Positions 1 to 64,000 of a stretch of DNA of 64,000 nucleotides are shown here, piece by piece. This stretch comes from Giesbergeria sp. (lineage in GTDB: Bacteria > Pseudomonadota > Gammaproteobacteria > Burkholderiales > Burkholderiaceae_C): NCBI GenBank assembly GCA_017985015.1, contig JAGNYI010000016.1:1-64000 (forward strand), in the 5' to 3' direction. Every line of letters begins with the position of its first letter. The stretch's first letter is position 1. Position numbers and translations under genes: made by a program. The notes beneath the pieces are model-generated. The model made no database searches. It was given only the letters and a program-made list of their open reading frames with translations, and was not told the DNA's origin.

Positions 1-245
1 GCAGAGCGATCATCATGGCTTGACACTCCCGGTAGGTTCAAGCGACTCTATCAACTCCCGCAGAACAGTCCTGGCTATGAACAACGGGTAGCGCTTAGAG
101 TCTATGCAATCGTCCGGGATGCGACACTTAGGGAAGGGGCTGAGGGCCGCGGCTCCAAGCCTGCCTGCGCAAGCTTGGACGCCTCGAAGAGCTGCCGCCT
201 CCGGCGGCCAGCACCGAGCGGCGCAGCCGCGCAGGGGGATGATCC
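1..245. other. left edge, no gene assigned
   Basis: No gene is supported between the window edge and the end of gltL. A GC hairpin (GCCGCC, loop TCC, GGCGGC) lies at 194-208, downstream of gltL on the minus strand. It has no T-tract, so it is at best a weak terminator. A minus-strand open frame ends with TGA at 13-15 and uses codons that are rare elsewhere in the window (ATA, AGG, ACT, AGT). It has no visible start and no family I recognise. It could be the tail of a foreign gene or simply chance. Confidence 0.3.
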
Positions 246-983
246 CTAATGCGCCAGGATCTTGTTCAGAAAATCCTTGGTGCGCGGCTGGCGGGCTTCG
301 AGGTTGTTGAAGAACTCCTCGCGCGAGCAGTCCTCAAGAATCTTTCCACCCACGTCCATAAAGATCACGCGGTGCGCCACCTTGCGGGCAAAGCCCATTT
401 CGTGGGTGACGCACATCATGGTCATGCCCTCGTTGGCCAAACCCACCATCACGTCGAGCACCTCACCCACCATTTCGGGGTCGAGCGCGGAGGTGGGCTC
501 GTCGAACAGCATGACGATGGGGTCCATGGACAGCGCACGGGCAATGGCCACGCGCTGCTGCTGACCCCCCGAGAGCTGACCGGGAAACTTGTCCTTGTGG
601 GCGGTCAGGCCCACCCGTTCGAGCATCTTCAGGCCACGTTTTTTGGCGTCGTCGGTACTGCGGCCCAGCACCTTGATCTGTGCAATGGTCAGGTTTTCCG
701 TCACCGAGAGGTGCGGGAACAGCTCGAAATGCTGGAACACCATGCCCACGCGGCTGCGCAGCTTGGGCAGGTTGGTCTTGGGGTCGTGCACCGGCACGCC
801 ATCGACCCAGATCTCACCCTTCTGGAAGGGTTCGAGCGCGTTGATGGTCTTGATCAGTGTGGACTTGCCCGAGCCCGAAGGGCCGCAGACGACGACCACT
901 TCGCCCTTCTGGATGGTGGTGGAGCAATCGGTCAGCACCTGGAAGCTGCCGTACCACTTGGAGACGTTCTTGAGTTCAATCAT
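246..983 (-). CDS. gltL: glutamate/aspartate ABC transporter ATP-binding protein
   Basis: This 245-aa protein is the ATPase of a polar amino acid importer, which powers uptake through the GltJ/GltK membrane pair. The Walker A loop GPSGSGKST is at residues 34-42, the signature [15 protein letters not shown] begins near 137, and the Walker B stretch [10 protein letters not shown] is at 159-168. Length and motif spacing match the GltL/GlnQ family. It is the last gene of a minus-strand operon and starts 9 nt after the gltK stop codon. The glutamate/aspartate assignment comes from the whole gene set; the ATPase alone cannot distinguish between polar amino acids. Confidence 0.93.
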
Positions 984-992
984 GCAATTTCC

Positions 993-1664
993 TTAACGCA
1001 CGATGGCAATCTTGCGGTGCAGGCGTTTCACAGCCCAGGACAGCGCAAAGCACATCACAAAGTACACGACGGCGGCTGCCAGATAGGCCTCGATAGGCCG
1101 GCCGTAGTTCTTGCCCGCAATCTCAAAGCCCTTGAGCATGTCGTAGGCGCCGATGGCATAAACCAGCGAAGTGTCCTGAAACAGGATGATGGTCTGCGTG
1201 AGCAGCACCGGCAGCATGTTCCGAAACGCCTGCGGCAAGATCACGAGCTTCATGTTCTGCCCATAGGTCATGCCCATGGCCATGCCGGCAAACACCTGGC
1301 CGCGCGAGATCGACTGAATGCCCGCACGCATGATTTCGCTGAAGTACGCCGCCTCGAAAGCGATGAAGGTCACCACCGCCGAGGTTTCTGCGCCAATCGG
1401 CCGGCCGATGATGGCAGGCATGAGCAGAAAGAACCACAGAATCACCATGACCAGCGGAATGCTGCGCATGCCGTTGACATAAATCGTGGCAGGAACCACG
1501 AGCCATTTTCGGCCCGAGAGCCGCATCAGCGCCAGCACGGTGCCAAAAATCACACCGCCAATGGTGGCCACCACAGTCAGCATCACACTGAAGTACAGGC
1601 CCTTGAGCACAAAGTTGCTCAGCAGGTCCCAGTTGTAGAACGAGAAATCGAGTGCAAGCTTCAT
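993..1664 (-). CDS. gltK: glutamate/aspartate ABC transporter permease GltK
   Basis: This 223-aa inner-membrane permease belongs to the HisM/GltK type. I chose the ATG at 1664 (start MKLALDFSFYNWDLL) because it sits 1 nt past the gltJ stop codon and gives the normal family length. Longer in-frame starts would run into gltJ. The protein has about five hydrophobic segments. The cytoplasmic loop that docks the ATPase reads EAAYFSEIMRAGIQSI, followed by GQVFAGMAMGM. It pairs with GltJ to form the translocation path. The tight spacing points to translational coupling. Confidence 0.92.
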   Translation of the reverse strand: MKLALDFSFYNWDLLSNFVLKGLYFSVMLTVVATIGGVIFGTVLALMRLSGRKWLVVPATIYVNGMRSIPLVMVILWFFLLMPAIIGRPIGAETSAVVTFIAFEAAYFSEIMRAGIQSISRGQVFAGMAMGMTYGQNMKLVILPQAFRNMLPVLLTQTIILFQDTSLVYAIGAYDMLKGFEIAGKNYGRPIEAYLAAAVVYFVMCFALSWAVKRLHRKIAIVR

Positions 1665-1665
1665 C

Positions 1666-2421
1666 TCAGTGCCCCCCGGCGCTGCTGGCCGCGATGAAGC
1701 CCGGCACGCGCGAGCGCTTCTCGATGAAGGCCATGACGCGGTTGATGGCAAACGCCGACACAACGTAGAGCGCCGTCACAGCCAGGTAGATCTCCACGCC
1801 GCGCGAGGTCTCCTCCTGCGCCTGCATGGCGAACATGGTCAACTCGGCCACCGACACCGCAAAGGCCACCGACGAGTTTTTGAAGATATTCATGGTCTCG
1901 CTGGTGAGCGGCGGAATGATGATGCGCAGCCCCATGGGCAGCAGCACGTAGCGGTAGGTCTGGAACGTGGTGAAGCCCACTGCCATGCCTGCATAGCGCT
2001 GGCCGCGCGGGAGCGACTCCAGCCCCGAGCGCACCTGCTCGGCAATGCGGGCCGACGTGAACAGTCCGAGCGCAAAAATCACCAGCACGAATCCTGGCAC
2101 GCGCTGCAGTGACGGGAAGAACGACGGCAGCACGTGGTACCAGAGGAACAGTTGCACCAGCAGCGGAATATTTCGAAACAGCTCCACCCAGGCGTTGCCC
2201 AGGCGCACCACCCAGGGCCGCCCCTGCAGCGTGCGCAACGTGCCGATGAGGCCGCCGAGCACCAGCGCCAGCGCCAGCGAGAGCAGCGACACCGACACCG
2301 TCCAGCCCCAGGCCGACAGCAGCCAATCAAGGTAGGTGATGTCGCCGCCCTTGCCGAAGCACCCGGCCACGGTGGTCTGATCCAGCGTGTCCGTGCAGAA
2401 CACCTGCCAATCCCAGCTCAT
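1666..2421 (-). CDS. gltJ: glutamate/aspartate ABC transporter permease GltJ
   Basis: This 251-aa permease is the partner of GltK. It starts MSWDWQVFCTDTLDQTT, like GltJ proteins, which carry a short N-terminal periplasmic stretch before the first membrane helix. The EAA-type loop is visible as TSARIAEQVRSGLESLPRGQ followed by RYAGMAVGF. Hydrophobic segments cover most of residues 30-230. The gene lies about 90 nt downstream of the binding-protein gene and ends 1 nt before gltK, consistent with one transcript. Confidence 0.92.
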   Translation of the reverse strand: MSWDWQVFCTDTLDQTTVAGCFGKGGDITYLDWLLSAWGWTVSVSLLSLALALVLGGLIGTLRTLQGRPWVVRLGNAWVELFRNIPLLVQLFLWYHVLPSFFPSLQRVPGFVLVIFALGLFTSARIAEQVRSGLESLPRGQRYAGMAVGFTTFQTYRYVLLPMGLRIIIPPLTSETMNIFKNSSVAFAVSVAELTMFAMQAQEETSRGVEIYLAVTALYVVSAFAINRVMAFIEKRSRVPGFIAASSAGGH

Positions 2422-2510
2422 AGGATTCCTTTCAGTTCACGGTCGTACCGCACCACGAAAAAGCCCCCTCGAACCGACGGCTCAAAGGGGGCCTGGAAAT
2501 GCTACCCGCC

Positions 2511-3410
2511 TTACTTCTTGGCGTAGTCTTCCATGGGCTTGTCGTTCGGATGCGCCCAAGCGTTCTTGGTGGCCTCCGACATCGGCAGGCCAATCTTGGT
2601 GTTGGTCGGCGGCACGGGCTGCATGAACCACTTGTCGTAGAGCTTGGCCAGCGAACCGTCAGCAATCTGGCGCTTGATGGAATCGTCCACCGCCTTCTTG
2701 AAGGCCGGGTCGTCCTTGCGCAGCATGCAGGCGATGGGTTCCACCGACAGCACTTCGCCAACGATCTTGTAATCGGCGGGGTTCTTGGCCTTGGAGATAT
2801 TGGCGGCCAGAATGGAGCCGTCCATCACGAAGGCGTCGGCGCGGCCGGTTTCCACCATCAGGAAGCTGTCGGCATGGTCCTTGCCATAGACTTCCTTGAA
2901 GTCCAGGTTGCCGGCGCGCTCGTTCTTGCGCAGGGTCTGCACAGAGGTAGTGCCGGTGGTGGTGGCTACCGTGCGACCCTTCAGATCCGTGATGGAGTTG
3001 ATGCCGGAATTGGCCTTGACCGCCATGCGCACCTCTTCCACATAGGTGGTCACGGCAAAAGCCACGTCTTTTTGGCGCGCGGCATTGTTGGTGGTGGAAC
3101 CACATTCAAGGTCCACCGTGCCGTTGGTCACCAGCGGAATGCGGTTTTGCGAGGTGACGGGCTGGTACTTGACGTCCAACTTGGCCAGGCCCAACTGCTT
3201 CTGGATGTCGTCCAGAACGCGCTCGCCCATTTCGGTGTGAAAACCGACGTACTTGCCGTTGCCCAACGTGTACGAGAGGCCCGACGATTCGCGCACGCCC
3301 AGCGTGACGCTGCCCGAGCCTTTGATTTTCGCCAGCGTGTCGTTGGCCTGCGCCATGGCGCTACCGGCAGCCAGGGCTACGATAGCCGCAGCCAATAGAT
3401 GTTTTTTCAT
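2511..3410 (-). CDS. gltI: glutamate/aspartate-type periplasmic binding protein (GltI)
   Basis: This 299-aa solute-binding protein feeds the GltJKL importer. I chose the ATG at 3410 because it opens a clean signal peptide (MKKHLLAAAIVALAAGSAMA, then QANDTL). The mature part carries the family's ligand-binding signatures: GSVTLGVRESSG near the N-terminus, VDLECGSTTNNAARQKDVAF, and GRTVATTTGTTSVQTLR. The longer upstream in-frame stretch lacks a signal sequence and is rejected. It is one of two adjacent paralogues; this copy is next to the permease genes and is the likelier main receptor. Confidence 0.92.
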   Translation of the reverse strand: MKKHLLAAAIVALAAGSAMAQANDTLAKIKGSGSVTLGVRESSGLSYTLGNGKYVGFHTEMGERVLDDIQKQLGLAKLDVKYQPVTSQNRIPLVTNGTVDLECGSTTNNAARQKDVAFAVTTYVEEVRMAVKANSGINSITDLKGRTVATTTGTTSVQTLRKNERAGNLDFKEVYGKDHADSFLMVETGRADAFVMDGSILAANISKAKNPADYKIVGEVLSVEPIACMLRKDDPAFKKAVDDSIKRQIADGSLAKLYDKWFMQPVPPTNTKIGLPMSEATKNAWAHPNDKPMEDYAKK

Positions 3411-3493
3411 GCTTTGTCTCCTTTGGTGTATGCCGAAAACGGCGGATTCTACGGCGCTCGGCCCATGCGTCGCCGACGCTGGGCTGTTGAAAT

Positions 3494-4387
3494 TCAGAAC
3501 GGAACCTTGTCGGTCGGGTATTTCCAGAAATCGCGCATCAAATAGTTCACTGGCAAGTTGAGCGAGCGGTTCTGCGGCGGGATGGGCTGCATGAACCATT
3601 TGTCGTACATGGTATAGATTTCGCGAGTGGTAATGAGGCGGCGCATTTCATCGTCCACCAGTTTCTTGAACGCTGCATCGCCCGGCGGCAGCATGATGGC
3701 CAGCGGCTCGGTGGTGACGAAGCGACCCACCACTTTAAGCGCCTTGGGGTCTGGCCGCCCCGCAGCCAGGCCGTAGAGCAGCACGTCGTCCATCACAAAG
3801 GCGTCGGCTTCGCCCTTCTCGACCATTTCCACCGCCCGGGCATGGTCGGGCGCTTCGACGATGTTCAGTCCCATCAGCCGCTCACGGTTGGCCTGCACCA
3901 CCGCGAGCAGCGGGGTGGTTCCCTTGGTGGAAACCAGCTTCTTGCCGGCGAGATCCTCGATGCGCGTGACCGAACTGTCAGCCCGCACCAGCAGGCGCGC
4001 GCCGGTGATGAAGTGCGGAATGGTGAAAGCCACTTTTTGGCGCCGTTCGGCATTGTTGGTGGTTGAACCACACTCCATATCCGCCTTGCCCTCGGCAATG
4101 ACGCTGACGCGATTGGCCGGGGTGACCTGCAGAAACGTCACGCCCATGTCCTTTTTGCCTGTCTGGCGACGTACCGTCTCTGCCAGATGCAGGCACATAT
4201 CCATGGCGTAGCCTATGGGCTGCCCCGTTTTTTCATTGACGTACGAAAACGGCACCGACGACTCGCGGTGCGCAATCACCAGTTTCCCACCCGCCATGAC
4301 ACGGTCCAGCACGCCGGGCGCAGCGAGGCACGACATGCTTGCTGCAGTGCCCACTGCCAACCAGACCAAGCGAGAAAGTAGCTTCAT
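3494..4387 (-). CDS. second GltI-like periplasmic binding protein
   Basis: This 297-aa paralogue of the downstream GltI starts at 4387, with a signal peptide MKLLSRLVWLAVGTAASMSC then LAAPG. An alternative ATG lies 18 nt upstream. It keeps the signature blocks (KLVIAHRESSVPFSYVNE, ADMECGSTTNNAERRQKVAF, GKKLVSTKGTTPLLAV) but differs clearly elsewhere. It lies 83 nt upstream of gltI in the same direction, so both probably share a transcript. Tandem binding proteins on one permease usually widen substrate range; that role is an inference here. Confidence 0.88.
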   Translation of the reverse strand: MKLLSRLVWLAVGTAASMSCLAAPGVLDRVMAGGKLVIAHRESSVPFSYVNEKTGQPIGYAMDMCLHLAETVRRQTGKKDMGVTFLQVTPANRVSVIAEGKADMECGSTTNNAERRQKVAFTIPHFITGARLLVRADSSVTRIEDLAGKKLVSTKGTTPLLAVVQANRERLMGLNIVEAPDHARAVEMVEKGEADAFVMDDVLLYGLAAGRPDPKALKVVGRFVTTEPLAIMLPPGDAAFKKLVDDEMRRLITTREIYTMYDKWFMQPIPPQNRSLNLPVNYLMRDFWKYPTDKVPF

Positions 4388-4496
4388 GATGTTCGGCTTG
4401 CGCAAGCCAACCGGGCTTCAGTAACAAAGGGTGCGACTGTACGGGCACGGTCTGCGGGCATCCAATGCAAATTCCGTGCAGGAACATGCAAAACAA

Positions 4497-5438
4497 TCAT
4501 GGCCGGGGGACTGGCTCATTCTGCTCACACAGAAAATCCCACAGCGCGTCGCGTTTGCTGCGCCCACCCTCGCGCGCGCCAGGGCGTTCGCGACAAATGC
4601 GAACGTCCATGGTCATTTTCAGCCCCGGCAACTCGGGCGGCGCGGCGCTGACCAGCCGGCGCGCACGCAAGTCCTTTTTTGCGGCACTCAGAGGCAGGAA
4701 GGCGATGCCGTGGCCCTCAAGCGCCATCGCCTTGAGGCCTTCGGCCATGTCGGTTTCGTAGACCCGATCGAGGTGCAGCGGGAGGGGTGATTCCTTCAAA
4801 ATCAACTCGGTAAGTCGCCCGAGATACGCCCCCGGGGCGTAGGCCAGATAAGGAAGCGGACTCGCCGCACTGCCGGGCAGACAGTACAGGGGGCGTCCAT
4901 CGGCGCCTGGCCGAACATAGGGCGCAAGCACCTCCTGGCCGAGGCTCAGCATTTCGTAACGGTTGGCATCGAGCTGAAATGGCTGGGAGGCATGGTGGTA
5001 GGTCACCAGCAGATCGCAACTGCCTTCGACCAGCCGCATCACCGCATCGTGGACGTTCAGTGCAATCAGACGGCTCTTGAAAGGTCCGAAACGCTCGCGC
5101 ATGCGCGAGACCCATTCAGGGAAAAAGGTGAAGGCCAGCGTATGCGGCACCGCGAACTCGATCATGTCCTGGCTGGAAGTGCCGTGCGCGCGCAGCACGG
5201 CGCGGGTGCTGTGCAGCGCCTGCAGCATCTCGAGGGACTGCTCGTACAGCGTGCGGCCTGCGGGCGTCAGGCGCGTCGGGTACGAGCTGCGATCGACCAG
5301 ATCGGTCCCGGCCCAGGCCTCCAGGGCCTGGATGCGGCGCGAAAACGCCGGCTGCGTCACATGGCGCAACTGGGCCGAACGGCTGAAGCTGCGCGTCTCG
5401 GCCAGACTTACGAAATCTTCAAGCCACTTGGTTTCCAT
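4497..5438 (-). CDS. LysR-family regulator, HypT (YjiE)-like subgroup
   Basis: This 313-aa protein has an N-terminal winged helix-turn-helix (METKWLEDFVSLAETRSFS, then HVTQPAFSRRIQALE) and a C-terminal effector domain. The start METKWL and the NVSQPAFSRR-like recognition helix recall Escherichia coli HypT (YjiE), a hypochlorite-responsive LysR protein, more than an amino-acid regulator. It lies 109 nt upstream of the two gltI-like genes in the same direction and is divergent from dctQ, so it could control either cluster. The effector is unknown. Confidence 0.82.
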   Translation of the reverse strand: METKWLEDFVSLAETRSFSRSAQLRHVTQPAFSRRIQALEAWAGTDLVDRSSYPTRLTPAGRTLYEQSLEMLQALHSTRAVLRAHGTSSQDMIEFAVPHTLAFTFFPEWVSRMRERFGPFKSRLIALNVHDAVMRLVEGSCDLLVTYHHASQPFQLDANRYEMLSLGQEVLAPYVRPGADGRPLYCLPGSAASPLPYLAYAPGAYLGRLTELILKESPLPLHLDRVYETDMAEGLKAMALEGHGIAFLPLSAAKKDLRARRLVSAAPPELPGLKMTMDVRICRERPGAREGGRSKRDALWDFLCEQNEPVPRP

Positions 5439-5460
5439 CGGTCGATTATCCGCTGTGCCC

Positions 5461-5477
5461 GGCGCGCCATGCGCGCC
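5461..5477. promoter_or_regulatory. inverted repeat between LysR gene and dctQ
   Basis: A perfect 7-bp inverted repeat (GGCGCGC, spacer CAT, GCGCGCC) lies in the 134-nt divergent gap, 23 nt upstream of the LysR start. Its position suits an autoregulatory or shared operator, but the GC-only sequence could be chance in this genome. Confidence 0.3.
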
Positions 5478-5572
5478 AGCCGCAGTGCAGTTGCGATGCC
5501 CGCATAATGTTTGGCCTCTGCGCCACGCGGTCCGGACCCTGCCATTTCTTCCCCCTCGCCTTCGTTTTTCGT

Positions 5573-6136
5573 ATGCCCCCTCCCGAACCGCCCCCGCTGC
5601 CGGCTGCTGCTGCCGACCAGGAACCGCGCTCGCTCGCGCTGGAAGACTGGCTCACTGTGCTGATCATGGCGCTGCTGGCCCTCATCACCTTCGCCAACGT
5701 GCTGGTGCGCTATTTCACCGACTCCTCGTTCGCCTGGACCGAGGAGATCTCGGTCTTCCTGATGATCGTGCTGGCCATGGTGGCCGGCTCGGCCGCCGTG
5801 GCGCGCGACCGCCACATCCGCATTGAATTCTTCGCCGAGGGCGGCTCGATGGCGCGGCGCAAGCGCCTGGCGCAGCTCGGCGCGCTGCTCGTCGCCCTGC
5901 TGTTTTCGACCATCGCCGTGCTCAGCGTGCGCGTGGTCTGGGACGACTACCGCTTTGGCGAGACCTCGCCGGGCATCGGCGTGCCGCAGTGGTGGTATTC
6001 GATCTGGCTGCCGGTGTTCTCGCTGCTCATCACCTGGCGCGCCATCGGCCTGTTCCGGCGCCGCAGCCAGGTGCCGCCGGACGTGGAGTTCCCGCAGCCG
6101 GCCAGCCCCGCCGGCCAGGGCGAGCAGCAGCCATGA
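5573..6136 (+). CDS. dctQ: TRAP transporter small permease DctQ
   Basis: This protein of about 187 aa is the small membrane subunit of a tripartite ATP-independent periplasmic transporter. I chose the ATG at 5573 (MPPPEPPPLPAAAA) as the first ATG before the conserved domain; its proline-rich N-terminus precedes four predicted helices. The family signature is visible as NVLVRYFTDSSFAWTEEISV followed by FLMIVLAMVAGSAAVARDRH. The stop codon overlaps the dctM start (ATGA at 6133-6136), so the two are translationally coupled. Confidence 0.9.
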   Translation: MPPPEPPPLPAAAADQEPRSLALEDWLTVLIMALLALITFANVLVRYFTDSSFAWTEEISVFLMIVLAMVAGSAAVARDRHIRIEFFAEGGSMARRKRLAQLGALLVALLFSTIAVLSVRVVWDDYRFGETSPGIGVPQWWYSIWLPVFSLLITWRAIGLFRRRSQVPPDVEFPQPASPAGQGEQQP

Positions 6137-7431
6137 TCGCCACGCTGCTGTTTGTGGCCTTTCTGGGCCTGATGTTCCTGGGCGTGCCGATTGGCGCCGC
6201 CCTGGGCCTGGCCGGCGCCACCGCCATCGCCCTGGCCAATGCCGACAGCCAGTGGTTCGGCCTGCTCGCCGTGCCGCAGAACTTCTATGCCGGCCTGGGC
6301 AAGTACCCGCTGCTGGCCATCCCGATGTTCGTGCTGGTGGGCTCGATCTTCGACCGCTCGGGCGTCGCCCTGCGCCTGGTGAACTTCGCCGTGGCGATCG
6401 TCGGGCGCGGCCCGGGCATGCTGCCGCTCGTCGCCATTGCCGTGGCCATGTTCCTGGGCGGCATCTCGGGCTCGGGGCCGGCCAACGCCGCCGCCGTGGG
6501 CGGCGTGATGATTGCCGCCATGAACCGCGCCGGCTACCCCGGCAGCTTCTCGGCCAGCGTGGTGGGCGCCGCGGCGGCCACCGACATCCTGATTCCGCCC
6601 TCGGTGGCGTTCATCATCTATTCGGTGCTGGTCCCGGGCGCCTCGGTGCCGGCGCTGTTCGCCGCCGGCATGGTGCCCGGCATCCTGGCCGGCGTGGCGC
6701 TGATCGTGCCCGCCGTATGGATGGCGCGGCGGCACAAGATGGGCCAGCTGGAAGCGACCATGCCGCGCCCGCCGTTCTGGAAGAGCCTGCGCGAAGCCCT
6801 GTGGGGCCTGGCCGCGCCGGTGCTGATCCTGGGCGGCATGCGCGCGGGCTGGTTCACGCCGACCGAGGCCGCCGTGGTGGCCGTGTTCTACGGGCTGTTC
6901 GTCGGCATGGTGGTGCACCGCACCATGACCGTGCGCGACCTGTTCCCCATGCTGCGCGAATCGGGCGAGCTGTCGGCGGTGATCCTGCTCGTGGTGTCCT
7001 TGGCCGGCATCTTCGCCTTCTCGCTCTCGACCCTGGGCGTGATTGACCCGGTGGCGGCCGCCATCGTGAACTCTGGCCTGGGCGAATACGGCGTGTTGTC
7101 GCTGCTCATCCTGCTGCTCGTCACCGTCGGCATGTTCCTCGACGGCATCTCCATCTTTCTGATCTTCGTGCCGCTCCTGCTGCCCATCATGAACCACTAC
7201 CACTGGGACCCGGTATGGTTCGGCGTGATCCTCACGCTCAAGGTGGCGCTGGGCCAGTTCACGCCGCCGTTGGCCGTGAACCTGATGGTCTCGTGCCGCA
7301 TCGCCGGCGTGCGCATGGAGTCCACCGTGCGCTGGGTGGGCCCCATGCTGCTGGCCATGTTCCTGGTGATGGTGCTGGTGATCGCCTTCCCGCAGCTGGC
7401 CCTGTGGCTGCCGGCCAAGCTCGGATATTGA
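6133..7431 (+). CDS. dctM: TRAP transporter large permease DctM
   Basis: This 432-aa polytopic membrane protein is the transport subunit of the TRAP system, which uses ion gradients to import organic acids. It starts MIATLLFVAFLGLMFLGVPI, and the ATG at 6133 overlaps the dctQ stop. Family blocks include GGISGSGPANAAAVGG, AAAATDILIPPSVAFIIY and LTLKVALGQFTPPLAVNLMV. An in-frame extension upstream would overlap dctQ extensively and is rejected. A copy of the AAGCGCTAGAG repeat separates it from dctP. Confidence 0.93.
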   Translation: MIATLLFVAFLGLMFLGVPIGAALGLAGATAIALANADSQWFGLLAVPQNFYAGLGKYPLLAIPMFVLVGSIFDRSGVALRLVNFAVAIVGRGPGMLPLVAIAVAMFLGGISGSGPANAAAVGGVMIAAMNRAGYPGSFSASVVGAAAATDILIPPSVAFIIYSVLVPGASVPALFAAGMVPGILAGVALIVPAVWMARRHKMGQLEATMPRPPFWKSLREALWGLAAPVLILGGMRAGWFTPTEAAVVAVFYGLFVGMVVHRTMTVRDLFPMLRESGELSAVILLVVSLAGIFAFSLSTLGVIDPVAAAIVNSGLGEYGVLSLLILLLVTVGMFLDGISIFLIFVPLLLPIMNHYHWDPVWFGVILTLKVALGQFTPPLAVNLMVSCRIAGVRMESTVRWVGPMLLAMFLVMVLVIAFPQLALWLPAKLGY

Positions 7432-7435
7432 TAAA

Positions 7436-7482
7436 AACAGGCTCTAGCGCTTGCTGCGTAATCATAAATAGCTACTTTTTTC
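7436..7482 (-). repeat. AAGCGCTAGAG intergenic repeat, copy A
   Basis: This is one of six related elements. It lies between dctM and dctP, and its reverse complement reads GTAGCTATTTATGATTACGC then AGCAAGCGCTAGAGCC. It is in the opposite orientation to the other five copies. It lies just upstream of the dctP ribosome-binding site, so it becomes part of the transcript leader. Confidence 0.75.
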
Positions 7483-7498
7483 ATAGCAAGGAGAACCC

Positions 7499-8536
7499 AT
7501 GAAACTGCGTACCTTCCTCACCACCGCCGTGGCCGCCGCCGCGGCCCTGGCGTTCACCGCGCCCGCCGCCCTGGCGCAGACCGCCTACAAGAGCGAATAC
7601 CGCATGTCGCTCGTGCTCGGCCCGGCTTTCCCCTGGGGCAAGGGCGGCGAGCTGTGGGCCAACAAGGTGCGCGAGCGCACGCAGGGCCGCATCAACATCA
7701 AGCTCTACCCCGGCGTCTCGCTGATCCAGGGCGACCAGACGCGCGAATTCTCCGCGCTGCGCCAGGGCGTGATCGACATGGCCATTGGCTCGACCATCAA
7801 CTGGTCGCCTCAGGTCAAGCAGCTCAACCTGTTCTCGCTGCCCTTCCTGATGCCCGACTACGCCGCCATCGACGCGCTGACCCAGGGCGAAGTCGGCAAG
7901 AGCCTGTTCCAGACGCTGGACAAGGCCGGCGTGGTGCCGCTCGCCTGGGGCGAGAACGGCTACCGCGAAATCTCGAACTCCAAGCACGCCATCAAGACCC
8001 CGGCCGACCTCAAGGGCATGAAGATTCGCGTGGTCGGCTCGCCCCTGTTCCTCGACACCTTCACCGCCCTGGGCGCCAACCCGACGCAAATGAGCTGGTC
8101 CGACGCCCAGCCCGCCATGGCCAGCGGCGCCGTGGACGGCCAGGAGAACCCGCTGTCCATCTTCACGGCCGCCAAGCTGCACACCGTCTCGCAAAAGTAC
8201 CTGACGCTTTGGGGCTACATCGCCGACCCGCTGGTCTTCGTGGTGAACAAGGACATCTGGAATTCCTGGACGCCTGCGGACCGCGAAATCGTCAAGCAGG
8301 CCGCCATCGAAGCCGGCAAGGAGCAAATCGCACTGGCTCGCAAGGGGGTGATTGAGGCCGACAAGCCCTTGCTCAAGCAGATTGAGGGCCTTGGCGTCAC
8401 CGTGACGCAACTCACCCCCGCCGAGCGCGACGCATTCGTACAGGCTACCCGCCCGGTGTACAACAAGTGGAAGGGCCAAGTGGGAGCCGACCTGGTGAAC
8501 CTGGCCGAAAAAGCCATCGTGCAGCGCAAGCAATAG
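7499..8536 (+). CDS. dctP: TRAP transporter substrate-binding protein DctP
   Basis: This 345-aa periplasmic receptor captures the substrate for DctQM. The start at 7499 follows an AAGGAGA ribosome-binding site and opens a signal peptide of about 26 residues ending APAALAQ. Family marks are GKGGELWANKVRERTQGRIN, the central motif PADLKGMKIRVVGSPLF, and AMASGAVDGQENPLSIF. The conserved arginine in KIRV contacts the carboxylate in characterised members. The substrate is probably a C4-dicarboxylate or other organic acid; the sequence does not settle which. Confidence 0.92.
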   Translation: MKLRTFLTTAVAAAAALAFTAPAALAQTAYKSEYRMSLVLGPAFPWGKGGELWANKVRERTQGRINIKLYPGVSLIQGDQTREFSALRQGVIDMAIGSTINWSPQVKQLNLFSLPFLMPDYAAIDALTQGEVGKSLFQTLDKAGVVPLAWGENGYREISNSKHAIKTPADLKGMKIRVVGSPLFLDTFTALGANPTQMSWSDAQPAMASGAVDGQENPLSIFTAAKLHTVSQKYLTLWGYIADPLVFVVNKDIWNSWTPADREIVKQAAIEAGKEQIALARKGVIEADKPLLKQIEGLGVTVTQLTPAERDAFVQATRPVYNKWKGQVGADLVNLAEKAIVQRKQ

Positions 8537-8589
8537 GCGCGGCACCCTCGGCATACCAGCGAGGAAGCCTTCCTCGCTCGCCTTGTCAG

Positions 8590-8611
8590 GCCCCGCTCTG
8601 CGGGGCTTTTT
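8590..8611 (+). terminator. rho-independent terminator after dctP
   Basis: A perfect 7-bp stem (GCCCCGC / GCGGGGC) with a TCT loop is followed by TTTTTC, about 55 nt past the dctP stop codon. It ends the dctQMP operon and separates it from the efflux operon. Confidence 0.85.
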
Positions 8612-8770
8612 CGTGAAGTGACGGTCGCCAGGCGGATCGCCGCCTGCACTAGAGCGACAAACTGCTTGCAGCCCTTCTGACACTATTTGCTGACACGGCC
8701 AAAGACCCACTTTATCAATCCGACACATTGGCTTGTCACAATTCGTGCGCACTTCCGAACGGCTTCTTTC

Positions 8771-10096
8771 ATGCATCTTCAGCCTCACGATTCCAGTCGC
8801 CCTCTTGCGGCGTGCGCGCCCCAAGCCGCCTACCCTCAATGGCGCGTCCACCTGTACTTGCGCTCATCGGCGCTTTTGTTTGCCTTGCTGATCAGCGGCC
8901 TGCTCGTCGCCGGTTGTTCCGACAAGACGCCCGCCGCGGGGAAGGCCCCCGTCAGCGCAGCCAGAGAACCCACCAAGGTCGGCGTGATCACTTTGCAGGC
9001 GCAAGCGCAGACCCTGACCAGTGCGTTGCCGGGCCGCACCAGCGCATTCATGAGCGCCGACATCCGGCCACAAATCAACGGAATCGTGCAAAAGCGCTTG
9101 TTCACTGAGGGCGCCACCGTGAAAGCGGGGCAGGCGCTGTACCAGATCGATGCGGCGCCTTACCAGGCTACAGAAGCGGCGGCGAGAGCCGCGCTGGCCA
9201 AGGCACAGGCCCAGGCACGCACTGCCGAGGTCAATTCCAAACGCAATGCCGAATTGGTGCGCATCGATGCCATCAGCCGCCAGGCCTACGACGAAAGCTT
9301 GGCCACGGCGCAGCAGACTGCATCCGACGTCGCCATGGCACAGGCGGCGCTGGCGACCGCGCGCATCAACCTCGGCTACACGCGCATCGTGGCACCCATC
9401 TCCGGGCGCACGGCGCTTTCGAATGTCAACGCCGGCGGCTTGGTGACGGCCAACCAGACAGGCGTGCTCACCACGATTTCGCAGCTGGACCCCATGTACA
9501 TCGACGTGACGCAGTCGAGCAGCGAGTTGCTTCAGCTCAAGCGCGACTTGGCTGCGGGCCGCTTTGAAAAGCTGGGGGAAGGCGCCGTGCGCATCACCAT
9601 CTTGCTGGAAGACGGCAGCAAGTATGCCCACTCGGGGCGGCTGCAGTTTGCGGGTGTTACGGTGAACCCGAGCACTGGCGCCGTCACGTTGCGCGCGGTG
9701 GTGCCCAACCCTGACGGTGTGTTGATGCCCGGAATGTATGTGCAAACCCTGCTGCCGACCGGCGTGTCCAGTGAGGCCCTACTGGTGCCACAGCAGGCCG
9801 TTACCCGTGATATCGCCGGCAAGGCCAATGTGCTGGTGGTAGGTCCTGACAACAAGGTGGCGCGCCGCGCGATCGAAATTGACCGCGCGGTGGGCAGCCG
9901 GTGGCTGGTCAGCAGCGGACTGGCCGCCGGCGACACGGTCGTGGTCGATGGGTTCCAGCGCATCAAGCCGGGCGATACCGTGGCCCCGCAACCGGTGCAG
10001 CTACCAGGCGGAGGGACGCGAGCGCCTGCGGCACCGGCCATGGCTCCAGGCGCTGCTGCGGTGCCTGCCCCCTCGGCCAGCAATCCCGCCCGCTGA
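8771..10096 (+). CDS. RND efflux periplasmic adaptor (membrane fusion protein)
   Basis: This 441-aa AcrA/MexA-type adaptor bridges the inner-membrane pump and the outer-membrane channel. I chose the ATG at 8771. A hydrophobic stretch ends in a lipobox LVAGC with the acylated cysteine at about residue 49, so the protein should be a lipoprotein. Barrel-sandwich halves flank a coiled-coil hairpin (about residues 120-200; ARAALAKAQAQARTAEVN). Typical blocks are RPQINGIVQKRLFTEGATVK and TRIVAPISGRTALSNVNAGG. The N-terminus before the lipobox is longer than usual, so a more downstream start is possible. Pump and channel genes follow in the same operon. Confidence 0.9.
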   Translation: MHLQPHDSSRPLAACAPQAAYPQWRVHLYLRSSALLFALLISGLLVAGCSDKTPAAGKAPVSAAREPTKVGVITLQAQAQTLTSALPGRTSAFMSADIRPQINGIVQKRLFTEGATVKAGQALYQIDAAPYQATEAAARAALAKAQAQARTAEVNSKRNAELVRIDAISRQAYDESLATAQQTASDVAMAQAALATARINLGYTRIVAPISGRTALSNVNAGGLVTANQTGVLTTISQLDPMYIDVTQSSSELLQLKRDLAAGRFEKLGEGAVRITILLEDGSKYAHSGRLQFAGVTVNPSTGAVTLRAVVPNPDGVLMPGMYVQTLLPTGVSSEALLVPQQAVTRDIAGKANVLVVGPDNKVARRAIEIDRAVGSRWLVSSGLAAGDTVVVDGFQRIKPGDTVAPQPVQLPGGGTRAPAAPAMAPGAAAVPAPSASNPAR

Positions 10097-10109
10097 GCAG
10101 ACCCGCACC

Positions 10110-13100
10110 ATGGCACCCTTTTTCATCAACCGGCCCATCTTCGCGTGGGTGCTGGCCATTGTCATCATGCTCGCCGGTGGCTTGTCCATCTTCACGCTGC
10201 CGCTGGAGCAATACCCCGACATCGCGCCACCCAACGTGACGATTGGCACCACGTACACCGGTGCCTCGGCCGAGACGGTGGAAAACTCGGTCACACAGGT
10301 GATCGAGCAGCAACTCAAGGGCATCGACAACCTGCTCTACATGGGCTCGACCAGCGACGCTTCAGGCCAGTCGCGCACCACGCTGACGTTCAGCCCGGGA
10401 ACCAACATCGACGTAGCGCAGGTGCAGGTGCAGAACAAACTGCAATCCGCCGTCAACCGCTTGCCCGAGGCAGTGAAGAGCCGCGGCGTGTTCGTCAACA
10501 AGGGCGGCAACGACTACCTGACCACCTACAGCTTTACCTCGCCCGACCCGAACGTGAGCCAGGTGGACGTGGGCGACTACCTCTCGACCAACCTGGTCGA
10601 TGTGATCGGTCGGGTGGACGGTGTGGGCGATGTGCGGGTGTTCGGCACCGGCTATGCCATGCGCATCTGGATGAACCCGGCGCTGCTGGAGAAATTCGCG
10701 TTGATGCCGTCCGACATCATTGCGGCGCTGAACGCGCAGAACGCGCAAGTTTCGGCCGGCCAGCTCGGCGCCCTGCCCGCCGCGCCCGACCAGCAGCTCA
10801 ATGCCACCATCACCGCGCGCACCAAGCTCAAGACGGTGGACGAATTCAAGAACATCCTGCTCAAGGTCGCACCCGACGGCTCCGCAGTGCTGATGAAAGA
10901 CGTGGCCCGTGTAGAGCTGGGCGCCGACAACCTCTCCATCACCTCCCGCCTGAATGGCAAGCCCGGCGCCGGCATGGGCATCGTGCTGGCCGATGGCGCC
11001 AATGCCACCTCGGTGTCCGATGCGGTCAATGCCAAACTGGCCGAGCTCCAGCCTTTCTTCCCCAACGGATTGACATCGTTCATCAGCTCGGATTCGACAC
11101 CGTTCGTGCGCGCCTCGATCAAGGAAGTCGTGGTGGCCCTGGGCGAAGCGATCTTGCTGGTGGTGCTGGTGATGTTTCTGTTCCTGCAGAACCTTCGCGC
11201 CACGCTCATTCCAGCCATTGCCGTGCCGGTGGTGCTGCTCGGCACCATGGGAGTGCTGTCGATTGCGGGGTATTCCATCAACACGCTGACCATGTTCGCG
11301 CTGGTGCTGGCCATCGGCCTCCTGGTGGACGACGCCATCGTGGTGGTGGAGAACGTCGAGCGGGTCATGTCCGAGGAAGGCCTGTCTCCGAAGGAGGCCA
11401 CCCGCAAATCGATGGCAGAGATCACGCCGGCGCTGATCGGCATTGCACTCACGCTCTCCGCCGTGTTCATCCCCATGGCCTTCTTTGGTGGTTCCACTGG
11501 CGTCATTTACCGCCAGTTTTCCATCACCATCGTTTCGGCGATGGCGCTCTCGGTGTTCGTGGCATTGAGCCTCACACCCGCTCTGTGCGCCACTCTTCTC
11601 CAACCCGTGACAAAAGGTCATCACCCTGGGCACGGCGATGCGCCGCGGCGCGGGCTGTTCGGTATCTCGGACCGGTTTTTCCACTGGTTCAACGGCCAAT
11701 TCGACCGCAATGCCAGCCGCTATCAAGGTGCGGTGCGTCACCTGCTGCGCAGCAGCAAACGCATGTTGCTGATTTTCCTGCTCATTTGCGGCGGGACGGC
11801 GTTCCTCTTCAGCAAACTGCCAACCTCTTTCCTGCCGGTGGAAGACCAAGGCTATATGCGCATCCAGATCAGCCTGCCGCCTGGCAGCACCGATGCGCGC
11901 CTGCAGTCGGTCATGAAGGAGGTGCAGGAGTATTTCGCCAAGCAGCCTGACGTCATCAGTTTCAACTCCATCACGGGGCTGAGCGGCGACCAGGCCTCGG
12001 CACGCGGCTTCCTGCGGCTCAAGGACTGGAGCGAGCGCAAGCGCCCTGACCAAACTGCGGAAGCGATTGCACGCAAGGCCACCAAAGATCTCACGGCATT
12101 GCGCGACGCGCGCATCTTCGTGACGCTTCCGCCTGCGGTTCGAGGGCTGGGATCGGATTCCGGCTTCAACTTCCAGCTCAAGGACCTCAGTGGCGTGGGG
12201 CACGACGCGCTGGTGCGCGCGCGTGACCAGGTCCTCGACCTGGCCAAGGGCAACCCATTGATCCGCACCTTGCGCAGCAACAATCTGGACGACAGCTCGC
12301 AGTTGGGCGTGGCCATTGACGACCGCAAGGCCGCCGCATTGGGCGTAAGCACCGCCAACATCAACGGCGTGCTCTCCAGCGCCATGGGCGGAACCTACGT
12401 GAACGACTTTCTGAACGACGGCCGCGTCAAGCGCGTGTACGTTCAAGGCGACGCGCCCTACCGCATGCTGCCGCAGGATATCGGCCAGTGGACGGTGCGC
12501 AACGACAAGGGTGAGATGGTGCCGTTCCGTGCGTTCTCGTCCACCAGCTGGACGTATGGCGCGCCGCAGCTGCAGCGCTATAACGGCAGTCCGAGTTACG
12601 AATTCGTCGGCGATGCGGCTGCGGGCGTGAGCTCGGGCACGGCCATGGACGCGGTGGAAGCCCTGCTCAAGCAGTTGCCAACGGGCATTGGCTACGAATG
12701 GACCGGCGCATCGCTGCAAGAACGCCTGTCCGGCGCACAGGCGCCGCTGCTGTACGCCGTGTCGGTGCTGTTCGTGTTCCTGTGTCTTGCTGCGCTGTAC
12801 GAGAGCTGGACGGTACCGCTCGCCGTCATCCTGGCCGTGCCTCTGGGTGTGGTGGGGGCTCTGGTCTTCACCGGCCTGCGCGGTCTCTCCAACGACGTGT
12901 ACTTCCAGGTGGGGCTGCTCACCACGGTGGGCCTGGCTTCCAAGAACGCCATCCTGATCGTCGAATTTGCGACGCAATTGCAGGAAGCCGGGCGCAGCGT
13001 CTACGACGCCACCGTGGAGGCCGTGCGATTGCGCCTGCGCCCCATCTTGATGACATCGATGGCATTCGGCTTCGGCGTATTGCCGCTCGCTTTGGGCAGC

Positions 13101-13292
13101 GGCGCCGGCGCTGGCGGGCGCCACGCCATTGGCACCGCAGTGCTGGGCGGCGTGATCTTCTCTACCTCCCTTGGAATCTTCTTTGTGCCGATCTTCTTTC
13201 TGGTGGTGCGCAGCTGGTTTGCCAGCCGCTCACGCCACGAAGACGATGCAGCCCCGCCGCCCAAAGCGCCTGCGTTGGAGGGCGCCGTATGA
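10110..13292 (+). CDS. RND efflux pump, HAE1 (AcrB/MexB) family
   Basis: This 1060-aa proton-driven multidrug pump starts MAPFFINRPIFAWVLAIVIM at 10110, 13 nt after the adaptor gene. The paired aspartates of the proton relay, D407 and D408 (GLLVDDAIVVVENVERVM), are at the same numbers as in AcrB. Two large periplasmic loops separate two six-helix bundles, and the second bundle includes GLLTTVGLASKNAILIVEFA. Length matches AcrB-type pumps. No adjacent TetR repressor is present, unlike many acrAB operons, so control is unclear. Substrates cannot be read from the sequence. Confidence 0.95.
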   Translation: MAPFFINRPIFAWVLAIVIMLAGGLSIFTLPLEQYPDIAPPNVTIGTTYTGASAETVENSVTQVIEQQLKGIDNLLYMGSTSDASGQSRTTLTFSPGTNIDVAQVQVQNKLQSAVNRLPEAVKSRGVFVNKGGNDYLTTYSFTSPDPNVSQVDVGDYLSTNLVDVIGRVDGVGDVRVFGTGYAMRIWMNPALLEKFALMPSDIIAALNAQNAQVSAGQLGALPAAPDQQLNATITARTKLKTVDEFKNILLKVAPDGSAVLMKDVARVELGADNLSITSRLNGKPGAGMGIVLADGANATSVSDAVNAKLAELQPFFPNGLTSFISSDSTPFVRASIKEVVVALGEAILLVVLVMFLFLQNLRATLIPAIAVPVVLLGTMGVLSIAGYSINTLTMFALVLAIGLLVDDAIVVVENVERVMSEEGLSPKEATRKSMAEITPALIGIALTLSAVFIPMAFFGGSTGVIYRQFSITIVSAMALSVFVALSLTPALCATLLQPVTKGHHPGHGDAPRRGLFGISDRFFHWFNGQFDRNASRYQGAVRHLLRSSKRMLLIFLLICGGTAFLFSKLPTSFLPVEDQGYMRIQISLPPGSTDARLQSVMKEVQEYFAKQPDVISFNSITGLSGDQASARGFLRLKDWSERKRPDQTAEAIARKATKDLTALRDARIFVTLPPAVRGLGSDSGFNFQLKDLSGVGHDALVRARDQVLDLAKGNPLIRTLRSNNLDDSSQLGVAIDDRKAAALGVSTANINGVLSSAMGGTYVNDFLNDGRVKRVYVQGDAPYRMLPQDIGQWTVRNDKGEMVPFRAFSSTSWTYGAPQLQRYNGSPSYEFVGDAAAGVSSGTAMDAVEALLKQLPTGIGYEWTGASLQERLSGAQAPLLYAVSVLFVFLCLAALYESWTVPLAVILAVPLGVVGALVFTGLRGLSNDVYFQVGLLTTVGLASKNAILIVEFATQLQEAGRSVYDATVEAVRLRLRPILMTSMAFGFGVLPLALGSGAGAGGRHAIGTAVLGGVIFSTSLGIFFVPIFFLVVRSWFASRSRHEDDAAPPPKAPALEGAV

Positions 13293-14770
13293 AGACCCCA
13301 TTTTTTCTGGCTCAACTGGCGCAAGCTTCGCTGCCAACACGCAGAGCCCCTGGCGAGCGCGTGGCGCCGTGGTGGCTCACCGCGGCAATCGCCGCGTCGC
13401 TGGCCGGCTGCGTCAATTTGGCGCCGCTCACCGGTACGCCTGTCGCACCAGTGCCCGGCACTGTAGGCGCTGGCGCCACCGCTGCGCCCGCGCAGCCCAC
13501 CGCGCACAGCCTGGAGCAAGCCGAGGCCCTGGCCTGGGTTCAGGCACCGCAATTGCGCCAAGTCATTGCGCTGGCACTGGCCAACAACCGCGACCTGCGC
13601 CTGGCACTCACCAACATCGAAAAGGCCCGCGCGCAGTACGGCGTTCAGCAGGCGGATCGACTCCCCACGGTTGCCGCCTCGGCCCAGGCCAACCGCACCC
13701 GGGCGGCGCAGGATCTGACCACCGCCGGGCGCGACCAAACCACCAGTCAGTTGGTTGCGCAGATCGGCTTTGTCAGCTACGAGCTCGACCTGTGGGGGCG
13801 GGTGCGCAACCTGAACGAAGCGGCGCTGCAGCAGTATTTTCTGACCACCGAGAACCAGCGCAATGTGCAAGTCACCCTGGTGGCCGATGTCGCCAATGCC
13901 TGGCTCGCGCTGGCAGCGGACCAGGCCCGGCTGGAACTGGCGCAAAGCACACTCGCATCCCGTCGCAAGGCCTTTGCCATTACGCAGCGCACATATGAGT
14001 TGGGCGCCACATCCGGCTTGGTATTGGCACAGAACCAGACCACGGTGGATTCGGCACGAGGCGACGTAGCGGTCTATTCGAGCCAGATCGACCGAGACCG
14101 CAATGCGCTCCAGTTGCTCGTGGGGGGTCCGGTCCCAAAAGCTCTGCTGCCTGGGCCGCTGGCGAGCAACACCCCCAGTGCGGCGGCCTTGGCAGAGCTG
14201 ACAGCGCCATTGCCATCAAGCCGACTGCTGGCACGGCCTGACATCCAGGCGGCCGAATACGCATTGCGCGCGGCCACGGCCAATATCGGCGCGGCGCGTG
14301 CAGCGCTGTTTCCCACCATCAGCCTGACCGCATCGGCTGGCACGGCCAGCAACGAGCTCTCCAACCTGTTCGGCGCAGGCAATGGCACCTGGAGCTTCGT
14401 GCCACTGGTGCGCCTGCCGATCTTCGACGGCGGGCGCAACCGCGCCAATGTGCAGGTGGCCGAGGCCAATGAGCAGCTAGCGCTCGCGCAGTACGAAAAG
14501 ACGGTGCAGACCGCGTTTCGTGAAACCGCCGATGCGCTTGCCGACCGGGCACGCTGGGCCGAGCGGCTTGAGGCCCAAGCGTCGCTCCTCGCGGCCACGC
14601 AAAAGGCGTTTGATCTGTCCGAGGCACGCTTCAAGGCCGGCGTGGACAACTACCTCTCGGTGCTGGACGCGCAGCGCAGCCTATACGCCGCGCAGCAAAC
14701 CCAGATCACGCTGCAACTGGCAGAACAGGTCAACCGCATCACGCTGTACAAGGTGCTTGGCGGAAGTTGA
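13289..14770 (+). CDS. outer-membrane efflux channel lipoprotein (NodT/OprM type)
   Basis: This 493-aa protein is the outer-membrane channel of the tripartite pump. Its ATG overlaps the pump stop codon (ATGA at 13289-13292), giving coupled translation. An N-terminal signal ends in a lipobox SLAGC with cysteine 41, the acylation site in OprM/NodT proteins. Two outer-membrane efflux repeats follow (for example LALANNRDLRLALTNIEKAR near residue 95 and RPDIQAAEYALRAATANIGA near 315). It completes an adaptor-pump-channel operon. Confidence 0.92.
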   Translation: MKTPFFLAQLAQASLPTRRAPGERVAPWWLTAAIAASLAGCVNLAPLTGTPVAPVPGTVGAGATAAPAQPTAHSLEQAEALAWVQAPQLRQVIALALANNRDLRLALTNIEKARAQYGVQQADRLPTVAASAQANRTRAAQDLTTAGRDQTTSQLVAQIGFVSYELDLWGRVRNLNEAALQQYFLTTENQRNVQVTLVADVANAWLALAADQARLELAQSTLASRRKAFAITQRTYELGATSGLVLAQNQTTVDSARGDVAVYSSQIDRDRNALQLLVGGPVPKALLPGPLASNTPSAAALAELTAPLPSSRLLARPDIQAAEYALRAATANIGAARAALFPTISLTASAGTASNELSNLFGAGNGTWSFVPLVRLPIFDGGRNRANVQVAEANEQLALAQYEKTVQTAFRETADALADRARWAERLEAQASLLAATQKAFDLSEARFKAGVDNYLSVLDAQRSLYAAQQTQITLQLAEQVNRITLYKVLGGS

Positions 14771-14780
14771 TCGCATTCTG

Positions 14781-14846
14781 ATATTAAAAATATAGCTGAA
14801 AACGCTTACTGCATAAGCGCTAGAGGCCAATTTCTCTTAGATTTTT
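14781..14846 (+). repeat. AAGCGCTAGAG intergenic repeat, copy B
   Basis: This copy fills the gap between the convergent efflux-channel and ABC-exporter genes. The core reads TATAGCTGAAAACGCTTACT then GCATAAGCGCTAGAGGCCAA. Its position between two converging genes would suit bidirectional transcript-end protection, which is inference. Confidence 0.8.
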
Positions 14847-14891
14847 CCCTGAACCCAACCCACCAGTGCGCACCGAGTGCGATCCGCGCAG

Positions 14892-16718
14892 TCAGACGTT
14901 TGCGCCGTCCCCGCTTTGCTGCAGCGCCCACATCTGCGCATAACGTCCGCCCGCCGCCAGCAGCGCACTGTGGCTGCCGCGCTCGACGATCTGACCGGCG
15001 TCCATGACCAGGATTTCGTGCGCATCCACCACGGTGGAGAGGCGGTGCGCGATCACCAGCGTGGTCTTGCCACGCGCGACGCCGCGCAGCTCGGCCTGGA
15101 TGGCGCGCTCGTTGGCCGAATCCAGTGCCGAGGTGGCTTCGTCAAACACCAGAATGGGCGGGTTCTTGAGCAGGGTGCGGGCAATCGCCACGCGCTGCTT
15201 CTCGCCGCCCGAGAGCTTGAGGCCGCGCTCGCCCACCATGGTCTCGTAGCCCTTGGGCGTACTGGCAATGAAGTCGTGGATGTGCGCCGCGCGTGCCGCC
15301 TGCTCGACCTCTTGCTGCGTGGCACCGGGCCGACCATAGGCAATGTTGTAGGCCACGGTGTCGTTGAACAGCACCGTGTCCTGCGGCACGATGCCCAGGG
15401 CTTTGCGCACACTCGCTTGGGTGACACTGCGCATCTCCTGCCCGCCAATCGTGATGCGGCCCTGCTGGATGTCGTAGAAGCGAAACAACAGCCGCGCCAG
15501 TGTGGATTTGCCCGCGCCAGACGGCCCGACCACCGCCACCGTCTTGCCTGCGGGAATCTCAAAGCTCACACCGCGCAGGATCGGGCGGTCGCTCTCGTAC
15601 GCAAAGTGCACGTCTTCAAAGCGCACCGCCGGGCTGCTCGCAGAAGATAGGAGGAGTGGCTCGGCACCCGGCGCATCGGCCACCTCGCGCTCGCGGTCCA
15701 TGAGCGTGAACATCTTGTCCAGGTCGGTCAGGTTCTGCTTGATTTCGCGGTAAATCACGCCAAAGAAGTTCAGCGGGATGTAGAGCTGGATCATGAAGGC
15801 GTTGACCATGACCAGGTCACCCAGCGTCATGTGCCCGGCGGCGACGCCCTGCGTCGCACGCCAGAGCATGGCGACCAGCGTGGTGGCGATGATGGCCTGC
15901 TGGCCGGCGTTGAGCATCGAGAGCGTGCTCTGGCTTTTGAGCCGCGCGCGGCGCAGGCCCTCCAGGCTTTCGTCGTAGCGCAGCGCCTCGAAGTCTTCGT
16001 TGTTGAAGTACTTCACCGTTTCGTAGTTGAGCAGCGAATCGACCGCCTTGGTGTGGGCGGCCGAATCGAGCAGGTTGGCCTCGCGCCGGAACTTGGTGCG
16101 CCACTCCGTCACCACGACGGTGTAACTGATGTAGAGCACCAGCGCGGCGAGTGTGATCCAGACAAACCACATATCGAAGCGGTTGCCCAGCACCGAGAGC
16201 ACCAGCACCACCTCGACCAGGGTGGAGACGATGTTGAACAGCGCAAACGACACCAGCGACTCGATGCCGCGCACCCCGCGCTCAATGTCGCGCGTCATGC
16301 CGCCGGTCTGGCGCTCCAGGTGAAAACGCAGCGAGAGGCCGTGCAGATGCCGGAACGTCTCCAGCGCAATCGAGCGCGCCGCGCCCTGCGTGGCCTTGGC
16401 AAACACCAGCTCGCGCAGCTCGGTAAACATCGAGGTCATCAGCCGCAGCGCGCCATAGCCCAGCAGCAGCGCCACGGGCACCACGAGCAGCGCGGCCGCA
16501 TCGCCGGGCGGGAGCTGCATCGCATCGACCAGGCGCTTGAGCACCAGCGGCACGCCCACATTGGCAAGCTTGGCGCCCAGCATGAAGACCAGCGCAGCCA
16601 GCACGCGCCACTTGTAGCGCCACAGATAAGGAACCAGGCGCCCAAGCGTCGCCCAATCAGAGCGGGTGCGGGACTGGCCTGTTGGAGCCGGAGGTGGGGA
16701 ATCGCCGTGGTGGCGCAT
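14892..16718 (-). CDS. ABC exporter, Atm1/HMT1-type half transporter
   Basis: This 608-aa protein fuses an N-terminal six-helix membrane domain to a C-terminal ATPase. Walker A GPSGAGKST is near residue 395, the signature LSGGEKQRVAIARTL near 500, and DEATSALD follows. Sequences such as FFGVIYREIKQNLTDLDKMF and NYETVKYFNNEDFEALRYDE are characteristic of the Atm1/ABCB7/HMT1 family, which exports glutathione-linked sulfur or metal compounds. The substrate is inferred only from the family. It is divergent from the YciA gene, with 43 nt between starts. Confidence 0.92.
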   Translation of the reverse strand: MRHHGDSPPPAPTGQSRTRSDWATLGRLVPYLWRYKWRVLAALVFMLGAKLANVGVPLVLKRLVDAMQLPPGDAAALLVVPVALLLGYGALRLMTSMFTELRELVFAKATQGAARSIALETFRHLHGLSLRFHLERQTGGMTRDIERGVRGIESLVSFALFNIVSTLVEVVLVLSVLGNRFDMWFVWITLAALVLYISYTVVVTEWRTKFRREANLLDSAAHTKAVDSLLNYETVKYFNNEDFEALRYDESLEGLRRARLKSQSTLSMLNAGQQAIIATTLVAMLWRATQGVAAGHMTLGDLVMVNAFMIQLYIPLNFFGVIYREIKQNLTDLDKMFTLMDREREVADAPGAEPLLLSSASSPAVRFEDVHFAYESDRPILRGVSFEIPAGKTVAVVGPSGAGKSTLARLLFRFYDIQQGRITIGGQEMRSVTQASVRKALGIVPQDTVLFNDTVAYNIAYGRPGATQQEVEQAARAAHIHDFIASTPKGYETMVGERGLKLSGGEKQRVAIARTLLKNPPILVFDEATSALDSANERAIQAELRGVARGKTTLVIAHRLSTVVDAHEILVMDAGQIVERGSHSALLAAGGRYAQMWALQQSGDGANV

Positions 16719-16761
16719 TGGGGGACAATTCGACGCGTTGAATCAACCCTGATTGTTGCCC

Positions 16762-17202
16762 ATGAGCGAACTGCCTGCACCGCCCGCGCTACCCATCCTG
16801 CCCGCCCCCGCACCTCCCTGCGAGCACGAACTCGTGCTCAAGGTGATTCCCATGCCGGCGGACAGCAATGCCAACGGCGACATTTTCGGCGGCTGGGTCA
16901 TGGCCCAGGTCGATCTGGCGGGTTCGGTGCTTCCCGCCCGCTACATCCGCGGCCGCATGGCCACCGTGGCCGTGAACGAGTTCATCTTCAAGCAGCCAGT
17001 GCGCGTGGGCGACATCTGCTCCTTCTTCGCCCACGTCACGCGTATTGGACGCACCTCGGTCACCGTGGAGGTCGAGGTCTATTCGGAACGTTTTGCAGGG
17101 CAGGGGCAGTATTTGAAGGTGACCGAGGCGCGGCTCACTTATGTGGCGATTGACGCGGAGGGGCGACCGCGGGCAGTGGTGGTTCCTGGGGGCGCACAGT
17201 AA
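16762..17202 (+). CDS. yciA: acyl-CoA thioesterase, YciA family
   Basis: This 146-aa hot-dog fold protein hydrolyses acyl-CoA esters in the cytosol. I preferred the ATG at 16762 over the TTG 9 nt upstream. The family core is visible: MPADSNANGDIFGGWVMAQV, with the catalytic-loop residues NGDIFGGW, then RMATVAVNEFIFKQPVRVGD. The C-terminus is rich in small residues. A decayed partial copy of this gene lies at 26825-27055, so this locus has been duplicated at least once. Confidence 0.9.
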   Translation: MSELPAPPALPILPAPAPPCEHELVLKVIPMPADSNANGDIFGGWVMAQVDLAGSVLPARYIRGRMATVAVNEFIFKQPVRVGDICSFFAHVTRIGRTSVTVEVEVYSERFAGQGQYLKVTEARLTYVAIDAEGRPRAVVVPGGAQ

Positions 17203-17256
17203 TAGGGCATATGCGAAGTGCCGCTCGCGGTTGACAGCTTGCCCAGCAGCGTGCGG

Positions 17257-17295
17257 TGTCCGTTGTCCGTTGTCCGTTGTCCGTTGTCCGTTGTC
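17257..17295. repeat. heptanucleotide tandem repeat (TGTCCGT)
   Basis: Five perfect tandem TGTCCGT units run from 17257 to 17291, followed by a partial TGTC. They lie in the gap between yciA and the YciI-like gene and are not in a gene I accept. A 7-bp unit can vary in number by slipped-strand replication. Confidence 0.9.
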
Positions 17296-17480
17296 AGAGT
17301 GGCTTCGGTGTATGGCTGTCGATAGAGGGCATGAGAAGAACGACCTTTCCTTCGACTCGCCCTGGTTCGGCCAGTCGAACCCACCGAACTGTGCACACCT
17401 TTTTCAACCGCTCCCCGAGCCCCTGCGACGCCTTGCCGTGTCTGCGGCCTGCAGCTTGCACCCGCCGGCGCACGGTGCAG

Positions 17481-17735
17481 TCACTTGGCCTGCCATTCGT
17501 GCACCGTGACGACCGAAGACCCGCTGGTGTGCAACGGATCTCTGAATGCCACCGCTTCGGCCTCTTGCCGGTTCGCAACCTGGAGCACATAAGCGCCGCC
17601 TGATCGATCGGTAAAGGGACCTGCAAGTGCGATTTGGCCTTGCTTCCTCAGACGGTCCAAAAACGCGTAGTGGTCGTCAATGACGGCACTTTGAAATTGC
17701 GGTGTCCTGAAGGTGATCACCAGGTAGAGGGCCAT
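17481..17735 (-). CDS. YciI-like (YCII-related) small protein
   Basis: This 84-aa protein has the dimeric ferredoxin-like YCII fold. Visible marks are the N-terminal strand ALYLVITFRT, the helix HYAFLDRLRKQGQIALAGPF and the end HEWQAK. The fold's usual His-Asp pair may correspond to the DDHYAF segment. Function is generally unknown; some members act on chlorinated aromatics or are fused to sigma factors. It follows the cupin gene in the same direction, 69 nt downstream. Confidence 0.8.
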   Translation of the reverse strand: MALYLVITFRTPQFQSAVIDDHYAFLDRLRKQGQIALAGPFTDRSGGAYVLQVANRQEAEAVAFRDPLHTSGSSVVTVHEWQAK

Positions 17736-17804
17736 TCCACATCCTTTTCCATTGCCTGAAGTCAGAAAGCGCGCCCTGCGGAGCCTGACGACCTTTCCGG
17801 ACCG

Positions 17805-18125
17805 TCACTCGGAGCCGGACTGCTCGATCACCAGAATACGGGCCTCACCCTGCGGGTGCGCGACGTGCTCGCAACCCACGTCTGCGAAGAAGACATCCCC
17901 TGTCCGCAACTCGATGATCTCTTCCACACCCGCTTGACGAACATGCATCTGTACGCATCCGTCGAGTACCGCGAACACCTCCTGCCCGTCATTGACATGC
18001 CAGTGGTAGGGCTGGTCTGCCCAGTGCAGGCGAGCAGTGATGCCATTCATCTCGGCAATATCTTGCGCGCCCCAGGCCCGCTCGGCCCGGAAATCCTTTG
18101 CCCGGAAAACTCTCATGGGATGCAT
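17805..18125 (-). CDS. small cupin-domain protein
   Basis: This 106-aa single-domain cupin shows the two family motifs: first WADQPYHWHVNDGQEVFAVL (HxH, then E), and later RTGDVFFADVGCEHVAHPQG (GD then H). These place the expected metal ligands on a beta-barrel, so a metal-binding enzyme or sensor is likely. The role is unknown. It lies 27 nt after the EamA transporter gene and before the YciI-like gene, all on the minus strand, so the three probably form one operon. Confidence 0.82.
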   Translation of the reverse strand: MHPMRVFRAKDFRAERAWGAQDIAEMNGITARLHWADQPYHWHVNDGQEVFAVLDGCVQMHVRQAGVEEIIELRTGDVFFADVGCEHVAHPQGEARILVIEQSGSE

Positions 18126-18152
18126 CCTTTGCTTGGAAAGCCCTTTGAAATT

Positions 18153-19175
18153 CTAGTGAAAGCGGTCTGCCAAGCGGATACCCGCCGACGGCTGAGTTCC
18201 AGTCCTGCCTTCGGTCGCCGCCCGGAGACCCGGATTCACCTCAACGCATGGCAACCGCCTGGCCGACACGAGAGGAGCCCCCGCCTTCCAGGCGTTCAAT
18301 ACCAGAGCACCCGCGACCAGGACAGCCCCAAGGATCTCATTGCCCTGCGGAGCCTGACCCATCCAGGCACGGACCACGATCACCGACAACGGCACAACGT
18401 TGAGGAACAGCATGCCGATCGGCGCACCTAGGCGGCGCACGCCCAGGTTGAAGGCCAGCGCGGCCGCGACGGTTGGCACGGCTGCAACGTAGAGCATCTG
18501 GGGGCCGACGTTCGCCAGCACCTGGGCCGAGGGAAAGGTGGCCAGACCCAAAGCCGTCGCCAGCAGCGTTGCAACGAGCAGCCAGGGAAGCGATGCCACA
18601 GCCGTCAAGGCCGTGTACTCCAACGGGTTGAGTTGCGGCAGCGTGGCTGCACCGCGGGTGTAGAGCACCCAGCCCAGCGTACCAGCCAATGTCAAGGCGT
18701 CGCCCAGCAAGGTGGCGCCAGTCAGGACGCCGTGCTGCCCGAACAGGTCCGCCACGGCGGCCACGCCCAACAACGCGACGGCCGCACCGAGCAAAGCACG
18801 GAACGAAGGTCGCTGCCCGTCCAGCGCCCACCTCAGACCGAGGGTGGTGAAGGGCATCGTCGCCATGATCACCGATCCGTGTGAGGGTGCCGACAGTCTG
18901 AGGCCATAGAAACAGAGCACGCTGAACACGCCGTAGCCGGCGACCCCATAGCGTGCGAGGCGACCGCGGTGCCGAAGAAGGTGTGCCCAGGGGGAGCGGC
19001 CGAAGCGGTGCACCAGCAACGCCAGCAGCAGCGTGGCCAGGGCGTAGCGCAGCAGGGTGAACCAGAGCGGGTCCAGTACGCCGACCAGGGGCTTGCCAAC
19101 GAGGAACAAGCTGCCCCAGGCGGTGGTGGCAAAGAACAAACCAATGACGGCTTGCACAGCAAAAAACGGGTTCAT
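18153..19175 (-). CDS. EamA/DMT-family membrane exporter
   Basis: This 340-aa protein has about ten hydrophobic helices in two EamA halves (for example LFFATTAWGSLFLVGKPLVG near the start and LGAVLVAGALVLNAWKAG near the end). I chose the ATG at 19175 (MNPFFAVQAVIG) because the longer in-frame N-terminus is polar and uncharacteristic. A tail of about 40 residues past the last helix is soluble and unusual for the family. Such proteins export amino acids or metabolites. It is divergent from a LysR gene, its probable regulator. Confidence 0.86.
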   Translation of the reverse strand: MNPFFAVQAVIGLFFATTAWGSLFLVGKPLVGVLDPLWFTLLRYALATLLLALLVHRFGRSPWAHLLRHRGRLARYGVAGYGVFSVLCFYGLRLSAPSHGSVIMATMPFTTLGLRWALDGQRPSFRALLGAAVALLGVAAVADLFGQHGVLTGATLLGDALTLAGTLGWVLYTRGAATLPQLNPLEYTALTAVASLPWLLVATLLATALGLATFPSAQVLANVGPQMLYVAAVPTVAAALAFNLGVRRLGAPIGMLFLNVVPLSVIVVRAWMGQAPQGNEILGAVLVAGALVLNAWKAGAPLVSARRLPCVEVNPGLRAATEGRTGTQPSAGIRLADRFH

Positions 19176-19303
19176 GGCAATCTCTATCAATTCAAAGGGC
19201 CTTAGTCTGCGCAGCACGGGCTCACTGGTCCATTCGTTTCGACAGAGCGTGGCGTTTTGAAAATCCGCAAGCGCCATCACCTTGCAAGTCGGACAATCCC
19301 GTC

Positions 19304-20182
19304 ATGGAGATCTACCAGCTCAAGACCTTCGTGGCAGTGGCCGCCGAGGGAAATCTCACCCGAGCAGCCGATCGCGTCTTCACCAGCCCGCCAGCCGTCA
19401 GCGCCCAGCTCAAGGCGCTGGAGGACGAGTTGGGTGTGCGCCTGTTCGACCGCAATTCGCGCGGCATGTCGCTGACATCCGCCGGCGAGCAACTTCTGCA
19501 CGAAGCGCAGCGCACAATCGCCGCCGCACAGGCCATGCAAGCGGCTGCCGCCGGCATCCGCGGCCAGGCGCGTGGCGCGGTGCGCATGGGGTCGGTCAGC
19601 GACCCGGTATCGCTGCGGCTGGGCGAGGTCTTTGTCCGTCTGGCCCAGCGCCACCCCCAAGTCGCCCTGCACTTGCACCAGGGCGTTTCGGTGCGCACGA
19701 TCCAGGCAGTGCGCCGCGGTGAGCTCGACTGCGCTTACGTGCTCAATGCGCATGAACAGCAAGAAGGGCTGGAGGTGGTCCGATTGCAGCCCAACGAAGT
19801 GGTTGCGGTGCTACCGGTGAATCAGGCGAAGGAGCGCGTCCCCGGGACGTTGGCAGAACTCGTGCGTCTGCCGTGGGTGACGACGCCTGCGGACTGTGGT
19901 CTGCGTTGGCACCTGGGGCAGCTCTTCGAAGCCGCCGGAGCCAGCCTGCCCACCGGGGCAATGGCCGATACCGAAGGGATGGTGCGCAGCATGGTGGCCA
20001 GCGGCATCGGCGCAGGACTCATGCGGCGAGACCAAGCCGAAGAGGCGCAGCGCCAGGGGCAAGGCGTTGTCTGGCAAGGCTGGACGGGCAAGACGTGGCT
20101 GTGCTGGATCAGTTCAGCGAGCGCTCTCAGGGTGCCTGCCGTTGCCGCCGTTCGCGAAGCCGTCATCGACAGCTGGGCCTGA
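19304..20182 (+). CDS. LysR-family transcriptional regulator
   Basis: This 292-aa regulator has a LysR helix-turn-helix at residues 1-60 (MEIYQLKTFVAVAAEGNLTR, SPPAVSAQLKALEDELGVRL) and a substrate-binding co-inducer domain after about residue 90. It is transcribed away from the EamA gene across a 128-nt gap, the classical arrangement for a LysR protein controlling its neighbour. The ligand is unknown. Its 3' end converges on the TMEM175-like gene with 46 nt between stops. Confidence 0.9.
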   Translation: MEIYQLKTFVAVAAEGNLTRAADRVFTSPPAVSAQLKALEDELGVRLFDRNSRGMSLTSAGEQLLHEAQRTIAAAQAMQAAAAGIRGQARGAVRMGSVSDPVSLRLGEVFVRLAQRHPQVALHLHQGVSVRTIQAVRRGELDCAYVLNAHEQQEGLEVVRLQPNEVVAVLPVNQAKERVPGTLAELVRLPWVTTPADCGLRWHLGQLFEAAGASLPTGAMADTEGMVRSMVASGIGAGLMRRDQAEEAQRQGQGVVWQGWTGKTWLCWISSASALRVPAVAAVREAVIDSWA

Positions 20183-20228
20183 GGTCAGCGCTGGCCAAGC
20201 ACGATGCAGGCGCCCAAGCCCGCTTGGC

Positions 20229-20951
20229 CTACAAACGATGGGGATGGCGGACATCGGGTGCCTCTATGGGGCAATCCCCCCCGCCAGGCAGGCTCGACGC
20301 GGTCAATGCCGGGGCGGCGCCGAATCGCCAATGCGTGCGGCCCAGGCTGCCCAGCGCGGCGAGCAGCCAGCTGAGCATCGCCGCCAAGGGATTGAAGGGC
20401 ACCAGGGCCAACGACGACAGAAATACGGCCGTCGGCCAGCCCACAATGAACAAGGCACGGCGCTGCATCACCCTGTCGAACGCCGGGTCGAACAGCCCCT
20501 GGCGCATCGCGACGATCATGGCGGCCAACAGCATCAGGCCCGTGCCGGCGACAACCGCCGCGTACAAAGCGACCGCCCAGGGGTCTTCGTCACCATATCG
20601 CGCAAGGGCGGCGGTCGGGAAGTTGAGCGACACCACCATCAGCATGAAGCCGATATTGGCCAGGTTAAAGCCGCGACTGGTGCGCTGCACGCGCCGCGTC
20701 AGCCGGTGGTGCGCAAGCCAGAAGCCGCCGATGACCACGAAGCTGAGCAAAAAGGCCAGCACGGTGGGCATTTGGTGCGCCAATGCGTCGCGCAGAGGGC
20801 CGTCGCGGTGCTCCGGCAGCTTGATCTCAAGCGCCAGCACGGTCAACGCGATCGAGACCACGCCGTCGCACAGCGCGTTGATGCGCTCGGGGCCTGGTTC
20901 GGCATCGATTGATTCAGTCGCCGTCGTGGGCCGTACGGATGGGTGTTGCAT
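20229..20951 (-). CDS. TMEM175-like (DUF1211) potassium channel family protein
   Basis: This 240-aa membrane protein begins with the family's first helix signature, here ERINALCDGVVSIALTVLALE, in place of the usual RxxxFSDGV. The Arg and Asp-Gly are kept but the Phe-Ser is replaced by Leu-Cys. About six helices follow (for example FLLSFVVIGGFWLAHHRLTR). Bacterial members form potassium-leak channels. It is the last gene of a run with the carotenoid oxygenase (36-nt gap). The polar C-terminal tail is not conserved in the family. Confidence 0.8.
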   Translation of the reverse strand: MQHPSVRPTTATESIDAEPGPERINALCDGVVSIALTVLALEIKLPEHRDGPLRDALAHQMPTVLAFLLSFVVIGGFWLAHHRLTRRVQRTSRGFNLANIGFMLMVVSLNFPTAALARYGDEDPWAVALYAAVVAGTGLMLLAAMIVAMRQGLFDPAFDRVMQRRALFIVGWPTAVFLSSLALVPFNPLAAMLSWLLAALGSLGRTHWRFGAAPALTASSLPGGGDCPIEAPDVRHPHRL

Positions 20952-20987
20952 GGTGGGTGTCCTCCAGTCCTGGATGAGCGGATCGGC

Positions 20988-22496
20988 TCAAGCGCGCACA
21001 AAGATGCCGTGCAGTCCCAGCGGCATCACGCGGGGCAGCTCACCCTGCGCGATCGGACCATCGGCCAGGTGCTGCGCGTCAAACACCGAGAACAGCATGT
21101 GCTGGCGCCGCAGGTCAAGTGCGGTACCTATTAGCCACCCCTCGCCCTCACGCCCTCCGGCGCCAGGCTGCGGGACAAAGACATGCTCCTCGACCATCAC
21201 GTCGGCGCCGTAGCGATAGACCTCACGGGCACCGGACGTCACGTCCAGCCGCATCACACCGTCGAATCCCGGCCGCTCGCCAGCGTCCAGCCTGGCTGCT
21301 GCGAAAACCTGGGTATAGCGTCGCCCAACGACGCGCGGGTCGACACGCGGGAACTCGCCCACCATCGGCAGCAGGCTCTGCCGTGCACGTCCCGTCTGCA
21401 GGTCGAGCTCAACCAGCCCCACCGATGGATGCTCATGCGGCTCGTAGCTGCCACGCATCAGTTCCTTGAGTGCAGTCGTTGCGTTCCATGCACTGGCCGA
21501 CCGGATGTAGTCCAGCCGGATCACGCCACGGTCCTCGCAGGCGTTGCCGATGTGGAAAACAAAACCCGTGGGCAGCTCAAACCACTGCGGGGCCTCCAGG
21601 CGGTCCTTGTGCAGTACGAGCACGCGCATGCCCAGCTGCGGCTTCCAGACATGGCTGTCGAGGAAAGTCTCGCCGGCCTCGGAGCGGTCACGGTCGAAGA
21701 CCAGCGGTGGCAACAGGAAAACCAAGTGCTGCTCGGTCACCGCGAAGTCGTGGACCATGGCGATGTCGGGGACCTTGATCGTTGTCGCACTTGCCAGTTC
21801 GCCAGAAGGCTTGACACGGTAGATTGACAGCAGCCCGAGCGAGCTGGTGATGCCGAAGTTCCACAGCGTGCCGTCGGGCTCGATCTTCGGGTGCGCCGAG
21901 AAGGGCATGCCCGCATAGTCGGGCGACCAGACCTTCGGTCCGCGGGTGGTCAGGGTCTGCGCATCGATCACGGTCGCCGATCCGCCTTCCCACAGCGCCA
22001 TCAGCTCGCCGCCATGGTTCACAACGCTGGTGTTGGCGACGTTGATCGCGTCCGGCGCAGGGATGGGTTCGGCGCCCGGCGGGTTGGTGCCGAATACCGC
22101 CCGCACGGGTCGACCGGCTGCGCTGTCGGCGAGGAACTTCTCGGTACGCACGAACCGCCCCTGGTGCACGATGCCGCGCTCCGAAAGACTGTACTTCTGC
22201 ACCATGCCATCGCCGTCGAAGAGATGGTGGTAGCGCTGGCCACCCAGCATGTGGCGCGCCGGGCCGTTTCGGTAGAAGGCACCGGTCAGTTCGGCCGGGA
22301 TGCGGCCGCGCAATGTCAGCGGCATCGGCGCTACGTCCGCCTGCAGGCCGACGTATCCGAGGGTCCAGGCCTTGGACGCGCGACTCGCGGCAAACGCGGC
22401 GGCGTACTCGTCCGCCGCTGGGGCGGCGGCCCGGGCGCCGAACGAAGAAGCGCCAGCGACGGCGAACAAGGCTTGAATGAAATGGCGACGTTCCAT
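20988..22496 (-). CDS. carotenoid oxygenase (retinal pigment epithelial family), Tat-exported
   Basis: This 502-aa enzyme belongs to the carotenoid/stilbene cleavage oxygenases, which use a four-histidine iron centre in a seven-bladed propeller. The four ligands are visible: H202 (FSAHPKI), H249 (MVHDFAV), H315 (FVFHIGNA) and H496 (LGLHGIF). The N-terminus MERRHFIQALFAVAGASSFG looks like a twin-arginine signal, implying folded export to the periplasm, which is uncommon for this family. The DUF2141 gene lies 18 nt upstream. Whether the substrate is a carotenoid, a lignin stilbene or another alkene is not readable. Confidence 0.9.
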   Translation of the reverse strand: MERRHFIQALFAVAGASSFGARAAAPAADEYAAAFAASRASKAWTLGYVGLQADVAPMPLTLRGRIPAELTGAFYRNGPARHMLGGQRYHHLFDGDGMVQKYSLSERGIVHQGRFVRTEKFLADSAAGRPVRAVFGTNPPGAEPIPAPDAINVANTSVVNHGGELMALWEGGSATVIDAQTLTTRGPKVWSPDYAGMPFSAHPKIEPDGTLWNFGITSSLGLLSIYRVKPSGELASATTIKVPDIAMVHDFAVTEQHLVFLLPPLVFDRDRSEAGETFLDSHVWKPQLGMRVLVLHKDRLEAPQWFELPTGFVFHIGNACEDRGVIRLDYIRSASAWNATTALKELMRGSYEPHEHPSVGLVELDLQTGRARQSLLPMVGEFPRVDPRVVGRRYTQVFAAARLDAGERPGFDGVMRLDVTSGAREVYRYGADVMVEEHVFVPQPGAGGREGEGWLIGTALDLRRQHMLFSVFDAQHLADGPIAQGELPRVMPLGLHGIFVRA

Positions 22497-22514
22497 GACA
22501 GGACTCCAGGCGGT

Positions 22515-22943
22515 TCAGCGCAGGTGGATGGTGATGGTCGTGTCGCCGTGCAGCTCGACGGCGGCATCCGCGAACGACGGCGCAGCCATGTGGCCACGCG
22601 CATCCCGGCTGAAGCCGTAGCGTTCCGTCGGGATGCCTGCGATATTGCTGTCGAGCTTGCCGTTGCCGTTCTCGTCGTGGAACAGCGACAGCGCGTACGT
22701 TCCGGGCTGCAGGTTGCGGTAGACCAGCACGGTCTTCGCATTGGTCGGCTGGCGCTCGCCTTGCAGCGAGTTCTTCAGCCACGAGGCAGCGTCGGCGTAC
22801 AGCGCGCCGTCAACCGTGCCCTTGTCTGAGCGCGCGCCCAGCACTTCGACCGTGAGATCGTCGGCTTGCGCTGCAGCGCCTGCAACAGTCATGGCGGCGA
22901 TGCAGACGACGCGGCCGAGGGAAGAGAAACGGATTGGGCTCAT
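22515..22943 (-). CDS. DUF2141 secreted protein
   Basis: This 142-aa protein has a signal peptide (about residues 1-27, ending AGAAAQA) and a beta-rich DUF2141 domain: KTVLVYRNLQPGTYALSLFH then DENGNGKLDSNIAGIPTERY. The DENGNGKLD stretch resembles a calcium-binding loop. The biochemical role is not established. It is first in an apparent operon with the carotenoid oxygenase, so it may act with that enzyme in the periplasm, which is an inference from position. Confidence 0.85.
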   Translation of the reverse strand: MSPIRFSSLGRVVCIAAMTVAGAAAQADDLTVEVLGARSDKGTVDGALYADAASWLKNSLQGERQPTNAKTVLVYRNLQPGTYALSLFHDENGNGKLDSNIAGIPTERYGFSRDARGHMAAPSFADAAVELHGDTTITIHLR

Positions 22944-23310
22944 ACTGGAAAAGTCCTTTGCGGTGGGTGAGATCGGTTCGCCGAAGGCAACGCGCCTTCG
23001 ATGGAAGTCACTGTAAAAACCGGGTCGCTACCCCACAACCGCTGCGCGACGGAAGGTCGCTCTTTGGGTGCGAGTCGTCACGGTTTTCGACCGAATGGAA
23101 GTGTGCCGGCCCACAGACGCATTGCGAGAGCCCTGTCACGCAGCCCGGGCTGATCAATCCGCGTCCCCTGCGGCACCGGGCGTGGCCGCCGAAAATTGCA
23201 CTGCCGGGGTGTCAACCTGGCCGTGCGGCGCCGCGACGTCCTACAGGGGGAATGACTGCGAGACGCCCACCAAGGTCAGCGCGAAAGCAGGCAGCAGACC
23301 CAGGTCGGCG
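22944..23310. other. 367-nt gap without a recognised gene
   Basis: This is the leader region of the DUF2141-carotenoid oxygenase operon and the downstream region of the interrupted hydrolase. A perfect 7-bp inverted repeat (CGAAGGC, spacer AACGC, GCCTTCG) is at 22982-23000, about 40 nt before the DUF2141 start. It could be an operator or a 5' leader hairpin. Open frames here have no family resemblance that I can see. Confidence 0.5.
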
Positions 23311-24462
23311 TCAGGCGGCGGCTGCGGCTTCGGCGACGCGGCGCAGCAGGCCCGCCCACCAGAGCCCGGGTGGGAAGCGGTCGGCCAGTCGCACAATCAC
23401 GCAGTCGGTGTCTGGGGAGACGTAGACATGCGCGCCGAGTGCGCCCATCGCGAACAGATCATGCGCGCCTGCCGCCGGACGATGGTGCCACCAGAAGTCC
23501 TTGTAGGCGTAGCGACCGCTCGCCAGCGGACGGGCCCAGGGCAGTTTCCGATCAATGTAGTAGGCGAAGTGCTCGGGCGTGTGCCATGCGTCGGACAGAT
23601 CTTCCAGGCGCGCCATCCATGCTTCGGGAACCAGAGCCTTGCCTTCCCAGCTCCCACGCTGCAGTACCAGCTGGCCGAAGCGCGCCAGGCCATAAGCACT
23701 TGTGTTGAAGCCGCTTTCCAGATGGCCGAGAGCGCTCGCGCCACGGCGGTCCAGGCTCAGGCTGGCTGGCCCACCACCGAGTGGTCCCCACAGGTCGCGC
23801 GCCAGCAGGCCGGCCACCGACGCCCCACCGGCCCGCTCCAGCGCCAGCGCGACGAGCAGCGGGTGCCAGTCGTTGTAGTGGAAGTACCGCCCGACCGGAT
23901 CGGTCAGTCGAACCCGCGGCGCCCGTAGTCGCAGCCGGCTGCCGTGGTAGACGCGTGCATCGTCGTGCCAGGGAATCAGGCCCTCGCGATAGGCGATGCC
24001 GGAGTCCATCCGCAGCAAGCGTGCGAGCGTAAGCCGCGCCACGCCGGCATCTGCGATGCCGGCTACGAGGTCGCCGAGCGGTGCGTCGACGCCGCCTAGG
24101 CGCCCGTCGCCGATCGCCTGACCCACCATCAGCGAGGCCACGGACTTGGTGACCGACATCGTCCGCCCCACGGTCCGTCCATCCCAGCCGGGTGCGTACC
24201 ACTCGAACGCAAGGACACCACTGCGCAAGACCACGAAAGCATTGCTCGAGCTGCCTTGCAGCAGTGTCAGCAGGCTCCCGCCGGGCTAGCGGCCGCTGGT
24301 CGGCAAGTGCAGGCCGCTCAGGTGCAACGGCGCCGCAGCGGACGACGTTAGCGTCCCCACCGCCCCACCGCCGCCGACATCGACCGACGGGAAGCGACGA
24401 TGGTCCCGGGCGCTCGGTGCACGCCAAAGCAGGTAGCGTCCAAGCAGGCTGGAAGTCAGCAC
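23311..24462 (-). pseudogene. serine hydrolase (beta-lactamase/NylB-like) interrupted by in-frame TAG
   Basis: Downstream of the break the protein is a clear SxxK serine hydrolase: MSVTKSVASLM supplies the nucleophile and lysine, and RYFHYNDWHPLLVALALE the tyrosine block. The same frame continues upstream with no shift to a GTG at 24462, encoding LGRYLLWRAPSARDHRRFP, which looks like this family's N-terminus. It is broken only by TAG at 24286-24288. Without the stop the protein would be about 383 aa, a normal family length. A GTG at 24234 could give a 307-aa N-terminally shortened product. The gene starts 17 nt after lytR, so it belongs to the lytSR operon. A sequencing error is possible. Confidence 0.75.
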
Positions 24463-24479
24463 GGGGATCGCGCCGTCAC

Positions 24480-25286
24480 TTACATCGGCCGGAACAGATG
24501 CGCGAACGCGCGGCTGACCTTGACCGGCCGCTGCAGCCCGCGCACGGCAAGGCTGTAGTGGCCGAATTCATCGCGGGTGGCACTGACAATGTGATTTGTG
24601 TTCACAAGAACGCTGCGGTGCACCTGCAGAAAGTCGCTGCTGCCGATGCGCATGGCCAGTTCGCGCAGGCTCATGCGCACCAGCGCCTCGCCCGCCGCGG
24701 TGATGACGTTGACGTACTTGTCGGTGGCTTCCAGGCACACCACGTCAGCCACCGGGATCATGCGCACGGTGTTGCCAACCCCTGCCCGGATGACCTTGAT
24801 GCGCTCGCCATCACCGACAGGCGCCAGCGAGATCGACTGCACGTAGCGCAGTTGGGCTGCTGCGTCTCCAGCCTGTACCGTCAGCCCGCGTGCAGCCAGT
24901 CGCTCACGCAACCGCGCCACGGTCTTGTCCAGGCGTTCCGGCGTCACTGGCTTGAGCACGTAGTCCGCGGCGGCACGCTCGAACGCTGCAATGGCGTACT
25001 CGTCGTAGGCGGTGACAAAAACGAGCAGCGGCGCCGGTCGGTTCTCGGGCCAGTCGTCGGTGACTACCTCGGCCACTTCCAGCCCGGTGCGACCAGGCAT
25101 CTGGATGTCGAGAAAGAGGATGTCAGGTAGATGCTCGAGCGCAAGTTCGACGGCGCTCATCCCGTCTTCAGCCACGCCCGCGAGACGCAGCTCCGGCCAG
25201 GCCTGCGCCAGCAGACGCGACAGCGTTCGCGCGAGTACAGGCTCATCTTCGGCGAGCAGCGCCAGAGGTCCAGTCGCGGTGTTCAT
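24480..25286 (-). CDS. LytTR-type response regulator (LytR/AlgR family)
   Basis: This 268-aa protein has an N-terminal receiver domain with acidic pocket E13/D14, phospho-acceptor D60 (PDILFLDIQMPG) and conserved lysine K112 (DYVLKPVTPE). A C-terminal LytTR DNA-binding domain runs from about residue 165 (VVCLEATDKYVNVIT, SDFLQVHRSVLVNTNHI). It is translationally coupled to the upstream kinase gene by a 4-nt overlap. Such pairs control cell-surface or exopolysaccharide functions. The target here is unknown, but the downstream hydrolase is co-transcribed. Confidence 0.92.
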   Translation of the reverse strand: MNTATGPLALLAEDEPVLARTLSRLLAQAWPELRLAGVAEDGMSAVELALEHLPDILFLDIQMPGRTGLEVAEVVTDDWPENRPAPLLVFVTAYDEYAIAAFERAAADYVLKPVTPERLDKTVARLRERLAARGLTVQAGDAAAQLRYVQSISLAPVGDGERIKVIRAGVGNTVRMIPVADVVCLEATDKYVNVITAAGEALVRMSLRELAMRIGSSDFLQVHRSVLVNTNHIVSATRDEFGHYSLAVRGLQRPVKVSRAFAHLFRPM

Positions 25287-26341
25287 GCGGGGATCCTAAC
25301 GGTGGCAAGTGTTCCTTGCGGCTTATTGGCTTGCAGTCGAAGTGAAGCGTGCGAGCCGTACAGCGCGCGCAGGCGGTCACGCACATGCACCAGGCCATAG
25401 CTGTCGCTGCTGTGATCGGGATCATGGTCCGGCGGCAGGCCAAGGCCGGTGTCTGCCACCTCGAGTTCCAGGCTGCCATTGGTGGAGCGCGCGGTAACGG
25501 CTATGGCGCCACCGCCGATCTTGGGCTCGATACCGTGCTTGATGGCATTCTCCACCAAGGGCTGCAGCAGCATGGCCGGCACGGTGGCCTGCTGCAGCGC
25601 TTCGGGCAGGTCGAGCTGGTAGCGCAACCGCCGACCCAGGCGCAGCGACATGATCTCGAGGTAGGCTGCCAGCTGAGCAAACTCTGCGCGCAGTGTCGTG
25701 GTATCGGATCGCGATCCTGCCAGCGCGCTGCGCAGGTAGGTGATGAGCTGGTCAATCATGTGCTTGGCCTGCGTCGGATCGTCGTCCACCAGCGACCGCA
25801 GGTTGGCCAGCGTGTTGAAGAGCATGTGCGGCTCCAGCTGCGCGCGCAGCATGCGCAGCTCCGCTTCAACCACCAGCTTCTGCGCTAAGGAACGTGCTGC
25901 AGCCTCATCGCTGAGACGGTTGCGCAGCCAGGCCAAGTAGGTAACAAAGCCACCGGCCAGGATGGTGGCAGCAATGGCGGCTGTGCGCGAACTCGACAGC
26001 CCGGCAATGTGCACTGGCTCGCCGAGGAGCGAATAGGCGGTGGTATAGCCGAGCACATAGCCGATCGGGATGCCGATTGCCAGCGAAAGCAGTACGCTCG
26101 CGCGGTCCGGCAGTCGGCGAATCCACGGCAACTGCCGCACCAAGCCGCCGGAGCCCGAGACCCACAGCCCGATGCATTCCGAGAACCAGAGGTTGCGCCA
26201 GAAACTGCCGAGTGAAGGCATTGCCAAGGTCAGCACTGCGGCGACAAGCACGCAAAACAGCACCGTGTAGCCAAAAAGGCGAAGGAATCGGCGCATCACC
26301 TCGGGTGGCGGGCGCAACGAGCGAGAAGCTGGCATATCCAA
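25283..26341 (-). CDS. LytS/AlgZ-type sensor histidine kinase
   Basis: This 352-aa membrane kinase has about four N-terminal helices (residues 20-140) and a His_kinase domain of the LytS class. The phospho-acceptor histidine is H172 in AQLEPHMLFNTLANLRSLV. The ATPase N-box LVENAIKHGIEPKIGGG and the G-box ADTGLGLP follow. It has no extracellular sensor domain of note, so it probably senses through the membrane segment. Its stop overlaps the lytR-type start (ATGA). MDMPAS or the second ATG two codons on could be the start. Confidence 0.9.
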   Translation of the reverse strand: MDMPASRSLRPPPEVMRRFLRLFGYTVLFCVLVAAVLTLAMPSLGSFWRNLWFSECIGLWVSGSGGLVRQLPWIRRLPDRASVLLSLAIGIPIGYVLGYTTAYSLLGEPVHIAGLSSSRTAAIAATILAGGFVTYLAWLRNRLSDEAAARSLAQKLVVEAELRMLRAQLEPHMLFNTLANLRSLVDDDPTQAKHMIDQLITYLRSALAGSRSDTTTLRAEFAQLAAYLEIMSLRLGRRLRYQLDLPEALQQATVPAMLLQPLVENAIKHGIEPKIGGGAIAVTARSTNGSLELEVADTGLGLPPDHDPDHSSDSYGLVHVRDRLRALYGSHASLRLQANKPQGTLATVRIPA

Positions 26342-26656
26342 GGAGCCGTGTTGAATCGTCCCTTACTCTAGCGGCGAGAACGGGTTGCCGGGCAGCCAGG
26401 TTCTCGAGCGGTCGTACCGCGTCGCGAACGGTCGAATGCATCGACCGAACGGCGGCGCACTGGAAAGAACCGCAATCCGCAGGCGCCCACGGGCGGGTTC
26501 CTGAGCCGCAGGACGAAAGGGGCGATGAAACGGACCCATAGGGCGGTGTACCAGTGGGCACTCTGGTGTCGGTCTCATCGAGCGGGTCACCGCCAATCGG
26601 ACCATCATGTCCGAAAGCGGGCGGCTGCAACCCGTCCACTCAGGCAGACAAATCCT
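26342..26656. other. upstream region of the kinase operon, no gene seen
   Basis: No credible gene lies here. A perfect 7-bp inverted repeat (CGGTCGA, spacer ATGCA, TCGACCG) at 26429-26447 is about 90 nt upstream of the kinase start and could be a LytTR-operon control site. The remainder has weak coding character on both strands and leads into the gene remnants at 26657. Confidence 0.45.
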
Positions 26657-26788
26657 TCACAGCCACCACTGCCGCGCCGCCAAATCCTTCATGATGTCCT
26701 CCGCCCCGCCGCCAAGGATTTGCACCGCCTGGTCGGCGCAGAACTGCAGGGTTTGCGTGGCGTGGTTCTTGAGCGCGCAAACTTGCAC
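26657..26788 (-). pseudogene. acyl-CoA dehydrogenase C-terminal remnant
   Basis: A minus-strand stretch reads CALKNHATQTLQFCADQAVQ, then ILGGGAEDIMKDLAARQ, and ends in a stop. In intact acyl-CoA dehydrogenases the helix before QxLGG and the end GGGxEEIMxDLAARQ are separated by about 20 residues carrying the GxGY motif. That piece is missing here, so the fragment has an internal deletion as well as loss of the N-terminal ~350 residues. It abuts a thioesterase fragment in the opposite orientation. Confidence 0.65.
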
Positions 26789-26824
26789 TACCCACCTCGC
26801 GCCCGCATGTCCCGCGTCTGCACG

Positions 26825-27055
26825 CGCGGCCGCATGGCCACCGTGGCCGTGAACGAGTTCATCTTCAAGCAGCCGGTGCGCGCGAGTGACATCTGCCCGT
26901 TCTTCGCCCATGTCATGCGCATTGGTCGCACCTCGGTCACGGTGGAGGTCGAGGTCTACTCGGAGCGCTTGCCGGGCAAGGGCAGTATTTGATGAGGACG
27001 AAAGCGCGGCTCATCCAGGTGGCGATCGGTGGGTAAGGGCGGCCGCGGGCGGTGG
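26825..27055 (+). pseudogene. decayed partial copy of the YciA thioesterase gene
   Basis: This stretch matches 16948-17187 of the intact yciA gene. The first 50 bases are identical, and about nine bases in ten agree overall by eye. It encodes RMATVAVNEFIFKQPVRASD and SVTVEVEVYSERLPGKGSI. A 1-base deletion relative to the parent then shifts the frame to an immediate TGA. The N-terminal third with the NGDIFGGW active-site loop is absent, so it cannot be functional. Homology continues past the stop in the shifted frame to about 27055. Confidence 0.8.
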
Positions 27056-27131
27056 TGGTGCTGTCAAAAGGCGCGAAGCAGCCTCTGACAGCGTGCAAAC
27101 GGCGCAATTCGCCCGCAGGATGCCCCATTCC

Positions 27132-27554
27132 TTACATCAGCCGGATATCGGTCGGTGCCGCGTTCATCCGGTCGTGCGCATTGTCAATGAAGCGGAGCGG
27201 CGCGGCCACCAACTGCTCCCGGTCCACGTCGTCGAGGGTGGGCACATGAACAGCAAAGAATCGCCCGCCCAGTTGCTCCAGCTCACCGGTCGCGTACATG
27301 CGGACACCACACCGTGAACAGAATTTGTACGTGAGACCCGATTCGGAACGGCCCGGCGGCACCCACTCGTAGGTGCTGAGCATCTCCTCCCCCTGAAGCA
27401 GACTGAACTTGTCGCCGCGCACAAATAGAAACCATGCCCGTGCTTTGCTGCAAAGAGAGCAATTGCAACGGTTGCTTCCCTCTGCCAGGTCGAACTCCGC
27501 TTCGTACTGCACCGTCTGGCAGTGACAGCTGCCGTGGTATCGCTGATGGGTCAT
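27132..27554 (-). CDS. GFA-family (glutathione-dependent formaldehyde-activating-like) zinc protein
   Basis: This 140-aa protein shows the GFA/CENP-V fold with cysteine pairs for two zinc ions: HGSCHCQTVQYEAEF, then RCNCSLCSKARAW, then FCSRCGVRMYA. I preferred the ATG at 27554 over the TTG 12 nt upstream. The namesake Gfa activity is disputed, and most family members have unknown substrates. It is divergent from an HxlR regulator that probably controls it. Confidence 0.85.
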   Translation of the reverse strand: MTHQRYHGSCHCQTVQYEAEFDLAEGSNRCNCSLCSKARAWFLFVRGDKFSLLQGEEMLSTYEWVPPGRSESGLTYKFCSRCGVRMYATGELEQLGGRFFAVHVPTLDDVDREQLVAAPLRFIDNAHDRMNAAPTDIRLM

Positions 27555-27563
27555 CCCAATCCT

Positions 27564-27624
27564 CAACTGGTTTCATTTAAAGATCAGTATTCTGATTGCT
27601 ATGATTGCAAAATACAACTGGTTT
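27564..27624. promoter_or_regulatory. AT-rich divergent control region with direct repeats and a dyad
   Basis: The 81-nt gap between the GFA and hxlR starts holds two direct repeats of CAACTGGTTT (27564-27573 and 27615-27624, 51 bp apart). Between them is a dyad ATCAG-TATT-CTGAT (27583-27596). The region is markedly AT-rich against its surroundings. HxlR proteins bind near such divergent promoters, so this is the likely operator region. Confidence 0.5.
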
Positions 27625-27635
27625 AAAATTTGAGA

Positions 27636-28049
27636 ATGAAACAAGGCAACCGTTCCACGTGTCCCATCAGCACCGCGCTTGAGTTGGTGGGTGACCGCTG
27701 GACGCTCTTGGTGATCCGCGATCTGATGTTCGCGGGAAAGCGCCACTTTCGCGAGTTTCTGCATTCCGAAGAAGCAATCTCGAGCAATGTACTGACGGAC
27801 CGGCTCAACACGCTGGTGCAAAGCGGCATCGTCACGAAAAGCGACGACCCCAGCCACGTGCAGAGATCCATTTACAGCCTGACCGAGAAGGGCCTCGACC
27901 TGCTGCCCGTGTTGGTCGCGATGAGCGCGTGGTCCCAGAAACACTACCCTGGAACGCAACGGCCGGAAGCCGTGCAACTGGTGCAGGGAGGGACGAAACG
28001 GTTAAAGAAGCTGGAAGGGCTACTTAGGCAGCAGCATGGCATCTCGTGA
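27636..28049 (+). CDS. HxlR-family transcriptional regulator
   Basis: This protein of about 137 aa has a winged helix-turn-helix of the HxlR type: CPISTALELVGDRWTLLVIR then DLMFAGKRHFREFL, with SSNVLTDRLNTLVQSGIVTK as the recognition region. A single N-terminal cysteine (C10, STCPI) sits where redox- or aldehyde-responsive HxlR proteins often carry their sensing cysteine. I chose the ATG at 27636 over the TTG at 27630. It is divergent from the GFA gene and likely represses or activates it. Confidence 0.9.
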   Translation: MKQGNRSTCPISTALELVGDRWTLLVIRDLMFAGKRHFREFLHSEEAISSNVLTDRLNTLVQSGIVTKSDDPSHVQRSIYSLTEKGLDLLPVLVAMSAWSQKHYPGTQRPEAVQLVQGGTKRLKKLEGLLRQQHGIS

Positions 28050-28115
28050 AAGCTGCTTCCGACGAGCGCGATGCGCTTCTGTCGCCCCATCGCCTGGTGG
28101 TTGTTGGCAGGACGC

Positions 28116-28760
28116 TCACGCCGCACCCCCCAGGAACAGGTCCAGCGCCTGCTCCGTAAGCTCGTCCAGGGAAAGCGCGCCGCGCGGATTGAACCACTGC
28201 ACCGACCAATTGAGCGCGCCCAAGATGAATAGTCGCGCCGTGACCGGGTCGGCCTTGAGCGCACCCTGGCGGTGCAGGGCTTCGAGCGCCGGGGCCCAGC
28301 AGGCCTCGTAGGCGGCCTTGATGGCGGCGATCTCCTGGCGCTGGACGCTGCTGAGCGAGCGCCATTCGTAGAGCATCACCGGGATGAAATCGGCGTGCGG
28401 CCCGTGCAGCACCTCGAAATGCTGGCGCACCAGGCTGCGCAGTTGCTCGCGCGGACTGGCCCCCTCGGACAGCTTGGTCAGCGCGTCGCACTGGCTTTGG
28501 TAAGCAAATGCCATGCCCTCTTGCACCACAACGTAGAGCAAGGCGTTCTTGCTGTCGAAATGGTAAAACGGCGAGCCGCTGCGCATGCCGGCGGCAGCCG
28601 CAATGTCGCGCGTGCTGGTGCCATCAAACCCCTTGGCGCGAAACAGGCGCGCCGCACCCTCGATCAATTGGCGGCGGCGGTTGCCTTCATCCAGATCCGA
28701 GGGCAGCTTGGGCGGCCGGCCGCGCTTTCGAGGCGTGTCAGGTACAGGAGATTTCGGCAT
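28116..28760 (-). CDS. TetR-family regulator, probable fatty-acid/CoA catabolism repressor
   Basis: This 214-aa protein has an N-terminal TetR helix-turn-helix (LIEGAARLFRAKGFDGTSTR, DIAAAAGMRSGSPFYHFDSK) preceded by a basic AT-hook-like segment RKRGRPPK. The C-terminal ligand domain (RSLVRQHFEVLHGPHADFIP) resembles TetR_C regulators of acyl-CoA metabolism. A palindrome of the form 7-bp half-site, 4-nt spacer, 7-bp half-site lies about 30 nt upstream. Matching sites occur before livH and before the thiolase at 39905, suggesting that it controls the neighbouring acyl-CoA genes. Confidence 0.85.
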   Translation of the reverse strand: MPKSPVPDTPRKRGRPPKLPSDLDEGNRRRQLIEGAARLFRAKGFDGTSTRDIAAAAGMRSGSPFYHFDSKNALLYVVVQEGMAFAYQSQCDALTKLSEGASPREQLRSLVRQHFEVLHGPHADFIPVMLYEWRSLSSVQRQEIAAIKAAYEACWAPALEALHRQGALKADPVTARLFILGALNWSVQWFNPRGALSLDELTEQALDLFLGGAA

Positions 28761-28790
28761 GCATGGAACTTAGCAAAGCCGAAAAATTTA

Positions 28791-28808
28791 AGCAAGCAAT
28801 TGCTTTGT
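28791..28808. promoter_or_regulatory. candidate TetR operator, site 1
   Basis: AGCAAGC-AATT-GCTTTGT, containing the perfect 12-bp palindrome AAGCAATTGCTT, ends about 30 nt before the TetR start. It shares its AAGC-N4-GCTT centre and half-site with sites at 32331 and 39842, so autoregulation is likely. Confidence 0.6.
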
Positions 28809-28861
28809 GAAAATACCTTGCGCTGGACCCGCGCAGGCCGCAGGGCGGGCGCTACCGCTAT

Positions 28862-29377
28862 TTAGGCCACTGCAGCGACGGCATCTACGGGGCGCGGCTT
28901 GGACGCGGCACGCACGGTCGTACCCACGTCAATTTCCCCCGAAAGCTGCCCGCCCTCTTCCACCACCAGCTTGCCGTAGCGAATCTTGCCGCTGACCTTT
29001 CCGGTACTGAAGATGACAAGCTTCTGGCGCACGGTGAGCGAACCGTCAAAACTGCCGCGGATCTCGGCAATGTCGATTTCGGCCGAGCCGCGAAACGCCC
29101 CTTCCTCGGAAATCTGGATCACGCGCGAATCCATGGTGGCTTCTACTGTGCCTTCCACCACCAGCGTGTCGCAATCCGTGATCTCCACGCCCTTGAGCTT
29201 GATGTTGGGCCCGACGGTGAGCTTGCTGCCAGCGCTGCCCGGCGCTGTGGTCGATGCACTGGCGGGCGTCGTCACGTTCTGGGCCGGCTGCGTCGGCATC
29301 GTGGCGGGGGCGCTGGCATGGCGCGGCTTGAAAGTTTCGGGTTCACGTTTGCCAAAGAACGGGGTTTGCACGGCCAT
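28862..29377 (-). CDS. bactofilin (polymer-forming cytoskeletal protein)
   Basis: This 171-aa protein has a disordered Ala/Thr/Pro-rich N-terminus (about residues 1-55) followed by the right-handed beta-helix bactofilin domain: TVGPNIKLKGVEITDCDTLV, VEGTVEATMDSRVIQISEEG, GSAEIDIAEIRGSFDGSLTV. Bactofilins self-assemble into filaments near the membrane and scaffold cell-shape or envelope enzymes. I chose the ATG at 29377 (MAVQTPFF); an upstream in-frame extension lacks family resemblance. No M23 peptidase gene, a frequent partner, is adjacent. Confidence 0.9.
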   Translation of the reverse strand: MAVQTPFFGKREPETFKPRHASAPATMPTQPAQNVTTPASASTTAPGSAGSKLTVGPNIKLKGVEITDCDTLVVEGTVEATMDSRVIQISEEGAFRGSAEIDIAEIRGSFDGSLTVRQKLVIFSTGKVSGKIRYGKLVVEEGGQLSGEIDVGTTVRAASKPRPVDAVAAVA

Positions 29378-29534
29378 CGGACCTCCTGATTGAAGAAGAG
29401 ACGATCGTAGGAAGGCGCGCGGTCTGCACAGCGCAGTCTTGCGCAAGTTGCGTAAGCAAACGGTTCAATGCTTGCATGCGCTTGCATCCTTTGCGTCGAC
29501 TCACACCGCGTTACTGCATGTGCATCCCCTCGAC

Positions 29535-30032
29535 TCAAGAGACGATGTAAGCGCCCGCTCCGGTAGCCATCAAAGTCCCATCGGGACCAAAAAATTCCAT
29601 CCGGGTGCTGGCCACGCGCGAGCCCAGGCGCAGCACCTTGGCATGCAATTCGAAATGGTCACCGATGCCGGGGCGCAGGTAGTCCACGCGCAGGTCGATG
29701 GTGCCCAGGCGCGTGAAGCGGTGCAGGCGCTGATCGAGCGGCTCGTCCATGTGCTTGGCGCCCACGGCGGCCATGACGGCCAGGCCTCCCATGGCGTCGA
29801 GCCCGGCGCTGATCGCGCCGCCATGGACCCGGTTGTAGGCGTAGTGGCCCACCAGCTCAGGGCGCATGTCGATGCGCCCGATGGCACCATCGGCATACAG
29901 CGACAGCACCTTGAGGCCGAGGACGCGGTTGAACACGATCTTTTCTTCAAAAATCTCTTTCAGCGCATCCACAAATTCAGGCTCCAGTAGAGGAGCAGAT
30001 CCGGGCTGCAGCAAGGTCTTGGGTGGGGTCAT
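29535..30032 (-). CDS. hot-dog thioesterase, YigI-like
   Basis: This 165-aa PaaI/YigI-type thioesterase has the hot-dog core RPELVGHYAYNRVHGGAISA, in which the HGG loop precedes the long helix, and LGTIDLRVDYLRPGIGDHFE. Escherichia coli YigI hydrolyses medium- and long-chain acyl-CoA. I chose the ATG at 30032 (MTPPKTLLQPG). It lies downstream of selD on the same strand with a 95-nt gap; a functional link to selenium is not evident. Confidence 0.85.
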   Translation of the reverse strand: MTPPKTLLQPGSAPLLEPEFVDALKEIFEEKIVFNRVLGLKVLSLYADGAIGRIDMRPELVGHYAYNRVHGGAISAGLDAMGGLAVMAAVGAKHMDEPLDQRLHRFTRLGTIDLRVDYLRPGIGDHFELHAKVLRLGSRVASTRMEFFGPDGTLMATGAGAYIVS

Positions 30033-30127
30033 GGGGTTTCCAGGGGTGCGCGCTGTTGCGCTTTGAGATGAAGTGTGGGCCTCGTTGCGCGCGCGGGCGT
30101 TCGAATCCGTGCAGGAGAAATGAAAAT

Positions 30128-31207
30128 TCAGCGCAGCGTCAACCGCCCGCGCCCACCCGGGACAATTTCCCCAATCTGGGTTGCAGCGCCAAAGCCGTGG
30201 CGCGCGAACACCGCGAGCACCTCGGCCACTGCGCTCGGTGCACACGACACCAACAGGCCGCCGCTGGTCTGCGGGTCGGTCAGCAAGGCGCGGTCGGTGG
30301 CAGAAAAATCCGGCGGCAGATCGACTTGCGCGCCATAGCCTTCCCAGTTGCGCCCAGAAGCCCCCGTGACGGCGCCCTGCGCGGCCAGCTCGCGCACGCC
30401 GGGCAGCAGCGGCACCCTGGCCCAGTCGATGGCGACGTCGGCCTGGGCACCGCGTGCCATCTCCAGCGCGTGGCCGGCCAGGCCGAAACCGGTCACGTCT
30501 GTCAGGGCGTGTACGCCGGCCAGCGCTGCAAGATCGGGGCCGGGGGTATTGAGCTTCGTGGTCACCGCGATCATCTGCTTGTAGCCCGCCTCCGGCAGCT
30601 GACCCTTTTTGAGCGCGGCCGACATCACCCCCACGCCCAGCGGTTTGCCAAGAATGAGCTGGTCGCCCACCTGCGCATCCGAATTGCGTTTGATTTTCTT
30701 CGGGTGCACCACGCCAAGAGCCACCAGACCGTAAATCGCCTCGACCGAATCGATGGTATGGCCACCGGCAATGGGAATTCCCGCCTCCCGGCAGACCGAT
30801 TCACCGCCTTCGAGAATCTTGCCGATCACCTCGGTGGACAGCACGCTGATCGGCATGCCCACCAGCGCCAGCGCAAAAATCGGCGTGCCGCCCATGGCAT
30901 AGACATCGCTGATCGCATTCGTTGCGGCGATGCGGCCAAACTGGTAGGGGTCGTCGACGATGGGCATGAAGAAATCGGTGGTTGCAATCACCGCAATGTC
31001 GTCGGTCAGCTGGTACACCGCCGCGTCGTCTGCGGTGTCCAGCCCCACCAGCAGCTGCGGCGGCACCGGCATCTTGTTGGTGTTTCTCAATATCTCGCTC
31101 AGCACCCCCGGCGCAATCTTGCAGCCGCAGCCGCCGCCATGCGAAAGCGAGGTCAGGCGGGGGCCGGCGGCAGCCGGCGCAGGGGCAGTCAGGGCATCAG
31201 CATTCAT
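30128..31207 (-). CDS. selD: selenide, water dikinase
   Basis: This 359-aa SelD makes selenophosphate from selenide and ATP, the selenium donor for selenocysteine and for 2-selenouridine in tRNA. The active-site segment is HGGGCGCK, with C27 and K30 matching Escherichia coli C17 and K20. A normal cysteine, not selenocysteine, is used. Downstream blocks include TTDFFMPIVDDPYQFGRIAA and LTDPQTSGGLLVSC. No selA, selB, selC or mnmH is in this window, so its consumer must be elsewhere. Confidence 0.95.
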   Translation of the reverse strand: MNADALTAPAPAAAGPRLTSLSHGGGCGCKIAPGVLSEILRNTNKMPVPPQLLVGLDTADDAAVYQLTDDIAVIATTDFFMPIVDDPYQFGRIAATNAISDVYAMGGTPIFALALVGMPISVLSTEVIGKILEGGESVCREAGIPIAGGHTIDSVEAIYGLVALGVVHPKKIKRNSDAQVGDQLILGKPLGVGVMSAALKKGQLPEAGYKQMIAVTTKLNTPGPDLAALAGVHALTDVTGFGLAGHALEMARGAQADVAIDWARVPLLPGVRELAAQGAVTGASGRNWEGYGAQVDLPPDFSATDRALLTDPQTSGGLLVSCAPSAVAEVLAVFARHGFGAATQIGEIVPGGRGRLTLR

Positions 31208-31400
31208 GGCGAATTTTCTTCAATAGTGGGTTCGGTATGGATACGGCCCCGTGAAACCTCACGTTTGCTCAGGCCCAGCCCGTCGAAGGGCTTCAATTTC
31301 ATGGCCGGCTTCGCGAGCGCGAGCGCATCGCGTGGGCCACAGTGGGCGTGCGCGGTGGTGGTTGCAGCGCAGTGCGCCCTTTGTATTGCAAATACGCTAC

Positions 31401-31458
31401 CAAATATATAGCTGCTAACTCTTTATTCTAAAGCGCTAGAGCCCATTTTCATCTGAAA
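31401..31458 (+). repeat. AAGCGCTAGAG intergenic repeat, copy C
   Basis: This copy reads TATATAGCTGCTAACTCTTT then ATTCTAAAGCGCTAGAGCCC. It overlaps the 3' end of the enoyl-CoA hydratase gene on the opposite strand and supplies its last codons and TAA stop. Confidence 0.8.
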
Positions 31459-32250
31459 TTCTCCGTGCCTGCCGTCGCCCTGGACAAAGCGCGCCGCGCC
31501 GCGCAGGGCTTCGGCCAGGCAGGCCCTTCCACCCTGCCATTCCTGCAGCAGCGCCTCGGTGTTGGCCAGTCCGTCCTGAGCGAGCGCGCTGGCGCGGTCG
31601 GCCCGCAGCGTGCGCTGCGGAAACGTGGCCAAGGTGCGCGCCAGTTCCATGGCAGCCGCCAGCGCTTCGCCCGGCGGCACGACGCGGGTGCACAGGCCGA
31701 AGCCCAGGGCCTCGGCCGCATCGACCTTGCGCCCCGTCAGAATCAGATCAAGCGCGCGCGCCAGGCCAATGAGGCGCGGCAGGCGCACCGTGCCGCCGTC
31801 GATCAGTGGCACGCCAAAGCGGCGGCAATAGACGCCCATATAGGCGTCGGCTTCCATGACCCGCAGGTCGCACCACAGCGCGAGCTCCATGCCACCCGCC
31901 ACCGCAGCGCCGCTGATCGCGGCAATCACGGGTTTGGAGAGCTGCAGCCGGCTGGGCCCCATGGGGCCTTCGGGCTGCGCCTGGCAGGCGTCGAAATCGA
32001 GCGTCTGCGCCAGCGTCTCGGGGTCGGTTCCCTGCGCCGCCAGCGCCGCTCCGGCTTGCAGATCCCAACCCGCGCAGAAGTGTCCGCCAGCACCGTGAAA
32101 CACCGCGACGTCGGCCCCATCGTCCTGCTCGAAAGCGACGAACGCGGCATGCAGAGCCTGCGCCGTGGCGCGGTCCACCGCGTTGCGAACTTTGGGTCGG
32201 TTCAGTGTCACCAGTGTGACGCGTTGGAATTTTTCGGTATGGACGTTCAT
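31423..32250 (-). CDS. enoyl-CoA hydratase/isomerase (crotonase) family protein
   Basis: This 275-aa crotonase acts on CoA esters through an oxyanion hole. The signature is AAISGAAVAGGMELALWCDL, and the substrate loop GAGGHFCAGWDLQAG carries the first backbone donor. The expected catalytic-glutamate region reads RRFGVPLIDGGTVRLPRLIG, where Asp occupies the position of the second glutamate in hydratases, so the reaction may differ. I chose the ATG at 32250. The C-terminal GSSALE and stop come from repeat copy C. It is divergent from livH across a 116-nt gap with a palindromic site. Confidence 0.87.
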   Translation of the reverse strand: MNVHTEKFQRVTLVTLNRPKVRNAVDRATAQALHAAFVAFEQDDGADVAVFHGAGGHFCAGWDLQAGAALAAQGTDPETLAQTLDFDACQAQPEGPMGPSRLQLSKPVIAAISGAAVAGGMELALWCDLRVMEADAYMGVYCRRFGVPLIDGGTVRLPRLIGLARALDLILTGRKVDAAEALGFGLCTRVVPPGEALAAAMELARTLATFPQRTLRADRASALAQDGLANTEALLQEWQGGRACLAEALRGAARFVQGDGRHGEFQMKMGSSALE

Positions 32251-32330
32251 GGCTTTGTGCACGACATTTCGGCAGGGCTTGGGGTTAGCCCCCGCTTGCC
32301 GGGCAGGCAACGTGCAGGCACATTATTTGA

Positions 32331-32348
32331 GCAAAGCACACGCTTTGC
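32331..32348. promoter_or_regulatory. candidate TetR operator, site 2
   Basis: GCAAAGC-ACAC-GCTTTGC is a perfect 7-bp inverted repeat with a 4-nt spacer, 19 nt before the livH start. It sits between the divergent hydratase gene and livH, so it could control both. Confidence 0.65.
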
Positions 32349-32366
32349 AAAATCACTGGAGACTTC

Positions 32367-33242
32367 GTGCAGTTCCTGCAATTGTTGGTCAGCGGCATCT
32401 CACAGGGCTGCATCTACGGATTAATCGCACTCGGTTTCGTTCTTATTTACAAGGCGACCGAAGCCGTGAGCTTTGCCCAAGGCGAACTGATGATGCTCGG
32501 CGCCTTCTGTGGCCTGGCACTGATGACCGTGCTGGGCTTCCCCTTCTGGCTGGCGGTGCCGGCGACGATTGTTGCCATGGGGTTGTTTGGCGTGGTGCTT
32601 GAGCGCATCGTCATCCGCCCCATTCTCGGCCAACCGCTGTTTTCGATCGTGATGCTCACCATCGGCGTGGGCTACGTACTGCGCGGTCTGGTCACCATGA
32701 TTCCAGGCATCGGTACCGACACACACAGCTTGCCCGTACCGTACAAGGACATGCCGCTGCGCGTAGGCGAGCTGGTGCTGAGCGCCGAGCAGGTGGTGGT
32801 GATCGGCGCCACCGCCGTGCTGTGCCTGCTGCTGTATGCCATGTTCCGGTTCAGCAAATTGGGCGTGGCCATGCAGGCGGCGTCGCAAAACCAGCTGGCG
32901 GCGTACTACATGGGCATTCCCGTGCAGCGCCTCAACGGTCTGGCCTGGGGCCTCGCAGCGGCAGTGGCCGCAGTGGCCGGCTTGCTGCTCGCGCCCATCA
33001 CCTTTGTGCACGCCAACATGGGGTTCATCGGCCTCAAGGCCTTTCCGGCGGCCGTGGTGGGCGGCTTTGGCAGCCTGCCCGGCGCCATCGTCGGCGGACT
33101 GGTCATCGGCATGGTGGAGTCGCTCTCGGGCTTTTACCTGCCCGAAGGCGTCAAGGACGTGGCGCCCTACCTCGTGGTGCTGATCATGCTGATGGTCCGA
33201 CCCAACGGCCTGTTTGGCGAGCGCCTGAGCAAGAAAGTATAG
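32367..33242 (+). CDS. livH: branched-chain-type ABC permease LivH
   Basis: This 291-aa inner-membrane permease of the LivH family starts at a GTG (32367) with a GGAGA ribosome-binding site 5 nt upstream (MQFLQLLVSGISQGCIYGLI). Signature blocks are GFVLIYKATEAVSFAQGELM and AFPAAVVGGFGSLPGAIVGG, the latter near the ATPase-docking region. About eight helices are visible. It opens the livHMGF-ligase-livK run. The ligase in the operon suggests the substrate is an organic acid rather than an amino acid. Confidence 0.92.
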   Translation: MQFLQLLVSGISQGCIYGLIALGFVLIYKATEAVSFAQGELMMLGAFCGLALMTVLGFPFWLAVPATIVAMGLFGVVLERIVIRPILGQPLFSIVMLTIGVGYVLRGLVTMIPGIGTDTHSLPVPYKDMPLRVGELVLSAEQVVVIGATAVLCLLLYAMFRFSKLGVAMQAASQNQLAAYYMGIPVQRLNGLAWGLAAAVAAVAGLLLAPITFVHANMGFIGLKAFPAAVVGGFGSLPGAIVGGLVIGMVESLSGFYLPEGVKDVAPYLVVLIMLMVRPNGLFGERLSKKV

Positions 33243-33248
33243 GAATGT

Positions 33249-33356
33249 CACTCCCCCGATGCGCCTTCGGCGCCTCCCCCTCAAGGGGGCGATACCAGTG
33301 GCCCGGCAAAGCCGGTTCCACGGTAACCCCCACAGGGGGCAGCGCGCCCCGCAGGC
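33249..33356 (+). repeat. GC-rich hairpin repeat (family 2), copy 1
   Basis: This repeat separates livH and livM. It contains three stacked hairpins: a GCGC stem (33261-33273), CCCCC-TCAA-GGGGG (33276-33289) and CCGGC-AAA-GCCGG (33303-33315). Related copies lie at 34470, 36299 and 41111. Confidence 0.7.
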
Positions 33357-33392
33357 GCCATGGTTCCAGCGCAGGAAGGGAGCCCTACTGAT

Positions 33393-34469
33393 ATGCGCTT
33401 TATCTTTAAGACAAGCTACGCGCAGGACCTGCGGCTGGCCAAGCACGGCGGGCATCTATTCTGGTACGGACTGCTGGGCCTCGCGCTGCTGGCGGCCCCC
33501 TGGTTCACCCCGGAATACTGGCTGGCGCAACTCACCTTTGTACTCATCTATGCCATCGTCGGCCTGGGGCTGATGCTGCTGGCTGGCTACACGGGCTTGT
33601 TCTCGCTCGGGCACGCGGCCTTTCTGGGCGTGGGCGCGTACACGCAGGCGGTGCTCACCGGCATGGGCTGGCCGTTTCTGCTCTCGCTGGCCTGTGCGGC
33701 AGGCATTTCGGCAGCAGTGGGTGTCGTCGTGGGCCTGCCTGCCATGCGGGTCAAGGGCATTTACCTGGGCATGGCGACGCTGGCTTTCGGCTTCATTGTT
33801 GAAGAAGGTTTTGCGCGCTGGGAGAGCGTCACCGGCGGCAACTCCGGCAAGGCGGTGGCGATGCCCGAGATCTTCGGCGTATCCCTCGATTCCGCCATGG
33901 CTTTCTATTTTGTGTGCCTGGCGATCACCGTGGCCTGCACGCTGGTCATCCTCAACCTGCTGCGCTCACCCACCGGCCGGGCCTTTGTCGCCATTCGTGA
34001 TTCCGAGATTTCGGCGCAAAGCATGGGCATTCATCTGGCGTATTACAAAACGCTTTCGTTCGCGCTCTCGGCCGCTTTTGCCGGGATTGGCGGTGCGCTG
34101 TATGCACACAAGCTGCAGTTCATCTCGCCAGACCAGTTCAGCATTCTTCAGTCCATCGATCTGTTGCTGATGATCGTCATCGGCGGCCTTGGCTCGGTGC
34201 ATGGCGCTTTTCTGGGGGCGATTTTTCTGATCTCCATGCCGCAGCTCATTGCGCTCGGCAAAGACTGGCTGCCCGATTCCGTCGGCCAGTCGCCCGGCCT
34301 GCAGGGTCTGGTGTACGGCGTGGTGCTGATCGGTTTCGTGCTGTTCGAGCCCATGGGGCTGTATGGCCGCTGGCTCAAGGTGCGCACCTGGCTGCAGATG
34401 TTCCCGTTCTACCGCCAGGGCATGTTCAAGCGCCAGAAGTCTTTTCAGAAATCGGACCGACTCAGATGA
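33393..34469 (+). CDS. livM: branched-chain-type ABC permease LivM
   Basis: This 358-aa permease partners LivH. I chose the ATG at 33393 (MRFIFKTSYAQDLRLAKHGG), preceded by AAGGGAG. Family blocks include GLGLMLLAGYTGLFSLGHAA, KGIYLGMATLAFGFIVEEGF and LMIVIGGLGSVHGAFLGAIF. A basic C-terminal tail (RQGMFKRQKSFQKSDRLR) is longer than in Escherichia coli LivM, and its TGA abuts a family-2 repeat. Confidence 0.93.
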   Translation: MRFIFKTSYAQDLRLAKHGGHLFWYGLLGLALLAAPWFTPEYWLAQLTFVLIYAIVGLGLMLLAGYTGLFSLGHAAFLGVGAYTQAVLTGMGWPFLLSLACAAGISAAVGVVVGLPAMRVKGIYLGMATLAFGFIVEEGFARWESVTGGNSGKAVAMPEIFGVSLDSAMAFYFVCLAITVACTLVILNLLRSPTGRAFVAIRDSEISAQSMGIHLAYYKTLSFALSAAFAGIGGALYAHKLQFISPDQFSILQSIDLLLMIVIGGLGSVHGAFLGAIFLISMPQLIALGKDWLPDSVGQSPGLQGLVYGVVLIGFVLFEPMGLYGRWLKVRTWLQMFPFYRQGMFKRQKSFQKSDRLR

Positions 34470-34594
34470 AGCATCCCCCTGTGTCGCTTCGCTCCTTCCC
34501 CCTTCTCTCGCTGCGCTGCGCTTCGCGGGAAGGGGGACGACGCCAGCGCGGCGGGGCGGCCCTTGCGCGGCGTCCGCTGGTTGGGGGAGCGCCA
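34470..34594 (+). repeat. GC-rich hairpin repeat (family 2), copy 2
   Basis: This repeat lies between livM and livG. It shares with copy 3 the start GAAGCAYCCCCCTG and the later block CCAGCGCGGCGGGGCGGCCC, with a TTCCCCCTT / AAGGGGGA stem between them. It fills most of the 172-nt gap in the operon. Confidence 0.75.
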
Positions 34595-34641
34595 GTTTTT
34601 GCAGTGGCGCTCGGCTGCGTGCCGCGCAGAGGAACACCCCG

Positions 34642-35481
34642 ATGACCACGGACATCCTGCTCAGTGCCCGCAACCTCAGCGTCCGCTTTGGCGGCGTGCT
34701 GGCCGTCAATGACGTGAGCTTTGACGTGCGCCGGGGCGAGGTATTCACGCTGATCGGCCCCAACGGCGCTGGCAAGACCACGGTGTTCAACCTGATCAGC
34801 CGCATCTACACGCCTACCACCGGCCACATCGAATGGGCGGGGTCTGATGCTCCCATCGTGCTGACGCAGCAGGCGCCCTACACCGTCGCGGGGCTTGGCA
34901 TTGCGCGCACATTCCAAAACATCGAGTTGTTCGAGCACGCGAGCGTGCTGCACAACCTGCTGATCGGCCGCCACACCCGCCGCGAAACCGGTCTGTGGGC
35001 CGACATGCTGTTTACCGGCCGCGTGCGGCGCGCCGAGGTGCGGGCGCGCGAGAAGGCCGAGGAGATCATTGATTTTCTTGACCTGCAGCACTACCGTGAC
35101 ACCTTGGTGGCGGGCCTGCCCTATGGCGTGCGCAAGGTGGTGGAGCTGGGCCGCGCGCTGTGCACCGAGCCGCAGCTGCTGCTGCTCGACGAACCCTCGT
35201 CGGGCCTGAACGTCGAGGAAACCGAAGACATGGCCTTCTGGATCCAGGACATCCAGCAAGAGCTGGGCATCACCGTGCTGATGGTGGAGCACGATATGAC
35301 GCTGGTCTCCAAGGTATCCGACCGGGTGCTGGCCATGAACCAGGGTGAGCTCGTTGCCCTGGGCACGCCGCGCGAGGTGCAAGCGCATCCGGGCGTCATC
35401 GAGGCCTATCTGGGCAGCATTGACGAAGTGACCAGCCTGCGCCGCCCGGCCGGCACTGCTCCGCTGCGGAGCGCCGCATGA
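34642..35481 (+). CDS. livG: branched-chain-type ABC ATPase LivG
   Basis: This 279-aa ATPase has Walker A GPNGAGKTT at residues 39-47 and Walker B LLLLDEPSSGLN. Its signature is degenerate: LPYGVRKVVELGRAL in place of LSxGxQ, a usual feature of LivG. The start at 34642 follows AGAGGAA. Its stop overlaps livF (ATGATGA at 35478-35484), indicating coupling. It works with LivF as the heterodimeric motor of the LivHM importer. Confidence 0.93.
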   Translation: MTTDILLSARNLSVRFGGVLAVNDVSFDVRRGEVFTLIGPNGAGKTTVFNLISRIYTPTTGHIEWAGSDAPIVLTQQAPYTVAGLGIARTFQNIELFEHASVLHNLLIGRHTRRETGLWADMLFTGRVRRAEVRAREKAEEIIDFLDLQHYRDTLVAGLPYGVRKVVELGRALCTEPQLLLLDEPSSGLNVEETEDMAFWIQDIQQELGITVLMVEHDMTLVSKVSDRVLAMNQGELVALGTPREVQAHPGVIEAYLGSIDEVTSLRRPAGTAPLRSAA

Positions 35482-36296
35482 TGATCGCCCCCACTCCCCT
35501 GTCGAGCAAGCTGCCCGGCACAGCGCCTGCGCCATTGCTGCGGCTGCAGAACGTCGAGAGCGCCTACGGCCCGATCAAGGCGATTCGTGGTGTCAGCCTC
35601 AAGGTCCAGCCCGGAGAAATTGCGGCCGTTTTGGGCAGCAATGGCGCCGGCAAGACGACGATCCTCAAAACCATCTCGGGCATCCTCGACCCACGCCGTG
35701 GCATCGTGGAGTTTGATGGGGCAGACATCACCGCCCACGACCCGGCCGCCATCGTGCGCCGCGGCATGGTGCACGTCCCCGAAGGGCGCGAAGTGTTTGC
35801 GCTGCTGCCGGTGCGCGAAAACCTGCTGATGGGCGCCTACACCCGCAGCGACAGCGATGCGGTGGCGCGCGACCTGGAGCTGGTCTACAACTACTTTCCG
35901 ATCCTGCGCGAACGCTGCCACCAGGAGGCTGGCCTGCTTTCGGGCGGGCAGCAGCAGATGCTGGCGATCTCGCGTGCGCTGATGGCCGCGCCGAAGTTGA
36001 TCCTGCTCGACGAGCCCAGCCTGGGGCTCTCACCGCGCCTGACCAAGGAAATCTTCGAGATCGTGGTGCGCATCAACCGCGAGCGCGGCACCACCATCTT
36101 GCTGGTGGAGCAGAACGCCAACATGGCGCTCAATGCGGCGGACTTTGGCTATGTGCTGGAAAACGGCCGCATCGTCATGGAGGACACCTGCGCCAATCTG
36201 CGCGAGAAGGACGACATCAAGGAGTTCTACCTCGGCATGAAGGACGAAGGCGTGCGCGGCGAGCGGCGCTGGAAGAAGAAGAAAACATGGAGATGA
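35478..36296 (+). CDS. livF: branched-chain-type ABC ATPase LivF
   Basis: This 272-aa ATPase starts at either of two adjacent ATGs (35478 or 35481). Walker A GSNGAGKTT is at residues 53-61, the signature LSGGQQQMLAISRAL is normal, and Walker B reads LILLDEPSLGLSP. An N-terminal extension of about 20 residues and a basic C-terminal tail (ERRWKKKKTWR) exceed the Escherichia coli length. It pairs with LivG. Confidence 0.93.
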   Translation: MMIAPTPLSSKLPGTAPAPLLRLQNVESAYGPIKAIRGVSLKVQPGEIAAVLGSNGAGKTTILKTISGILDPRRGIVEFDGADITAHDPAAIVRRGMVHVPEGREVFALLPVRENLLMGAYTRSDSDAVARDLELVYNYFPILRERCHQEAGLLSGGQQQMLAISRALMAAPKLILLDEPSLGLSPRLTKEIFEIVVRINRERGTTILLVEQNANMALNAADFGYVLENGRIVMEDTCANLREKDDIKEFYLGMKDEGVRGERRWKKKKTWR

Positions 36297-36298
36297 AA

Positions 36299-36412
36299 TG
36301 AAGCACCCCCTGCGTCGCCTTCGGCGCCTTCCCCCTCTCTCGGCTCGCTGCGCGAGTCGGGAGGGGGACACCCCCAGCGCGGCGGGGCGGCCCTTGCGCG
36401 GGGGTGCTGGTA
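36299..36412 (+). repeat. GC-rich hairpin repeat (family 2), copy 3
   Basis: This repeat lies between livF and the acyl-CoA ligase gene. It resembles copy 2 closely in its first 40 bases and in the CCAGCGCGGCGGGGCGGCCC block, with CGGCTCGCTGCGCGAGTCGG forming an internal stem-loop. Confidence 0.75.
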
Positions 36413-36430
36413 TTGGCCGCGCCTGTTTTA

Positions 36431-36450
36431 TGCACCTTGGTCAAGGTGCA
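36431..36450. promoter_or_regulatory. 9-bp inverted repeat upstream of acyl-CoA ligase
   Basis: TGCACCTTG-GT-CAAGGTGCA is a perfect 9-bp inverted repeat, 19 nt before the ligase ATG. In DNA it could be an operator; in RNA it would be a strong hairpin close to the ribosome-binding region, able to limit translation. Its sequence differs from the proposed TetR sites. Confidence 0.55.
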
Positions 36451-36469
36451 GCGACTCGGGTAGTTTGCA

Positions 36470-38326
36470 ATGTCTAATCTTTGGGACCTTGACCACATTC
36501 GTCCGGCTGGCAAAGACGTGCTGGCGGGCGACACCGTGCCCGCGATGTTCTGGAACGCGGTGGCCGAGCGCGGGCCCAAGGTGTGGATGCGCCAGAAGCA
36601 CATGGGCATCTGGAAGAGCTGGACCTGGAACCAGACCGCCGATGCGGTGCGGGAAATTTCTGGCGGGCTGATGGCGCTGGGTCTCGCCCCGGGTGAATGC
36701 GCGTCCATCCTGTCCAACACCACCATTGAATGGGTGCTGTGCGACCTGGCCGTGCTGGCCTGCGGCGGTGTCTCCAATGGCATCTACCCCACCGACGCGC
36801 CCAGCCAGGTGCAGTACCTGTGCGAAGACTCGGCCACACGCCTGCTGTTTGTCGAAAACGACGAACAGCTCGACAAGGCCCTGGAAGTGCGTGAGCGCTT
36901 GCCGCTCTTGCGCAAGATCGTGGTGATCGACATGGAAGGCCTGCGCGGGCTGGATGACGCCGACGTCATTGGCCTGAACGCCCTGCGCGAACTCGGCCGC
37001 GGCTACCTGCAGCAGCACGCGGGCGAACTCGAGCGCCGCTCCGCAGCCTGCCGGCCAGGCGATCTGGCGATTCTGGTCTATACCTCGGGCACCACCGGCA
37101 AACCCAAGGGCGCGATGCACACGCACGGCGCCATCACCTACACCCTGCGCGGCTACAACACCTTGATTGCGCGCGATGAGAGCGACGAGGCCATGTGCTT
37201 CCTGCCGCTGTGCCACATTGCCGAGCGCATGGGCGGTGAGTATTTTTCGCTCTACACGGGAAGCAAGCTCAATTTCGTCGAAAACCCCGACACCGTGCCC
37301 GAGAACGTACGCGAAATTGCGCCCACGGTGTTCACCGCCGTGCCACGGGTGTGGGAAAAGTTCTATTCGGGCGTGATGATTTCCCTGAAGGAATCCACGC
37401 GCATGCAGCAGCTTGCCTATGCCTGGGCCATTGGCGTGGGCACGTGCATTGCCGATCGCGTTCTGGCGGGCGAAGCGGTCAGCGCCAGTCTGAAATTGCG
37501 CTTCTATCTGGCGCGTTGGCTGGCGCTGGACAACGTGCGCAAGCTCATCGGCATCCACAAGGCACGCTTTCTGGTGACCGGAGCGGCGCCGATTTCGCCA
37601 GAACTCGTCAAGTGGTACCTGGCGCTCGGCGTGCCCATGCTCGAAGTCTGGGGTATGACCGAGACCTGCGGCGCCGCCACCGGCGTGCCAGCCAGCCGCA
37701 TGAAGCCCGGCTCCATCGGCCCGGCGGCGCAGTTCAACGAGGTGCGCATTGCCGAGGGGACCGGGGAAATTCTGGTGCGCGGCCCCAACGTGTTCAAGGG
37801 CTACCTGAACCAGCCCGAAAAAACCGCCGAGACCATCGATGCCGAGGGCTGGCTGCACACTGGCGACGTGGGCACGATGGATGCCGAAGGGTATCTGCGC
37901 ATCACCGACCGCATGAAGGACATCATCATTACGGCGGGCGGAAAGAACGTGACCCCGAGCGAGCTGGAAAACGAGCTCAAATTCAGCCCCTATGTCACCG
38001 ACGCCGTGGTGATTGGCGACAAGCGCCCCTACCTCACCGCCATCGTGATGATCGACCAGGAAAACGTCGAAAAATACGCGCAGGACCACGATGTTCCGTT
38101 TTCCAACTACGCCAGCCTCACGCGCACCAGCGAAGTCCAGGCGCTGATCCAGGCCGAGCTGGAGCGGGTCAACGCCAAGTTCGCACGCGTTGAGCAGATC
38201 AAGAAGTTCTTCCTCCTCGACACCCAGCTCACCGCCGAGGACGAAGAGCTCACGCCCACCATGAAGCTCAAGCGCAAGCTGGTGGAGGCGAAGTACGCCG
38301 AGCAGATCGAGGCCATGTATCGATGA
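36470..38326 (+). CDS. long-chain acyl-CoA synthetase (AMP-forming ligase)
   Basis: This 618-aa ANL-superfamily ligase activates a carboxylic acid to its CoA ester. The P-loop YTSGTTGKPKG is near residue 203, the adenylate motif WGMTETCG near 395, and the hinge block HTGDVGTMDAEGYLRITDRM with KDIIITAGGKNVTPSELEN follows. It resembles FadD15-type long-chain ligases, which carry an extra insert. It lies between livF and the livK-like gene, so a substrate imported by the Liv system is probably activated here. Chain specificity is not readable. Confidence 0.9.
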   Translation: MSNLWDLDHIRPAGKDVLAGDTVPAMFWNAVAERGPKVWMRQKHMGIWKSWTWNQTADAVREISGGLMALGLAPGECASILSNTTIEWVLCDLAVLACGGVSNGIYPTDAPSQVQYLCEDSATRLLFVENDEQLDKALEVRERLPLLRKIVVIDMEGLRGLDDADVIGLNALRELGRGYLQQHAGELERRSAACRPGDLAILVYTSGTTGKPKGAMHTHGAITYTLRGYNTLIARDESDEAMCFLPLCHIAERMGGEYFSLYTGSKLNFVENPDTVPENVREIAPTVFTAVPRVWEKFYSGVMISLKESTRMQQLAYAWAIGVGTCIADRVLAGEAVSASLKLRFYLARWLALDNVRKLIGIHKARFLVTGAAPISPELVKWYLALGVPMLEVWGMTETCGAATGVPASRMKPGSIGPAAQFNEVRIAEGTGEILVRGPNVFKGYLNQPEKTAETIDAEGWLHTGDVGTMDAEGYLRITDRMKDIIITAGGKNVTPSELENELKFSPYVTDAVVIGDKRPYLTAIVMIDQENVEKYAQDHDVPFSNYASLTRTSEVQALIQAELERVNAKFARVEQIKKFFLLDTQLTAEDEELTPTMKLKRKLVEAKYAEQIEAMYR

Positions 38327-38420
38327 ACGGCGTGCGGGCCAGGCCAGGGAGCCTAGGGAAATTGCCCGTGCCCGCAACGCCGCATCGTTCTATAACCATT
38401 CCACTCAAGGAGACAACGCC

Positions 38421-39587
38421 ATGAAACTTCACCACCTCGCCGCCCTGGCATTTGCCGTGGGCACCTCGGGCGCCGCCATGGCGCAAGCCCAGCAAGGGGT
38501 CACCAAGGACGCCATCACGCTCGGCTCGATTCAGGATTTGTCGGGTCCGCTGGCGGGCTTTGGCAAACAGGTGCGCCTGGGCATGATGCTGCGCGTGGAC
38601 GAAGCCAACGAACAGGGGGGTGTCGACGGCCGCAAGCTTGAACTCAAGGTGGAAGACTCGGGCTACGACCCCAAGCGCGCCGTGCTGGCCGCGCAAAAGC
38701 TCGTGAACCAGGACAAGATTTTCATGATGGTGGGCCACATCGGCACGGCGCAGAACATGGCTGCCATGCCAGTGCAGTTTGCCAAGAACGTCATCAACTT
38801 CTTCCCGGTGACGGCTGCGCGCGAGATGTACGAGCCCTTCCACCGCCTGAAGTACTCATTTGCCGCCACCTACTACGACCAGATTCGCCTGGCGCTGCCC
38901 AAGCTGATGAAGGAAAAAGGCGCGAAGAAGGTCTGCACCATCTATCAGGACGACGAGTTCGGTCTGGAAGTGGAGCGCGGCGGTGAGGCTGCCCTCAAGA
39001 CCATGGGCATGGAATACACCGAGAAAACGTCGTTCAAGCGCGGCGCAACCGATTTTTCCTCGCAAGTGGCCAAGATGAAGGCTGCGGGCTGCGACTTCGT
39101 CGTGCTGGGCACCATCATCCGCGAGACCATCGGCACCATCGGCGAATCGCGCAAGACCGGCTTCAGCCCGACTTTCCTGGGCTCGAGCGCTGCCTACACC
39201 GACCTGATCCACAAGCTGGGCGGCAAAGCCATGGACGGCCTCTACGCCACCATGACGGTGCAGCACCCCTACCTGGATGAGGCTTCGCAGCCCATTCGTT
39301 TCTGGGCCACCAAGTACAAAACCAAGTTCAACGAAGATCCGACGGTGTTCTCCGTCTATGGCTACGACATCATCGACGCCTTCATTCGCGCGGCACAAAA
39401 GGCGGGCAAAAACCTGACCACCGACAGCTTCATCAAGGCCATGGACACCATGGTGATCCCGCCTGACATCTTCGGCAGCCCCGAATCCACCTTCAGCCCC
39501 ACGAAGCGCCTGGGCAACGACCTCTCGCGCATCTCGCAAATTCAGGACGGAAAGTGGAAGGTGGTGTCGGACTACATCAAGCCGTAA
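38421..39587 (+). CDS. LivK-type periplasmic binding protein
   Basis: This 388-aa receptor of the type-1 periplasmic fold has a signal peptide MKLHHLAALAFAVGTSGAAM then AQAQ. The core starts AITLGSIQDLSGPLAGFGKQ, and KVCTIYQDDEFGLEVERG shows the family's second-domain hinge. It lacks the Tyr/Gly pattern typical of amino-acid binding LivJ/K proteins, as far as I can judge, and is closer to receptors for aromatic or alicyclic acids. It completes the importer encoded just upstream, with a terminator after it. Confidence 0.88.
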   Translation: MKLHHLAALAFAVGTSGAAMAQAQQGVTKDAITLGSIQDLSGPLAGFGKQVRLGMMLRVDEANEQGGVDGRKLELKVEDSGYDPKRAVLAAQKLVNQDKIFMMVGHIGTAQNMAAMPVQFAKNVINFFPVTAAREMYEPFHRLKYSFAATYYDQIRLALPKLMKEKGAKKVCTIYQDDEFGLEVERGGEAALKTMGMEYTEKTSFKRGATDFSSQVAKMKAAGCDFVVLGTIIRETIGTIGESRKTGFSPTFLGSSAAYTDLIHKLGGKAMDGLYATMTVQHPYLDEASQPIRFWATKYKTKFNEDPTVFSVYGYDIIDAFIRAAQKAGKNLTTDSFIKAMDTMVIPPDIFGSPESTFSPTKRLGNDLSRISQIQDGKWKVVSDYIKP

Positions 39588-39612
39588 AGGCAGTGCTTGC
39601 ACCTGCAGAAAG

Positions 39613-39635
39613 CCGCCCTTCGGGGCGGTTTTTTT
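39613..39635 (+). terminator. rho-independent terminator after livK-like gene
   Basis: CCGCCC-TTCG-GGGCGG is followed by seven T residues, with the very stable UUCG tetraloop, 25 nt past the stop codon. It ends the liv/ligase operon. Confidence 0.92.
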
Positions 39636-39714
39636 CTGCCGCGCGTTGGTGACAACCGTCCGACACGGCGGCGCCAGACGCCGTGTCGCAGGATGCAGGC
39701 GGTACAAAGAAGCG

Positions 39715-39787
39715 ATATTTTGCTTCTTAATTGATAGCTTCTTGCGCTTTATGGATAAGCGTTAGAGGCCAATCTTCTTCATTTTTT
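39715..39787 (+). repeat. AAGCGCTAGAG intergenic repeat, copy D
   Basis: This copy reads TTGATAGCTTCTTGCGCTTT then ATGGATAAGCGTTAGAGGCC, with one change (AAGCGT) in the core. It is flanked by T-rich ends. Confidence 0.8.
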
Positions 39788-39841
39788 GTGTCTGTTCGGG
39801 CCTGGTTGCAATCCGTATCCACCCATTGAGCAAGCATTTAC

Positions 39842-39859
39842 ACAAAGCGTCCGCTCTGT
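39842..39859. promoter_or_regulatory. candidate TetR operator, site 3
   Basis: ACAAAGC-GTCC-GCTCTGT has 6 of 7 half-site positions symmetric. Its left half equals the reverse complement of the right half of site 1. It lies 46 nt before the thiolase start. Confidence 0.5.
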
Positions 39860-39904
39860 AAAAATCTATACTGATTCAATCAGTGCAACAGGAGACCCCG
39901 CCCC

Positions 39905-41110
39905 ATGACCGAAGCCTATGTATTCGAAGCCCTGCGCACCCCGCGCGGCAAAGGCAAAAAAGACGGCAGCCTGCACGAAGTCAAGCCCATCACGCTGCTG
40001 ACTGGCCTGCTCACTGAGCTGCAGGCGCGCCAGGGTTTTGACACGGCCGCAGTGGACGACGTTGTCATGGGCATCGTCTCGCCCGTGGGTGAACAAGGAT
40101 CTGTGCTGCCCAAGGTGGCGGCCATCAAGGCGGGGTGGGCTTTCACCACGGCGGGCGTGCAGATCAACCGCTTCTGCGCCTCGGGCCTGGAGGCCGTGAA
40201 CCTGGCGGCGCAGAAGGTGCGTTCGGGCTGGGAAGACCTGGTAGTGGCTGGCGGCGTCGAGAGCATGAGCCGCGTGCCCATTGGCGCCGACGGCGGCGCC
40301 TGGGCGCAAGACCCGGAGACGAACTCGGCCACGCTGTTCGTGCCACAAGGCATTGGCGCCGACCTGATTGCCACACTCGATGGCTTCACGCGCGAAGATG
40401 TGGACGCGTTCGCGCTCGAATCCCAGCGCCGCGCCACCGCTGCACGCGCAGCCGGCTACTTCAAGCAATCGGTGGTGCCGGTGCGCGACGCCCTGGGCCT
40501 GGTGATTCTGGAAGAAGACGAATTCATCAAACCCCAGACCACGATGGAGGCGCTCGCCGGCCTCAAGCCCTCGTTTGCGCAGCTCGGCGCCATGGGGTTT
40601 GACGGGGTAGCGCTGCAACGCTACCCGCAAGTAGAGCGAATCCACCATGTGCACCACGCGGGCAATGCGTCGGGCATCGTCGATGGCGCAGCAGCCGTGC
40701 TCATCGGCAACGAAGCAGCAGCCAAGTCGCAGCACCTCACGCCGCGTGCACGCATCGTCGCCACCGCCGTCAGCGGCGCCGACCCGACCATCATGCTCAC
40801 CGGCCCGGTGCCGGCGACAAAGAAGGCGCTGGCGCGCGCCGGCATGACGATTGATCAGATCGATTTGTTCGAAGTGAACGAAGCCTTTGCCGCCGTGCCC
40901 ATGCGCTTCATGCGCGAACTCGGCGTGCCGCACGAGAAGGTCAACGTCAACGGCGGCGCCATCGCGCTGGGCCACCCGCTGGGCGCCACCGGCGCCATGC
41001 TGCTGGGCACGCTGGTCGATGAACTGCACCGGCGCCAGTTGCGCTTCGGCCTGATCACGCTGTGCGTGGGCGGCGGCATGGGGATTGCCACCATCGTGGA
41101 AAGGGTTTGA
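39905..41110 (+). CDS. acetyl-CoA acyltransferase (thiolase)
   Basis: This 401-aa thiolase cleaves 3-ketoacyl-CoA to acetyl-CoA and a shortened acyl-CoA. The nucleophile is C91 ([13 protein letters not shown]), with H357 (GHPLGATGA) and C387 (LCVGGGMG) completing the triad. The middle segment is somewhat compressed compared with FadA. It is followed 140 nt later by the trifunctional gene on the same strand, so the two form a fadAB-like pair for beta-oxidation. Confidence 0.92.
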
Positions 41111-41193
41111 CTCGCCCTGCCCCGCTGCGCGGCTTCCCCCTGAGGGGGATGGCTCCAGCGGACTGACAAAGCCAGATCCGCGGTGCCGCTGGC
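41111..41193 (+). repeat. GC-rich hairpin repeat (family 2), copy 4
   Basis: This shorter copy lies between the thiolase and trifunctional genes, with CCCCC-TGA-GGGGG and the block CCAGCGGACTGACAAAGCCA seen in this repeat type. It lacks the long GCGGCGGGGCGGCCC block of copies 2 and 3. Confidence 0.65.
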
Positions 41194-41250
41194 TTAGTGC
41201 AACGGTTCGCTTCTCGAAAACACAGTCATTCATCGGATAGAGACACCACC

Positions 41251-43404
41251 ATGCAAACCATTCGCTACGAACTTCTGGATGCCGCGCCCGGCAAGGTTGC
41301 CCTGGTCACCTTTGACGAGGCGGGCTCGCCCGTCAACACCATGTGCCGCCAGTGGCAGGACGACCTGGTCGAACTGGTCGCGCAAGTGCAGCAGGATCGC
41401 GCCCAGCTCTCTGGCATCGTGCTGGCGTCGGCCAAGACCAGCTTCTTTGCCGGTGCCGACCTGAAGGCCACCATGCGCGCCACGGCAGACGATGCGCAAG
41501 CCGGTTTTGCCGTGATCGAGCGCATGAAGCAGCAGTTCCGCACGCTCGAAACCCTGGGCATTCCGGTGGTGGCGTGCCTCAACGGCGCGGCGCTGGGCGG
41601 CGGCTGGGAGGTGGCGCTGATCGCCCACCGCCGCATCGCGCTGGACAACCCCAACATCCAGTTCGGCCTGCCAGAAGTGACGCTGGGCCTGATTCCTGGC
41701 GCCACCGGCATCACCAAGATGACGCGCCTGCTCGGCCTCATGGGGGCGCAGCCTTACTTGCTGGAGGGCAAGCTTTTCAACCCGCAGGATGCTGTGAAAC
41801 TGGGCCTGGTGCACGCCACCGTGGCGACGGCGCAAGAGCTGCTGCCCGCAGCCCTGGCCTGGATTGCCGCCAACCCCAAGGCGCAGCAGCCCTGGGACGA
41901 CAAAAACTACAAGATCCCCGGCGGCACGCCTGCCAATCCCCAAATTGCCAACGCCTTGATCGTGGCGCCCGCCATGCTCAAGAAAACCACGCGCGGACGC
42001 TACCCCGCGCCCGAGGCGGCGCTGGCCTGCATGGTGGAAGGCGCGATGGTGGACTACGACACCGCGCTGCGCATCGAGAGCCGGGCGCTGGCCAAAATCA
42101 TGAGCGGCCAGGTGGCGCGCAACATGGTCAGCGCCTTCTTCTTCGACATGAACGCCGTGAAAAGCGGGCGCTCGCGCCCCGGCAACGCGCCGCGCGCCAA
42201 GCTCGCCAAAGTGGGCGTGCTCGGCGCCGGCATGATGGGCGCCGGCATCGCCTGGGCGCAGGCCAGCAAAGGCATTGCCACGGTGCTCAAGGACGTGAGC
42301 CAGGAGAAAGCCGACGCCGGCAAGGCGTACAGCGCCAGCCTGGCGGAAAAGCGCGTCGCCAAGGGCCGCATGGACGCCACCAAGGCGCAAGCACTGCTCG
42401 CACGCATCACGCCCACGGCCGACGCAGCAGACCTCGCTGGCTGCGAACTCATCATCGAAGCCGTGTTCGAGAACCGCGAACTCAAAGCTAAGGTGACGCG
42501 CGAGGCCGAGCCGCAGCTCGCGCCCGGCGGCTTCTTTGCCAGCAACACCTCCACCCTGCCCATCTCGGGCCTGGCGCAGGCCAGCAGCAACCCGGAGAAG
42601 TTCATCGGCATCCACTTCTTCAGCCCCGTGGACAAGATGAAGCTGGTCGAAATCATCCGCGGCAAAACCACCGACGACGAGACCGTGGCACGCGCCTTCG
42701 ACTACGTGCAGCAGCTCGGCAAGCTCCCCATCGTGGTCAACGACTCACGCGGCTTCTACACCAGCCGCACCTTCGGCACCTACGTCATGGAAGGCGCGGC
42801 CATGCTGGGCGAAGGCCTCCCCGCCGCCCTCATTGAAAACGCCGCCATGCAGGCCGGCATGCCCGTGGGCCCACTGGCGGTGCTGGACGAAACCGCGCTG
42901 ACGCTCAGCGTGCATGTGCTCGACCAGACCCGCGCCGACTTTGCTGCGGAAGGCAAGACCTTCACCGCCACGCCGGGCGAGTTGCTGGTGGAGCGCATGG
43001 TGAAGGAATTGAAGCGCCCCGGCCGCGCCGGTGGCGGCGGCTTCTACGACTACCCCGCCGGGGAGAAGAAGCACCTGTGGCCCGAGCTGCGAGCGCTGTT
43101 CGAGAAACCCGATGTCACGTGGAGCGTCGAAGAGGTGCAGGACCGCCTGCTCTACCGCCAGGCGATTGAGACGGCTCGCTGTTTGGCCGAGGGCGTGCTG
43201 ACCAGTGTGCACGACGCGAATATCGGCTCCATCTTCGGGATTGGCTTCCCGGCCTGGACCGGCGGGGCCATGCAGTTCATCTATGGCACGGGCGTGGACG
43301 CCTTTTTGCGCCGCGCGGAAGCACTGGCAGCCAAGTTTGGGGCGGGGTTTGTGGTGGACGCGAAGGTGCGGGAGGCGATTGAGCAATTCCGGCCGGTTTA
43401 CTAA
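41251..43404 (+). CDS. FadJ/FadB-type enoyl-CoA hydratase/3-hydroxyacyl-CoA dehydrogenase
   Basis: This 717-aa bifunctional protein has the FadB/FadJ order. An N-terminal crotonase domain (GIPVVACLNGAALGGGWEVA near residue 115) is followed by a Rossmann NAD-binding domain (KVGVLGAGMMGAGIAWAQ near 320) and a dehydrogenase C-terminal domain. SNTSTLPISGLAQ and IGIHFFSPVDKMKLVEII mark the catalytic His region. I chose the ATG at 41251. With the upstream thiolase it performs the last three beta-oxidation steps. Confidence 0.93.
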   Translation: MQTIRYELLDAAPGKVALVTFDEAGSPVNTMCRQWQDDLVELVAQVQQDRAQLSGIVLASAKTSFFAGADLKATMRATADDAQAGFAVIERMKQQFRTLETLGIPVVACLNGAALGGGWEVALIAHRRIALDNPNIQFGLPEVTLGLIPGATGITKMTRLLGLMGAQPYLLEGKLFNPQDAVKLGLVHATVATAQELLPAALAWIAANPKAQQPWDDKNYKIPGGTPANPQIANALIVAPAMLKKTTRGRYPAPEAALACMVEGAMVDYDTALRIESRALAKIMSGQVARNMVSAFFFDMNAVKSGRSRPGNAPRAKLAKVGVLGAGMMGAGIAWAQASKGIATVLKDVSQEKADAGKAYSASLAEKRVAKGRMDATKAQALLARITPTADAADLAGCELIIEAVFENRELKAKVTREAEPQLAPGGFFASNTSTLPISGLAQASSNPEKFIGIHFFSPVDKMKLVEIIRGKTTDDETVARAFDYVQQLGKLPIVVNDSRGFYTSRTFGTYVMEGAAMLGEGLPAALIENAAMQAGMPVGPLAVLDETALTLSVHVLDQTRADFAAEGKTFTATPGELLVERMVKELKRPGRAGGGGFYDYPAGEKKHLWPELRALFEKPDVTWSVEEVQDRLLYRQAIETARCLAEGVLTSVHDANIGSIFGIGFPAWTGGAMQFIYGTGVDAFLRRAEALAAKFGAGFVVDAKVREAIEQFRPVY

Positions 43405-43417
43405 CCGCCAGGACAGA

Positions 43418-43822
43418 TCACTGCTGGTGCCAATTCACCCACTGCAAGCCCGCCACCCGCGAGAACTCTCGCTCATTTCTGGTCACCAGAATGGCCTGGT
43501 GGCGCAGCGCAGTGGCCGCGATCAGCGTGTCGTGCGGGCCAATGGGTGTGCCGGCAGCCTCAAGCTCCGCACGAATGCGGGCTGCGTGCGCAGCGCACTC
43601 GCTGTCGAAGGGCAAGCTCTGCAAAGGCTGTAGCAGTTGCGCCAACGCAGCCAGCCGAGGCGCGGCGGCTTCGCTGGATAAGCGCAGCAGGCCATAGCGC
43701 AGTTCGTATTCCACGATGGCAGGCACTCCTACGTCTGCGGGGCGCAGGGCCTGCATGCGCGGCACCACCAGCGGGTCGCCACGGAAGTAGTAGCTGATGG
43801 TGTTGCTGTCCAGAACCCACAT
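43418..43822 (-). CDS. vapC: VapC-type PIN-domain ribonuclease toxin
   Basis: This 134-aa PIN-domain protein has the acidic active site D5 (MWVLDSNTISYYF), E40 (VEYELRYG), D98 (GPHDTLIAA) and N116 (VTRNEREF). VapC toxins cut tRNA or rRNA when free of antitoxin. I chose the ATG at 43822, 2 nt after the antitoxin stop; a longer frame upstream overlaps vapB. It is convergent with the trifunctional gene, 13 nt away. Confidence 0.92.
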   Translation of the reverse strand: MWVLDSNTISYYFRGDPLVVPRMQALRPADVGVPAIVEYELRYGLLRLSSEAAAPRLAALAQLLQPLQSLPFDSECAAHAARIRAELEAAGTPIGPHDTLIAATALRHQAILVTRNEREFSRVAGLQWVNWHQQ

Positions 43823-43824
43823 CG

Positions 43825-44061
43825 CTAAAACCCCAGCCGCGGCACATCGGCGGGCTTGGCGGTCGTCTTGCTGCCGTCTTCGCTCAGCGGAAAGTCGGGA
43901 AATCGGCCGGCAAGCTGCAGGCAATCCTGCGGCCATTCGTGGGCGGCGTGTTTGCGGATGATGTCGGCCACCCAGCGGCTTTTGGACACGCCGTGGGCTT
44001 GTGCGGCCTGGTCCACCAGGGCTTGGGTCGCGTCGTCCAGATACAGGGTAATTTGCGACAT
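43825..44061 (-). CDS. vapB: VapB-type antitoxin (ribbon-helix-helix)
   Basis: This 78-aa protein has an N-terminal ribbon-helix-helix DNA-binding fold (MSQITLYLDDATQALVDQAA, then HGVSKSRWVADIIRKHA) and a flexible C-terminal tail (SKTTAKPADVPRLGF) that would thread into the toxin. It is first in the operon, the normal antitoxin-toxin order, and probably represses its own promoter through the inverted repeat at 44084-44105. Confidence 0.9.
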   Translation of the reverse strand: MSQITLYLDDATQALVDQAAQAHGVSKSRWVADIIRKHAAHEWPQDCLQLAGRFPDFPLSEDGSKTTAKPADVPRLGF

Positions 44062-44083
44062 GGAAGAACCTCTTTAGCAAAAC

Positions 44084-44105
44084 ACTTATATGTGCGAGTA
44101 TAAGT
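44084..44105. promoter_or_regulatory. vapBC promoter operator
   Basis: ACTTATA-TGTGCGAG-TATAAGT is a perfect 7-bp inverted repeat, 22 nt before the vapB start. It contains TATA-like elements suitable for a -10 box, so VapB binding would block transcription. Confidence 0.65.
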
Positions 44106-44281
44106 TATCACCCTATCAGATTTCAAGAATAGAGGACGGACAAAGGTCTCGCAGCCATCTCAGTGCCTGGACATCGGCGGGGCTCTCATCTCCTTGTTCG
44201 CCAGCATTGCGATAGGGGTTGCAGCGAGTCTGTCAAAATTTGTTCCTTGTATATTGATCGTCAAATAATCAAAATGCAACG

Positions 44282-45451
44282 ATGATTGACCGCCAACTGA
44301 GCCCCCTGCTGGACGAGCGCCTCGCCTTCTACCCCGGCATCGTCCTGCTGGGCCCGCGGCAGGTCGGCAAGACCACGCTGGCCAGGGCGATTGCCGCGCG
44401 GCACCCCGGCGCGCTGTTTCTCGACTTGGAGCGCCCTGCCGACCGGGCGCAACTGGCTGAACCCGAACTCTTCCTGGCCCAGCACCGGGGCCGCCTCGTG
44501 GTGCTGGACGAAGTGCAGATGCTGCCCGATCTGTTCACCCACCTGCGGCCCGAGATCGATGCTGACCGGCGGCCTGGGCGCTTTCTGCTGCTGGGGTCGG
44601 CCAGCGGGGCGCTGCTGCGCCAGCGCTCGGAGTCGCTGGCCGGGCGCGTGGGCTACCTGGAACTGACGCCGCTGCTGGCCAGCGAGGTGGCGGCCACCAA
44701 CGACCTGGGCGAGCTGCAACAGCTGTGGCACCGGGGCGGATTTCCGCTGGCGCACCTGGCGCCCAGCGACCGGCTGGCCTATGCATGGCGGCAGGACTTC
44801 ATTCAGACCTTTTTGCAGCGCGACCTGCCGCAGATGGGCGTGAGCGTGGCGGCCGATACGCTGCACCGTTTCTGGCGCATGTTGGCCCATTTGCAGGGGC
44901 AGCTTTTCAATGCATCGCAGTTGGGGCAGTCGCTGGGCGGCGCGTCGCACACCACCGCCGCGCGCTACCTCGACGTGCTGGTGGACACCATGGTGGTGCG
45001 CCGGCTGGAGCCGCATTTGCCCAACGTGGGCAAGCGCCTGGTCAAGTCGCCCAAGACCTACATCCGCGACAGCGGCCTGCTGCACGCGCTGCTGAACATC
45101 GCCAGCCTGTCGGACCTGCAGGGCCACCCCATCGTCGGCGCATCGTGGGAGGGCTTTGTGCTGGAGCAGGTGGCGGCGCACCTGCCCGAAGGCGCGCAAC
45201 TGGGCTTCTATCGCACGGCGGCCGGTGCCGAGATGGACATCGTGGTGCAGGCGGGGCGCCGCAGCTTGGGCGTGGAGGTCAAATTCTCTTCCGCGCCTAC
45301 CGTGACCAAGGGCTTCTGGCACGCGCGCGAAGACCTGCAGCCCACACGCACGGTGGTGGTGGCGCCGGTGGAACGCCGCTATCCGCTCAAGGACGGGGTG
45401 GAGGTGGCGCCGGTGGGCGCGATTGCGGAACTGCTGGCTGAACTGGGTTGA
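44282..45451 (+). CDS. DUF4143-type AAA ATPase
   Basis: This 389-aa protein has an N-terminal AAA_14 ATPase domain with Walker A GPRQVGKT (residues 24-31) and Walker B RLVVLDEVQ (D76, E77). A C-terminal DUF4143 nuclease-like region follows: PKTYIRDSGLLHALLNIASL, then GAEMDIVVQAGRRSLGVEVK with the D-ExK pattern of the PD-(D/E)XK fold. The family is common in prokaryotes, often on mobile islands, without an agreed function. It lies divergent from vapBC and may form a small accessory island with it. Confidence 0.88.
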   Translation: MIDRQLSPLLDERLAFYPGIVLLGPRQVGKTTLARAIAARHPGALFLDLERPADRAQLAEPELFLAQHRGRLVVLDEVQMLPDLFTHLRPEIDADRRPGRFLLLGSASGALLRQRSESLAGRVGYLELTPLLASEVAATNDLGELQQLWHRGGFPLAHLAPSDRLAYAWRQDFIQTFLQRDLPQMGVSVAADTLHRFWRMLAHLQGQLFNASQLGQSLGGASHTTAARYLDVLVDTMVVRRLEPHLPNVGKRLVKSPKTYIRDSGLLHALLNIASLSDLQGHPIVGASWEGFVLEQVAAHLPEGAQLGFYRTAAGAEMDIVVQAGRRSLGVEVKFSSAPTVTKGFWHAREDLQPTRTVVVAPVERRYPLKDGVEVAPVGAIAELLAELG

Positions 45452-45502
45452 GCCTGGGTGCAGGCCCCCTGCGCGGCGCTCGCCGAAGGTAGAAAGGTTT
45501 GG

Positions 45503-45580
45503 CGAATTAAATTGCTATTAACTATGTAGCTGCTAGCGCTTATCTATCAAGCGCTAGAGCCTAAAAACACCTAAACTTTT
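45503..45580 (+). repeat. AAGCGCTAGAG intergenic repeat, copy E
   Basis: This copy has the best inverted repeat of the set: CTAGCGCTT (45533-45541), spacer ATCTATC, AAGCGCTAG (45549-45557). It lies between the convergent DUF4143 and kdpE genes. The tail CCTAAAAACACCTAAACTTT resembles that of copy F. Confidence 0.85.
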
Positions 45581-45596
45581 CTCTCCAGCGACCGGC

Positions 45597-46301
45597 TCAC
45601 AGCACAAAGCGATACCCGATCCCCGCCTCGGTGCGCAGGTGCCTGGGCATCGACGGATTGTCCTCCACCTTCTTGCGCAGGTTGGCCATGTGTACGCGCA
45701 CGTAGTGCGTGTCGTCCGCATGGCCAGGGCCCCACACTGTTTTCAGCAGTTGCTGGTGGGTGATGACGCGATCGGGCTGCGACGCCAGGTGGGTGAGCAG
45801 TTTGTATTCGATGGGCGTGAGGTGCAGCGGCTGGCCGGCGCGTTCGGCGGTGCGGCGGGCGAGGTCGACGCGCACGTCGCCAAAGACAATCAGCGGGTCG
45901 CCTCCGGGCGTCTGCTGGTAGTGGCGCCGCAGTTGCGCGCGCACACGGGCCATGAGTTCGCCGGCGCCAAAGGGTTTGACCAGGTAGTCGTCGGCACCGG
46001 CATCCAGCGCGGCGATCTTGTCCGCCTCCTGGCTGCGTGCGGAGAGCACGATCACCGGCACCGTGGACCAGCTGCGCAGGCCGCGGATCACTTCGATGCC
46101 ATCGCCGTCGGGCAGCCCCAGGTCGAGCACGACCAGGTCGGGGCGCCGTGTGCCGGCCTCGATCAGGCCGCGGGCCACGCTGTCGGCCTCGTGCACAGTG
46201 TGTCCCTCGGCGCCCAGCGCCAAGCGCACAAAGCGGCGAATGGCGGCTTCGTCTTCGACTACCAGGATGCTATAGCCCGCAGGGCTGACAGGAGAATTCA
46301 T
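45597..46301 (-). CDS. kdpE: KdpE response regulator
   Basis: This 234-aa OmpR-family regulator has a receiver domain with D60 as phospho-acceptor (VVLDLGLPDG), acidic residues E16/D17 and K109 (DDYLVKPF). A winged-helix DNA-binding domain follows (LTPIEYKLLTHLASQPDRVI, DTHYVRVHMANLRKKVE). It activates kdpFABC when potassium is low. Its start overlaps the kdpD stop (ATGA), so sensor and regulator are co-translated. Confidence 0.95.
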   Translation of the reverse strand: MNSPVSPAGYSILVVEDEAAIRRFVRLALGAEGHTVHEADSVARGLIEAGTRRPDLVVLDLGLPDGDGIEVIRGLRSWSTVPVIVLSARSQEADKIAALDAGADDYLVKPFGAGELMARVRAQLRRHYQQTPGGDPLIVFGDVRVDLARRTAERAGQPLHLTPIEYKLLTHLASQPDRVITHQQLLKTVWGPGHADDTHYVRVHMANLRKKVEDNPSMPRHLRTEAGIGYRFVL

Positions 46302-49000
46302 AGGGTGGTGCTTTTCCCGGTGCCGTCGTCCTGTGGCGGCTCTCCGCGTGGCAGGACGATGGTGAAGCGGGCACCCGCAATACTGCCATGCGCGCGCCGG
46401 TTGCTGCCCTGAATGCGGCCACCGTGCGCCTGCACGATGGCGCGGCAGATCGCCAGGCCCAGGCCCACACCAGGCAGCGAGCTCTCGCGGCTGCCGCGCT
46501 CGAACTTCTCGAAGATGCGTTCTTGCGCGCCCTCGGGCAAACCGGGGCCTTCATCGTCCACCCACAGCGACACCTCACGGGTTGTGGCCTCGGCGCCCAG
46601 GGTGATGGCGCTGCCGCTGGGCGTGTACTTGGCCGCGTTCTCCAAGAGGTTGACGAGCACGCGCTCGAACAGCACGGCGTCGAGGTGCAGCAGCGGCAGG
46701 TCATCCGGCAGGTTCACGTGCAGCGCGCGGCCGGCCAGCGCCTCGCTGCTTGCCGCCAGCGCGCTGCCCACCACTTCTTCGAGCGGCTGCCAGTCGCGGT
46801 GCAGGGGTGCGGCGCCCGCCTCCAGCCGGGCCATGTCGAGCAAGTTGTTGACCTGCGCGCTCATGCGCAGCGCCGAGTCGCGAATGGCGTCGGCCACCTC
46901 GCGCTGGGCGGCGCTTAGCGGGGGCTCGGTCAGGCCCAGAGCATCCGAGAGGCCCACCAGCGAGGCCAGCGGCGTGCGCAAGTCGTGCGAGATGGCCGAG
47001 AGCAGCGCGTTGCGCAGGCGCTCGGATTCGATCTGCACGGTACTCGTACGCGCCACTTCGATGTAGTGGATGCGTTCGAGCGAAATCGCCAGCAGCGAGG
47101 CGCAGGTATCGAGCAGGCGCATCGGCTCAGGGCCGAGCGGCGCGCTGCCCAAGAGCTCCAGCACCAGCACGCCGCGCACGCGCATGGGCGCTTTGAGCGG
47201 CACGACGAGGCACGGGCTGGCCGGCAGCGTGCCGGTGCCGCGCCCGGCCGACTCGGCACGGTCGAACGACCACTGCGCGACGCCCAGGTCCACCGGCGCC
47301 TCGCCCCCTGCGAGCGCTTCCAGGTGGTTGGCGTCGTCGGCCAGCAGCAGGCTGGAGCGGGCGCGGAACTCGGCGCGCAGGAAGCGGGCGGCAATCTCAC
47401 CCACCTGCTCGGGCAGCAGCGCGGCCGACAGGTCGCGCGACATATCGTAGAGGCTGCGCACCCGGCGCTCGCGCTGCATGGCCGCCGCCGCCTGCACCTT
47501 GAGCCCAGCGGTAAGCTGCCCCACCACCAGCGCTACCACGAGCATCACGGCAAAAGTGACCAGGTACTGCACGTCGCTGACCGCCAGCGAAAAGCGCGGC
47601 GGCACGAAAAACAAGTCGAACAAGGCCACGCCCAGAAAGGCCGCCAGCACCGCCGGGCCGCGCCCAAAGCGCAGCCCTACGCCGACCACCACCAGCAGGA
47701 ACAGCATGACGATGTTGCTCAGCTCGAGCACACCCGTCATGGGCGTTGCCAGCAGCGCCAGCAGCGCGCAGGCCGTGGCCGCTGCGGCGTACCCGCGCCA
47801 CGCGCTGCCCGCCGCTTCATCCGGAGTGCGCGGTGCGCGTGCGAGGTCGGGCGCCGGTGCGCCGGGCCTGGTTGGCAGGGCCACCTGCAAGACGTCGAGG
47901 TCGTCCGCGCTGCGCACCAGCTGGTCTGCCAGCGCCCGCCGCCAGCGCCCGCGCGTACCCCGCCCCAGCACCAGGCGCACAAGGTTGTGCTCGCGCGCAT
48001 AGCGCACCAGCGCGGCTGCAGGCTCCGGCGCCGAGAGCGTCGCTGTGGTCGCCCCGAGCTCGCTGGCCAGCTTGAGCACTTTCAGCGCCTGCGCGTTGTC
48101 GAGGGCGCCGGTCTCCACATGCACCGCGTGCCAGGGCACATCGAGCTGCGTGGCCATGCGGGCACAGCTGCGCACCACTTTCTCACCGGCAGCGCCCGGG
48201 CCCACGCACGCCAGCAGCGCCTCCCGGTTGGCCCACACCGGCTGCACGGACACCGAACGCCGGTAGGCACGCACCTCTCCATCGACCCGGTCGGCCGTGC
48301 GGCGCAGGGCCAGCTCGCGCAGGGCCAACAGGTTGCCCTTGCGAAAGAAGTTGGCGGCGGCGCGTTCGGCCTGCTGCGGCACATACACCTTGCCGGCTTT
48401 GAGACGCGCCAGCAGTTCGTCGGGCGGCAGGTCGACCACCACCACCTCGTCGGCGTCGTCGAACACCCGGTCTGGCACGGTTTCCCACACGCGGATGCCG
48501 GTGATGCCGCTGACCACGTCGTTCAGGCTCTCGAGGTGCTGGACGTTCATCGTCGTCCAGACATCAATGCCCGCAGCGAGCAATTCTTCCGCGTCCTGCC
48601 AGCGCTTGGGGTGGCGCGAACCGGCGGCGTTGCTGTGGGCCAGCTCGTCCAGCAGAACAAGGGCGCGGGGATCGCCGCCGTGCGCAGCGCCAAACTGCAA
48701 GGCCCCTTCCAGATCGAATTCGGGCAGCGTACGCCCATGGTTCGCAACCTGGCTGGGCGCAAGCCGCGCCAGCCCCGCGGCCATGGCTTCGGTCTCGCCG
48801 CGGCCATGGGTTTCGACCACGCCGACCAGCAAGGGCGTTCCTTGCGCCTTTGCGGCCTGGGCCGCAGACAGCATGGCGTAGGTTTTGCCCACACCGGCAT
48901 TGGCCCCAAAGAAGATCTTGAGCCGCCCACGCCGCGCCCGCACCTCGTCGCGCTGTACTTGCTCGAGCAGTTGGTCGGGATTGGGGCGGGCGTCGCTCAT
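46298..49000 (-). CDS. kdpD: KdpD potassium sensor histidine kinase
   Basis: This 900-aa protein has the full KdpD layout. It begins with the N-terminal KdpD domain with Walker A GANAGVGKT (32-40) and DELAHSNAAGSRHPKRWQDA, then a universal-stress-like domain. A four-helix DUF4118 membrane unit sits near residues 400-500, then a GAF-like region, the H-box SAISHDLRTPLASLVGLSDA and the ATPase domain (NLLENAAKYTP). It senses potassium limitation and phosphorylates KdpE. It lies 58 nt after kdpC. Confidence 0.95.
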   Translation of the reverse strand: MSDARPNPDQLLEQVQRDEVRARRGRLKIFFGANAGVGKTYAMLSAAQAAKAQGTPLLVGVVETHGRGETEAMAAGLARLAPSQVANHGRTLPEFDLEGALQFGAAHGGDPRALVLLDELAHSNAAGSRHPKRWQDAEELLAAGIDVWTTMNVQHLESLNDVVSGITGIRVWETVPDRVFDDADEVVVVDLPPDELLARLKAGKVYVPQQAERAAANFFRKGNLLALRELALRRTADRVDGEVRAYRRSVSVQPVWANREALLACVGPGAAGEKVVRSCARMATQLDVPWHAVHVETGALDNAQALKVLKLASELGATTATLSAPEPAAALVRYAREHNLVRLVLGRGTRGRWRRALADQLVRSADDLDVLQVALPTRPGAPAPDLARAPRTPDEAAGSAWRGYAAAATACALLALLATPMTGVLELSNIVMLFLLVVVGVGLRFGRGPAVLAAFLGVALFDLFFVPPRFSLAVSDVQYLVTFAVMLVVALVVGQLTAGLKVQAAAAMQRERRVRSLYDMSRDLSAALLPEQVGEIAARFLRAEFRARSSLLLADDANHLEALAGGEAPVDLGVAQWSFDRAESAGRGTGTLPASPCLVVPLKAPMRVRGVLVLELLGSAPLGPEPMRLLDTCASLLAISLERIHYIEVARTSTVQIESERLRNALLSAISHDLRTPLASLVGLSDALGLTEPPLSAAQREVADAIRDSALRMSAQVNNLLDMARLEAGAAPLHRDWQPLEEVVGSALAASSEALAGRALHVNLPDDLPLLHLDAVLFERVLVNLLENAAKYTPSGSAITLGAEATTREVSLWVDDEGPGLPEGAQERIFEKFERGSRESSLPGVGLGLAICRAIVQAHGGRIQGSNRRAHGSIAGARFTIVLPRGEPPQDDGTGKSTTL

Positions 49001-49058
49001 CGGTAGCTACTGTAGAGCAGGTGGCGCCACACGCACGCAAGCGGTGGCCAGCGCCGCT

Positions 49059-49637
49059 TCAGGCACGGGGCAAGGCATCGAGCGCCAGGTTGAGCCGCAG
49101 CACGTTCACACGCGGCTCGCCCAGAAAGCCCAGCAGCGTGCCTTCGGTGTGCTCTGCCACCAGCGCCTGCACCCGCTGTGGCGGCAGGCCCAAAGCACGG
49201 GCCACCCGGTTGACCTGGTAGTCGGCGGCAGCGCGGCTGATGTGCGGGTCAAGCCCGCTGGCAGAGGCGGTCACCAGGTCCACCGGCACAGCGCTGTGGT
49301 TGCCAGGATCGGCAGCGCGCAGCGCTGCAATGCGCGCCGCCACGGCCTCGGCCAAGGCCGGATTGCTGGGCCCCAGGTTGGAGCCCGAGGACGCTGCTGC
49401 GTTGTAGGGATCGGGCGCAGTGGCCGATGGCCGGCTCCAGAAATGGCCAGGCTGCGAAAACGGCTGGCCGATCAGCGCGGAGCCGACCACCACGCCCTTC
49501 GCCTTCACCAGACTGCCGTTGGCCTGGTCGGGGAACAGCACTTGCGCCAGACCCGTGACAGCCAGCGGATACGCCAGGCCTGTAACGAGGGAAAGCACGG
49601 CAAAAAGCACCAGGGCAGGACGAAACAAGAATGTCAT
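49059..49637 (-). CDS. kdpC: KdpC potassium-transporting ATPase subunit
   Basis: This 192-aa subunit has one N-terminal helix ([20 protein letters not shown]) and a periplasmic domain with [55 protein letters not shown] and the C-terminal [13 protein letters not shown]. It stabilises the KdpFABC complex. I chose the ATG at 49637, 19 nt past the kdpB stop. Confidence 0.95.
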
Positions 49638-49656
49638 AACACCTCCGGAACAAAAA

Positions 49657-51726
49657 TCAGACCACGCCCAGCGCTGCCAGCGCCAGGTCGATGAGCTTGA
49701 TACCCACGAACGGCACCACCACACCTCCCAGGCCGTAGAGGGCGAGATTGCGGCGCAACAGCGCTGCGGCGCCCACCGGGCGGTAGCGCACCCCTTTGAG
49801 CGCCAGCGGAATCAGGAAGACGATGATCAGCGCGTTGAACACCACCGCCGAAAGAATCGCCGAGTTAGGACTGGCCAGCTGCATCACGTTCAAGGCCGAG
49901 AGCTGCGGGTAGGTGCCCACGAACGCGGCCGGCACGATGGCAAAGTATTTGGCCAGGTCGTTGGCAATGCTGAAGGTGGTGAGCGAGCCCCGCGTCATCA
50001 GCATCTGTTTTCCGGTCTCCACGATTTCGATCAGCTTGGTGGGGTTGCTGTCGAGGTCCACCATGTTGCCGGCCTCCTTGGCGGCCTGCGTGCCGGTGTT
50101 CATGGCCACGGCCACATCGGCCTGGGCCAGCGCCGGCGCATCGTTGGTGCCGTCGCCCGTCATGGCCACCAGTTGGCCGGCTGCCTGGTACTCGCGGATG
50201 CGTTCGAGCTTGGCTTCAGGCGTGGCCTCGGCAAGAAAGTCGTCCACCCCCGCTTCGGCCGCGATGGCCGCCGCCGTGAGGCGGTTGTCGCCAGTGACCA
50301 TCACGGTGGTGATCCCCATTCGGCGCAGCTCGGCAAAGCGCTCCTTGATGCCGGGCTTGACGATGTCCTTGAGCTCGATGGCCCCCAGCACGCGGGCACC
50401 CTCGCTCACCACCAGCGGCGTGCTGCCGCGGCGGGCGATGCTGTCCACCACAGCCTGCAGCGGGGCCGGAAAATCGCCGCCCAGTGCCTCCACATGCCGG
50501 CGGATCGCATCGGCCGCGCCCTTGCGCAGGCTGCGGCCGCCGGGCAAGTCGACACCGCTCATGCGCGTTTGCGCGGTGAAGGGCACAAACTGGGCATCCA
50601 GCGATGCAGCGTTCAATTCTGGGAGCTTGAATTTCTGCCGCGCCAGCACCACGATGCTGCGGCCTTCGGGTGTTTCATCGGCCACAGAAGCCAACTGCGC
50701 GGCGTCGCCCAGCGCGGCTTCAGCGACGCCCGGCGCCGGGGTAAACGCGCTGGCCTGGCGGTTGCCCAGGGTGATGGTGCCGGTCTTGTCGAGCAGCAAC
50801 ACGTCCACGTCGCCGGCCGCTTCCACGGCGCGGCCGGAGGTGGCGATCACGTTCGCCTGCATCATGCGGCTCATGCCCGCCACACCAATGGCAGAGAGCA
50901 ATCCCGCAATGGTGGTGGGAATCAGGCACACCAGCAGCGCAACCAGCACCACCAGGCTCACGGGCTCACCGGCGCCACCGGCGGCAACGCCAAACTGCGA
51001 AAACGGCAGCAAGGTGACCACCACGCTCAGGAACACGATGGTCAGCGCCACCAGCAAGATGGTGAGCGCAATCTCGTTGGGCGTCTTCTGCCGCTTGGCG
51101 TTCTCCACCATGCCAATCATGCGGTCGATAAAGGTTTCTCCGGGGTTCACCGAGATGCGCACCACGATCCAGTCGGACAACACCCGGGTGCCGCCAGTGA
51201 CTGAGCTGAAGTCTCCGCCGGACTCACGAATCACCGGCGCCGATTCGCCCGTGATGGCACTCTCGTCCACCGAGGCCACGCCCAGGATGACTTCTCCATC
51301 GGCGGGCACCGTGTCACCCGCTTCCACCAGCACCACGTCTTCGCGCTTGAGCTGGTCGGCTTCCATGGGCAGCCAAGTCACCGCCTCACGCGTGGCGGGC
51401 AAAGGGCCCCCTTTGGGCAGTAGCTTGGCCCAGGTCTCCTTCTTGAGCCCGCGCAGCGAGGCTGCCTGCGCTTTGCTGCGCCCTTCGGCCAGGGCTTCCG
51501 CCATGTTGGCAAATAGCACCGTGAACCACAGCCACAGCGCGACCAAGGCGGTAAACAGGGTGGGTTCGGAGACTGCCAGCGCGGTGGTGAAAGCGCTGCC
51601 CACGTACACCACAAACATCACGGGATTGCGCCACTGCACGCGCGGGTCGAGCTTCTTGAAGGCCTCCAGAAGCGCCGGACGCAAAAGCGCAGGGTCGAAC
51701 AAGGTCGGGGTTGTGTTGCGTGTCAT
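49657..51726 (-). CDS. kdpB: KdpB P-type ATPase subunit
   Basis: This 689-aa catalytic subunit of the KdpFABC pump carries the phosphorylated aspartate D313 in DKTGT ([12 protein letters not shown]). The actuator motif TGES has its serine at 162, the residue whose phosphorylation inhibits the Escherichia coli enzyme. The hinge motif [20 protein letters not shown] is also present. Its start overlaps the kdpA stop (ATGA at 51723-51726). Confidence 0.96.
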
Positions 51727-53435
51727 TTCAGGGGCTCCACCAGCGTGAGGTGCTCCACCACCGGGCCCAGGGCCAGGGCGGGAACGTAGTTCAAAAGACC
51801 CACCAGCAGCACGGTGCCAATCAACAGTCCGACAAAGAGCGGCCCGTGCGTGGGCAGCGTCCCGGCGGTGGCGGTTGCACGCTTCTTGCTCGCCAGCGAG
51901 CCCGCCATGGCCAGCACCGCCACGATGACGCCAAAGCGGCCAAACCACATGGCTGCCGCGAGCAGCACGTTGTAGAAAGGTGTATTGACTGAGAGGCCGG
52001 CGAACGCGCTGCCGTTGTTGTTGGCAGCCGAAGTCAAGGCATACAAAATTTCACTGAAACCGTGCGGTCCCGGGTTCAAAATGCCCGCCCGCCCGGCTTC
52101 GGTGCTCACGGCCAGGGCGGTGCCAAGCAGCACCAGCAAGGGCGTGATGAGAATGGCGAGCGACACCATCTTCATTTCGTTCGCTTCGATCTTCTTGCCC
52201 AGGTATTCCGGGGTTCGGCCGATCATCAGCCCGGCAATGAACACCGCCAGCATGGCGAACACCAGCATGCCGTAGAGGCCCGTGCCGACCCCGCCGAACA
52301 CCACCTCGCCGAGCTGCATCAGCACCATGGGCACGGCGCCGCCCAGCGGCGTGAAGCTGTCGTGCATGGCGTTCACGGCGCCGCAACTGGCCGACGTGGT
52401 GACCGCTGCAAACAGGGTCGAGGCGTTGATGCCGAAGCGCGCCTCTTTGCCCTCCATGTTGCCGCCGGGCTGGCTCGAGCTGACCGCTTGGTCTACCCCC
52501 AGCGCGGTGAGCGCCGGATTGCCTTCTTGCTCGGCCCAGTTGACAGTGACGGCAAAAACCACGAACAGCACCGTCATGGCAGCCAGCACGGCAAAGCCTT
52601 GGCGCCTGTCTCCCACCATGCGCCCGAACACCAGGCAGAGCGCGGCGGGGATGATGAAAATTGCCAGCATCTGCAGCGCGTTGGTGTAAACGCTGGGGTT
52701 CTCAAACGGGTGCGCAGAATTGGCGTTGAAGAAGCCGCCGCCGTTGGTGCCCAGCATCTTGATGGCCAATTGCGAGGCCACCGGGCCCAGGGCCAGCTGC
52801 GTGCTGGCACCCTCGACGCCGGTGGTGCTCACATACGCCGACAAGGTCTGAATCACGCCCAGCCCGGCAAACGCCAGCGCCAGCAGAAACGACAGCGGCA
52901 GAAGCACCCACAGCGTGGCACGGGTGAGGTCTACCCACACGTTGCCGATGGTGGCCGCGCTGTGCCGGGCAAAGCCGCGCACCAGCGCCACCACCACCAC
53001 GATGCCGGTGGCGGCAGAGAGGAAGTTTTGCACCGTCAGACCCAGCATCTGGGTCAGGTAGCTCATGGTGGTCTCGCCGCCATAGCCTTGCCAGTTGGTG
53101 TTGGTGACGAAGCTCACCGCCGTGTTGAAAGCCGAATCGGCAGACACCGCAGCAAAACCCTGCGGGTTGAGCGGCAACGGCATCTGCAAGCGCTGAAGGG
53201 CATACAGAAAAAAGAGTCCCAGGCTGTTGAACAGCAGCAAGCCCAGGGCATAGCGCACCCAGCCCGTCTCTTGCGTGGCATCGACACCAGCCACCCGCCA
53301 AAGCGGCGACTCGAGCTTGCGACCCAGCGCGAATCGCCCGTCCATGACGGCGTCGATGGCGCGGGACAGCGGCCAGGCCAGTGCAAAAAGCACCAGCAAG
53401 AACGCCCCCAGTTGCACGATGGCGCCGGTGGTCAT
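51723..53435 (-). CDS. kdpA: KdpA potassium-channel-like subunit
   Basis: This 570-aa membrane subunit binds and selects potassium. The four selectivity-filter-like repeats are visible, for example [57 protein letters not shown] and [14 protein letters not shown]. It starts within 4 nt of the kdpF stop (ATGA) and overlaps kdpB, consistent with tight stoichiometric expression. Confidence 0.96.
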
Positions 53436-53524
53436 GAAAAATCCTCAGGCCGCAGCAGCACGGCGACGAGGTACACAAAGAGCCCGCCCGCAAGCGCGCC
53501 TGCCATCCAGTGCCATGCACTCAT
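53432..53524 (-). CDS. kdpF: KdpF small membrane subunit
   Basis: This 30-aa single-helix peptide begins [20 protein letters not shown] and ends [10 protein letters not shown], the LxxPExF end typical of KdpF. It is known to stabilise the KdpABC complex in Escherichia coli. Its stop overlaps the kdpA start, and its start overlaps the stop of the micro-ORF upstream. Confidence 0.9.
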
Positions 53525-53622
53525 GGTCGTGCCTCCGGACGCTGCAGCCGTTCGCAGCCCTTGACGAGCGCCACAGTCAGCAGCCAGAAAAGACCCGCCA
53601 GGGCCAGATAGATGACGTCCAT
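53521..53622 (-). CDS. 33-aa membrane micro-protein upstream of kdpF
   Basis: This 33-aa open frame encodes a single hydrophobic helix: MDVIYLALAGLFWLLTVALV then [13 protein letters not shown]. It overlaps kdpF by 4 nt (ATGA), continuing the translational coupling seen through kdpF-A-B, so it is probably translated as the first gene of the operon. I recall similar KGCERL-type peptides before kdpF in other proteobacteria but know of no tested function. It could be an extra regulatory or assembly subunit. Confidence 0.7.
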   Translation of the reverse strand: MDVIYLALAGLFWLLTVALVKGCERLQRPEARP

Positions 53623-53934
53623 GAACCGCTCTCCCCGATGCGCCATTGGCGATGCACCGATGCTAGGAACGGCCGTATCAAGGCAGTGGCAAGAAGTGCC
53701 CGCTGGGCATCAAGGAAGCATCAAGAAGCGCGGTGTTCCCGCCGGACGCGGCGCGCAGAACCTGAACCGGCCATCGCCGGGCCATGCCGGGGGCGCCAGG
53801 CAACACCCTGTTGCCCGCTGGGCGAACTCCGGCGAATGGTCAGCAGACCGGAAGTTGCAGCCATATGCTACTTATTTAGGAGCTGCTTATACAATACCTG
53901 CATGCGCTAGACGCCTAAAACACCAAAACTTTTT
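53623..53934. other. kdp upstream region
   Basis: This 312-nt stretch has no gene. It holds direct repeats that could bind KdpE (53675-53724) and repeat copy F (53864-53935). The kdp promoter is expected here. Confidence 0.6.
53675..53724 (-). promoter_or_regulatory. candidate KdpE-binding direct repeats
   Basis: On the minus strand TTGATGC occurs twice with an 11-bp period (53707-53713 and 53718-53724), and TTGATAC lies 32 bp closer to the genes (53675-53681). OmpR-family regulators bind direct repeats at 10-11 bp periods, and these lie 50-100 nt upstream of the first kdp start. Confidence 0.45.
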
Positions 53935-53935
53935 C
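53864..53935 (+). repeat. AAGCGCTAGAG intergenic repeat, copy F
   Basis: This is the most diverged copy, reading AGGAGCTGCTTATACAATAC then CTGCATGCGCTAGACGCCTA. It lies between the kdp upstream region and the 3' end of the metallo-hydrolase gene, whose TAG stop touches the repeat's edge. Confidence 0.65.
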
Positions 53936-55074
53936 TAATCCAAAGGCCACACCAGCGGATGGGCATCGCCCACTTCCTGCAGCGCAGGCTCTTTGCGCTC
54001 CAGCGGTACAGGTTCCACTGGCTGCACAACGCCCAGTTCCCGCCACCAAGGACGGTCCAGCGGTCCGTGGGCGGGCTCCACCGGGTCGCCCAAGCGCGGC
54101 ATCAACAGGTGCGCACCCTGCGCAGGCGCACGGGCCAGCAGGGTTTCTGCGGGCTCGTCCCAATCGTGCATCGCCAGGTTGAAGGTGCCCCAATGCACCG
54201 GCAGGAAGGCGCCGCCACCCAGAAGGTCAAGCGCCTTGAGGGCGTTTTCCGGACCCAGGTGGATGTCGCCCCAGGTGGGGTGGAAGGCGCCGACTTCGAG
54301 CATGACGAGGTCGAAGGGGCCGAAGCGCTCGCGGATGCGGGCGTACTCGGTGGTCAGGCCCGTATCGCCGCTGAAGAACACGCGGTGGCGGGGCGACGCG
54401 ATGACGAGCGACGACCACAGCGTGGCGTTGCGGTCCTTCAGGCTGCGGCCCGAGAAATGCTGCGAGGGTGCGGCGTGGATGGTGAGATCGGTGCCGGGCA
54501 CCCTGTGCGACTGCCACCAGTCGAGCTCGGTAATGCGCTCGGGCGCAATCCCCCAGGCCTGCAGGTGCGCGCCAACGCCGAGCGAGGTGACGAAGGGAAT
54601 GTTCGTCTTGGCCATCTGGCGAATGGTGGGGTAATCGAGGTGGTCGTAGTGGTCGTGCGAGATGACAACGACGTCGATGGTCGGCAGCTGCGACAGGCGC
54701 ACCGGCGCTTTCTGAAAACGCTTGGGGCCAATGAGACGGGACGGCGACGCGCGCGGACCCCAGACCGGGTCGGTGAGCACGCGCAGGCCGTCAATTTCGA
54801 TGAGCACGCTGGAATGCCCGAGCCAGGTCGCGCGCAGGCCGGAATCTGGCTTGCGGCCCCAGCGCTCGCGCGGGTCCACAGTGGGCAGCAGCCCCTGCGG
54901 CACGCGCCGGCCTTCCGAGAACATGAACTCGCGCAGCGTGGGGCGCGCGGCCGTGGTGTCGCGCAGGCCTGTCGGTATCGGGTACTGGTTGCGAAAGCCG
55001 GCCTCCGTCCACAGCGGGGAGGCCTGCATGCGCTCCAGGCGCAGACCAGCTGCACGTTTGCCCAATGACATCAT
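53935..55074 (-). CDS. metallo-beta-lactamase-fold hydrolase, NAPE-PLD-like
   Basis: This 379-aa protein has the MBL metal motif HDHYDH at residues 140-145, preceded by TWLGHSSVLIEIDGLRVLTD. Later ligand blocks are HFSGR, FFSGDTGLTTEY and FLPVHWGTF. The order matches the NAPE-PLD/UlaG-like phosphodiesterase group that cleaves N-acyl phosphatidylethanolamine in eukaryotes; the bacterial substrate is unproven. It is upstream of the enoyl-CoA hydratase on the same strand, but 90 nt away. Confidence 0.88.
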   Translation of the reverse strand: MMSLGKRAAGLRLERMQASPLWTEAGFRNQYPIPTGLRDTTAARPTLREFMFSEGRRVPQGLLPTVDPRERWGRKPDSGLRATWLGHSSVLIEIDGLRVLTDPVWGPRASPSRLIGPKRFQKAPVRLSQLPTIDVVVISHDHYDHLDYPTIRQMAKTNIPFVTSLGVGAHLQAWGIAPERITELDWWQSHRVPGTDLTIHAAPSQHFSGRSLKDRNATLWSSLVIASPRHRVFFSGDTGLTTEYARIRERFGPFDLVMLEVGAFHPTWGDIHLGPENALKALDLLGGGAFLPVHWGTFNLAMHDWDEPAETLLARAPAQGAHLLMPRLGDPVEPAHGPLDRPWWRELGVVQPVEPVPLERKEPALQEVGDAHPLVWPLD

Positions 55075-55164
55075 GGTGTGGTTTTCGAAAATTCAAAAAA
55101 CCACTGTACGCCCTTGGCGCTGGCGCTGCCGGCGGGCGGGCCGGCAGCGGTCTCAGAAATGGCT

Positions 55165-55923
55165 TTAGCGCTTGCCCATGAAGGCAGCAAAGGCTTCGCG
55201 CGCGGCGGGCTCGCGCAGCATGTGGCCAAAACTGGCGCCCTCTTCGGCCATGCGCTCGATGACCTGGCCTTCCTGACCGAGCTTCATCAAGCGCTTGGTT
55301 TCCACCAGGGATGCCAGCGGCTTGGCGGCCAGCTTTTTCGCCTGCGCCTGGGCGATGGCGTTGCATTCGGTGGGCGGCACTACGCGGTTGACCAGGCCCA
55401 CCTCCAGCGCCGCCTCAGCCATGAAGGGTTCGCCCAGCAGCAGGGCTTCGGCTGCGCGCTGGTGGCCCATGAGGCGCGGCAGCAGCAGGCTGGAGCCCGC
55501 TTCGGGGCACAGGCCCAGGTTCACAAACGGCAGGGAAAACATGGCGTTGTCACCCGCGTAGACCAGGTCGCAGTGCAGCAGCATGGTGGTGCCAATGCCC
55601 ACGGCAGGGCCGCAAACGGCGGCAATCAGCGGCTTGGGGAAACGCGCGATGGCGTGCAGGAAGCGGTAGACGGGGGAATCCTGCGTGGCAGCCGGCTGCT
55701 GCAGAAAGTCGCTGATATCGTTGCCGGCACTGAAGACCGTCACGTCGCCCTGGAGGACCACGGCGCGCACGCCGTCGTCCTGCGCAGCCGCCTGCAACGC
55801 GTCGGCCAGCGCCGCGTACATGGCAGTGGTGATCGAGTTTTTCTTGCCCACCCGGTTGAACGTGAGGGTGCAAACACCGGCTTCTGTGTGCTGGAGGATG
55901 TCTTGCGTCGTGGTCTGGGTCAT
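55165..55923 (-). CDS. enoyl-CoA hydratase family protein
   Basis: This 252-aa crotonase has the oxyanion-hole segments VFSAGNDISDF and AVCGPAVGIGTTMLLHCDLV. FVNLGLCPEAGSSLLLPRLM carries a glutamate at the catalytic position. It lacks the first hydratase glutamate region as far as I can see, resembling isomerase-type members. I chose the ATG at 55923. It ends a minus-strand lipid-catabolism run. Confidence 0.87.
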   Translation of the reverse strand: MTQTTTQDILQHTEAGVCTLTFNRVGKKNSITTAMYAALADALQAAAQDDGVRAVVLQGDVTVFSAGNDISDFLQQPAATQDSPVYRFLHAIARFPKPLIAAVCGPAVGIGTTMLLHCDLVYAGDNAMFSLPFVNLGLCPEAGSSLLLPRLMGHQRAAEALLLGEPFMAEAALEVGLVNRVVPPTECNAIAQAQAKKLAAKPLASLVETKRLMKLGQEGQVIERMAEEGASFGHMLREPAAREAFAAFMGKR

Positions 55924-55952
55924 GGTGTCTGTTGACACGGCCGGGCGCCGCG

Positions 55953-56783
55953 TCATTCCTTGTAGTAAACGATCTGGTGGCTGGTGGCGAGCAGCGTGCC
56001 GGCCTCGTTCCACAGCTGCGCCGAGTGGTCGAAAAACCCGTTGCGAAACTCCTGCCCGCGCGCCTGTCCAAGCAGATAGCCGTCGCCGGTGGCGGCCAGA
56101 TCCGCCTGGCTGGCATGAAAGTACACCGTGATCGACACCGTGCCAGCCGGCACCTGGCGGGCACGGCGCAGCCAGACGCGCGGAAAGAAGATGTCTGCCA
56201 TGGCGGCCAGGCTGCAAAAGTCGAGCGCGCGCGGCGGGGCGTCGCGCATCCACAGCTGCGACAGGCTGTGGTCGCCGCTGCCGTCCCACACCTGCGGGAT
56301 CACGCCAGTGACGGGGCGCATTTCGTAGCGGCGGAGCCACTCCACCTCAAAGGCCGGGGGAATCGCTGGCAGATCAGCAGGCTTGGGCACCTGCGGCGCC
56401 GGCGCATCGCCCACGCTCCAGGTTTCGCGGCGCAGCGCGGTGACGGCGGTGCCGGTGGTGGTGACCACGGGCGCGCCGTCGGGGCCAGCTTGCAGAATGG
56501 AGAGCGTCCAGTGCTGGGTCGAGCGGTTGGTGCGCACCGGCACGGCCTGAATCTGAAAGCTGCCAGCCACCAGCCCGCCGCCGTAGTTCACGGTGAGCGC
56601 CAGCGGGTCACCCAAACGGTCAGGGTGTTGCAGTACGGCCTGCAAGAGTGTGGCAGCCGTGACACCGCCAAACGGGCCCACCATGTTCCAGTAGGGCTTG
56701 GGCGATTCGCCCTGGTATTGCCCCGGTGCGTCGGCGCGCAGTTGCAGGGCCTGGTCGAATGCGTGAAGGGAAGTCGTCGTCAT
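55953..56783 (-). CDS. acyl-CoA thioesterase, double hot-dog (TesB-like)
   Basis: This 276-aa protein has two hot-dog repeats. The first contains GESPKPYWNMVGPFGGVTAA and ALTVNYGGGLVAGSFQIQAV; the second contains RALDFCSLAAMADIFFPRVW, then SITVYFHASQADLA. It probably frees CoA from accumulating acyl-CoA. It sits between the alpha/beta hydrolase and an enoyl-CoA hydratase on the minus strand with small gaps. Confidence 0.82.
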   Translation of the reverse strand: MTTTSLHAFDQALQLRADAPGQYQGESPKPYWNMVGPFGGVTAATLLQAVLQHPDRLGDPLALTVNYGGGLVAGSFQIQAVPVRTNRSTQHWTLSILQAGPDGAPVVTTTGTAVTALRRETWSVGDAPAPQVPKPADLPAIPPAFEVEWLRRYEMRPVTGVIPQVWDGSGDHSLSQLWMRDAPPRALDFCSLAAMADIFFPRVWLRRARQVPAGTVSITVYFHASQADLAATGDGYLLGQARGQEFRNGFFDHSAQLWNEAGTLLATSHQIVYYKE

Positions 56784-56810
56784 GCCGCAAGTGTGCCCAC
56801 AAAGAGGCGC

Positions 56811-57686
56811 TTAGTTCGTCGTGCCGGTGACTTTGGCGGTGTCGAACGCCGACAGCACGGCTGCCGCCCGCGGCCACAGGCTGGCCCGGAACGCCGGACG
56901 AAAGAAGCCGAAATGCCCGATACGCGCCGCGTGCACGTCCTGCGGTGCAATGGTTTCCACTTTGGACGGCGCCTGTGCGTAAAACCCGTTCAGGCGCTCA
57001 ATGCCCTGCAGCGTCATCAGTTCGTCGTCGGCCAGCGAATACGCCACGATGGGAAAGCGCACGGCCGCATAGCTTTGCTCGGCCGCCGCGCCCTCAGCGC
57101 CCATGCCGTAGCGCGGGTTCAGGCACCAGCGGCGCCACTGCAGGATCACGCCCTTGGGCAGATCGCCAATGGAGCGCAGCCGTCGGCCCGGAAAGTAGCC
57201 GCACAGCCAGGTGGCCATAGGCACCAGCACCCACCAGAAGAAATGCACCACCGTGCGCAAGCGCGGCGCGTTGTCGCGCCAGTAACCACTGCCCGCCGCC
57301 ACGCCCAGCATGCCGTCAATGGCTGAGGTGTCCGTCATCAGCCCCGGCAACTGTGCCCCCAGGCTGTGGCCGATGAGGAACAAAGGCTGCGCCGGCTGCG
57401 CCGCCTTGGCCGTAGCAATGACCGCTTCGTAGTCGCGCACCCAATCGAGCAAGTCCGCCCGCACCGCCCGCATCGGGCCTTGCAGCGAATAGCCATGCCC
57501 CCAGTAATCAAACGTGGTGACCCGGAACCCCTGCTCGGCCAGCCAGGCGGCAAACGCCGCATAAAAATCCTGCCGCACCCCCATCGCCGCACCAATCACG
57601 ACGCTGGCGTGCGGGGCGCCCGCAGGTTCATACACCCGCAGCGCCAGCGTGGTGTCTGCATCCACTCGCAGGGTTTCAGTTTTCAC
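56811..57686 (-). CDS. alpha/beta hydrolase
   Basis: This 291-aa hydrolase has nucleophile S108 in the elbow FLIGHSLGAQLPG, an oxyanion region VVIGAAMGVRQDF, and FDYWGHGYSLQGPM. The probable general-base histidine is in ARIGHFGFFRP near the C-terminus. It resembles short-chain lipase/esterase-like members seen beside beta-oxidation genes. The substrate is unknown. It lies about 180 nt downstream of the thiolase gene. Confidence 0.85.
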   Translation of the reverse strand: MKTETLRVDADTTLALRVYEPAGAPHASVVIGAAMGVRQDFYAAFAAWLAEQGFRVTTFDYWGHGYSLQGPMRAVRADLLDWVRDYEAVIATAKAAQPAQPLFLIGHSLGAQLPGLMTDTSAIDGMLGVAAGSGYWRDNAPRLRTVVHFFWWVLVPMATWLCGYFPGRRLRSIGDLPKGVILQWRRWCLNPRYGMGAEGAAAEQSYAAVRFPIVAYSLADDELMTLQGIERLNGFYAQAPSKVETIAPQDVHAARIGHFGFFRPAFRASLWPRAAAVLSAFDTAKVTGTTN

Positions 57687-57755
57687 GCCATGTCTCCTTC
57701 TGCAAGCCGGACGACAGCGTCCTTTGGTTTCCCCACCCCGCCCTCAAGGGCGTAG

Positions 57756-57850
57756 CGAGCGGGATGAGCTGCTAGGCGGACGGAGCACAGGAACCGGAGC
57801 GTACTGAAGGTACGTGAGGATGGCGAGCACCGCCCAACGACGCATGGCAG
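57756..57850. repeat. GC-rich intergenic element after thiolase gene
   Basis: The gap contains a block reading GGCGGACGGAGCACAGGAAC then CGGAGCGTACTGAAGGTACG, with a small inverted repeat CGTAC-TGAAG-GTACG. I recall this sequence type as a recurrent intergenic element in comamonads. It appears only once here, so its repeat status rests on memory. Confidence 0.4.
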
Positions 57851-57865
57851 TCGCGCAGTAGCCAG

Positions 57866-59059
57866 TTAAACCGCTTCGAAGATGCCGGCGGCGCCTTGGC
57901 CTGTACCTACGCACATGGTCACCATCCCGTACTTCAGCTTGTGCCGCTTGAGCGCATGCACCACCGTCGCCGCACGAATCGCCCCGGTAGCCCCCAGCGG
58001 ATGCCCCAGCGCAATCGCGCCACCCATCGGGTTGACCGTGGCCGGGTCCAGGCCCAGGGTGCGCACCACGGCAAGCGACTGGGCGGCAAAGGCTTCGTTC
58101 AGCTCGTACCAGCCAATGTCTTCGTGCTTGAGGCCGGCGTAGCGCAGCGCGGCGGGAATCGCCTCGATCGGGCCGATGCCCATGAGCTCGGGCGGCACGC
58201 CGCGTGCGGCAAAGCTGACAAAGCGCGCCAGCGGGCTCAAGCCAAACTGCTTGACGGCCTTCTCGCTGGCCAGAATCAAGGCGCCCGCGCCGTCACTGGT
58301 CTGCGAGCTGTTGCCGGCCGTAACGCTGCCCCGGGCGGCAAATACGGGGCGGAGTTTGCCCAAGGCTTCGAGCGTGGTGTCGGGGCGCGGGCCTTCGTCC
58401 AGGCTCACGGTGCGCTTCTTGATGATCACTTCGCCGGTGGCCAGGTCGGGCGTGCGCTCGGTGATCTCAAACGGCGTGATTTCGTCGGTGAACTCGCCGG
58501 CCTGCTGGGCCTTGACCGCGCGCAGGTGCGATTCCAGCGCAAAAGCGTCCTGGTCTTCGCGCGACACCTTCCATTGCTGGGCCACCTTTTCGGCCGTCAG
58601 GCCCATGCCATAGGCGATGCCGACGTTCTCGTCGCGGGCAAACACTTCTGGGTTGAACGAGGGCTTGTTGCCGCCCATGGGCACCATACTCATCGATTCG
58701 GCGCCACCGGCGATCAGCACGTCGGCCTGGCCCACGCGAATGCGGTCGGCTGCCATCTGGATGGCGCTCACGCCCGAGGCACAAAAGCGGTTGACCGTAA
58801 TGCCGCCCACGGGGTGGTCAAAGGCCAGGCCCATGGCAATGCGGGCCATGTTCATGCCCTGCTCGCCCTCGGGGAACGAGCAGCCAATGATGGAATCTTC
58901 AATGGCCTTCGGGTCCAGCGTCGGCACCTGCAGCATGGCGCTGCGAATGGCGGCGACCAGCAGGTCGTCGGGGCGGGTGTTCTTGAAGTAGCCACGGCCC
59001 GAGCGGCCAATGGGCATGCGCGTGGCGGCAACGATGTAGGCGTCTTGAACTTGTTTCAT
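57866..59059 (-). CDS. fadA: acetyl-CoA C-acyltransferase (thiolase)
   Basis: This 397-aa thiolase has nucleophile C93 (VNRFCASGVSAIQ), H353 (GHPLGATGA) and C383 (TMCVGTGQGAAG). The full-length central region aligns with FadA/PcaF-type thiolases. It lies in a minus-strand cluster with the trifunctional enzyme and acyl-CoA dehydrogenase, so it probably performs the last beta-oxidation step there. It differs clearly from the thiolase at 39905. Confidence 0.94.
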   Translation of the reverse strand: MKQVQDAYIVAATRMPIGRSGRGYFKNTRPDDLLVAAIRSAMLQVPTLDPKAIEDSIIGCSFPEGEQGMNMARIAMGLAFDHPVGGITVNRFCASGVSAIQMAADRIRVGQADVLIAGGAESMSMVPMGGNKPSFNPEVFARDENVGIAYGMGLTAEKVAQQWKVSREDQDAFALESHLRAVKAQQAGEFTDEITPFEITERTPDLATGEVIIKKRTVSLDEGPRPDTTLEALGKLRPVFAARGSVTAGNSSQTSDGAGALILASEKAVKQFGLSPLARFVSFAARGVPPELMGIGPIEAIPAALRYAGLKHEDIGWYELNEAFAAQSLAVVRTLGLDPATVNPMGGAIALGHPLGATGAIRAATVVHALKRHKLKYGMVTMCVGTGQGAAGIFEAV

Positions 59060-59123
59060 GGGGAGAACCTCAGGGTACGGGCTGCGACTTCGGAGCGGCA
59101 GCGCCTGTCAATGTGGATAGGAA

Positions 59124-59834
59124 TCAGGCTTTGGCTGCACCAAGGCGCATCCAGTCAGCCTTGTCTTTTTCGATGGCGGCCGGCAACGCGCCCAGCACGC
59201 TGGCGCGCAGTCGCTGCTTGGTGGCAGTGAACGAGGCCGGATGGGCTTTCTTCAGGCGATCCACCTGCGCTTGCACGGCCGCAGCCAGCGCCTCGGGTGC
59301 GACGGCTTCGTCGAGCAAACCGGCCTGCACGGCAGCCGCTCCGCCATAGGCCAGGCCAGTGCCCACCAGGTGGAGATGCGGCGTCGCCACGCGCTCACGC
59401 AGAGCTTCGAGCGCGAAGTACGGCAGCGTCATGCCGATCAGCACCTCATTGGCCTGGAATGTCGCCCCTGCGTTCAAGCCGATGCGCACATCCGCGCACT
59501 GCAACAAGAACAGGCCCATGGCCATCGCATGGCCCGAGCAAGCGGCAATCACCGGGTGCGGATACGACAGCACCCGCTTGGCCAGTTGTGCGCCACCGGT
59601 GAGCATCTGGAACGTTACCTGGGGATCGCCGGCCTTGAACACCGACAAGTCAAACCCGCCAGAAAAAACACCCGGTCGGCCGGTGAGCACCACGATGGCC
59701 TTGTCGGCCTCGGCCCGGTCCAGCGCAGCATTGAGCGCGGCCTGCATGGCCGGCCCCATGGCGTTGGCCTTGCCGTCGTCCATGGTCAGCGTGGCCACAC
59801 CATCGGCAAAAGCGTAGGAAACCAAATCAGTCAT
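59124..59834 (-). CDS. enoyl-CoA hydratase/isomerase family protein
   Basis: This 236-aa crotonase has FSGGFDLSVFKAGD and AACSGHAMAMGLFLLQCADV for the oxyanion hole. The residues that act as glutamates in true hydratases are not obvious, so it may be an isomerase or a scaffold-like member. I chose the ATG at 59834 (MTDLVSYAFADGVATLTMDD). It lies 26 nt after the trifunctional gene, in the same operon. Confidence 0.87.
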   Translation of the reverse strand: MTDLVSYAFADGVATLTMDDGKANAMGPAMQAALNAALDRAEADKAIVVLTGRPGVFSGGFDLSVFKAGDPQVTFQMLTGGAQLAKRVLSYPHPVIAACSGHAMAMGLFLLQCADVRIGLNAGATFQANEVLIGMTLPYFALEALRERVATPHLHLVGTGLAYGGAAAVQAGLLDEAVAPEALAAAVQAQVDRLKKAHPASFTATKQRLRASVLGALPAAIEKDKADWMRLGAAKA

Positions 59835-59860
59835 GTGTCTCTCCAGGGGCGCGGCGGCGT

Positions 59861-62260
59861 TCAATTTCTAACGGGCTTGCCCGTGCTCAGCATGCCCAGA
59901 ATCCGTTCCTGCGATTTCGGGTGCTCGATCAGCGAACAGAAGGCTTTGCGCTCCATGGCCATGAGGTATTCCTCGCTGACCAGCGCGCCCGCATCCACGT
60001 CGCCGCCGCAGACCACACCCGCAATCAGGCTGGCAATGTGGAAGTCGTGCGCGCTGATGAAGCCGCCATCGCGCATGTTGACCAACTGCGCCTTGATGGT
60101 GGCGATGCCGCTGCGGCCCGCCACGGGGAACAGACGCTTGTGCGGTGCACGCCAGCCGCCCCGGGCCATGGCCTTGGCTTCGTTCAGCGCAACAAACAGC
60201 AGTTCGTCCTTGTGCGGCACGATAAGGTCGCTCTCGAGCAGGTAGCCGAGCTTGCGCGATTCCAGCGCGCTGGTGCCCACCTTGGCCATCGCAGCAGCAG
60301 AGAAGCCTTCGGTCAGGAAAGGCAGCACATCCTTGGAGGTGGACTGGGCCATGTTCTCGGCGGCTCGGCGGGCGATGTAGGTCAGGCCGCCGGCGCCGGG
60401 CACCAGGCCCACACCCACTTCGACCAGACCGATGTAGCTTTCCATGTGCACCACACGGCGGGCCGAGTGCACGGCCAGCTCGCAGCCACCACCCAACGCC
60501 AAACCCCGGATGGCCGAAACCACGGGCACATTGGCGTAGCGGATGCGCAGCATGGTGTTCTGCAGCTCTTGCTCGGCCCCTTCGATGGCACTGACACCAG
60601 CAATCATGAACGCGGGCAGCATGGCCTGCAGGTCGGCGCCGGCACTGAAGGGCTCGTCACCCGACCAGACCACCACGGCCTGGTAGTTCTTCTCGGCGAT
60701 GTCCACCGCCATGGCCAGGCCCTCGGCCACATCGGGGCTGATGGCGTGCATCTTGGTCTTGATGCTGGCAATGACCACTTCGTCGTCCAGCGTCCACAGG
60801 CGGATGGCATCGTCTTCGTGCAGCGTCTTGCCGGCGGTCTTGTAGTCAGGCAGGGTTTCGCCCAGCAGGGCCTCGGGGAAATACTGGCGCTCGTACACCG
60901 GCAACTGGCGGCGCGGGATGAATTTGCCTTGCGATGCACTCCACGAGCCTTGCGCGGTGTGCACACCACCCGCCTCGGCCACGGGGCCCTTGAACACCCA
61001 CTCGGGCAGCGGCGCCTTGGACAGCGCCTTGCCCGCATCGATGTCTTCCTGGATCATCTTCGCCACGTCCAGCCAGCCGGCTTCCTGCCACAGTTCGAAC
61101 GGGCCCTGCTTCATGCCAAAGCCCCAACGCATGGCCTGGTCGATGTCACGTGCGTTGTCGGCAATCGTGGCCAGGTGCACGGCAGCGTAATGGAAGCTGT
61201 TGCGCAGAATGGCCCACAGGAACTGGCCCTGTGGGCCTTCGGCATTGCGCAGGAGTTTGAGGCGTTCGGCGGCGGGCTTTTTCAGCATGCGGCCGTACAC
61301 CTCGTCGGCCTTCTGGCCACCGGGCAGGTACTCTTCGCCTTCCAGGTCAAAGCGCAGCACATCGCGGCCGACCTTTTTGTAGAAGCCGGCCTTGGTCTTC
61401 TGGCCGAGGTTGCCCAGGTCGAGCAACTTTTGCAGGACGGCAGGGGTGCCAAAGCTCTCGTAAAACGGATCGGTTTCAAGGCTCAGGTTGTCCTGCAGCG
61501 TCTTGATGACGTGGGCCATGGTGTCCAGCCCTACCACATCGGCAGTGCGGAAGGTGCCACTGCTCGCACGGCCGAGCTTCTTGCCGGTGAGGTCGTCCAC
61601 CACATCGAAAGTGAGGCCGAAGTTCTCGACTTCCTTCATGGTCGCCAGCATGCCGGCAATGCCGACGCGGTTGGCCACGAAGTTGGGCGTGTCGTGCGCG
61701 CGCACCACGCCCTTGCCCAGGCCGCTGGTCACAAAGGCTTCGAGCTGGTCGAGCACTTCGGGGGCGGTGGTGGGGGTGTTGATCAGCTCCACCAGCGTCA
61801 TGTAGCGCGGCGGGTTGAAGAAGTGGATGCCACAGAAGCGCGGCTTGATGTTCTCGGGCAGCGCCTCGGAGAGCTTGGTGATCGACAGACCCGAAGTGTT
61901 GGAGGCGACGATGGCGTTGGGATTGACGAAAGGCGCAATTTTTTTGTACAGGTCAAGCTTCCAGTCCATGCGCTCGGCGATCGCCTCAATGATGAGGTCG
62001 CAATCGCGCAGCTGCTCCAGGTGCTCTTCGTAGTTGGCCTGGCCAATCAACGCGGCATCGTCGGCCACGCCCAGCGGCGAGGGCTTGAGTTTTTTGAGGC
62101 CTTCAACCGCCTTGGTCACGATGCCGTTCTTCGGACCTTCCTTGGCCGGCAGATCAAACAGCACCACCGGCACCTTGACGTTGACCAGGTGCGCAGCAAT
62201 CTGCGCGCCCATCACGCCTGCGCCGAGCACGGCGACTTTCTTCACTTGAAATCTAGACAT
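59861..62260 (-). CDS. 3-hydroxyacyl-CoA dehydrogenase/enoyl-CoA hydratase, reversed-order (FadN-type)
   Basis: This 799-aa protein has its dehydrogenase first: the NAD site KKVAVLGAGVMGAQIAAHL is at residues 6-24, followed by catalytic segment FCGIHFFNPPRYMTLVELI. The crotonase domain comes last (VVSAIRGLALGGGCELAVHS near 600, then VGLVPGAGGLTYIARR). This order is opposite to FadB/FadJ and like Bacillus FadN. With the thiolase and acyl-CoA dehydrogenase it completes a beta-oxidation set. Confidence 0.93.
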   Translation of the reverse strand: MSRFQVKKVAVLGAGVMGAQIAAHLVNVKVPVVLFDLPAKEGPKNGIVTKAVEGLKKLKPSPLGVADDAALIGQANYEEHLEQLRDCDLIIEAIAERMDWKLDLYKKIAPFVNPNAIVASNTSGLSITKLSEALPENIKPRFCGIHFFNPPRYMTLVELINTPTTAPEVLDQLEAFVTSGLGKGVVRAHDTPNFVANRVGIAGMLATMKEVENFGLTFDVVDDLTGKKLGRASSGTFRTADVVGLDTMAHVIKTLQDNLSLETDPFYESFGTPAVLQKLLDLGNLGQKTKAGFYKKVGRDVLRFDLEGEEYLPGGQKADEVYGRMLKKPAAERLKLLRNAEGPQGQFLWAILRNSFHYAAVHLATIADNARDIDQAMRWGFGMKQGPFELWQEAGWLDVAKMIQEDIDAGKALSKAPLPEWVFKGPVAEAGGVHTAQGSWSASQGKFIPRRQLPVYERQYFPEALLGETLPDYKTAGKTLHEDDAIRLWTLDDEVVIASIKTKMHAISPDVAEGLAMAVDIAEKNYQAVVVWSGDEPFSAGADLQAMLPAFMIAGVSAIEGAEQELQNTMLRIRYANVPVVSAIRGLALGGGCELAVHSARRVVHMESYIGLVEVGVGLVPGAGGLTYIARRAAENMAQSTSKDVLPFLTEGFSAAAMAKVGTSALESRKLGYLLESDLIVPHKDELLFVALNEAKAMARGGWRAPHKRLFPVAGRSGIATIKAQLVNMRDGGFISAHDFHIASLIAGVVCGGDVDAGALVSEEYLMAMERKAFCSLIEHPKSQERILGMLSTGKPVRN

Positions 62261-62343
62261 TGATTGTTCTCCGTGGAGCCCGCAGAAGCGGGGCCTCCGT
62301 TGTCAGACACCCCGCGACTGGCGCCGGGCAGACAGGGGTTTGA

Positions 62344-62781
62344 TTACTGGACGCGAATCCAGGTTTGGGTGCGGCCGAAGGGACCGAAGGAGCCGCGCAC
62401 CTGGAGTTTCTTGCCGCCTTCGATGGGCGTCATGCGCAGCGTGTAGTTGCGGCCGTTCTCGGGGTCGAGAATTTTTCCGTCCTCCCACACATCCCTGCCT
62501 TCGGCTTTCTTGGCGCCCCTGATGATCTCCAGGCCCAGCAGCGGCTTGTCCTTGCGCTCGTCCTTGCATTCGGAGCAGACATCTTCAGGTTTGGCGTCCT
62601 TCGCGAGGCGCTTTTCCAGCACTCCGTGCAGAGCGCCCGCCCCGTTGTCCTTGATGCGGATTTCCGCCTTGGCCTCGCCGGTCTTGTCGTCGATGTTGCG
62701 CCACAGGCCCTCAGGGGTCATCTGGGCCATGGCCGGGGCGGAAAACACTACAAAACCGATAGCTGCAAACGCTTTGTTCAT
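62344..62781 (-). CDS. DUF2147 secreted protein
   Basis: This 145-aa protein has a signal peptide MNKAFAAIGFVVFSAPAMAQ and a DUF2147 lipocalin-like domain (GLWRNIDDKTGEAKAEIRIK, GKILDPENGRNYTLRM, VRGSFGPFGRTQTWIRV). A CSECKDERKDK stretch gives a Cys-x-x-Cys pair. Function is unknown. It is embedded between the acyl-CoA dehydrogenase and trifunctional genes, an arrangement that suggests a link to fatty-acid use. Confidence 0.88.
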   Translation of the reverse strand: MNKAFAAIGFVVFSAPAMAQMTPEGLWRNIDDKTGEAKAEIRIKDNGAGALHGVLEKRLAKDAKPEDVCSECKDERKDKPLLGLEIIRGAKKAEGRDVWEDGKILDPENGRNYTLRMTPIEGGKKLQVRGSFGPFGRTQTWIRVQ

Positions 62782-62823
62782 GGGCGCTCCTGGGTCAAAA
62801 AGATTGAAATCCGCTCCACTTGC

Positions 62824-64000
62824 TCAGGCCAGGGCCAGATCGGTCTCCATCAGCGGCTTGGCACCCGCACGCGCGGTGCGCATCAGGGTAACGGTTTCGG
62901 GGAACAGCTTGGCGAAGTAAAAGCGCGCGGTCTGCAGCTTGGCACCGTAGAACGGATCGGTATTGCCGGCAGCGATCTGGCGCAGCGCCACCTGGGCCAT
63001 GCGGGCGAAGAAGTAGCCAAACACCAGGTGGCCCGCCACGCGCAGGTAATCCACGGCAGCAGCGCCCACTTCGTCGGGGTTCTGCATGCCACGGAAACCC
63101 AGTTCGGTAGTGAACTTGGTCATCTGGTCGGCCAGCATGGCCACCGGGTTGATGAACTCGGCCATCTTCTCGTTCACGCCCTCTTCCTGCACCAGCGCGC
63201 CAACGAGTTTGCCGAACTTCTTCAGCGAGGCGCCGTTGTTGCCCAATATCTTGCGGCCCAGCAGGTCGAGCGATTGAATGGTGTTGGTGCCTTCGTAGAT
63301 CATGTTGATGCGCGCGTCGCGCACGAACTGCTCCATACCCCATTCCTTGATGTAGCCGTGGCCACCAAAGACCTGCTGGCACATCACCGTGGCCTCAAAG
63401 CCGTTGTCGGTGATGAAGGCCTTCACAATGGGCGTCAGCAAGGCAAGCATTTCTCCCGAATCCTTGCGCACCTTTTCGTCCGTGTGGTGCAGCTCCTTGT
63501 CGAGCAGCATGGCGCAGTAGATGGCGAGCGCGCGGCCGCCTTCGGCGTAGGCCTTGGCCGTGAGCAGCATCTTGCGCACGTCGGGGTGCACGATGATGGG
63601 GTCGGCCGGCTTGTCCTTGGCCTTTACGCCCGAGAGGCTGCGCATCTGGATGCGGTCCTTGGCGTAGGCGAGTGCATTTTGGTACGCCACTTCAGTCAGG
63701 CCAAGCGACTGGTTGCCCACGCCCAGGCGGGCGGCGTTCATCATGACGAACATGGCGGCCAAGCCCTTGTTGGGCTGGCCCACCAGGCTGCCAATGGCGC
63801 CGTCGATGTTGATCTGCGCCGTGGCATTGCCATGGATGCCCATCTTGTGCTCAAGCGCGCCACAGAAAATCGGATTGCGCTCGCCAATGCTGCCATCGGC
63901 ATTCACCTTGAACTTGGGCACGGCAAACAGGCTGATGCCTTTGCTGCCCACGGGCGCATCGGGCAGGCGCGCAAGCACCAGGTGCACGATGTTTTCCGTC
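62824..64000 (-). CDS. acyl-CoA dehydrogenase (C-terminal part; cut by window edge)
   Basis: This partial gene runs off the right edge, so its true start is outside. The frame is open to the last base (TENIVHLVLARLPDAP at the edge). The catalytic glutamate is probably in INMIYEGTNTIQSLDLLGRK, and FGGHGYIKEWGMEQFVRDAR is the FAD/CoA-region motif. A C-terminal extension of about 120 residues (MADQ-type helical region) marks the large FadE/DmdC-like dehydrogenases. It is the first step of the beta-oxidation set downstream. Confidence 0.93.
   Translation of the reverse strand, partial: TENIVHLVLARLPDAPVGSKGISLFAVPKFKVNADGSIGERNPIFCGALEHKMGIHGNATAQINIDGAIGSLVGQPNKGLAAMFVMMNAARLGVGNQSLGLTEVAYQNALAYAKDRIQMRSLSGVKAKDKPADPIIVHPDVRKMLLTAKAYAEGGRALAIYCAMLLDKELHHTDEKVRKDSGEMLALLTPIVKAFITDNGFEATVMCQQVFGGHGYIKEWGMEQFVRDARINMIYEGTNTIQSLDLLGRKILGNNGASLKKFGKLVGALVQEEGVNEKMAEFINPVAMLADQMTKFTTELGFRGMQNPDEVGAAAVDYLRVAGHLVFGYFFARMAQVALRQIAAGNTDPFYGAKLQTARFYFAKLFPETVTLMRTARAGAKPLMETDLALA

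What the first reader, a model, noticed from the sequence alone, without database searches (positions are those of the whole stretch)
28791..39859. Three matching palindromes suggest one TetR regulon for uptake, activation and beta-oxidation
AGCAAGC-AATT-GCTTTGT lies before the TetR gene, GCAAAGC-ACAC-GCTTTGC before livH (and the divergent hydratase), and ACAAAGC-GTCC-GCTCTGT before the thiolase. All share a 7-4-7 layout, an AAGC-N4-GCT(T/C) centre and consensus half-site ACAAAGC. Each lies 19-46 nt from a start codon. The simplest reading is a TetR repressor that senses an acyl-CoA and controls its own gene, the liv/ligase importer and the thiolase/trifunctional pair.
Basis: partly seen in the sequence, partly recalled or inferred. 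Interest (0 to 1): 0.7.

Follow-up and report, generated by a model that had tools for sequence, protein, structure and literature searches.

The report
AtuR-like repressor of acid catabolism genes
Three matching DNA palindromes in this bacterium are very probably the switches of one TetR-type repressor that turns on uptake and breakdown of some fatty-acid-like food; it is a further example of a known kind of switch, sitting beside a second, separate fatty-acid switch.

Summary
The three palindromes lie at the stated coordinates. A motif model built only from upstream regions of 29 TetR orthologs in other genomes picks out exactly these three sites in the window (31.2, 22.2, 16.5 bits; next 6.2) and lists no others in the 3.37-Mb genome (150 of 1622 candidates scored). 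The operator is conserved before the TetR gene (29 of 29 orthologs; 79 of 80 named loci), before thiolase-FadB (25 of 31 genomes with a close TetR, 0 of 8 without), and less often before livH (7 of 35; 0 of 19 regions without TetR). In six genomes the TetR is divergent from livH with a core site between them. One TetR regulon is thus well supported by sequence; binding is untested and acyl-CoA sensing is inference. I first took it for FadP and rejected that: another TetR on the same contig heads a fad operon with a different operator. Instead the motif agrees with the published AtuR operator, and the nearest solved structure is pfiT, a homologue of PA2885. Verdict: a new AtuR-type member.

The parts
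28116..28760 (-). TetR-family repressor P0001 (214 aa; TetR_N + TetR_C_24)
   Evidence: Pfam; 50 of 150 family genomes have a homolog at E<=1e-20; nearest solved structures pfiT, AibR, PfmR, KstR2, FadR
28785..28815 (.). Operator 1 (core 28791-28808), before the TetR gene: autoregulation
   Evidence: 31.2 bits; equivalent site upstream of 29 of 29 fetched orthologs and in 79 of 80 named loci
32326..32353 (.). Operator 2 (core 32331-32348), between divergent hydratase and livH
   Evidence: 16.5 bits, E 0.0008 in the window, 0.04 genome-wide; conserved in 4 of 5 named loci with livH in view; livH site in 7 of 35 close-TetR genomes
39836..39865 (.). Operator 3 (core 39842-39859), before thiolase-FadB
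   Evidence: 22.2 bits; site before the orthologous thiolase in 25 of 31 close-TetR genomes (window included), 0 of 8 without TetR
31423..32250 (-). Enoyl-CoA hydratase/crotonase-family gene, divergent from livH
   Evidence: ECH_1, PRK08259 over its cut-off
32367..33242 (+). livH-type permease, first gene of the importer unit
   Evidence: BPD_transp_2
33393..36296 (+). livM, livG, livF (33393-34469, 34642-35481, 35478-36296; the first two starts are my choice inside longer frames)
36470..38326 (+). AMP-forming acyl-CoA ligase (FadD-like)
   Evidence: AMP-binding + AMP-binding_C_3
38421..39587 (+). Periplasmic substrate-binding protein of the LIV-type importer
   Evidence: Peripla_BP_6
39613..39635 (+). 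Hairpin CCGCCC-TTCG-GGGCGG followed by seven T: terminator-like, between the importer unit and operator 3
   Evidence: read directly from the sequence; not listed by the scan
39905..41110 (+). Thiolase (acetyl-CoA C-acetyltransferase, PRK08242 over its cut-off)
41197..43404 (+). FadB/FadJ-type enoyl-CoA hydratase / 3-hydroxyacyl-CoA dehydrogenase (start may be 41251)
   Evidence: Pfam; best NCBIfam models FadJ/FadB, below their cut-offs
39837..39865 (+). Promoter-like pair TTTACA-17-AAAAAT (TG before second hexamer) that encloses operator 3
   Evidence: consensus match only; 8 found in 16 kb, shuffles mean 2.3
32322..32351 (-). Promoter-like pair toward the hydratase that encloses operator 2
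   Evidence: consensus match only

Best explanation
The three palindromes are operators of the one TetR repressor encoded at 28116-28760. It is an AtuR/RdmA-like member of the acyl-CoA-sensing branch of TetR proteins. Without substrate a dimer sits on about 32 bp over each promoter and blocks transcription of its own gene, of the divergent hydratase and livHMGF-ligase-SBP units, and of the thiolase-FadB unit. When the acid is imported and turned into its CoA ester by the co-regulated ligase, the ester (or a nearby intermediate) binds the repressor, which lets go, so uptake, activation and beta-oxidation rise together. Shown here: the sites, their conservation, their tie to the presence of the TetR, their overlap with promoter-like hexamers at two of three sites, and agreement of the motif with the published AtuR operator. 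Inferred: binding, repression, the effector and its chemistry.
For: Held-out model finds exactly the three sites in window and genome (pattern search). Operator before 29 of 29 fetched orthologs, unseeded word AAGC-N4-GCTT in 27 of 29, 79 of 80 named loci (partly the same genomes). Thiolase operator in 25/31 close-TetR genomes, 3/4 with distant TetR, 0/8 without; livH 7/35, 2/6, 0/19 regions from 18 genomes (the window is in the 31 and the 35). 35 of the 36 genomes with a site at E<=0.02 have the TetR, which 50 of 150 have (29 of them supplied the model, so only their second sites are independent). All 34 non-TetR sites outside the window's genome were annotated: 24 lie before thiolase or ACAD-thiolase, 4 before livH, 6 elsewhere. 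In six genomes the TetR is divergent from livH with a core site between, p 0.001 each. The AtuR operator scores 17.7 bits in this model against a training mean of 18.0; 0 of 20000 random 13-mers reach it. Fold neighbours include AibR with isovaleryl-CoA and FadR with stearoyl-CoA.
Against: The livH site is the weakest and is missing in 28 of 35 genomes with a close TetR; two of the seven (G015, G146) share one site with a divergent thiolase. Six of 31 close-TetR genomes lack a thiolase site within 320 nt; in two of them (G072, G095) a site lies before an acyl-CoA dehydrogenase placed ahead of thiolase, in the other four (G029, G035, G085, G097) none was found at E<=0.02. Fifteen of 50 TetR-bearing genomes show no site at E<=0.02 (stricter filters). 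The window's own sites differ from the AtuR 13-mer at 3, 3 and 4 bases; of 3000 random 34-mers 23 come within 3 and 145 more within 4. No binding, expression or ligand data.
Confidence: 0.88

Rival explanations
1. P0001 is FadP, the TetR already described for fatty-acid degradation in Burkholderiales including Comamonadaceae, and the three sites are part of that known regulon.
For: FadP is a TetR with fatty-acid targets reported for Comamonadaceae (PMC5343134 passages); thiolase-FadB would fit.
Against: Another TetR (TetR_C_13) at G000:C6:64640-65329 sits directly before a long acyl-CoA dehydrogenase, a 799-aa FadB and a thiolase. Ralstonia fadP likewise has an acyl-CoA dehydrogenase as its next locus tag and represses an adjacent beta-oxidation operon (PMC12543098 passages); C. 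necator A0460-A0462 are dehydrogenase, 3-hydroxyacyl-CoA dehydrogenase and thiolase (PMC4870535 passages, which do not say what A0459 is). The palindrome before this TetR, AAAGAACGATCGTTCTAT, occurs at 8 places with at most 2 mismatches, its own included, three of them beside ETF-beta, ECH-3HCDH and ETF-QO/SDR genes, and at 3 mismatches before an acyl-CoA dehydrogenase. Weak point: others lie beside a lipase, an AsnC regulator, TrpE (284 nt off) or no gene found, and the total of hits up to 3 mismatches is no higher than the control's (33 against 37). That TetR is in 138 of 150 family genomes (E<=1e-35), P0001 in 50 (E<=1e-20).
Confidence: 0.08
2. The sites belong to one regulon, but the liv-type importer is not part of it in this organism; operator 2 serves only the divergent hydratase or is a decayed relic.
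For: Operator 2 is the weakest, most relatives lack it, and the promoter-like match there points toward the hydratase.
Against: It is 18 nt from the livH start, is kept in 4 of 5 named loci with livH in view (L239-L242; not L317), and a divergent TetR-livH arrangement with a core site occurs in six other genomes.
Confidence: 0.15
3. P0001 is LiuQ, the TetR reported for branched-chain amino acid breakdown in some betaproteobacteria, and the importer carries leucine, isoleucine or valine.
For: LiuQ is a TetR with small regulons in 14 genomes, unique to betaproteobacteria (PMC5343134 passages); the importer is of the LIV type; AibR, a structural neighbour, senses isovaleryl-CoA (titles).
Against: No branched-chain amino acid breakdown gene is among the targets found; the acyl-CoA dehydrogenase of two relatives scored below every NCBIfam cut-off and no isovaleryl-CoA dehydrogenase model was among its matches at E<=1e-40; only three sites were listed in the genome. 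The LiuQ sequence and motif were not in hand.
Confidence: 0.06
4. Chance palindromes in A/T-rich promoters.
For: The bare core AAGC-N4-GCTY occurs at three other places in the window.
Against: Held-out model, conservation and the dependence on TetR presence.
Confidence: 0.02

Closest known systems
AtuR (P. aeruginosa/P. citronellolis) and RdmA (P. nitroreducens), TetR repressors of atu/dmg clusters
   Same: Operator AGCAAGCGCTTGG / CCAAGCGCTTGCT fits the P0001 motif at 17.7 bits; nearest solved structure by sequence and fold is pfiT, of which PA2885 is a homologue at 78% (PMC3873459 passage; that PA2885 is AtuR is recalled); a repressor of genes that break down CoA-activated acids.
   Different: Here single operators before importer-ligase, beta-oxidation and TetR genes, and no geranyl-CoA carboxylase gene among the genes scanned beside them; AtuR uses two copies 40 bp apart. 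About 35% identity to pfiT. AtuR and RdmA sequences were not compared.
FadP of Burkholderiales (Kazakov 2009, not read; PMC5343134 and PMC12543098, passages)
   Same: TetR regulator with beta-oxidation targets in the same bacterial group.
   Different: A different TetR of this genome has the fad-operon layout and another operator.
AibR, KstR2, Bacillus FadR
   Same: Same TetR fold branch; AibR and B. subtilis FadR were solved with acyl-CoA (titles).
   Different: 24-27% identity in the fold alignment; other targets (recalled).

Membership tests
AtuR/RdmA-like TetR repressors | Binds the operator AGCAAGCGCTTGG | tested here: inconclusive
   Motif agreement: 17.7 bits against a training mean of 18.0, 0 of 20000 random 13-mers as good; 2 of 29 ortholog sites hold it exactly, 3 with one mismatch, 18 with two. 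But the window's own three sites differ from it at 3, 3 and 4 of 13 bases. Binding not tested.
AtuR/RdmA-like TetR repressors | Closest kin by sequence and fold | tested here: met
   pfiT is the best PDB hit by sequence (E 1e-36; 1.3e-46 with the profile) and by fold. AtuR and RdmA themselves were not compared; the link is PA2885.
AtuR/RdmA-like TetR repressors | Controls an atu-type cluster (geranyl-CoA carboxylase and others) | not tested
   None among the genes scanned around the three sites; the genome was not searched for atu genes.
FadP | TetR gene beside an acyl-CoA dehydrogenase/fad operon | tested here: not met
   P0001 has a bactofilin gene on one side and no frame over 155 aa between 26640 and 28115 on the other; another TetR of the genome meets the feature.
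FadP | Sequence identity with Ralstonia FadP and its published motif | not testable with these tools
   Kazakov 2009 not held; no named Ralstonia chromosome was brought in.
LiuQ | Sites before branched-chain amino acid breakdown genes | tested here: inconclusive
   Only the three sites were listed genome-wide; LiuQ sequence and motif not in hand.
TetR family | TetR_N helix-turn-helix and TetR-like ligand domain | tested here: met
   PF00440 3.3e-14, PF17932 3.9e-25; all-helical model, pLDDT 84.5

The most novel reading that the evidence does not exclude
Two TetR repressors split fatty-acid breakdown in Comamonadaceae: a near-universal FadP-like one for common fatty acids, and this patchy AtuR-like one for a special acid (branched, unsaturated or terpenoid, perhaps a DSF-like signal) that enters through a LIV-type importer wrongly named for amino acids, and whose CoA ester, made by the co-regulated ligase, is the inducer.
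Probability: 0.3. Interest if true: 0.6.

Novelty: new member of a known kind. Interest (0 to 1): 0.42.

Why it matters
It gives a precise operator and a small target list for a regulator whose relatives are spread through Comamonadaceae, and ties a LIV-type importer with a neighbouring acyl-CoA ligase to beta-oxidation rather than to amino acids. If the AtuR kinship holds in function, it offers an acyl-CoA-responsive switch and a direct way to find the importer's substrate: whatever compound lifts P0001 off these sites.

Tried and rejected
FadP as the identity of P0001: held at first on literature, dropped when the own genome was found to carry a second TetR with the fad-operon layout and another operator. 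Layout and motif argue this; no FadP sequence was compared. The pattern used for that second operator has as many total hits as its reversed control at up to 3 mismatches (17 and 16 against 18 and 19). I lean only on the 8 places at 0-2 mismatches and one dehydrogenase at 3; the call does not show how many control hits lie at 0-2.

The unseeded count was made to remove the seeding worry.

A loose IUPAC search of the genome with 3 mismatches gave 614 and 566 hits (control 286 and 304) and is useless alone.

Second sites that are not before thiolase or livH: 6 of 34 (L104, L109, L112, L113, L115, L129). L113 (same genus) lies in an alpha/beta-hydrolase frame, L115 beside a short-chain dehydrogenase, L112 in a frame with Rieske domains. 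G093 has a site at E 0.0138 without TetR; it lies inside an acyl-CoA dehydrogenase frame and looks like chance. The named locus L317 has one site (12.6 in the matrix) tied to none of the genes looked for.

TetR-less genomes with the same thiolase-FadB genes were looked at for another shared palindrome; none was evident. Order-level homologs of P0001 show core-like sites beside some TetR genes (for example L329, L337, L338) but were not tested further.

Literature listings that named no such regulon: TetR with LIV-type importer, Comamonas, LiuQ, AtuR with regulon and beta-oxidation (zero papers). The library holds only open-licence papers, so this is no proof of absence.
Full report
What was checked. 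The bare core occurs at three other places in the window too, so the question was whether more than the core is shared.

The operator, learned elsewhere. TetR homologs were sought in 150 genomes of the same family (50 have one at E<=1e-20). All 29 fetched orthologs (the best-scoring ones besides the window's own) have a site within 250 nt upstream. An unseeded count of all 4-gap-4 words puts AAGC-N4-GCTT first, in 27 of 29 regions, against at most 5 in three shuffled sets. A sequence-only model from these 29 sites in both orientations, which never saw the window, finds the three sites at 31.2, 22.2 and 16.5 bits and nothing else above 6.2 bits in 64 kb. Genome-wide it lists only the three (150 of 1622 candidates scored); a pattern search agrees.

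Conservation at the targets. In 320-nt upstream regions, with a matrix from the same 29 sites and dinucleotide shuffles, the orthologous thiolase gene has a site (p<=0.01) in 25 of 31 genomes with a close TetR, 3 of 4 with a distant TetR and 0 of 8 without; one further thiolase region was too short to score. livH has one in 7 of 35, 2 of 6 and 0 of 19 regions (18 genomes), and in the one genome with only a weak TetR homolog there is none. The classes close, distant, weak and none were set by me from the identities. The window itself is one of the 31 and one of the 35; the thiolase site of G096 is shared with its TetR and was in the training set; in G015 and G146 one site between divergent thiolase and livH counts for both; the livH region of G083 was only 95 nt. 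In the 80 named loci that one search kept of 557 (mostly Comamonadaceae names such as Simplicispira, Acidovorax, Curvibacter, Hydrogenophaga, Ramlibacter), a scan gave 84 sites: 79 before the TetR (one each in 79 of 80 loci, the last cut at a contig end), 4 before livH and 1 elsewhere; shuffled sequence gave none at scores of 10 or more. Of 5 loci with livH in view, 4 have the livH site, in the hydratase-livH or thioesterase-livH gap.

Gene logic. Of the 34 second sites found in other genomes, 24 lie before thiolase-FadB or an acyl-CoA dehydrogenase ahead of it, 4 before livH and 6 elsewhere. In many of these loci the dehydrogenase gene stands divergent to thiolase across the site. In six genomes the TetR gene itself is divergent from livH (G005, G056, G062, G087, G090, G091) with a core site in the gap, p 0.001 each; G079, where the two genes lie apart, has none (p 0.099), and of 19 TetR-less regions the two best had p 0.013 and 0.027. 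So the tie between this TetR and the importer is not a quirk of the window. In the window a hairpin with a T run at 39613-39635 (read) separates the importer unit from thiolase, which would explain why thiolase needs its own operator. Promoter-like hexamers enclose operators 2 (toward the hydratase) and 3, as expected of a repressor.

Not FadP. The obvious known candidate was FadP (passages of PMC5343134; of PMC12543098). But the genome has 14 TetR_N genes, and one at C6:64640-65329, just beyond the window's right end, precedes a dehydrogenase-FadB-thiolase operon. Ralstonia fadP has an acyl-CoA dehydrogenase as the next locus tag, and C. necator A0460-A0462 have the same three enzymes (PMC4870535 passages). 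The palindrome before that TetR, AAAGAACGATCGTTCTAT, occurs at 8 places with at most 2 mismatches, beside ETF-beta, ECH-3HCDH and ETF-QO/SDR genes among others, also beside a lipase, an AsnC regulator and TrpE, and is unlike the P0001 operator. The TetR is in 138 of 150 family genomes at E<=1e-35, P0001 in 50 at E<=1e-20. The name FadP for it is an inference from layout and targets.

AtuR-like instead. The passages of PMC9973270 give the AtuR operator as AGCAAGCGCTTGG and CCAAGCGCTTGCT, report gel shifts of RdmA on a promoter with the same repeats, and propose that the fatty acid signal DSF releases it. This 13-mer scores 17.7 bits in the P0001 model (training mean 18.0; 0 of 20000 random 13-mers reach it) and occurs exactly in 2 of 29 ortholog sites; the window's three sites differ from it by 3, 3 and 4 bases, where 23 of 3000 random 34-mers come within 3 and 145 more within 4. 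The nearest solved structure is pfiT by sequence and by fold, of which PA2885 is a homologue (passage); that PA2885 is AtuR is recalled. Further fold neighbours are AibR with isovaleryl-CoA, KstR2 and B. subtilis FadR with stearoyl-CoA (titles), on a model of pLDDT 84.5. [quoted passage not shown] its authors leave the TetR's role open.

Verdict. One regulon under one TetR: well supported by sequence, not yet by experiment. The mechanism is the ordinary one for this branch.

Noticed in passing
window 57866-63999 (minus strand) and G000:C6:64640-65329: A second fatty-acid operon (thiolase PRK09052, 799-aa FadB, long acyl-CoA dehydrogenase) headed by a TetR_C_13 regulator just outside the window, with its own palindrome AAAGAACGATCGTTCTAT that also occurs at some fad/etf genes.
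   Followed up: partly
G000 C10:1739, C24:7997, C64:119081, C68:28064, C72:21945: A dispersed repeat of about 40 nt (like TTCTAAATCAAACGATTACTTTGTCGGCTTCGCTTGCC) at five places; at C10 it lies near the meeting ends of two convergent frames.
   Followed up: no
for example G141:C67, G085:C11, G063:C14, G123:C180: The P0001-type TetR and the FadP-like TetR lie on one contig 7-28 kb apart in at least 16 relatives (36 kb here): a conserved fatty-acid island.
   Followed up: no
L239-L242 against window 28116-32250: TetR, bactofilin and thioesterase keep their order up to livH in these four relatives, with the hydratase in three and SelD seen in one; bactofilin and SelD have no evident tie to the regulon.
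   Followed up: no
L102 5874 and 6041: G063 carries two operators before the same thiolase gene, 167 nt apart.
   Followed up: no
29 TetR-upstream sites: The half-site next to the TetR gene reads GCTTGC in most of them (C at its sixth base in 23 of 29) while the far one is RCMAAGC; the fixed asymmetry may mean that the near half doubles as part of a -35 element.
   Followed up: no
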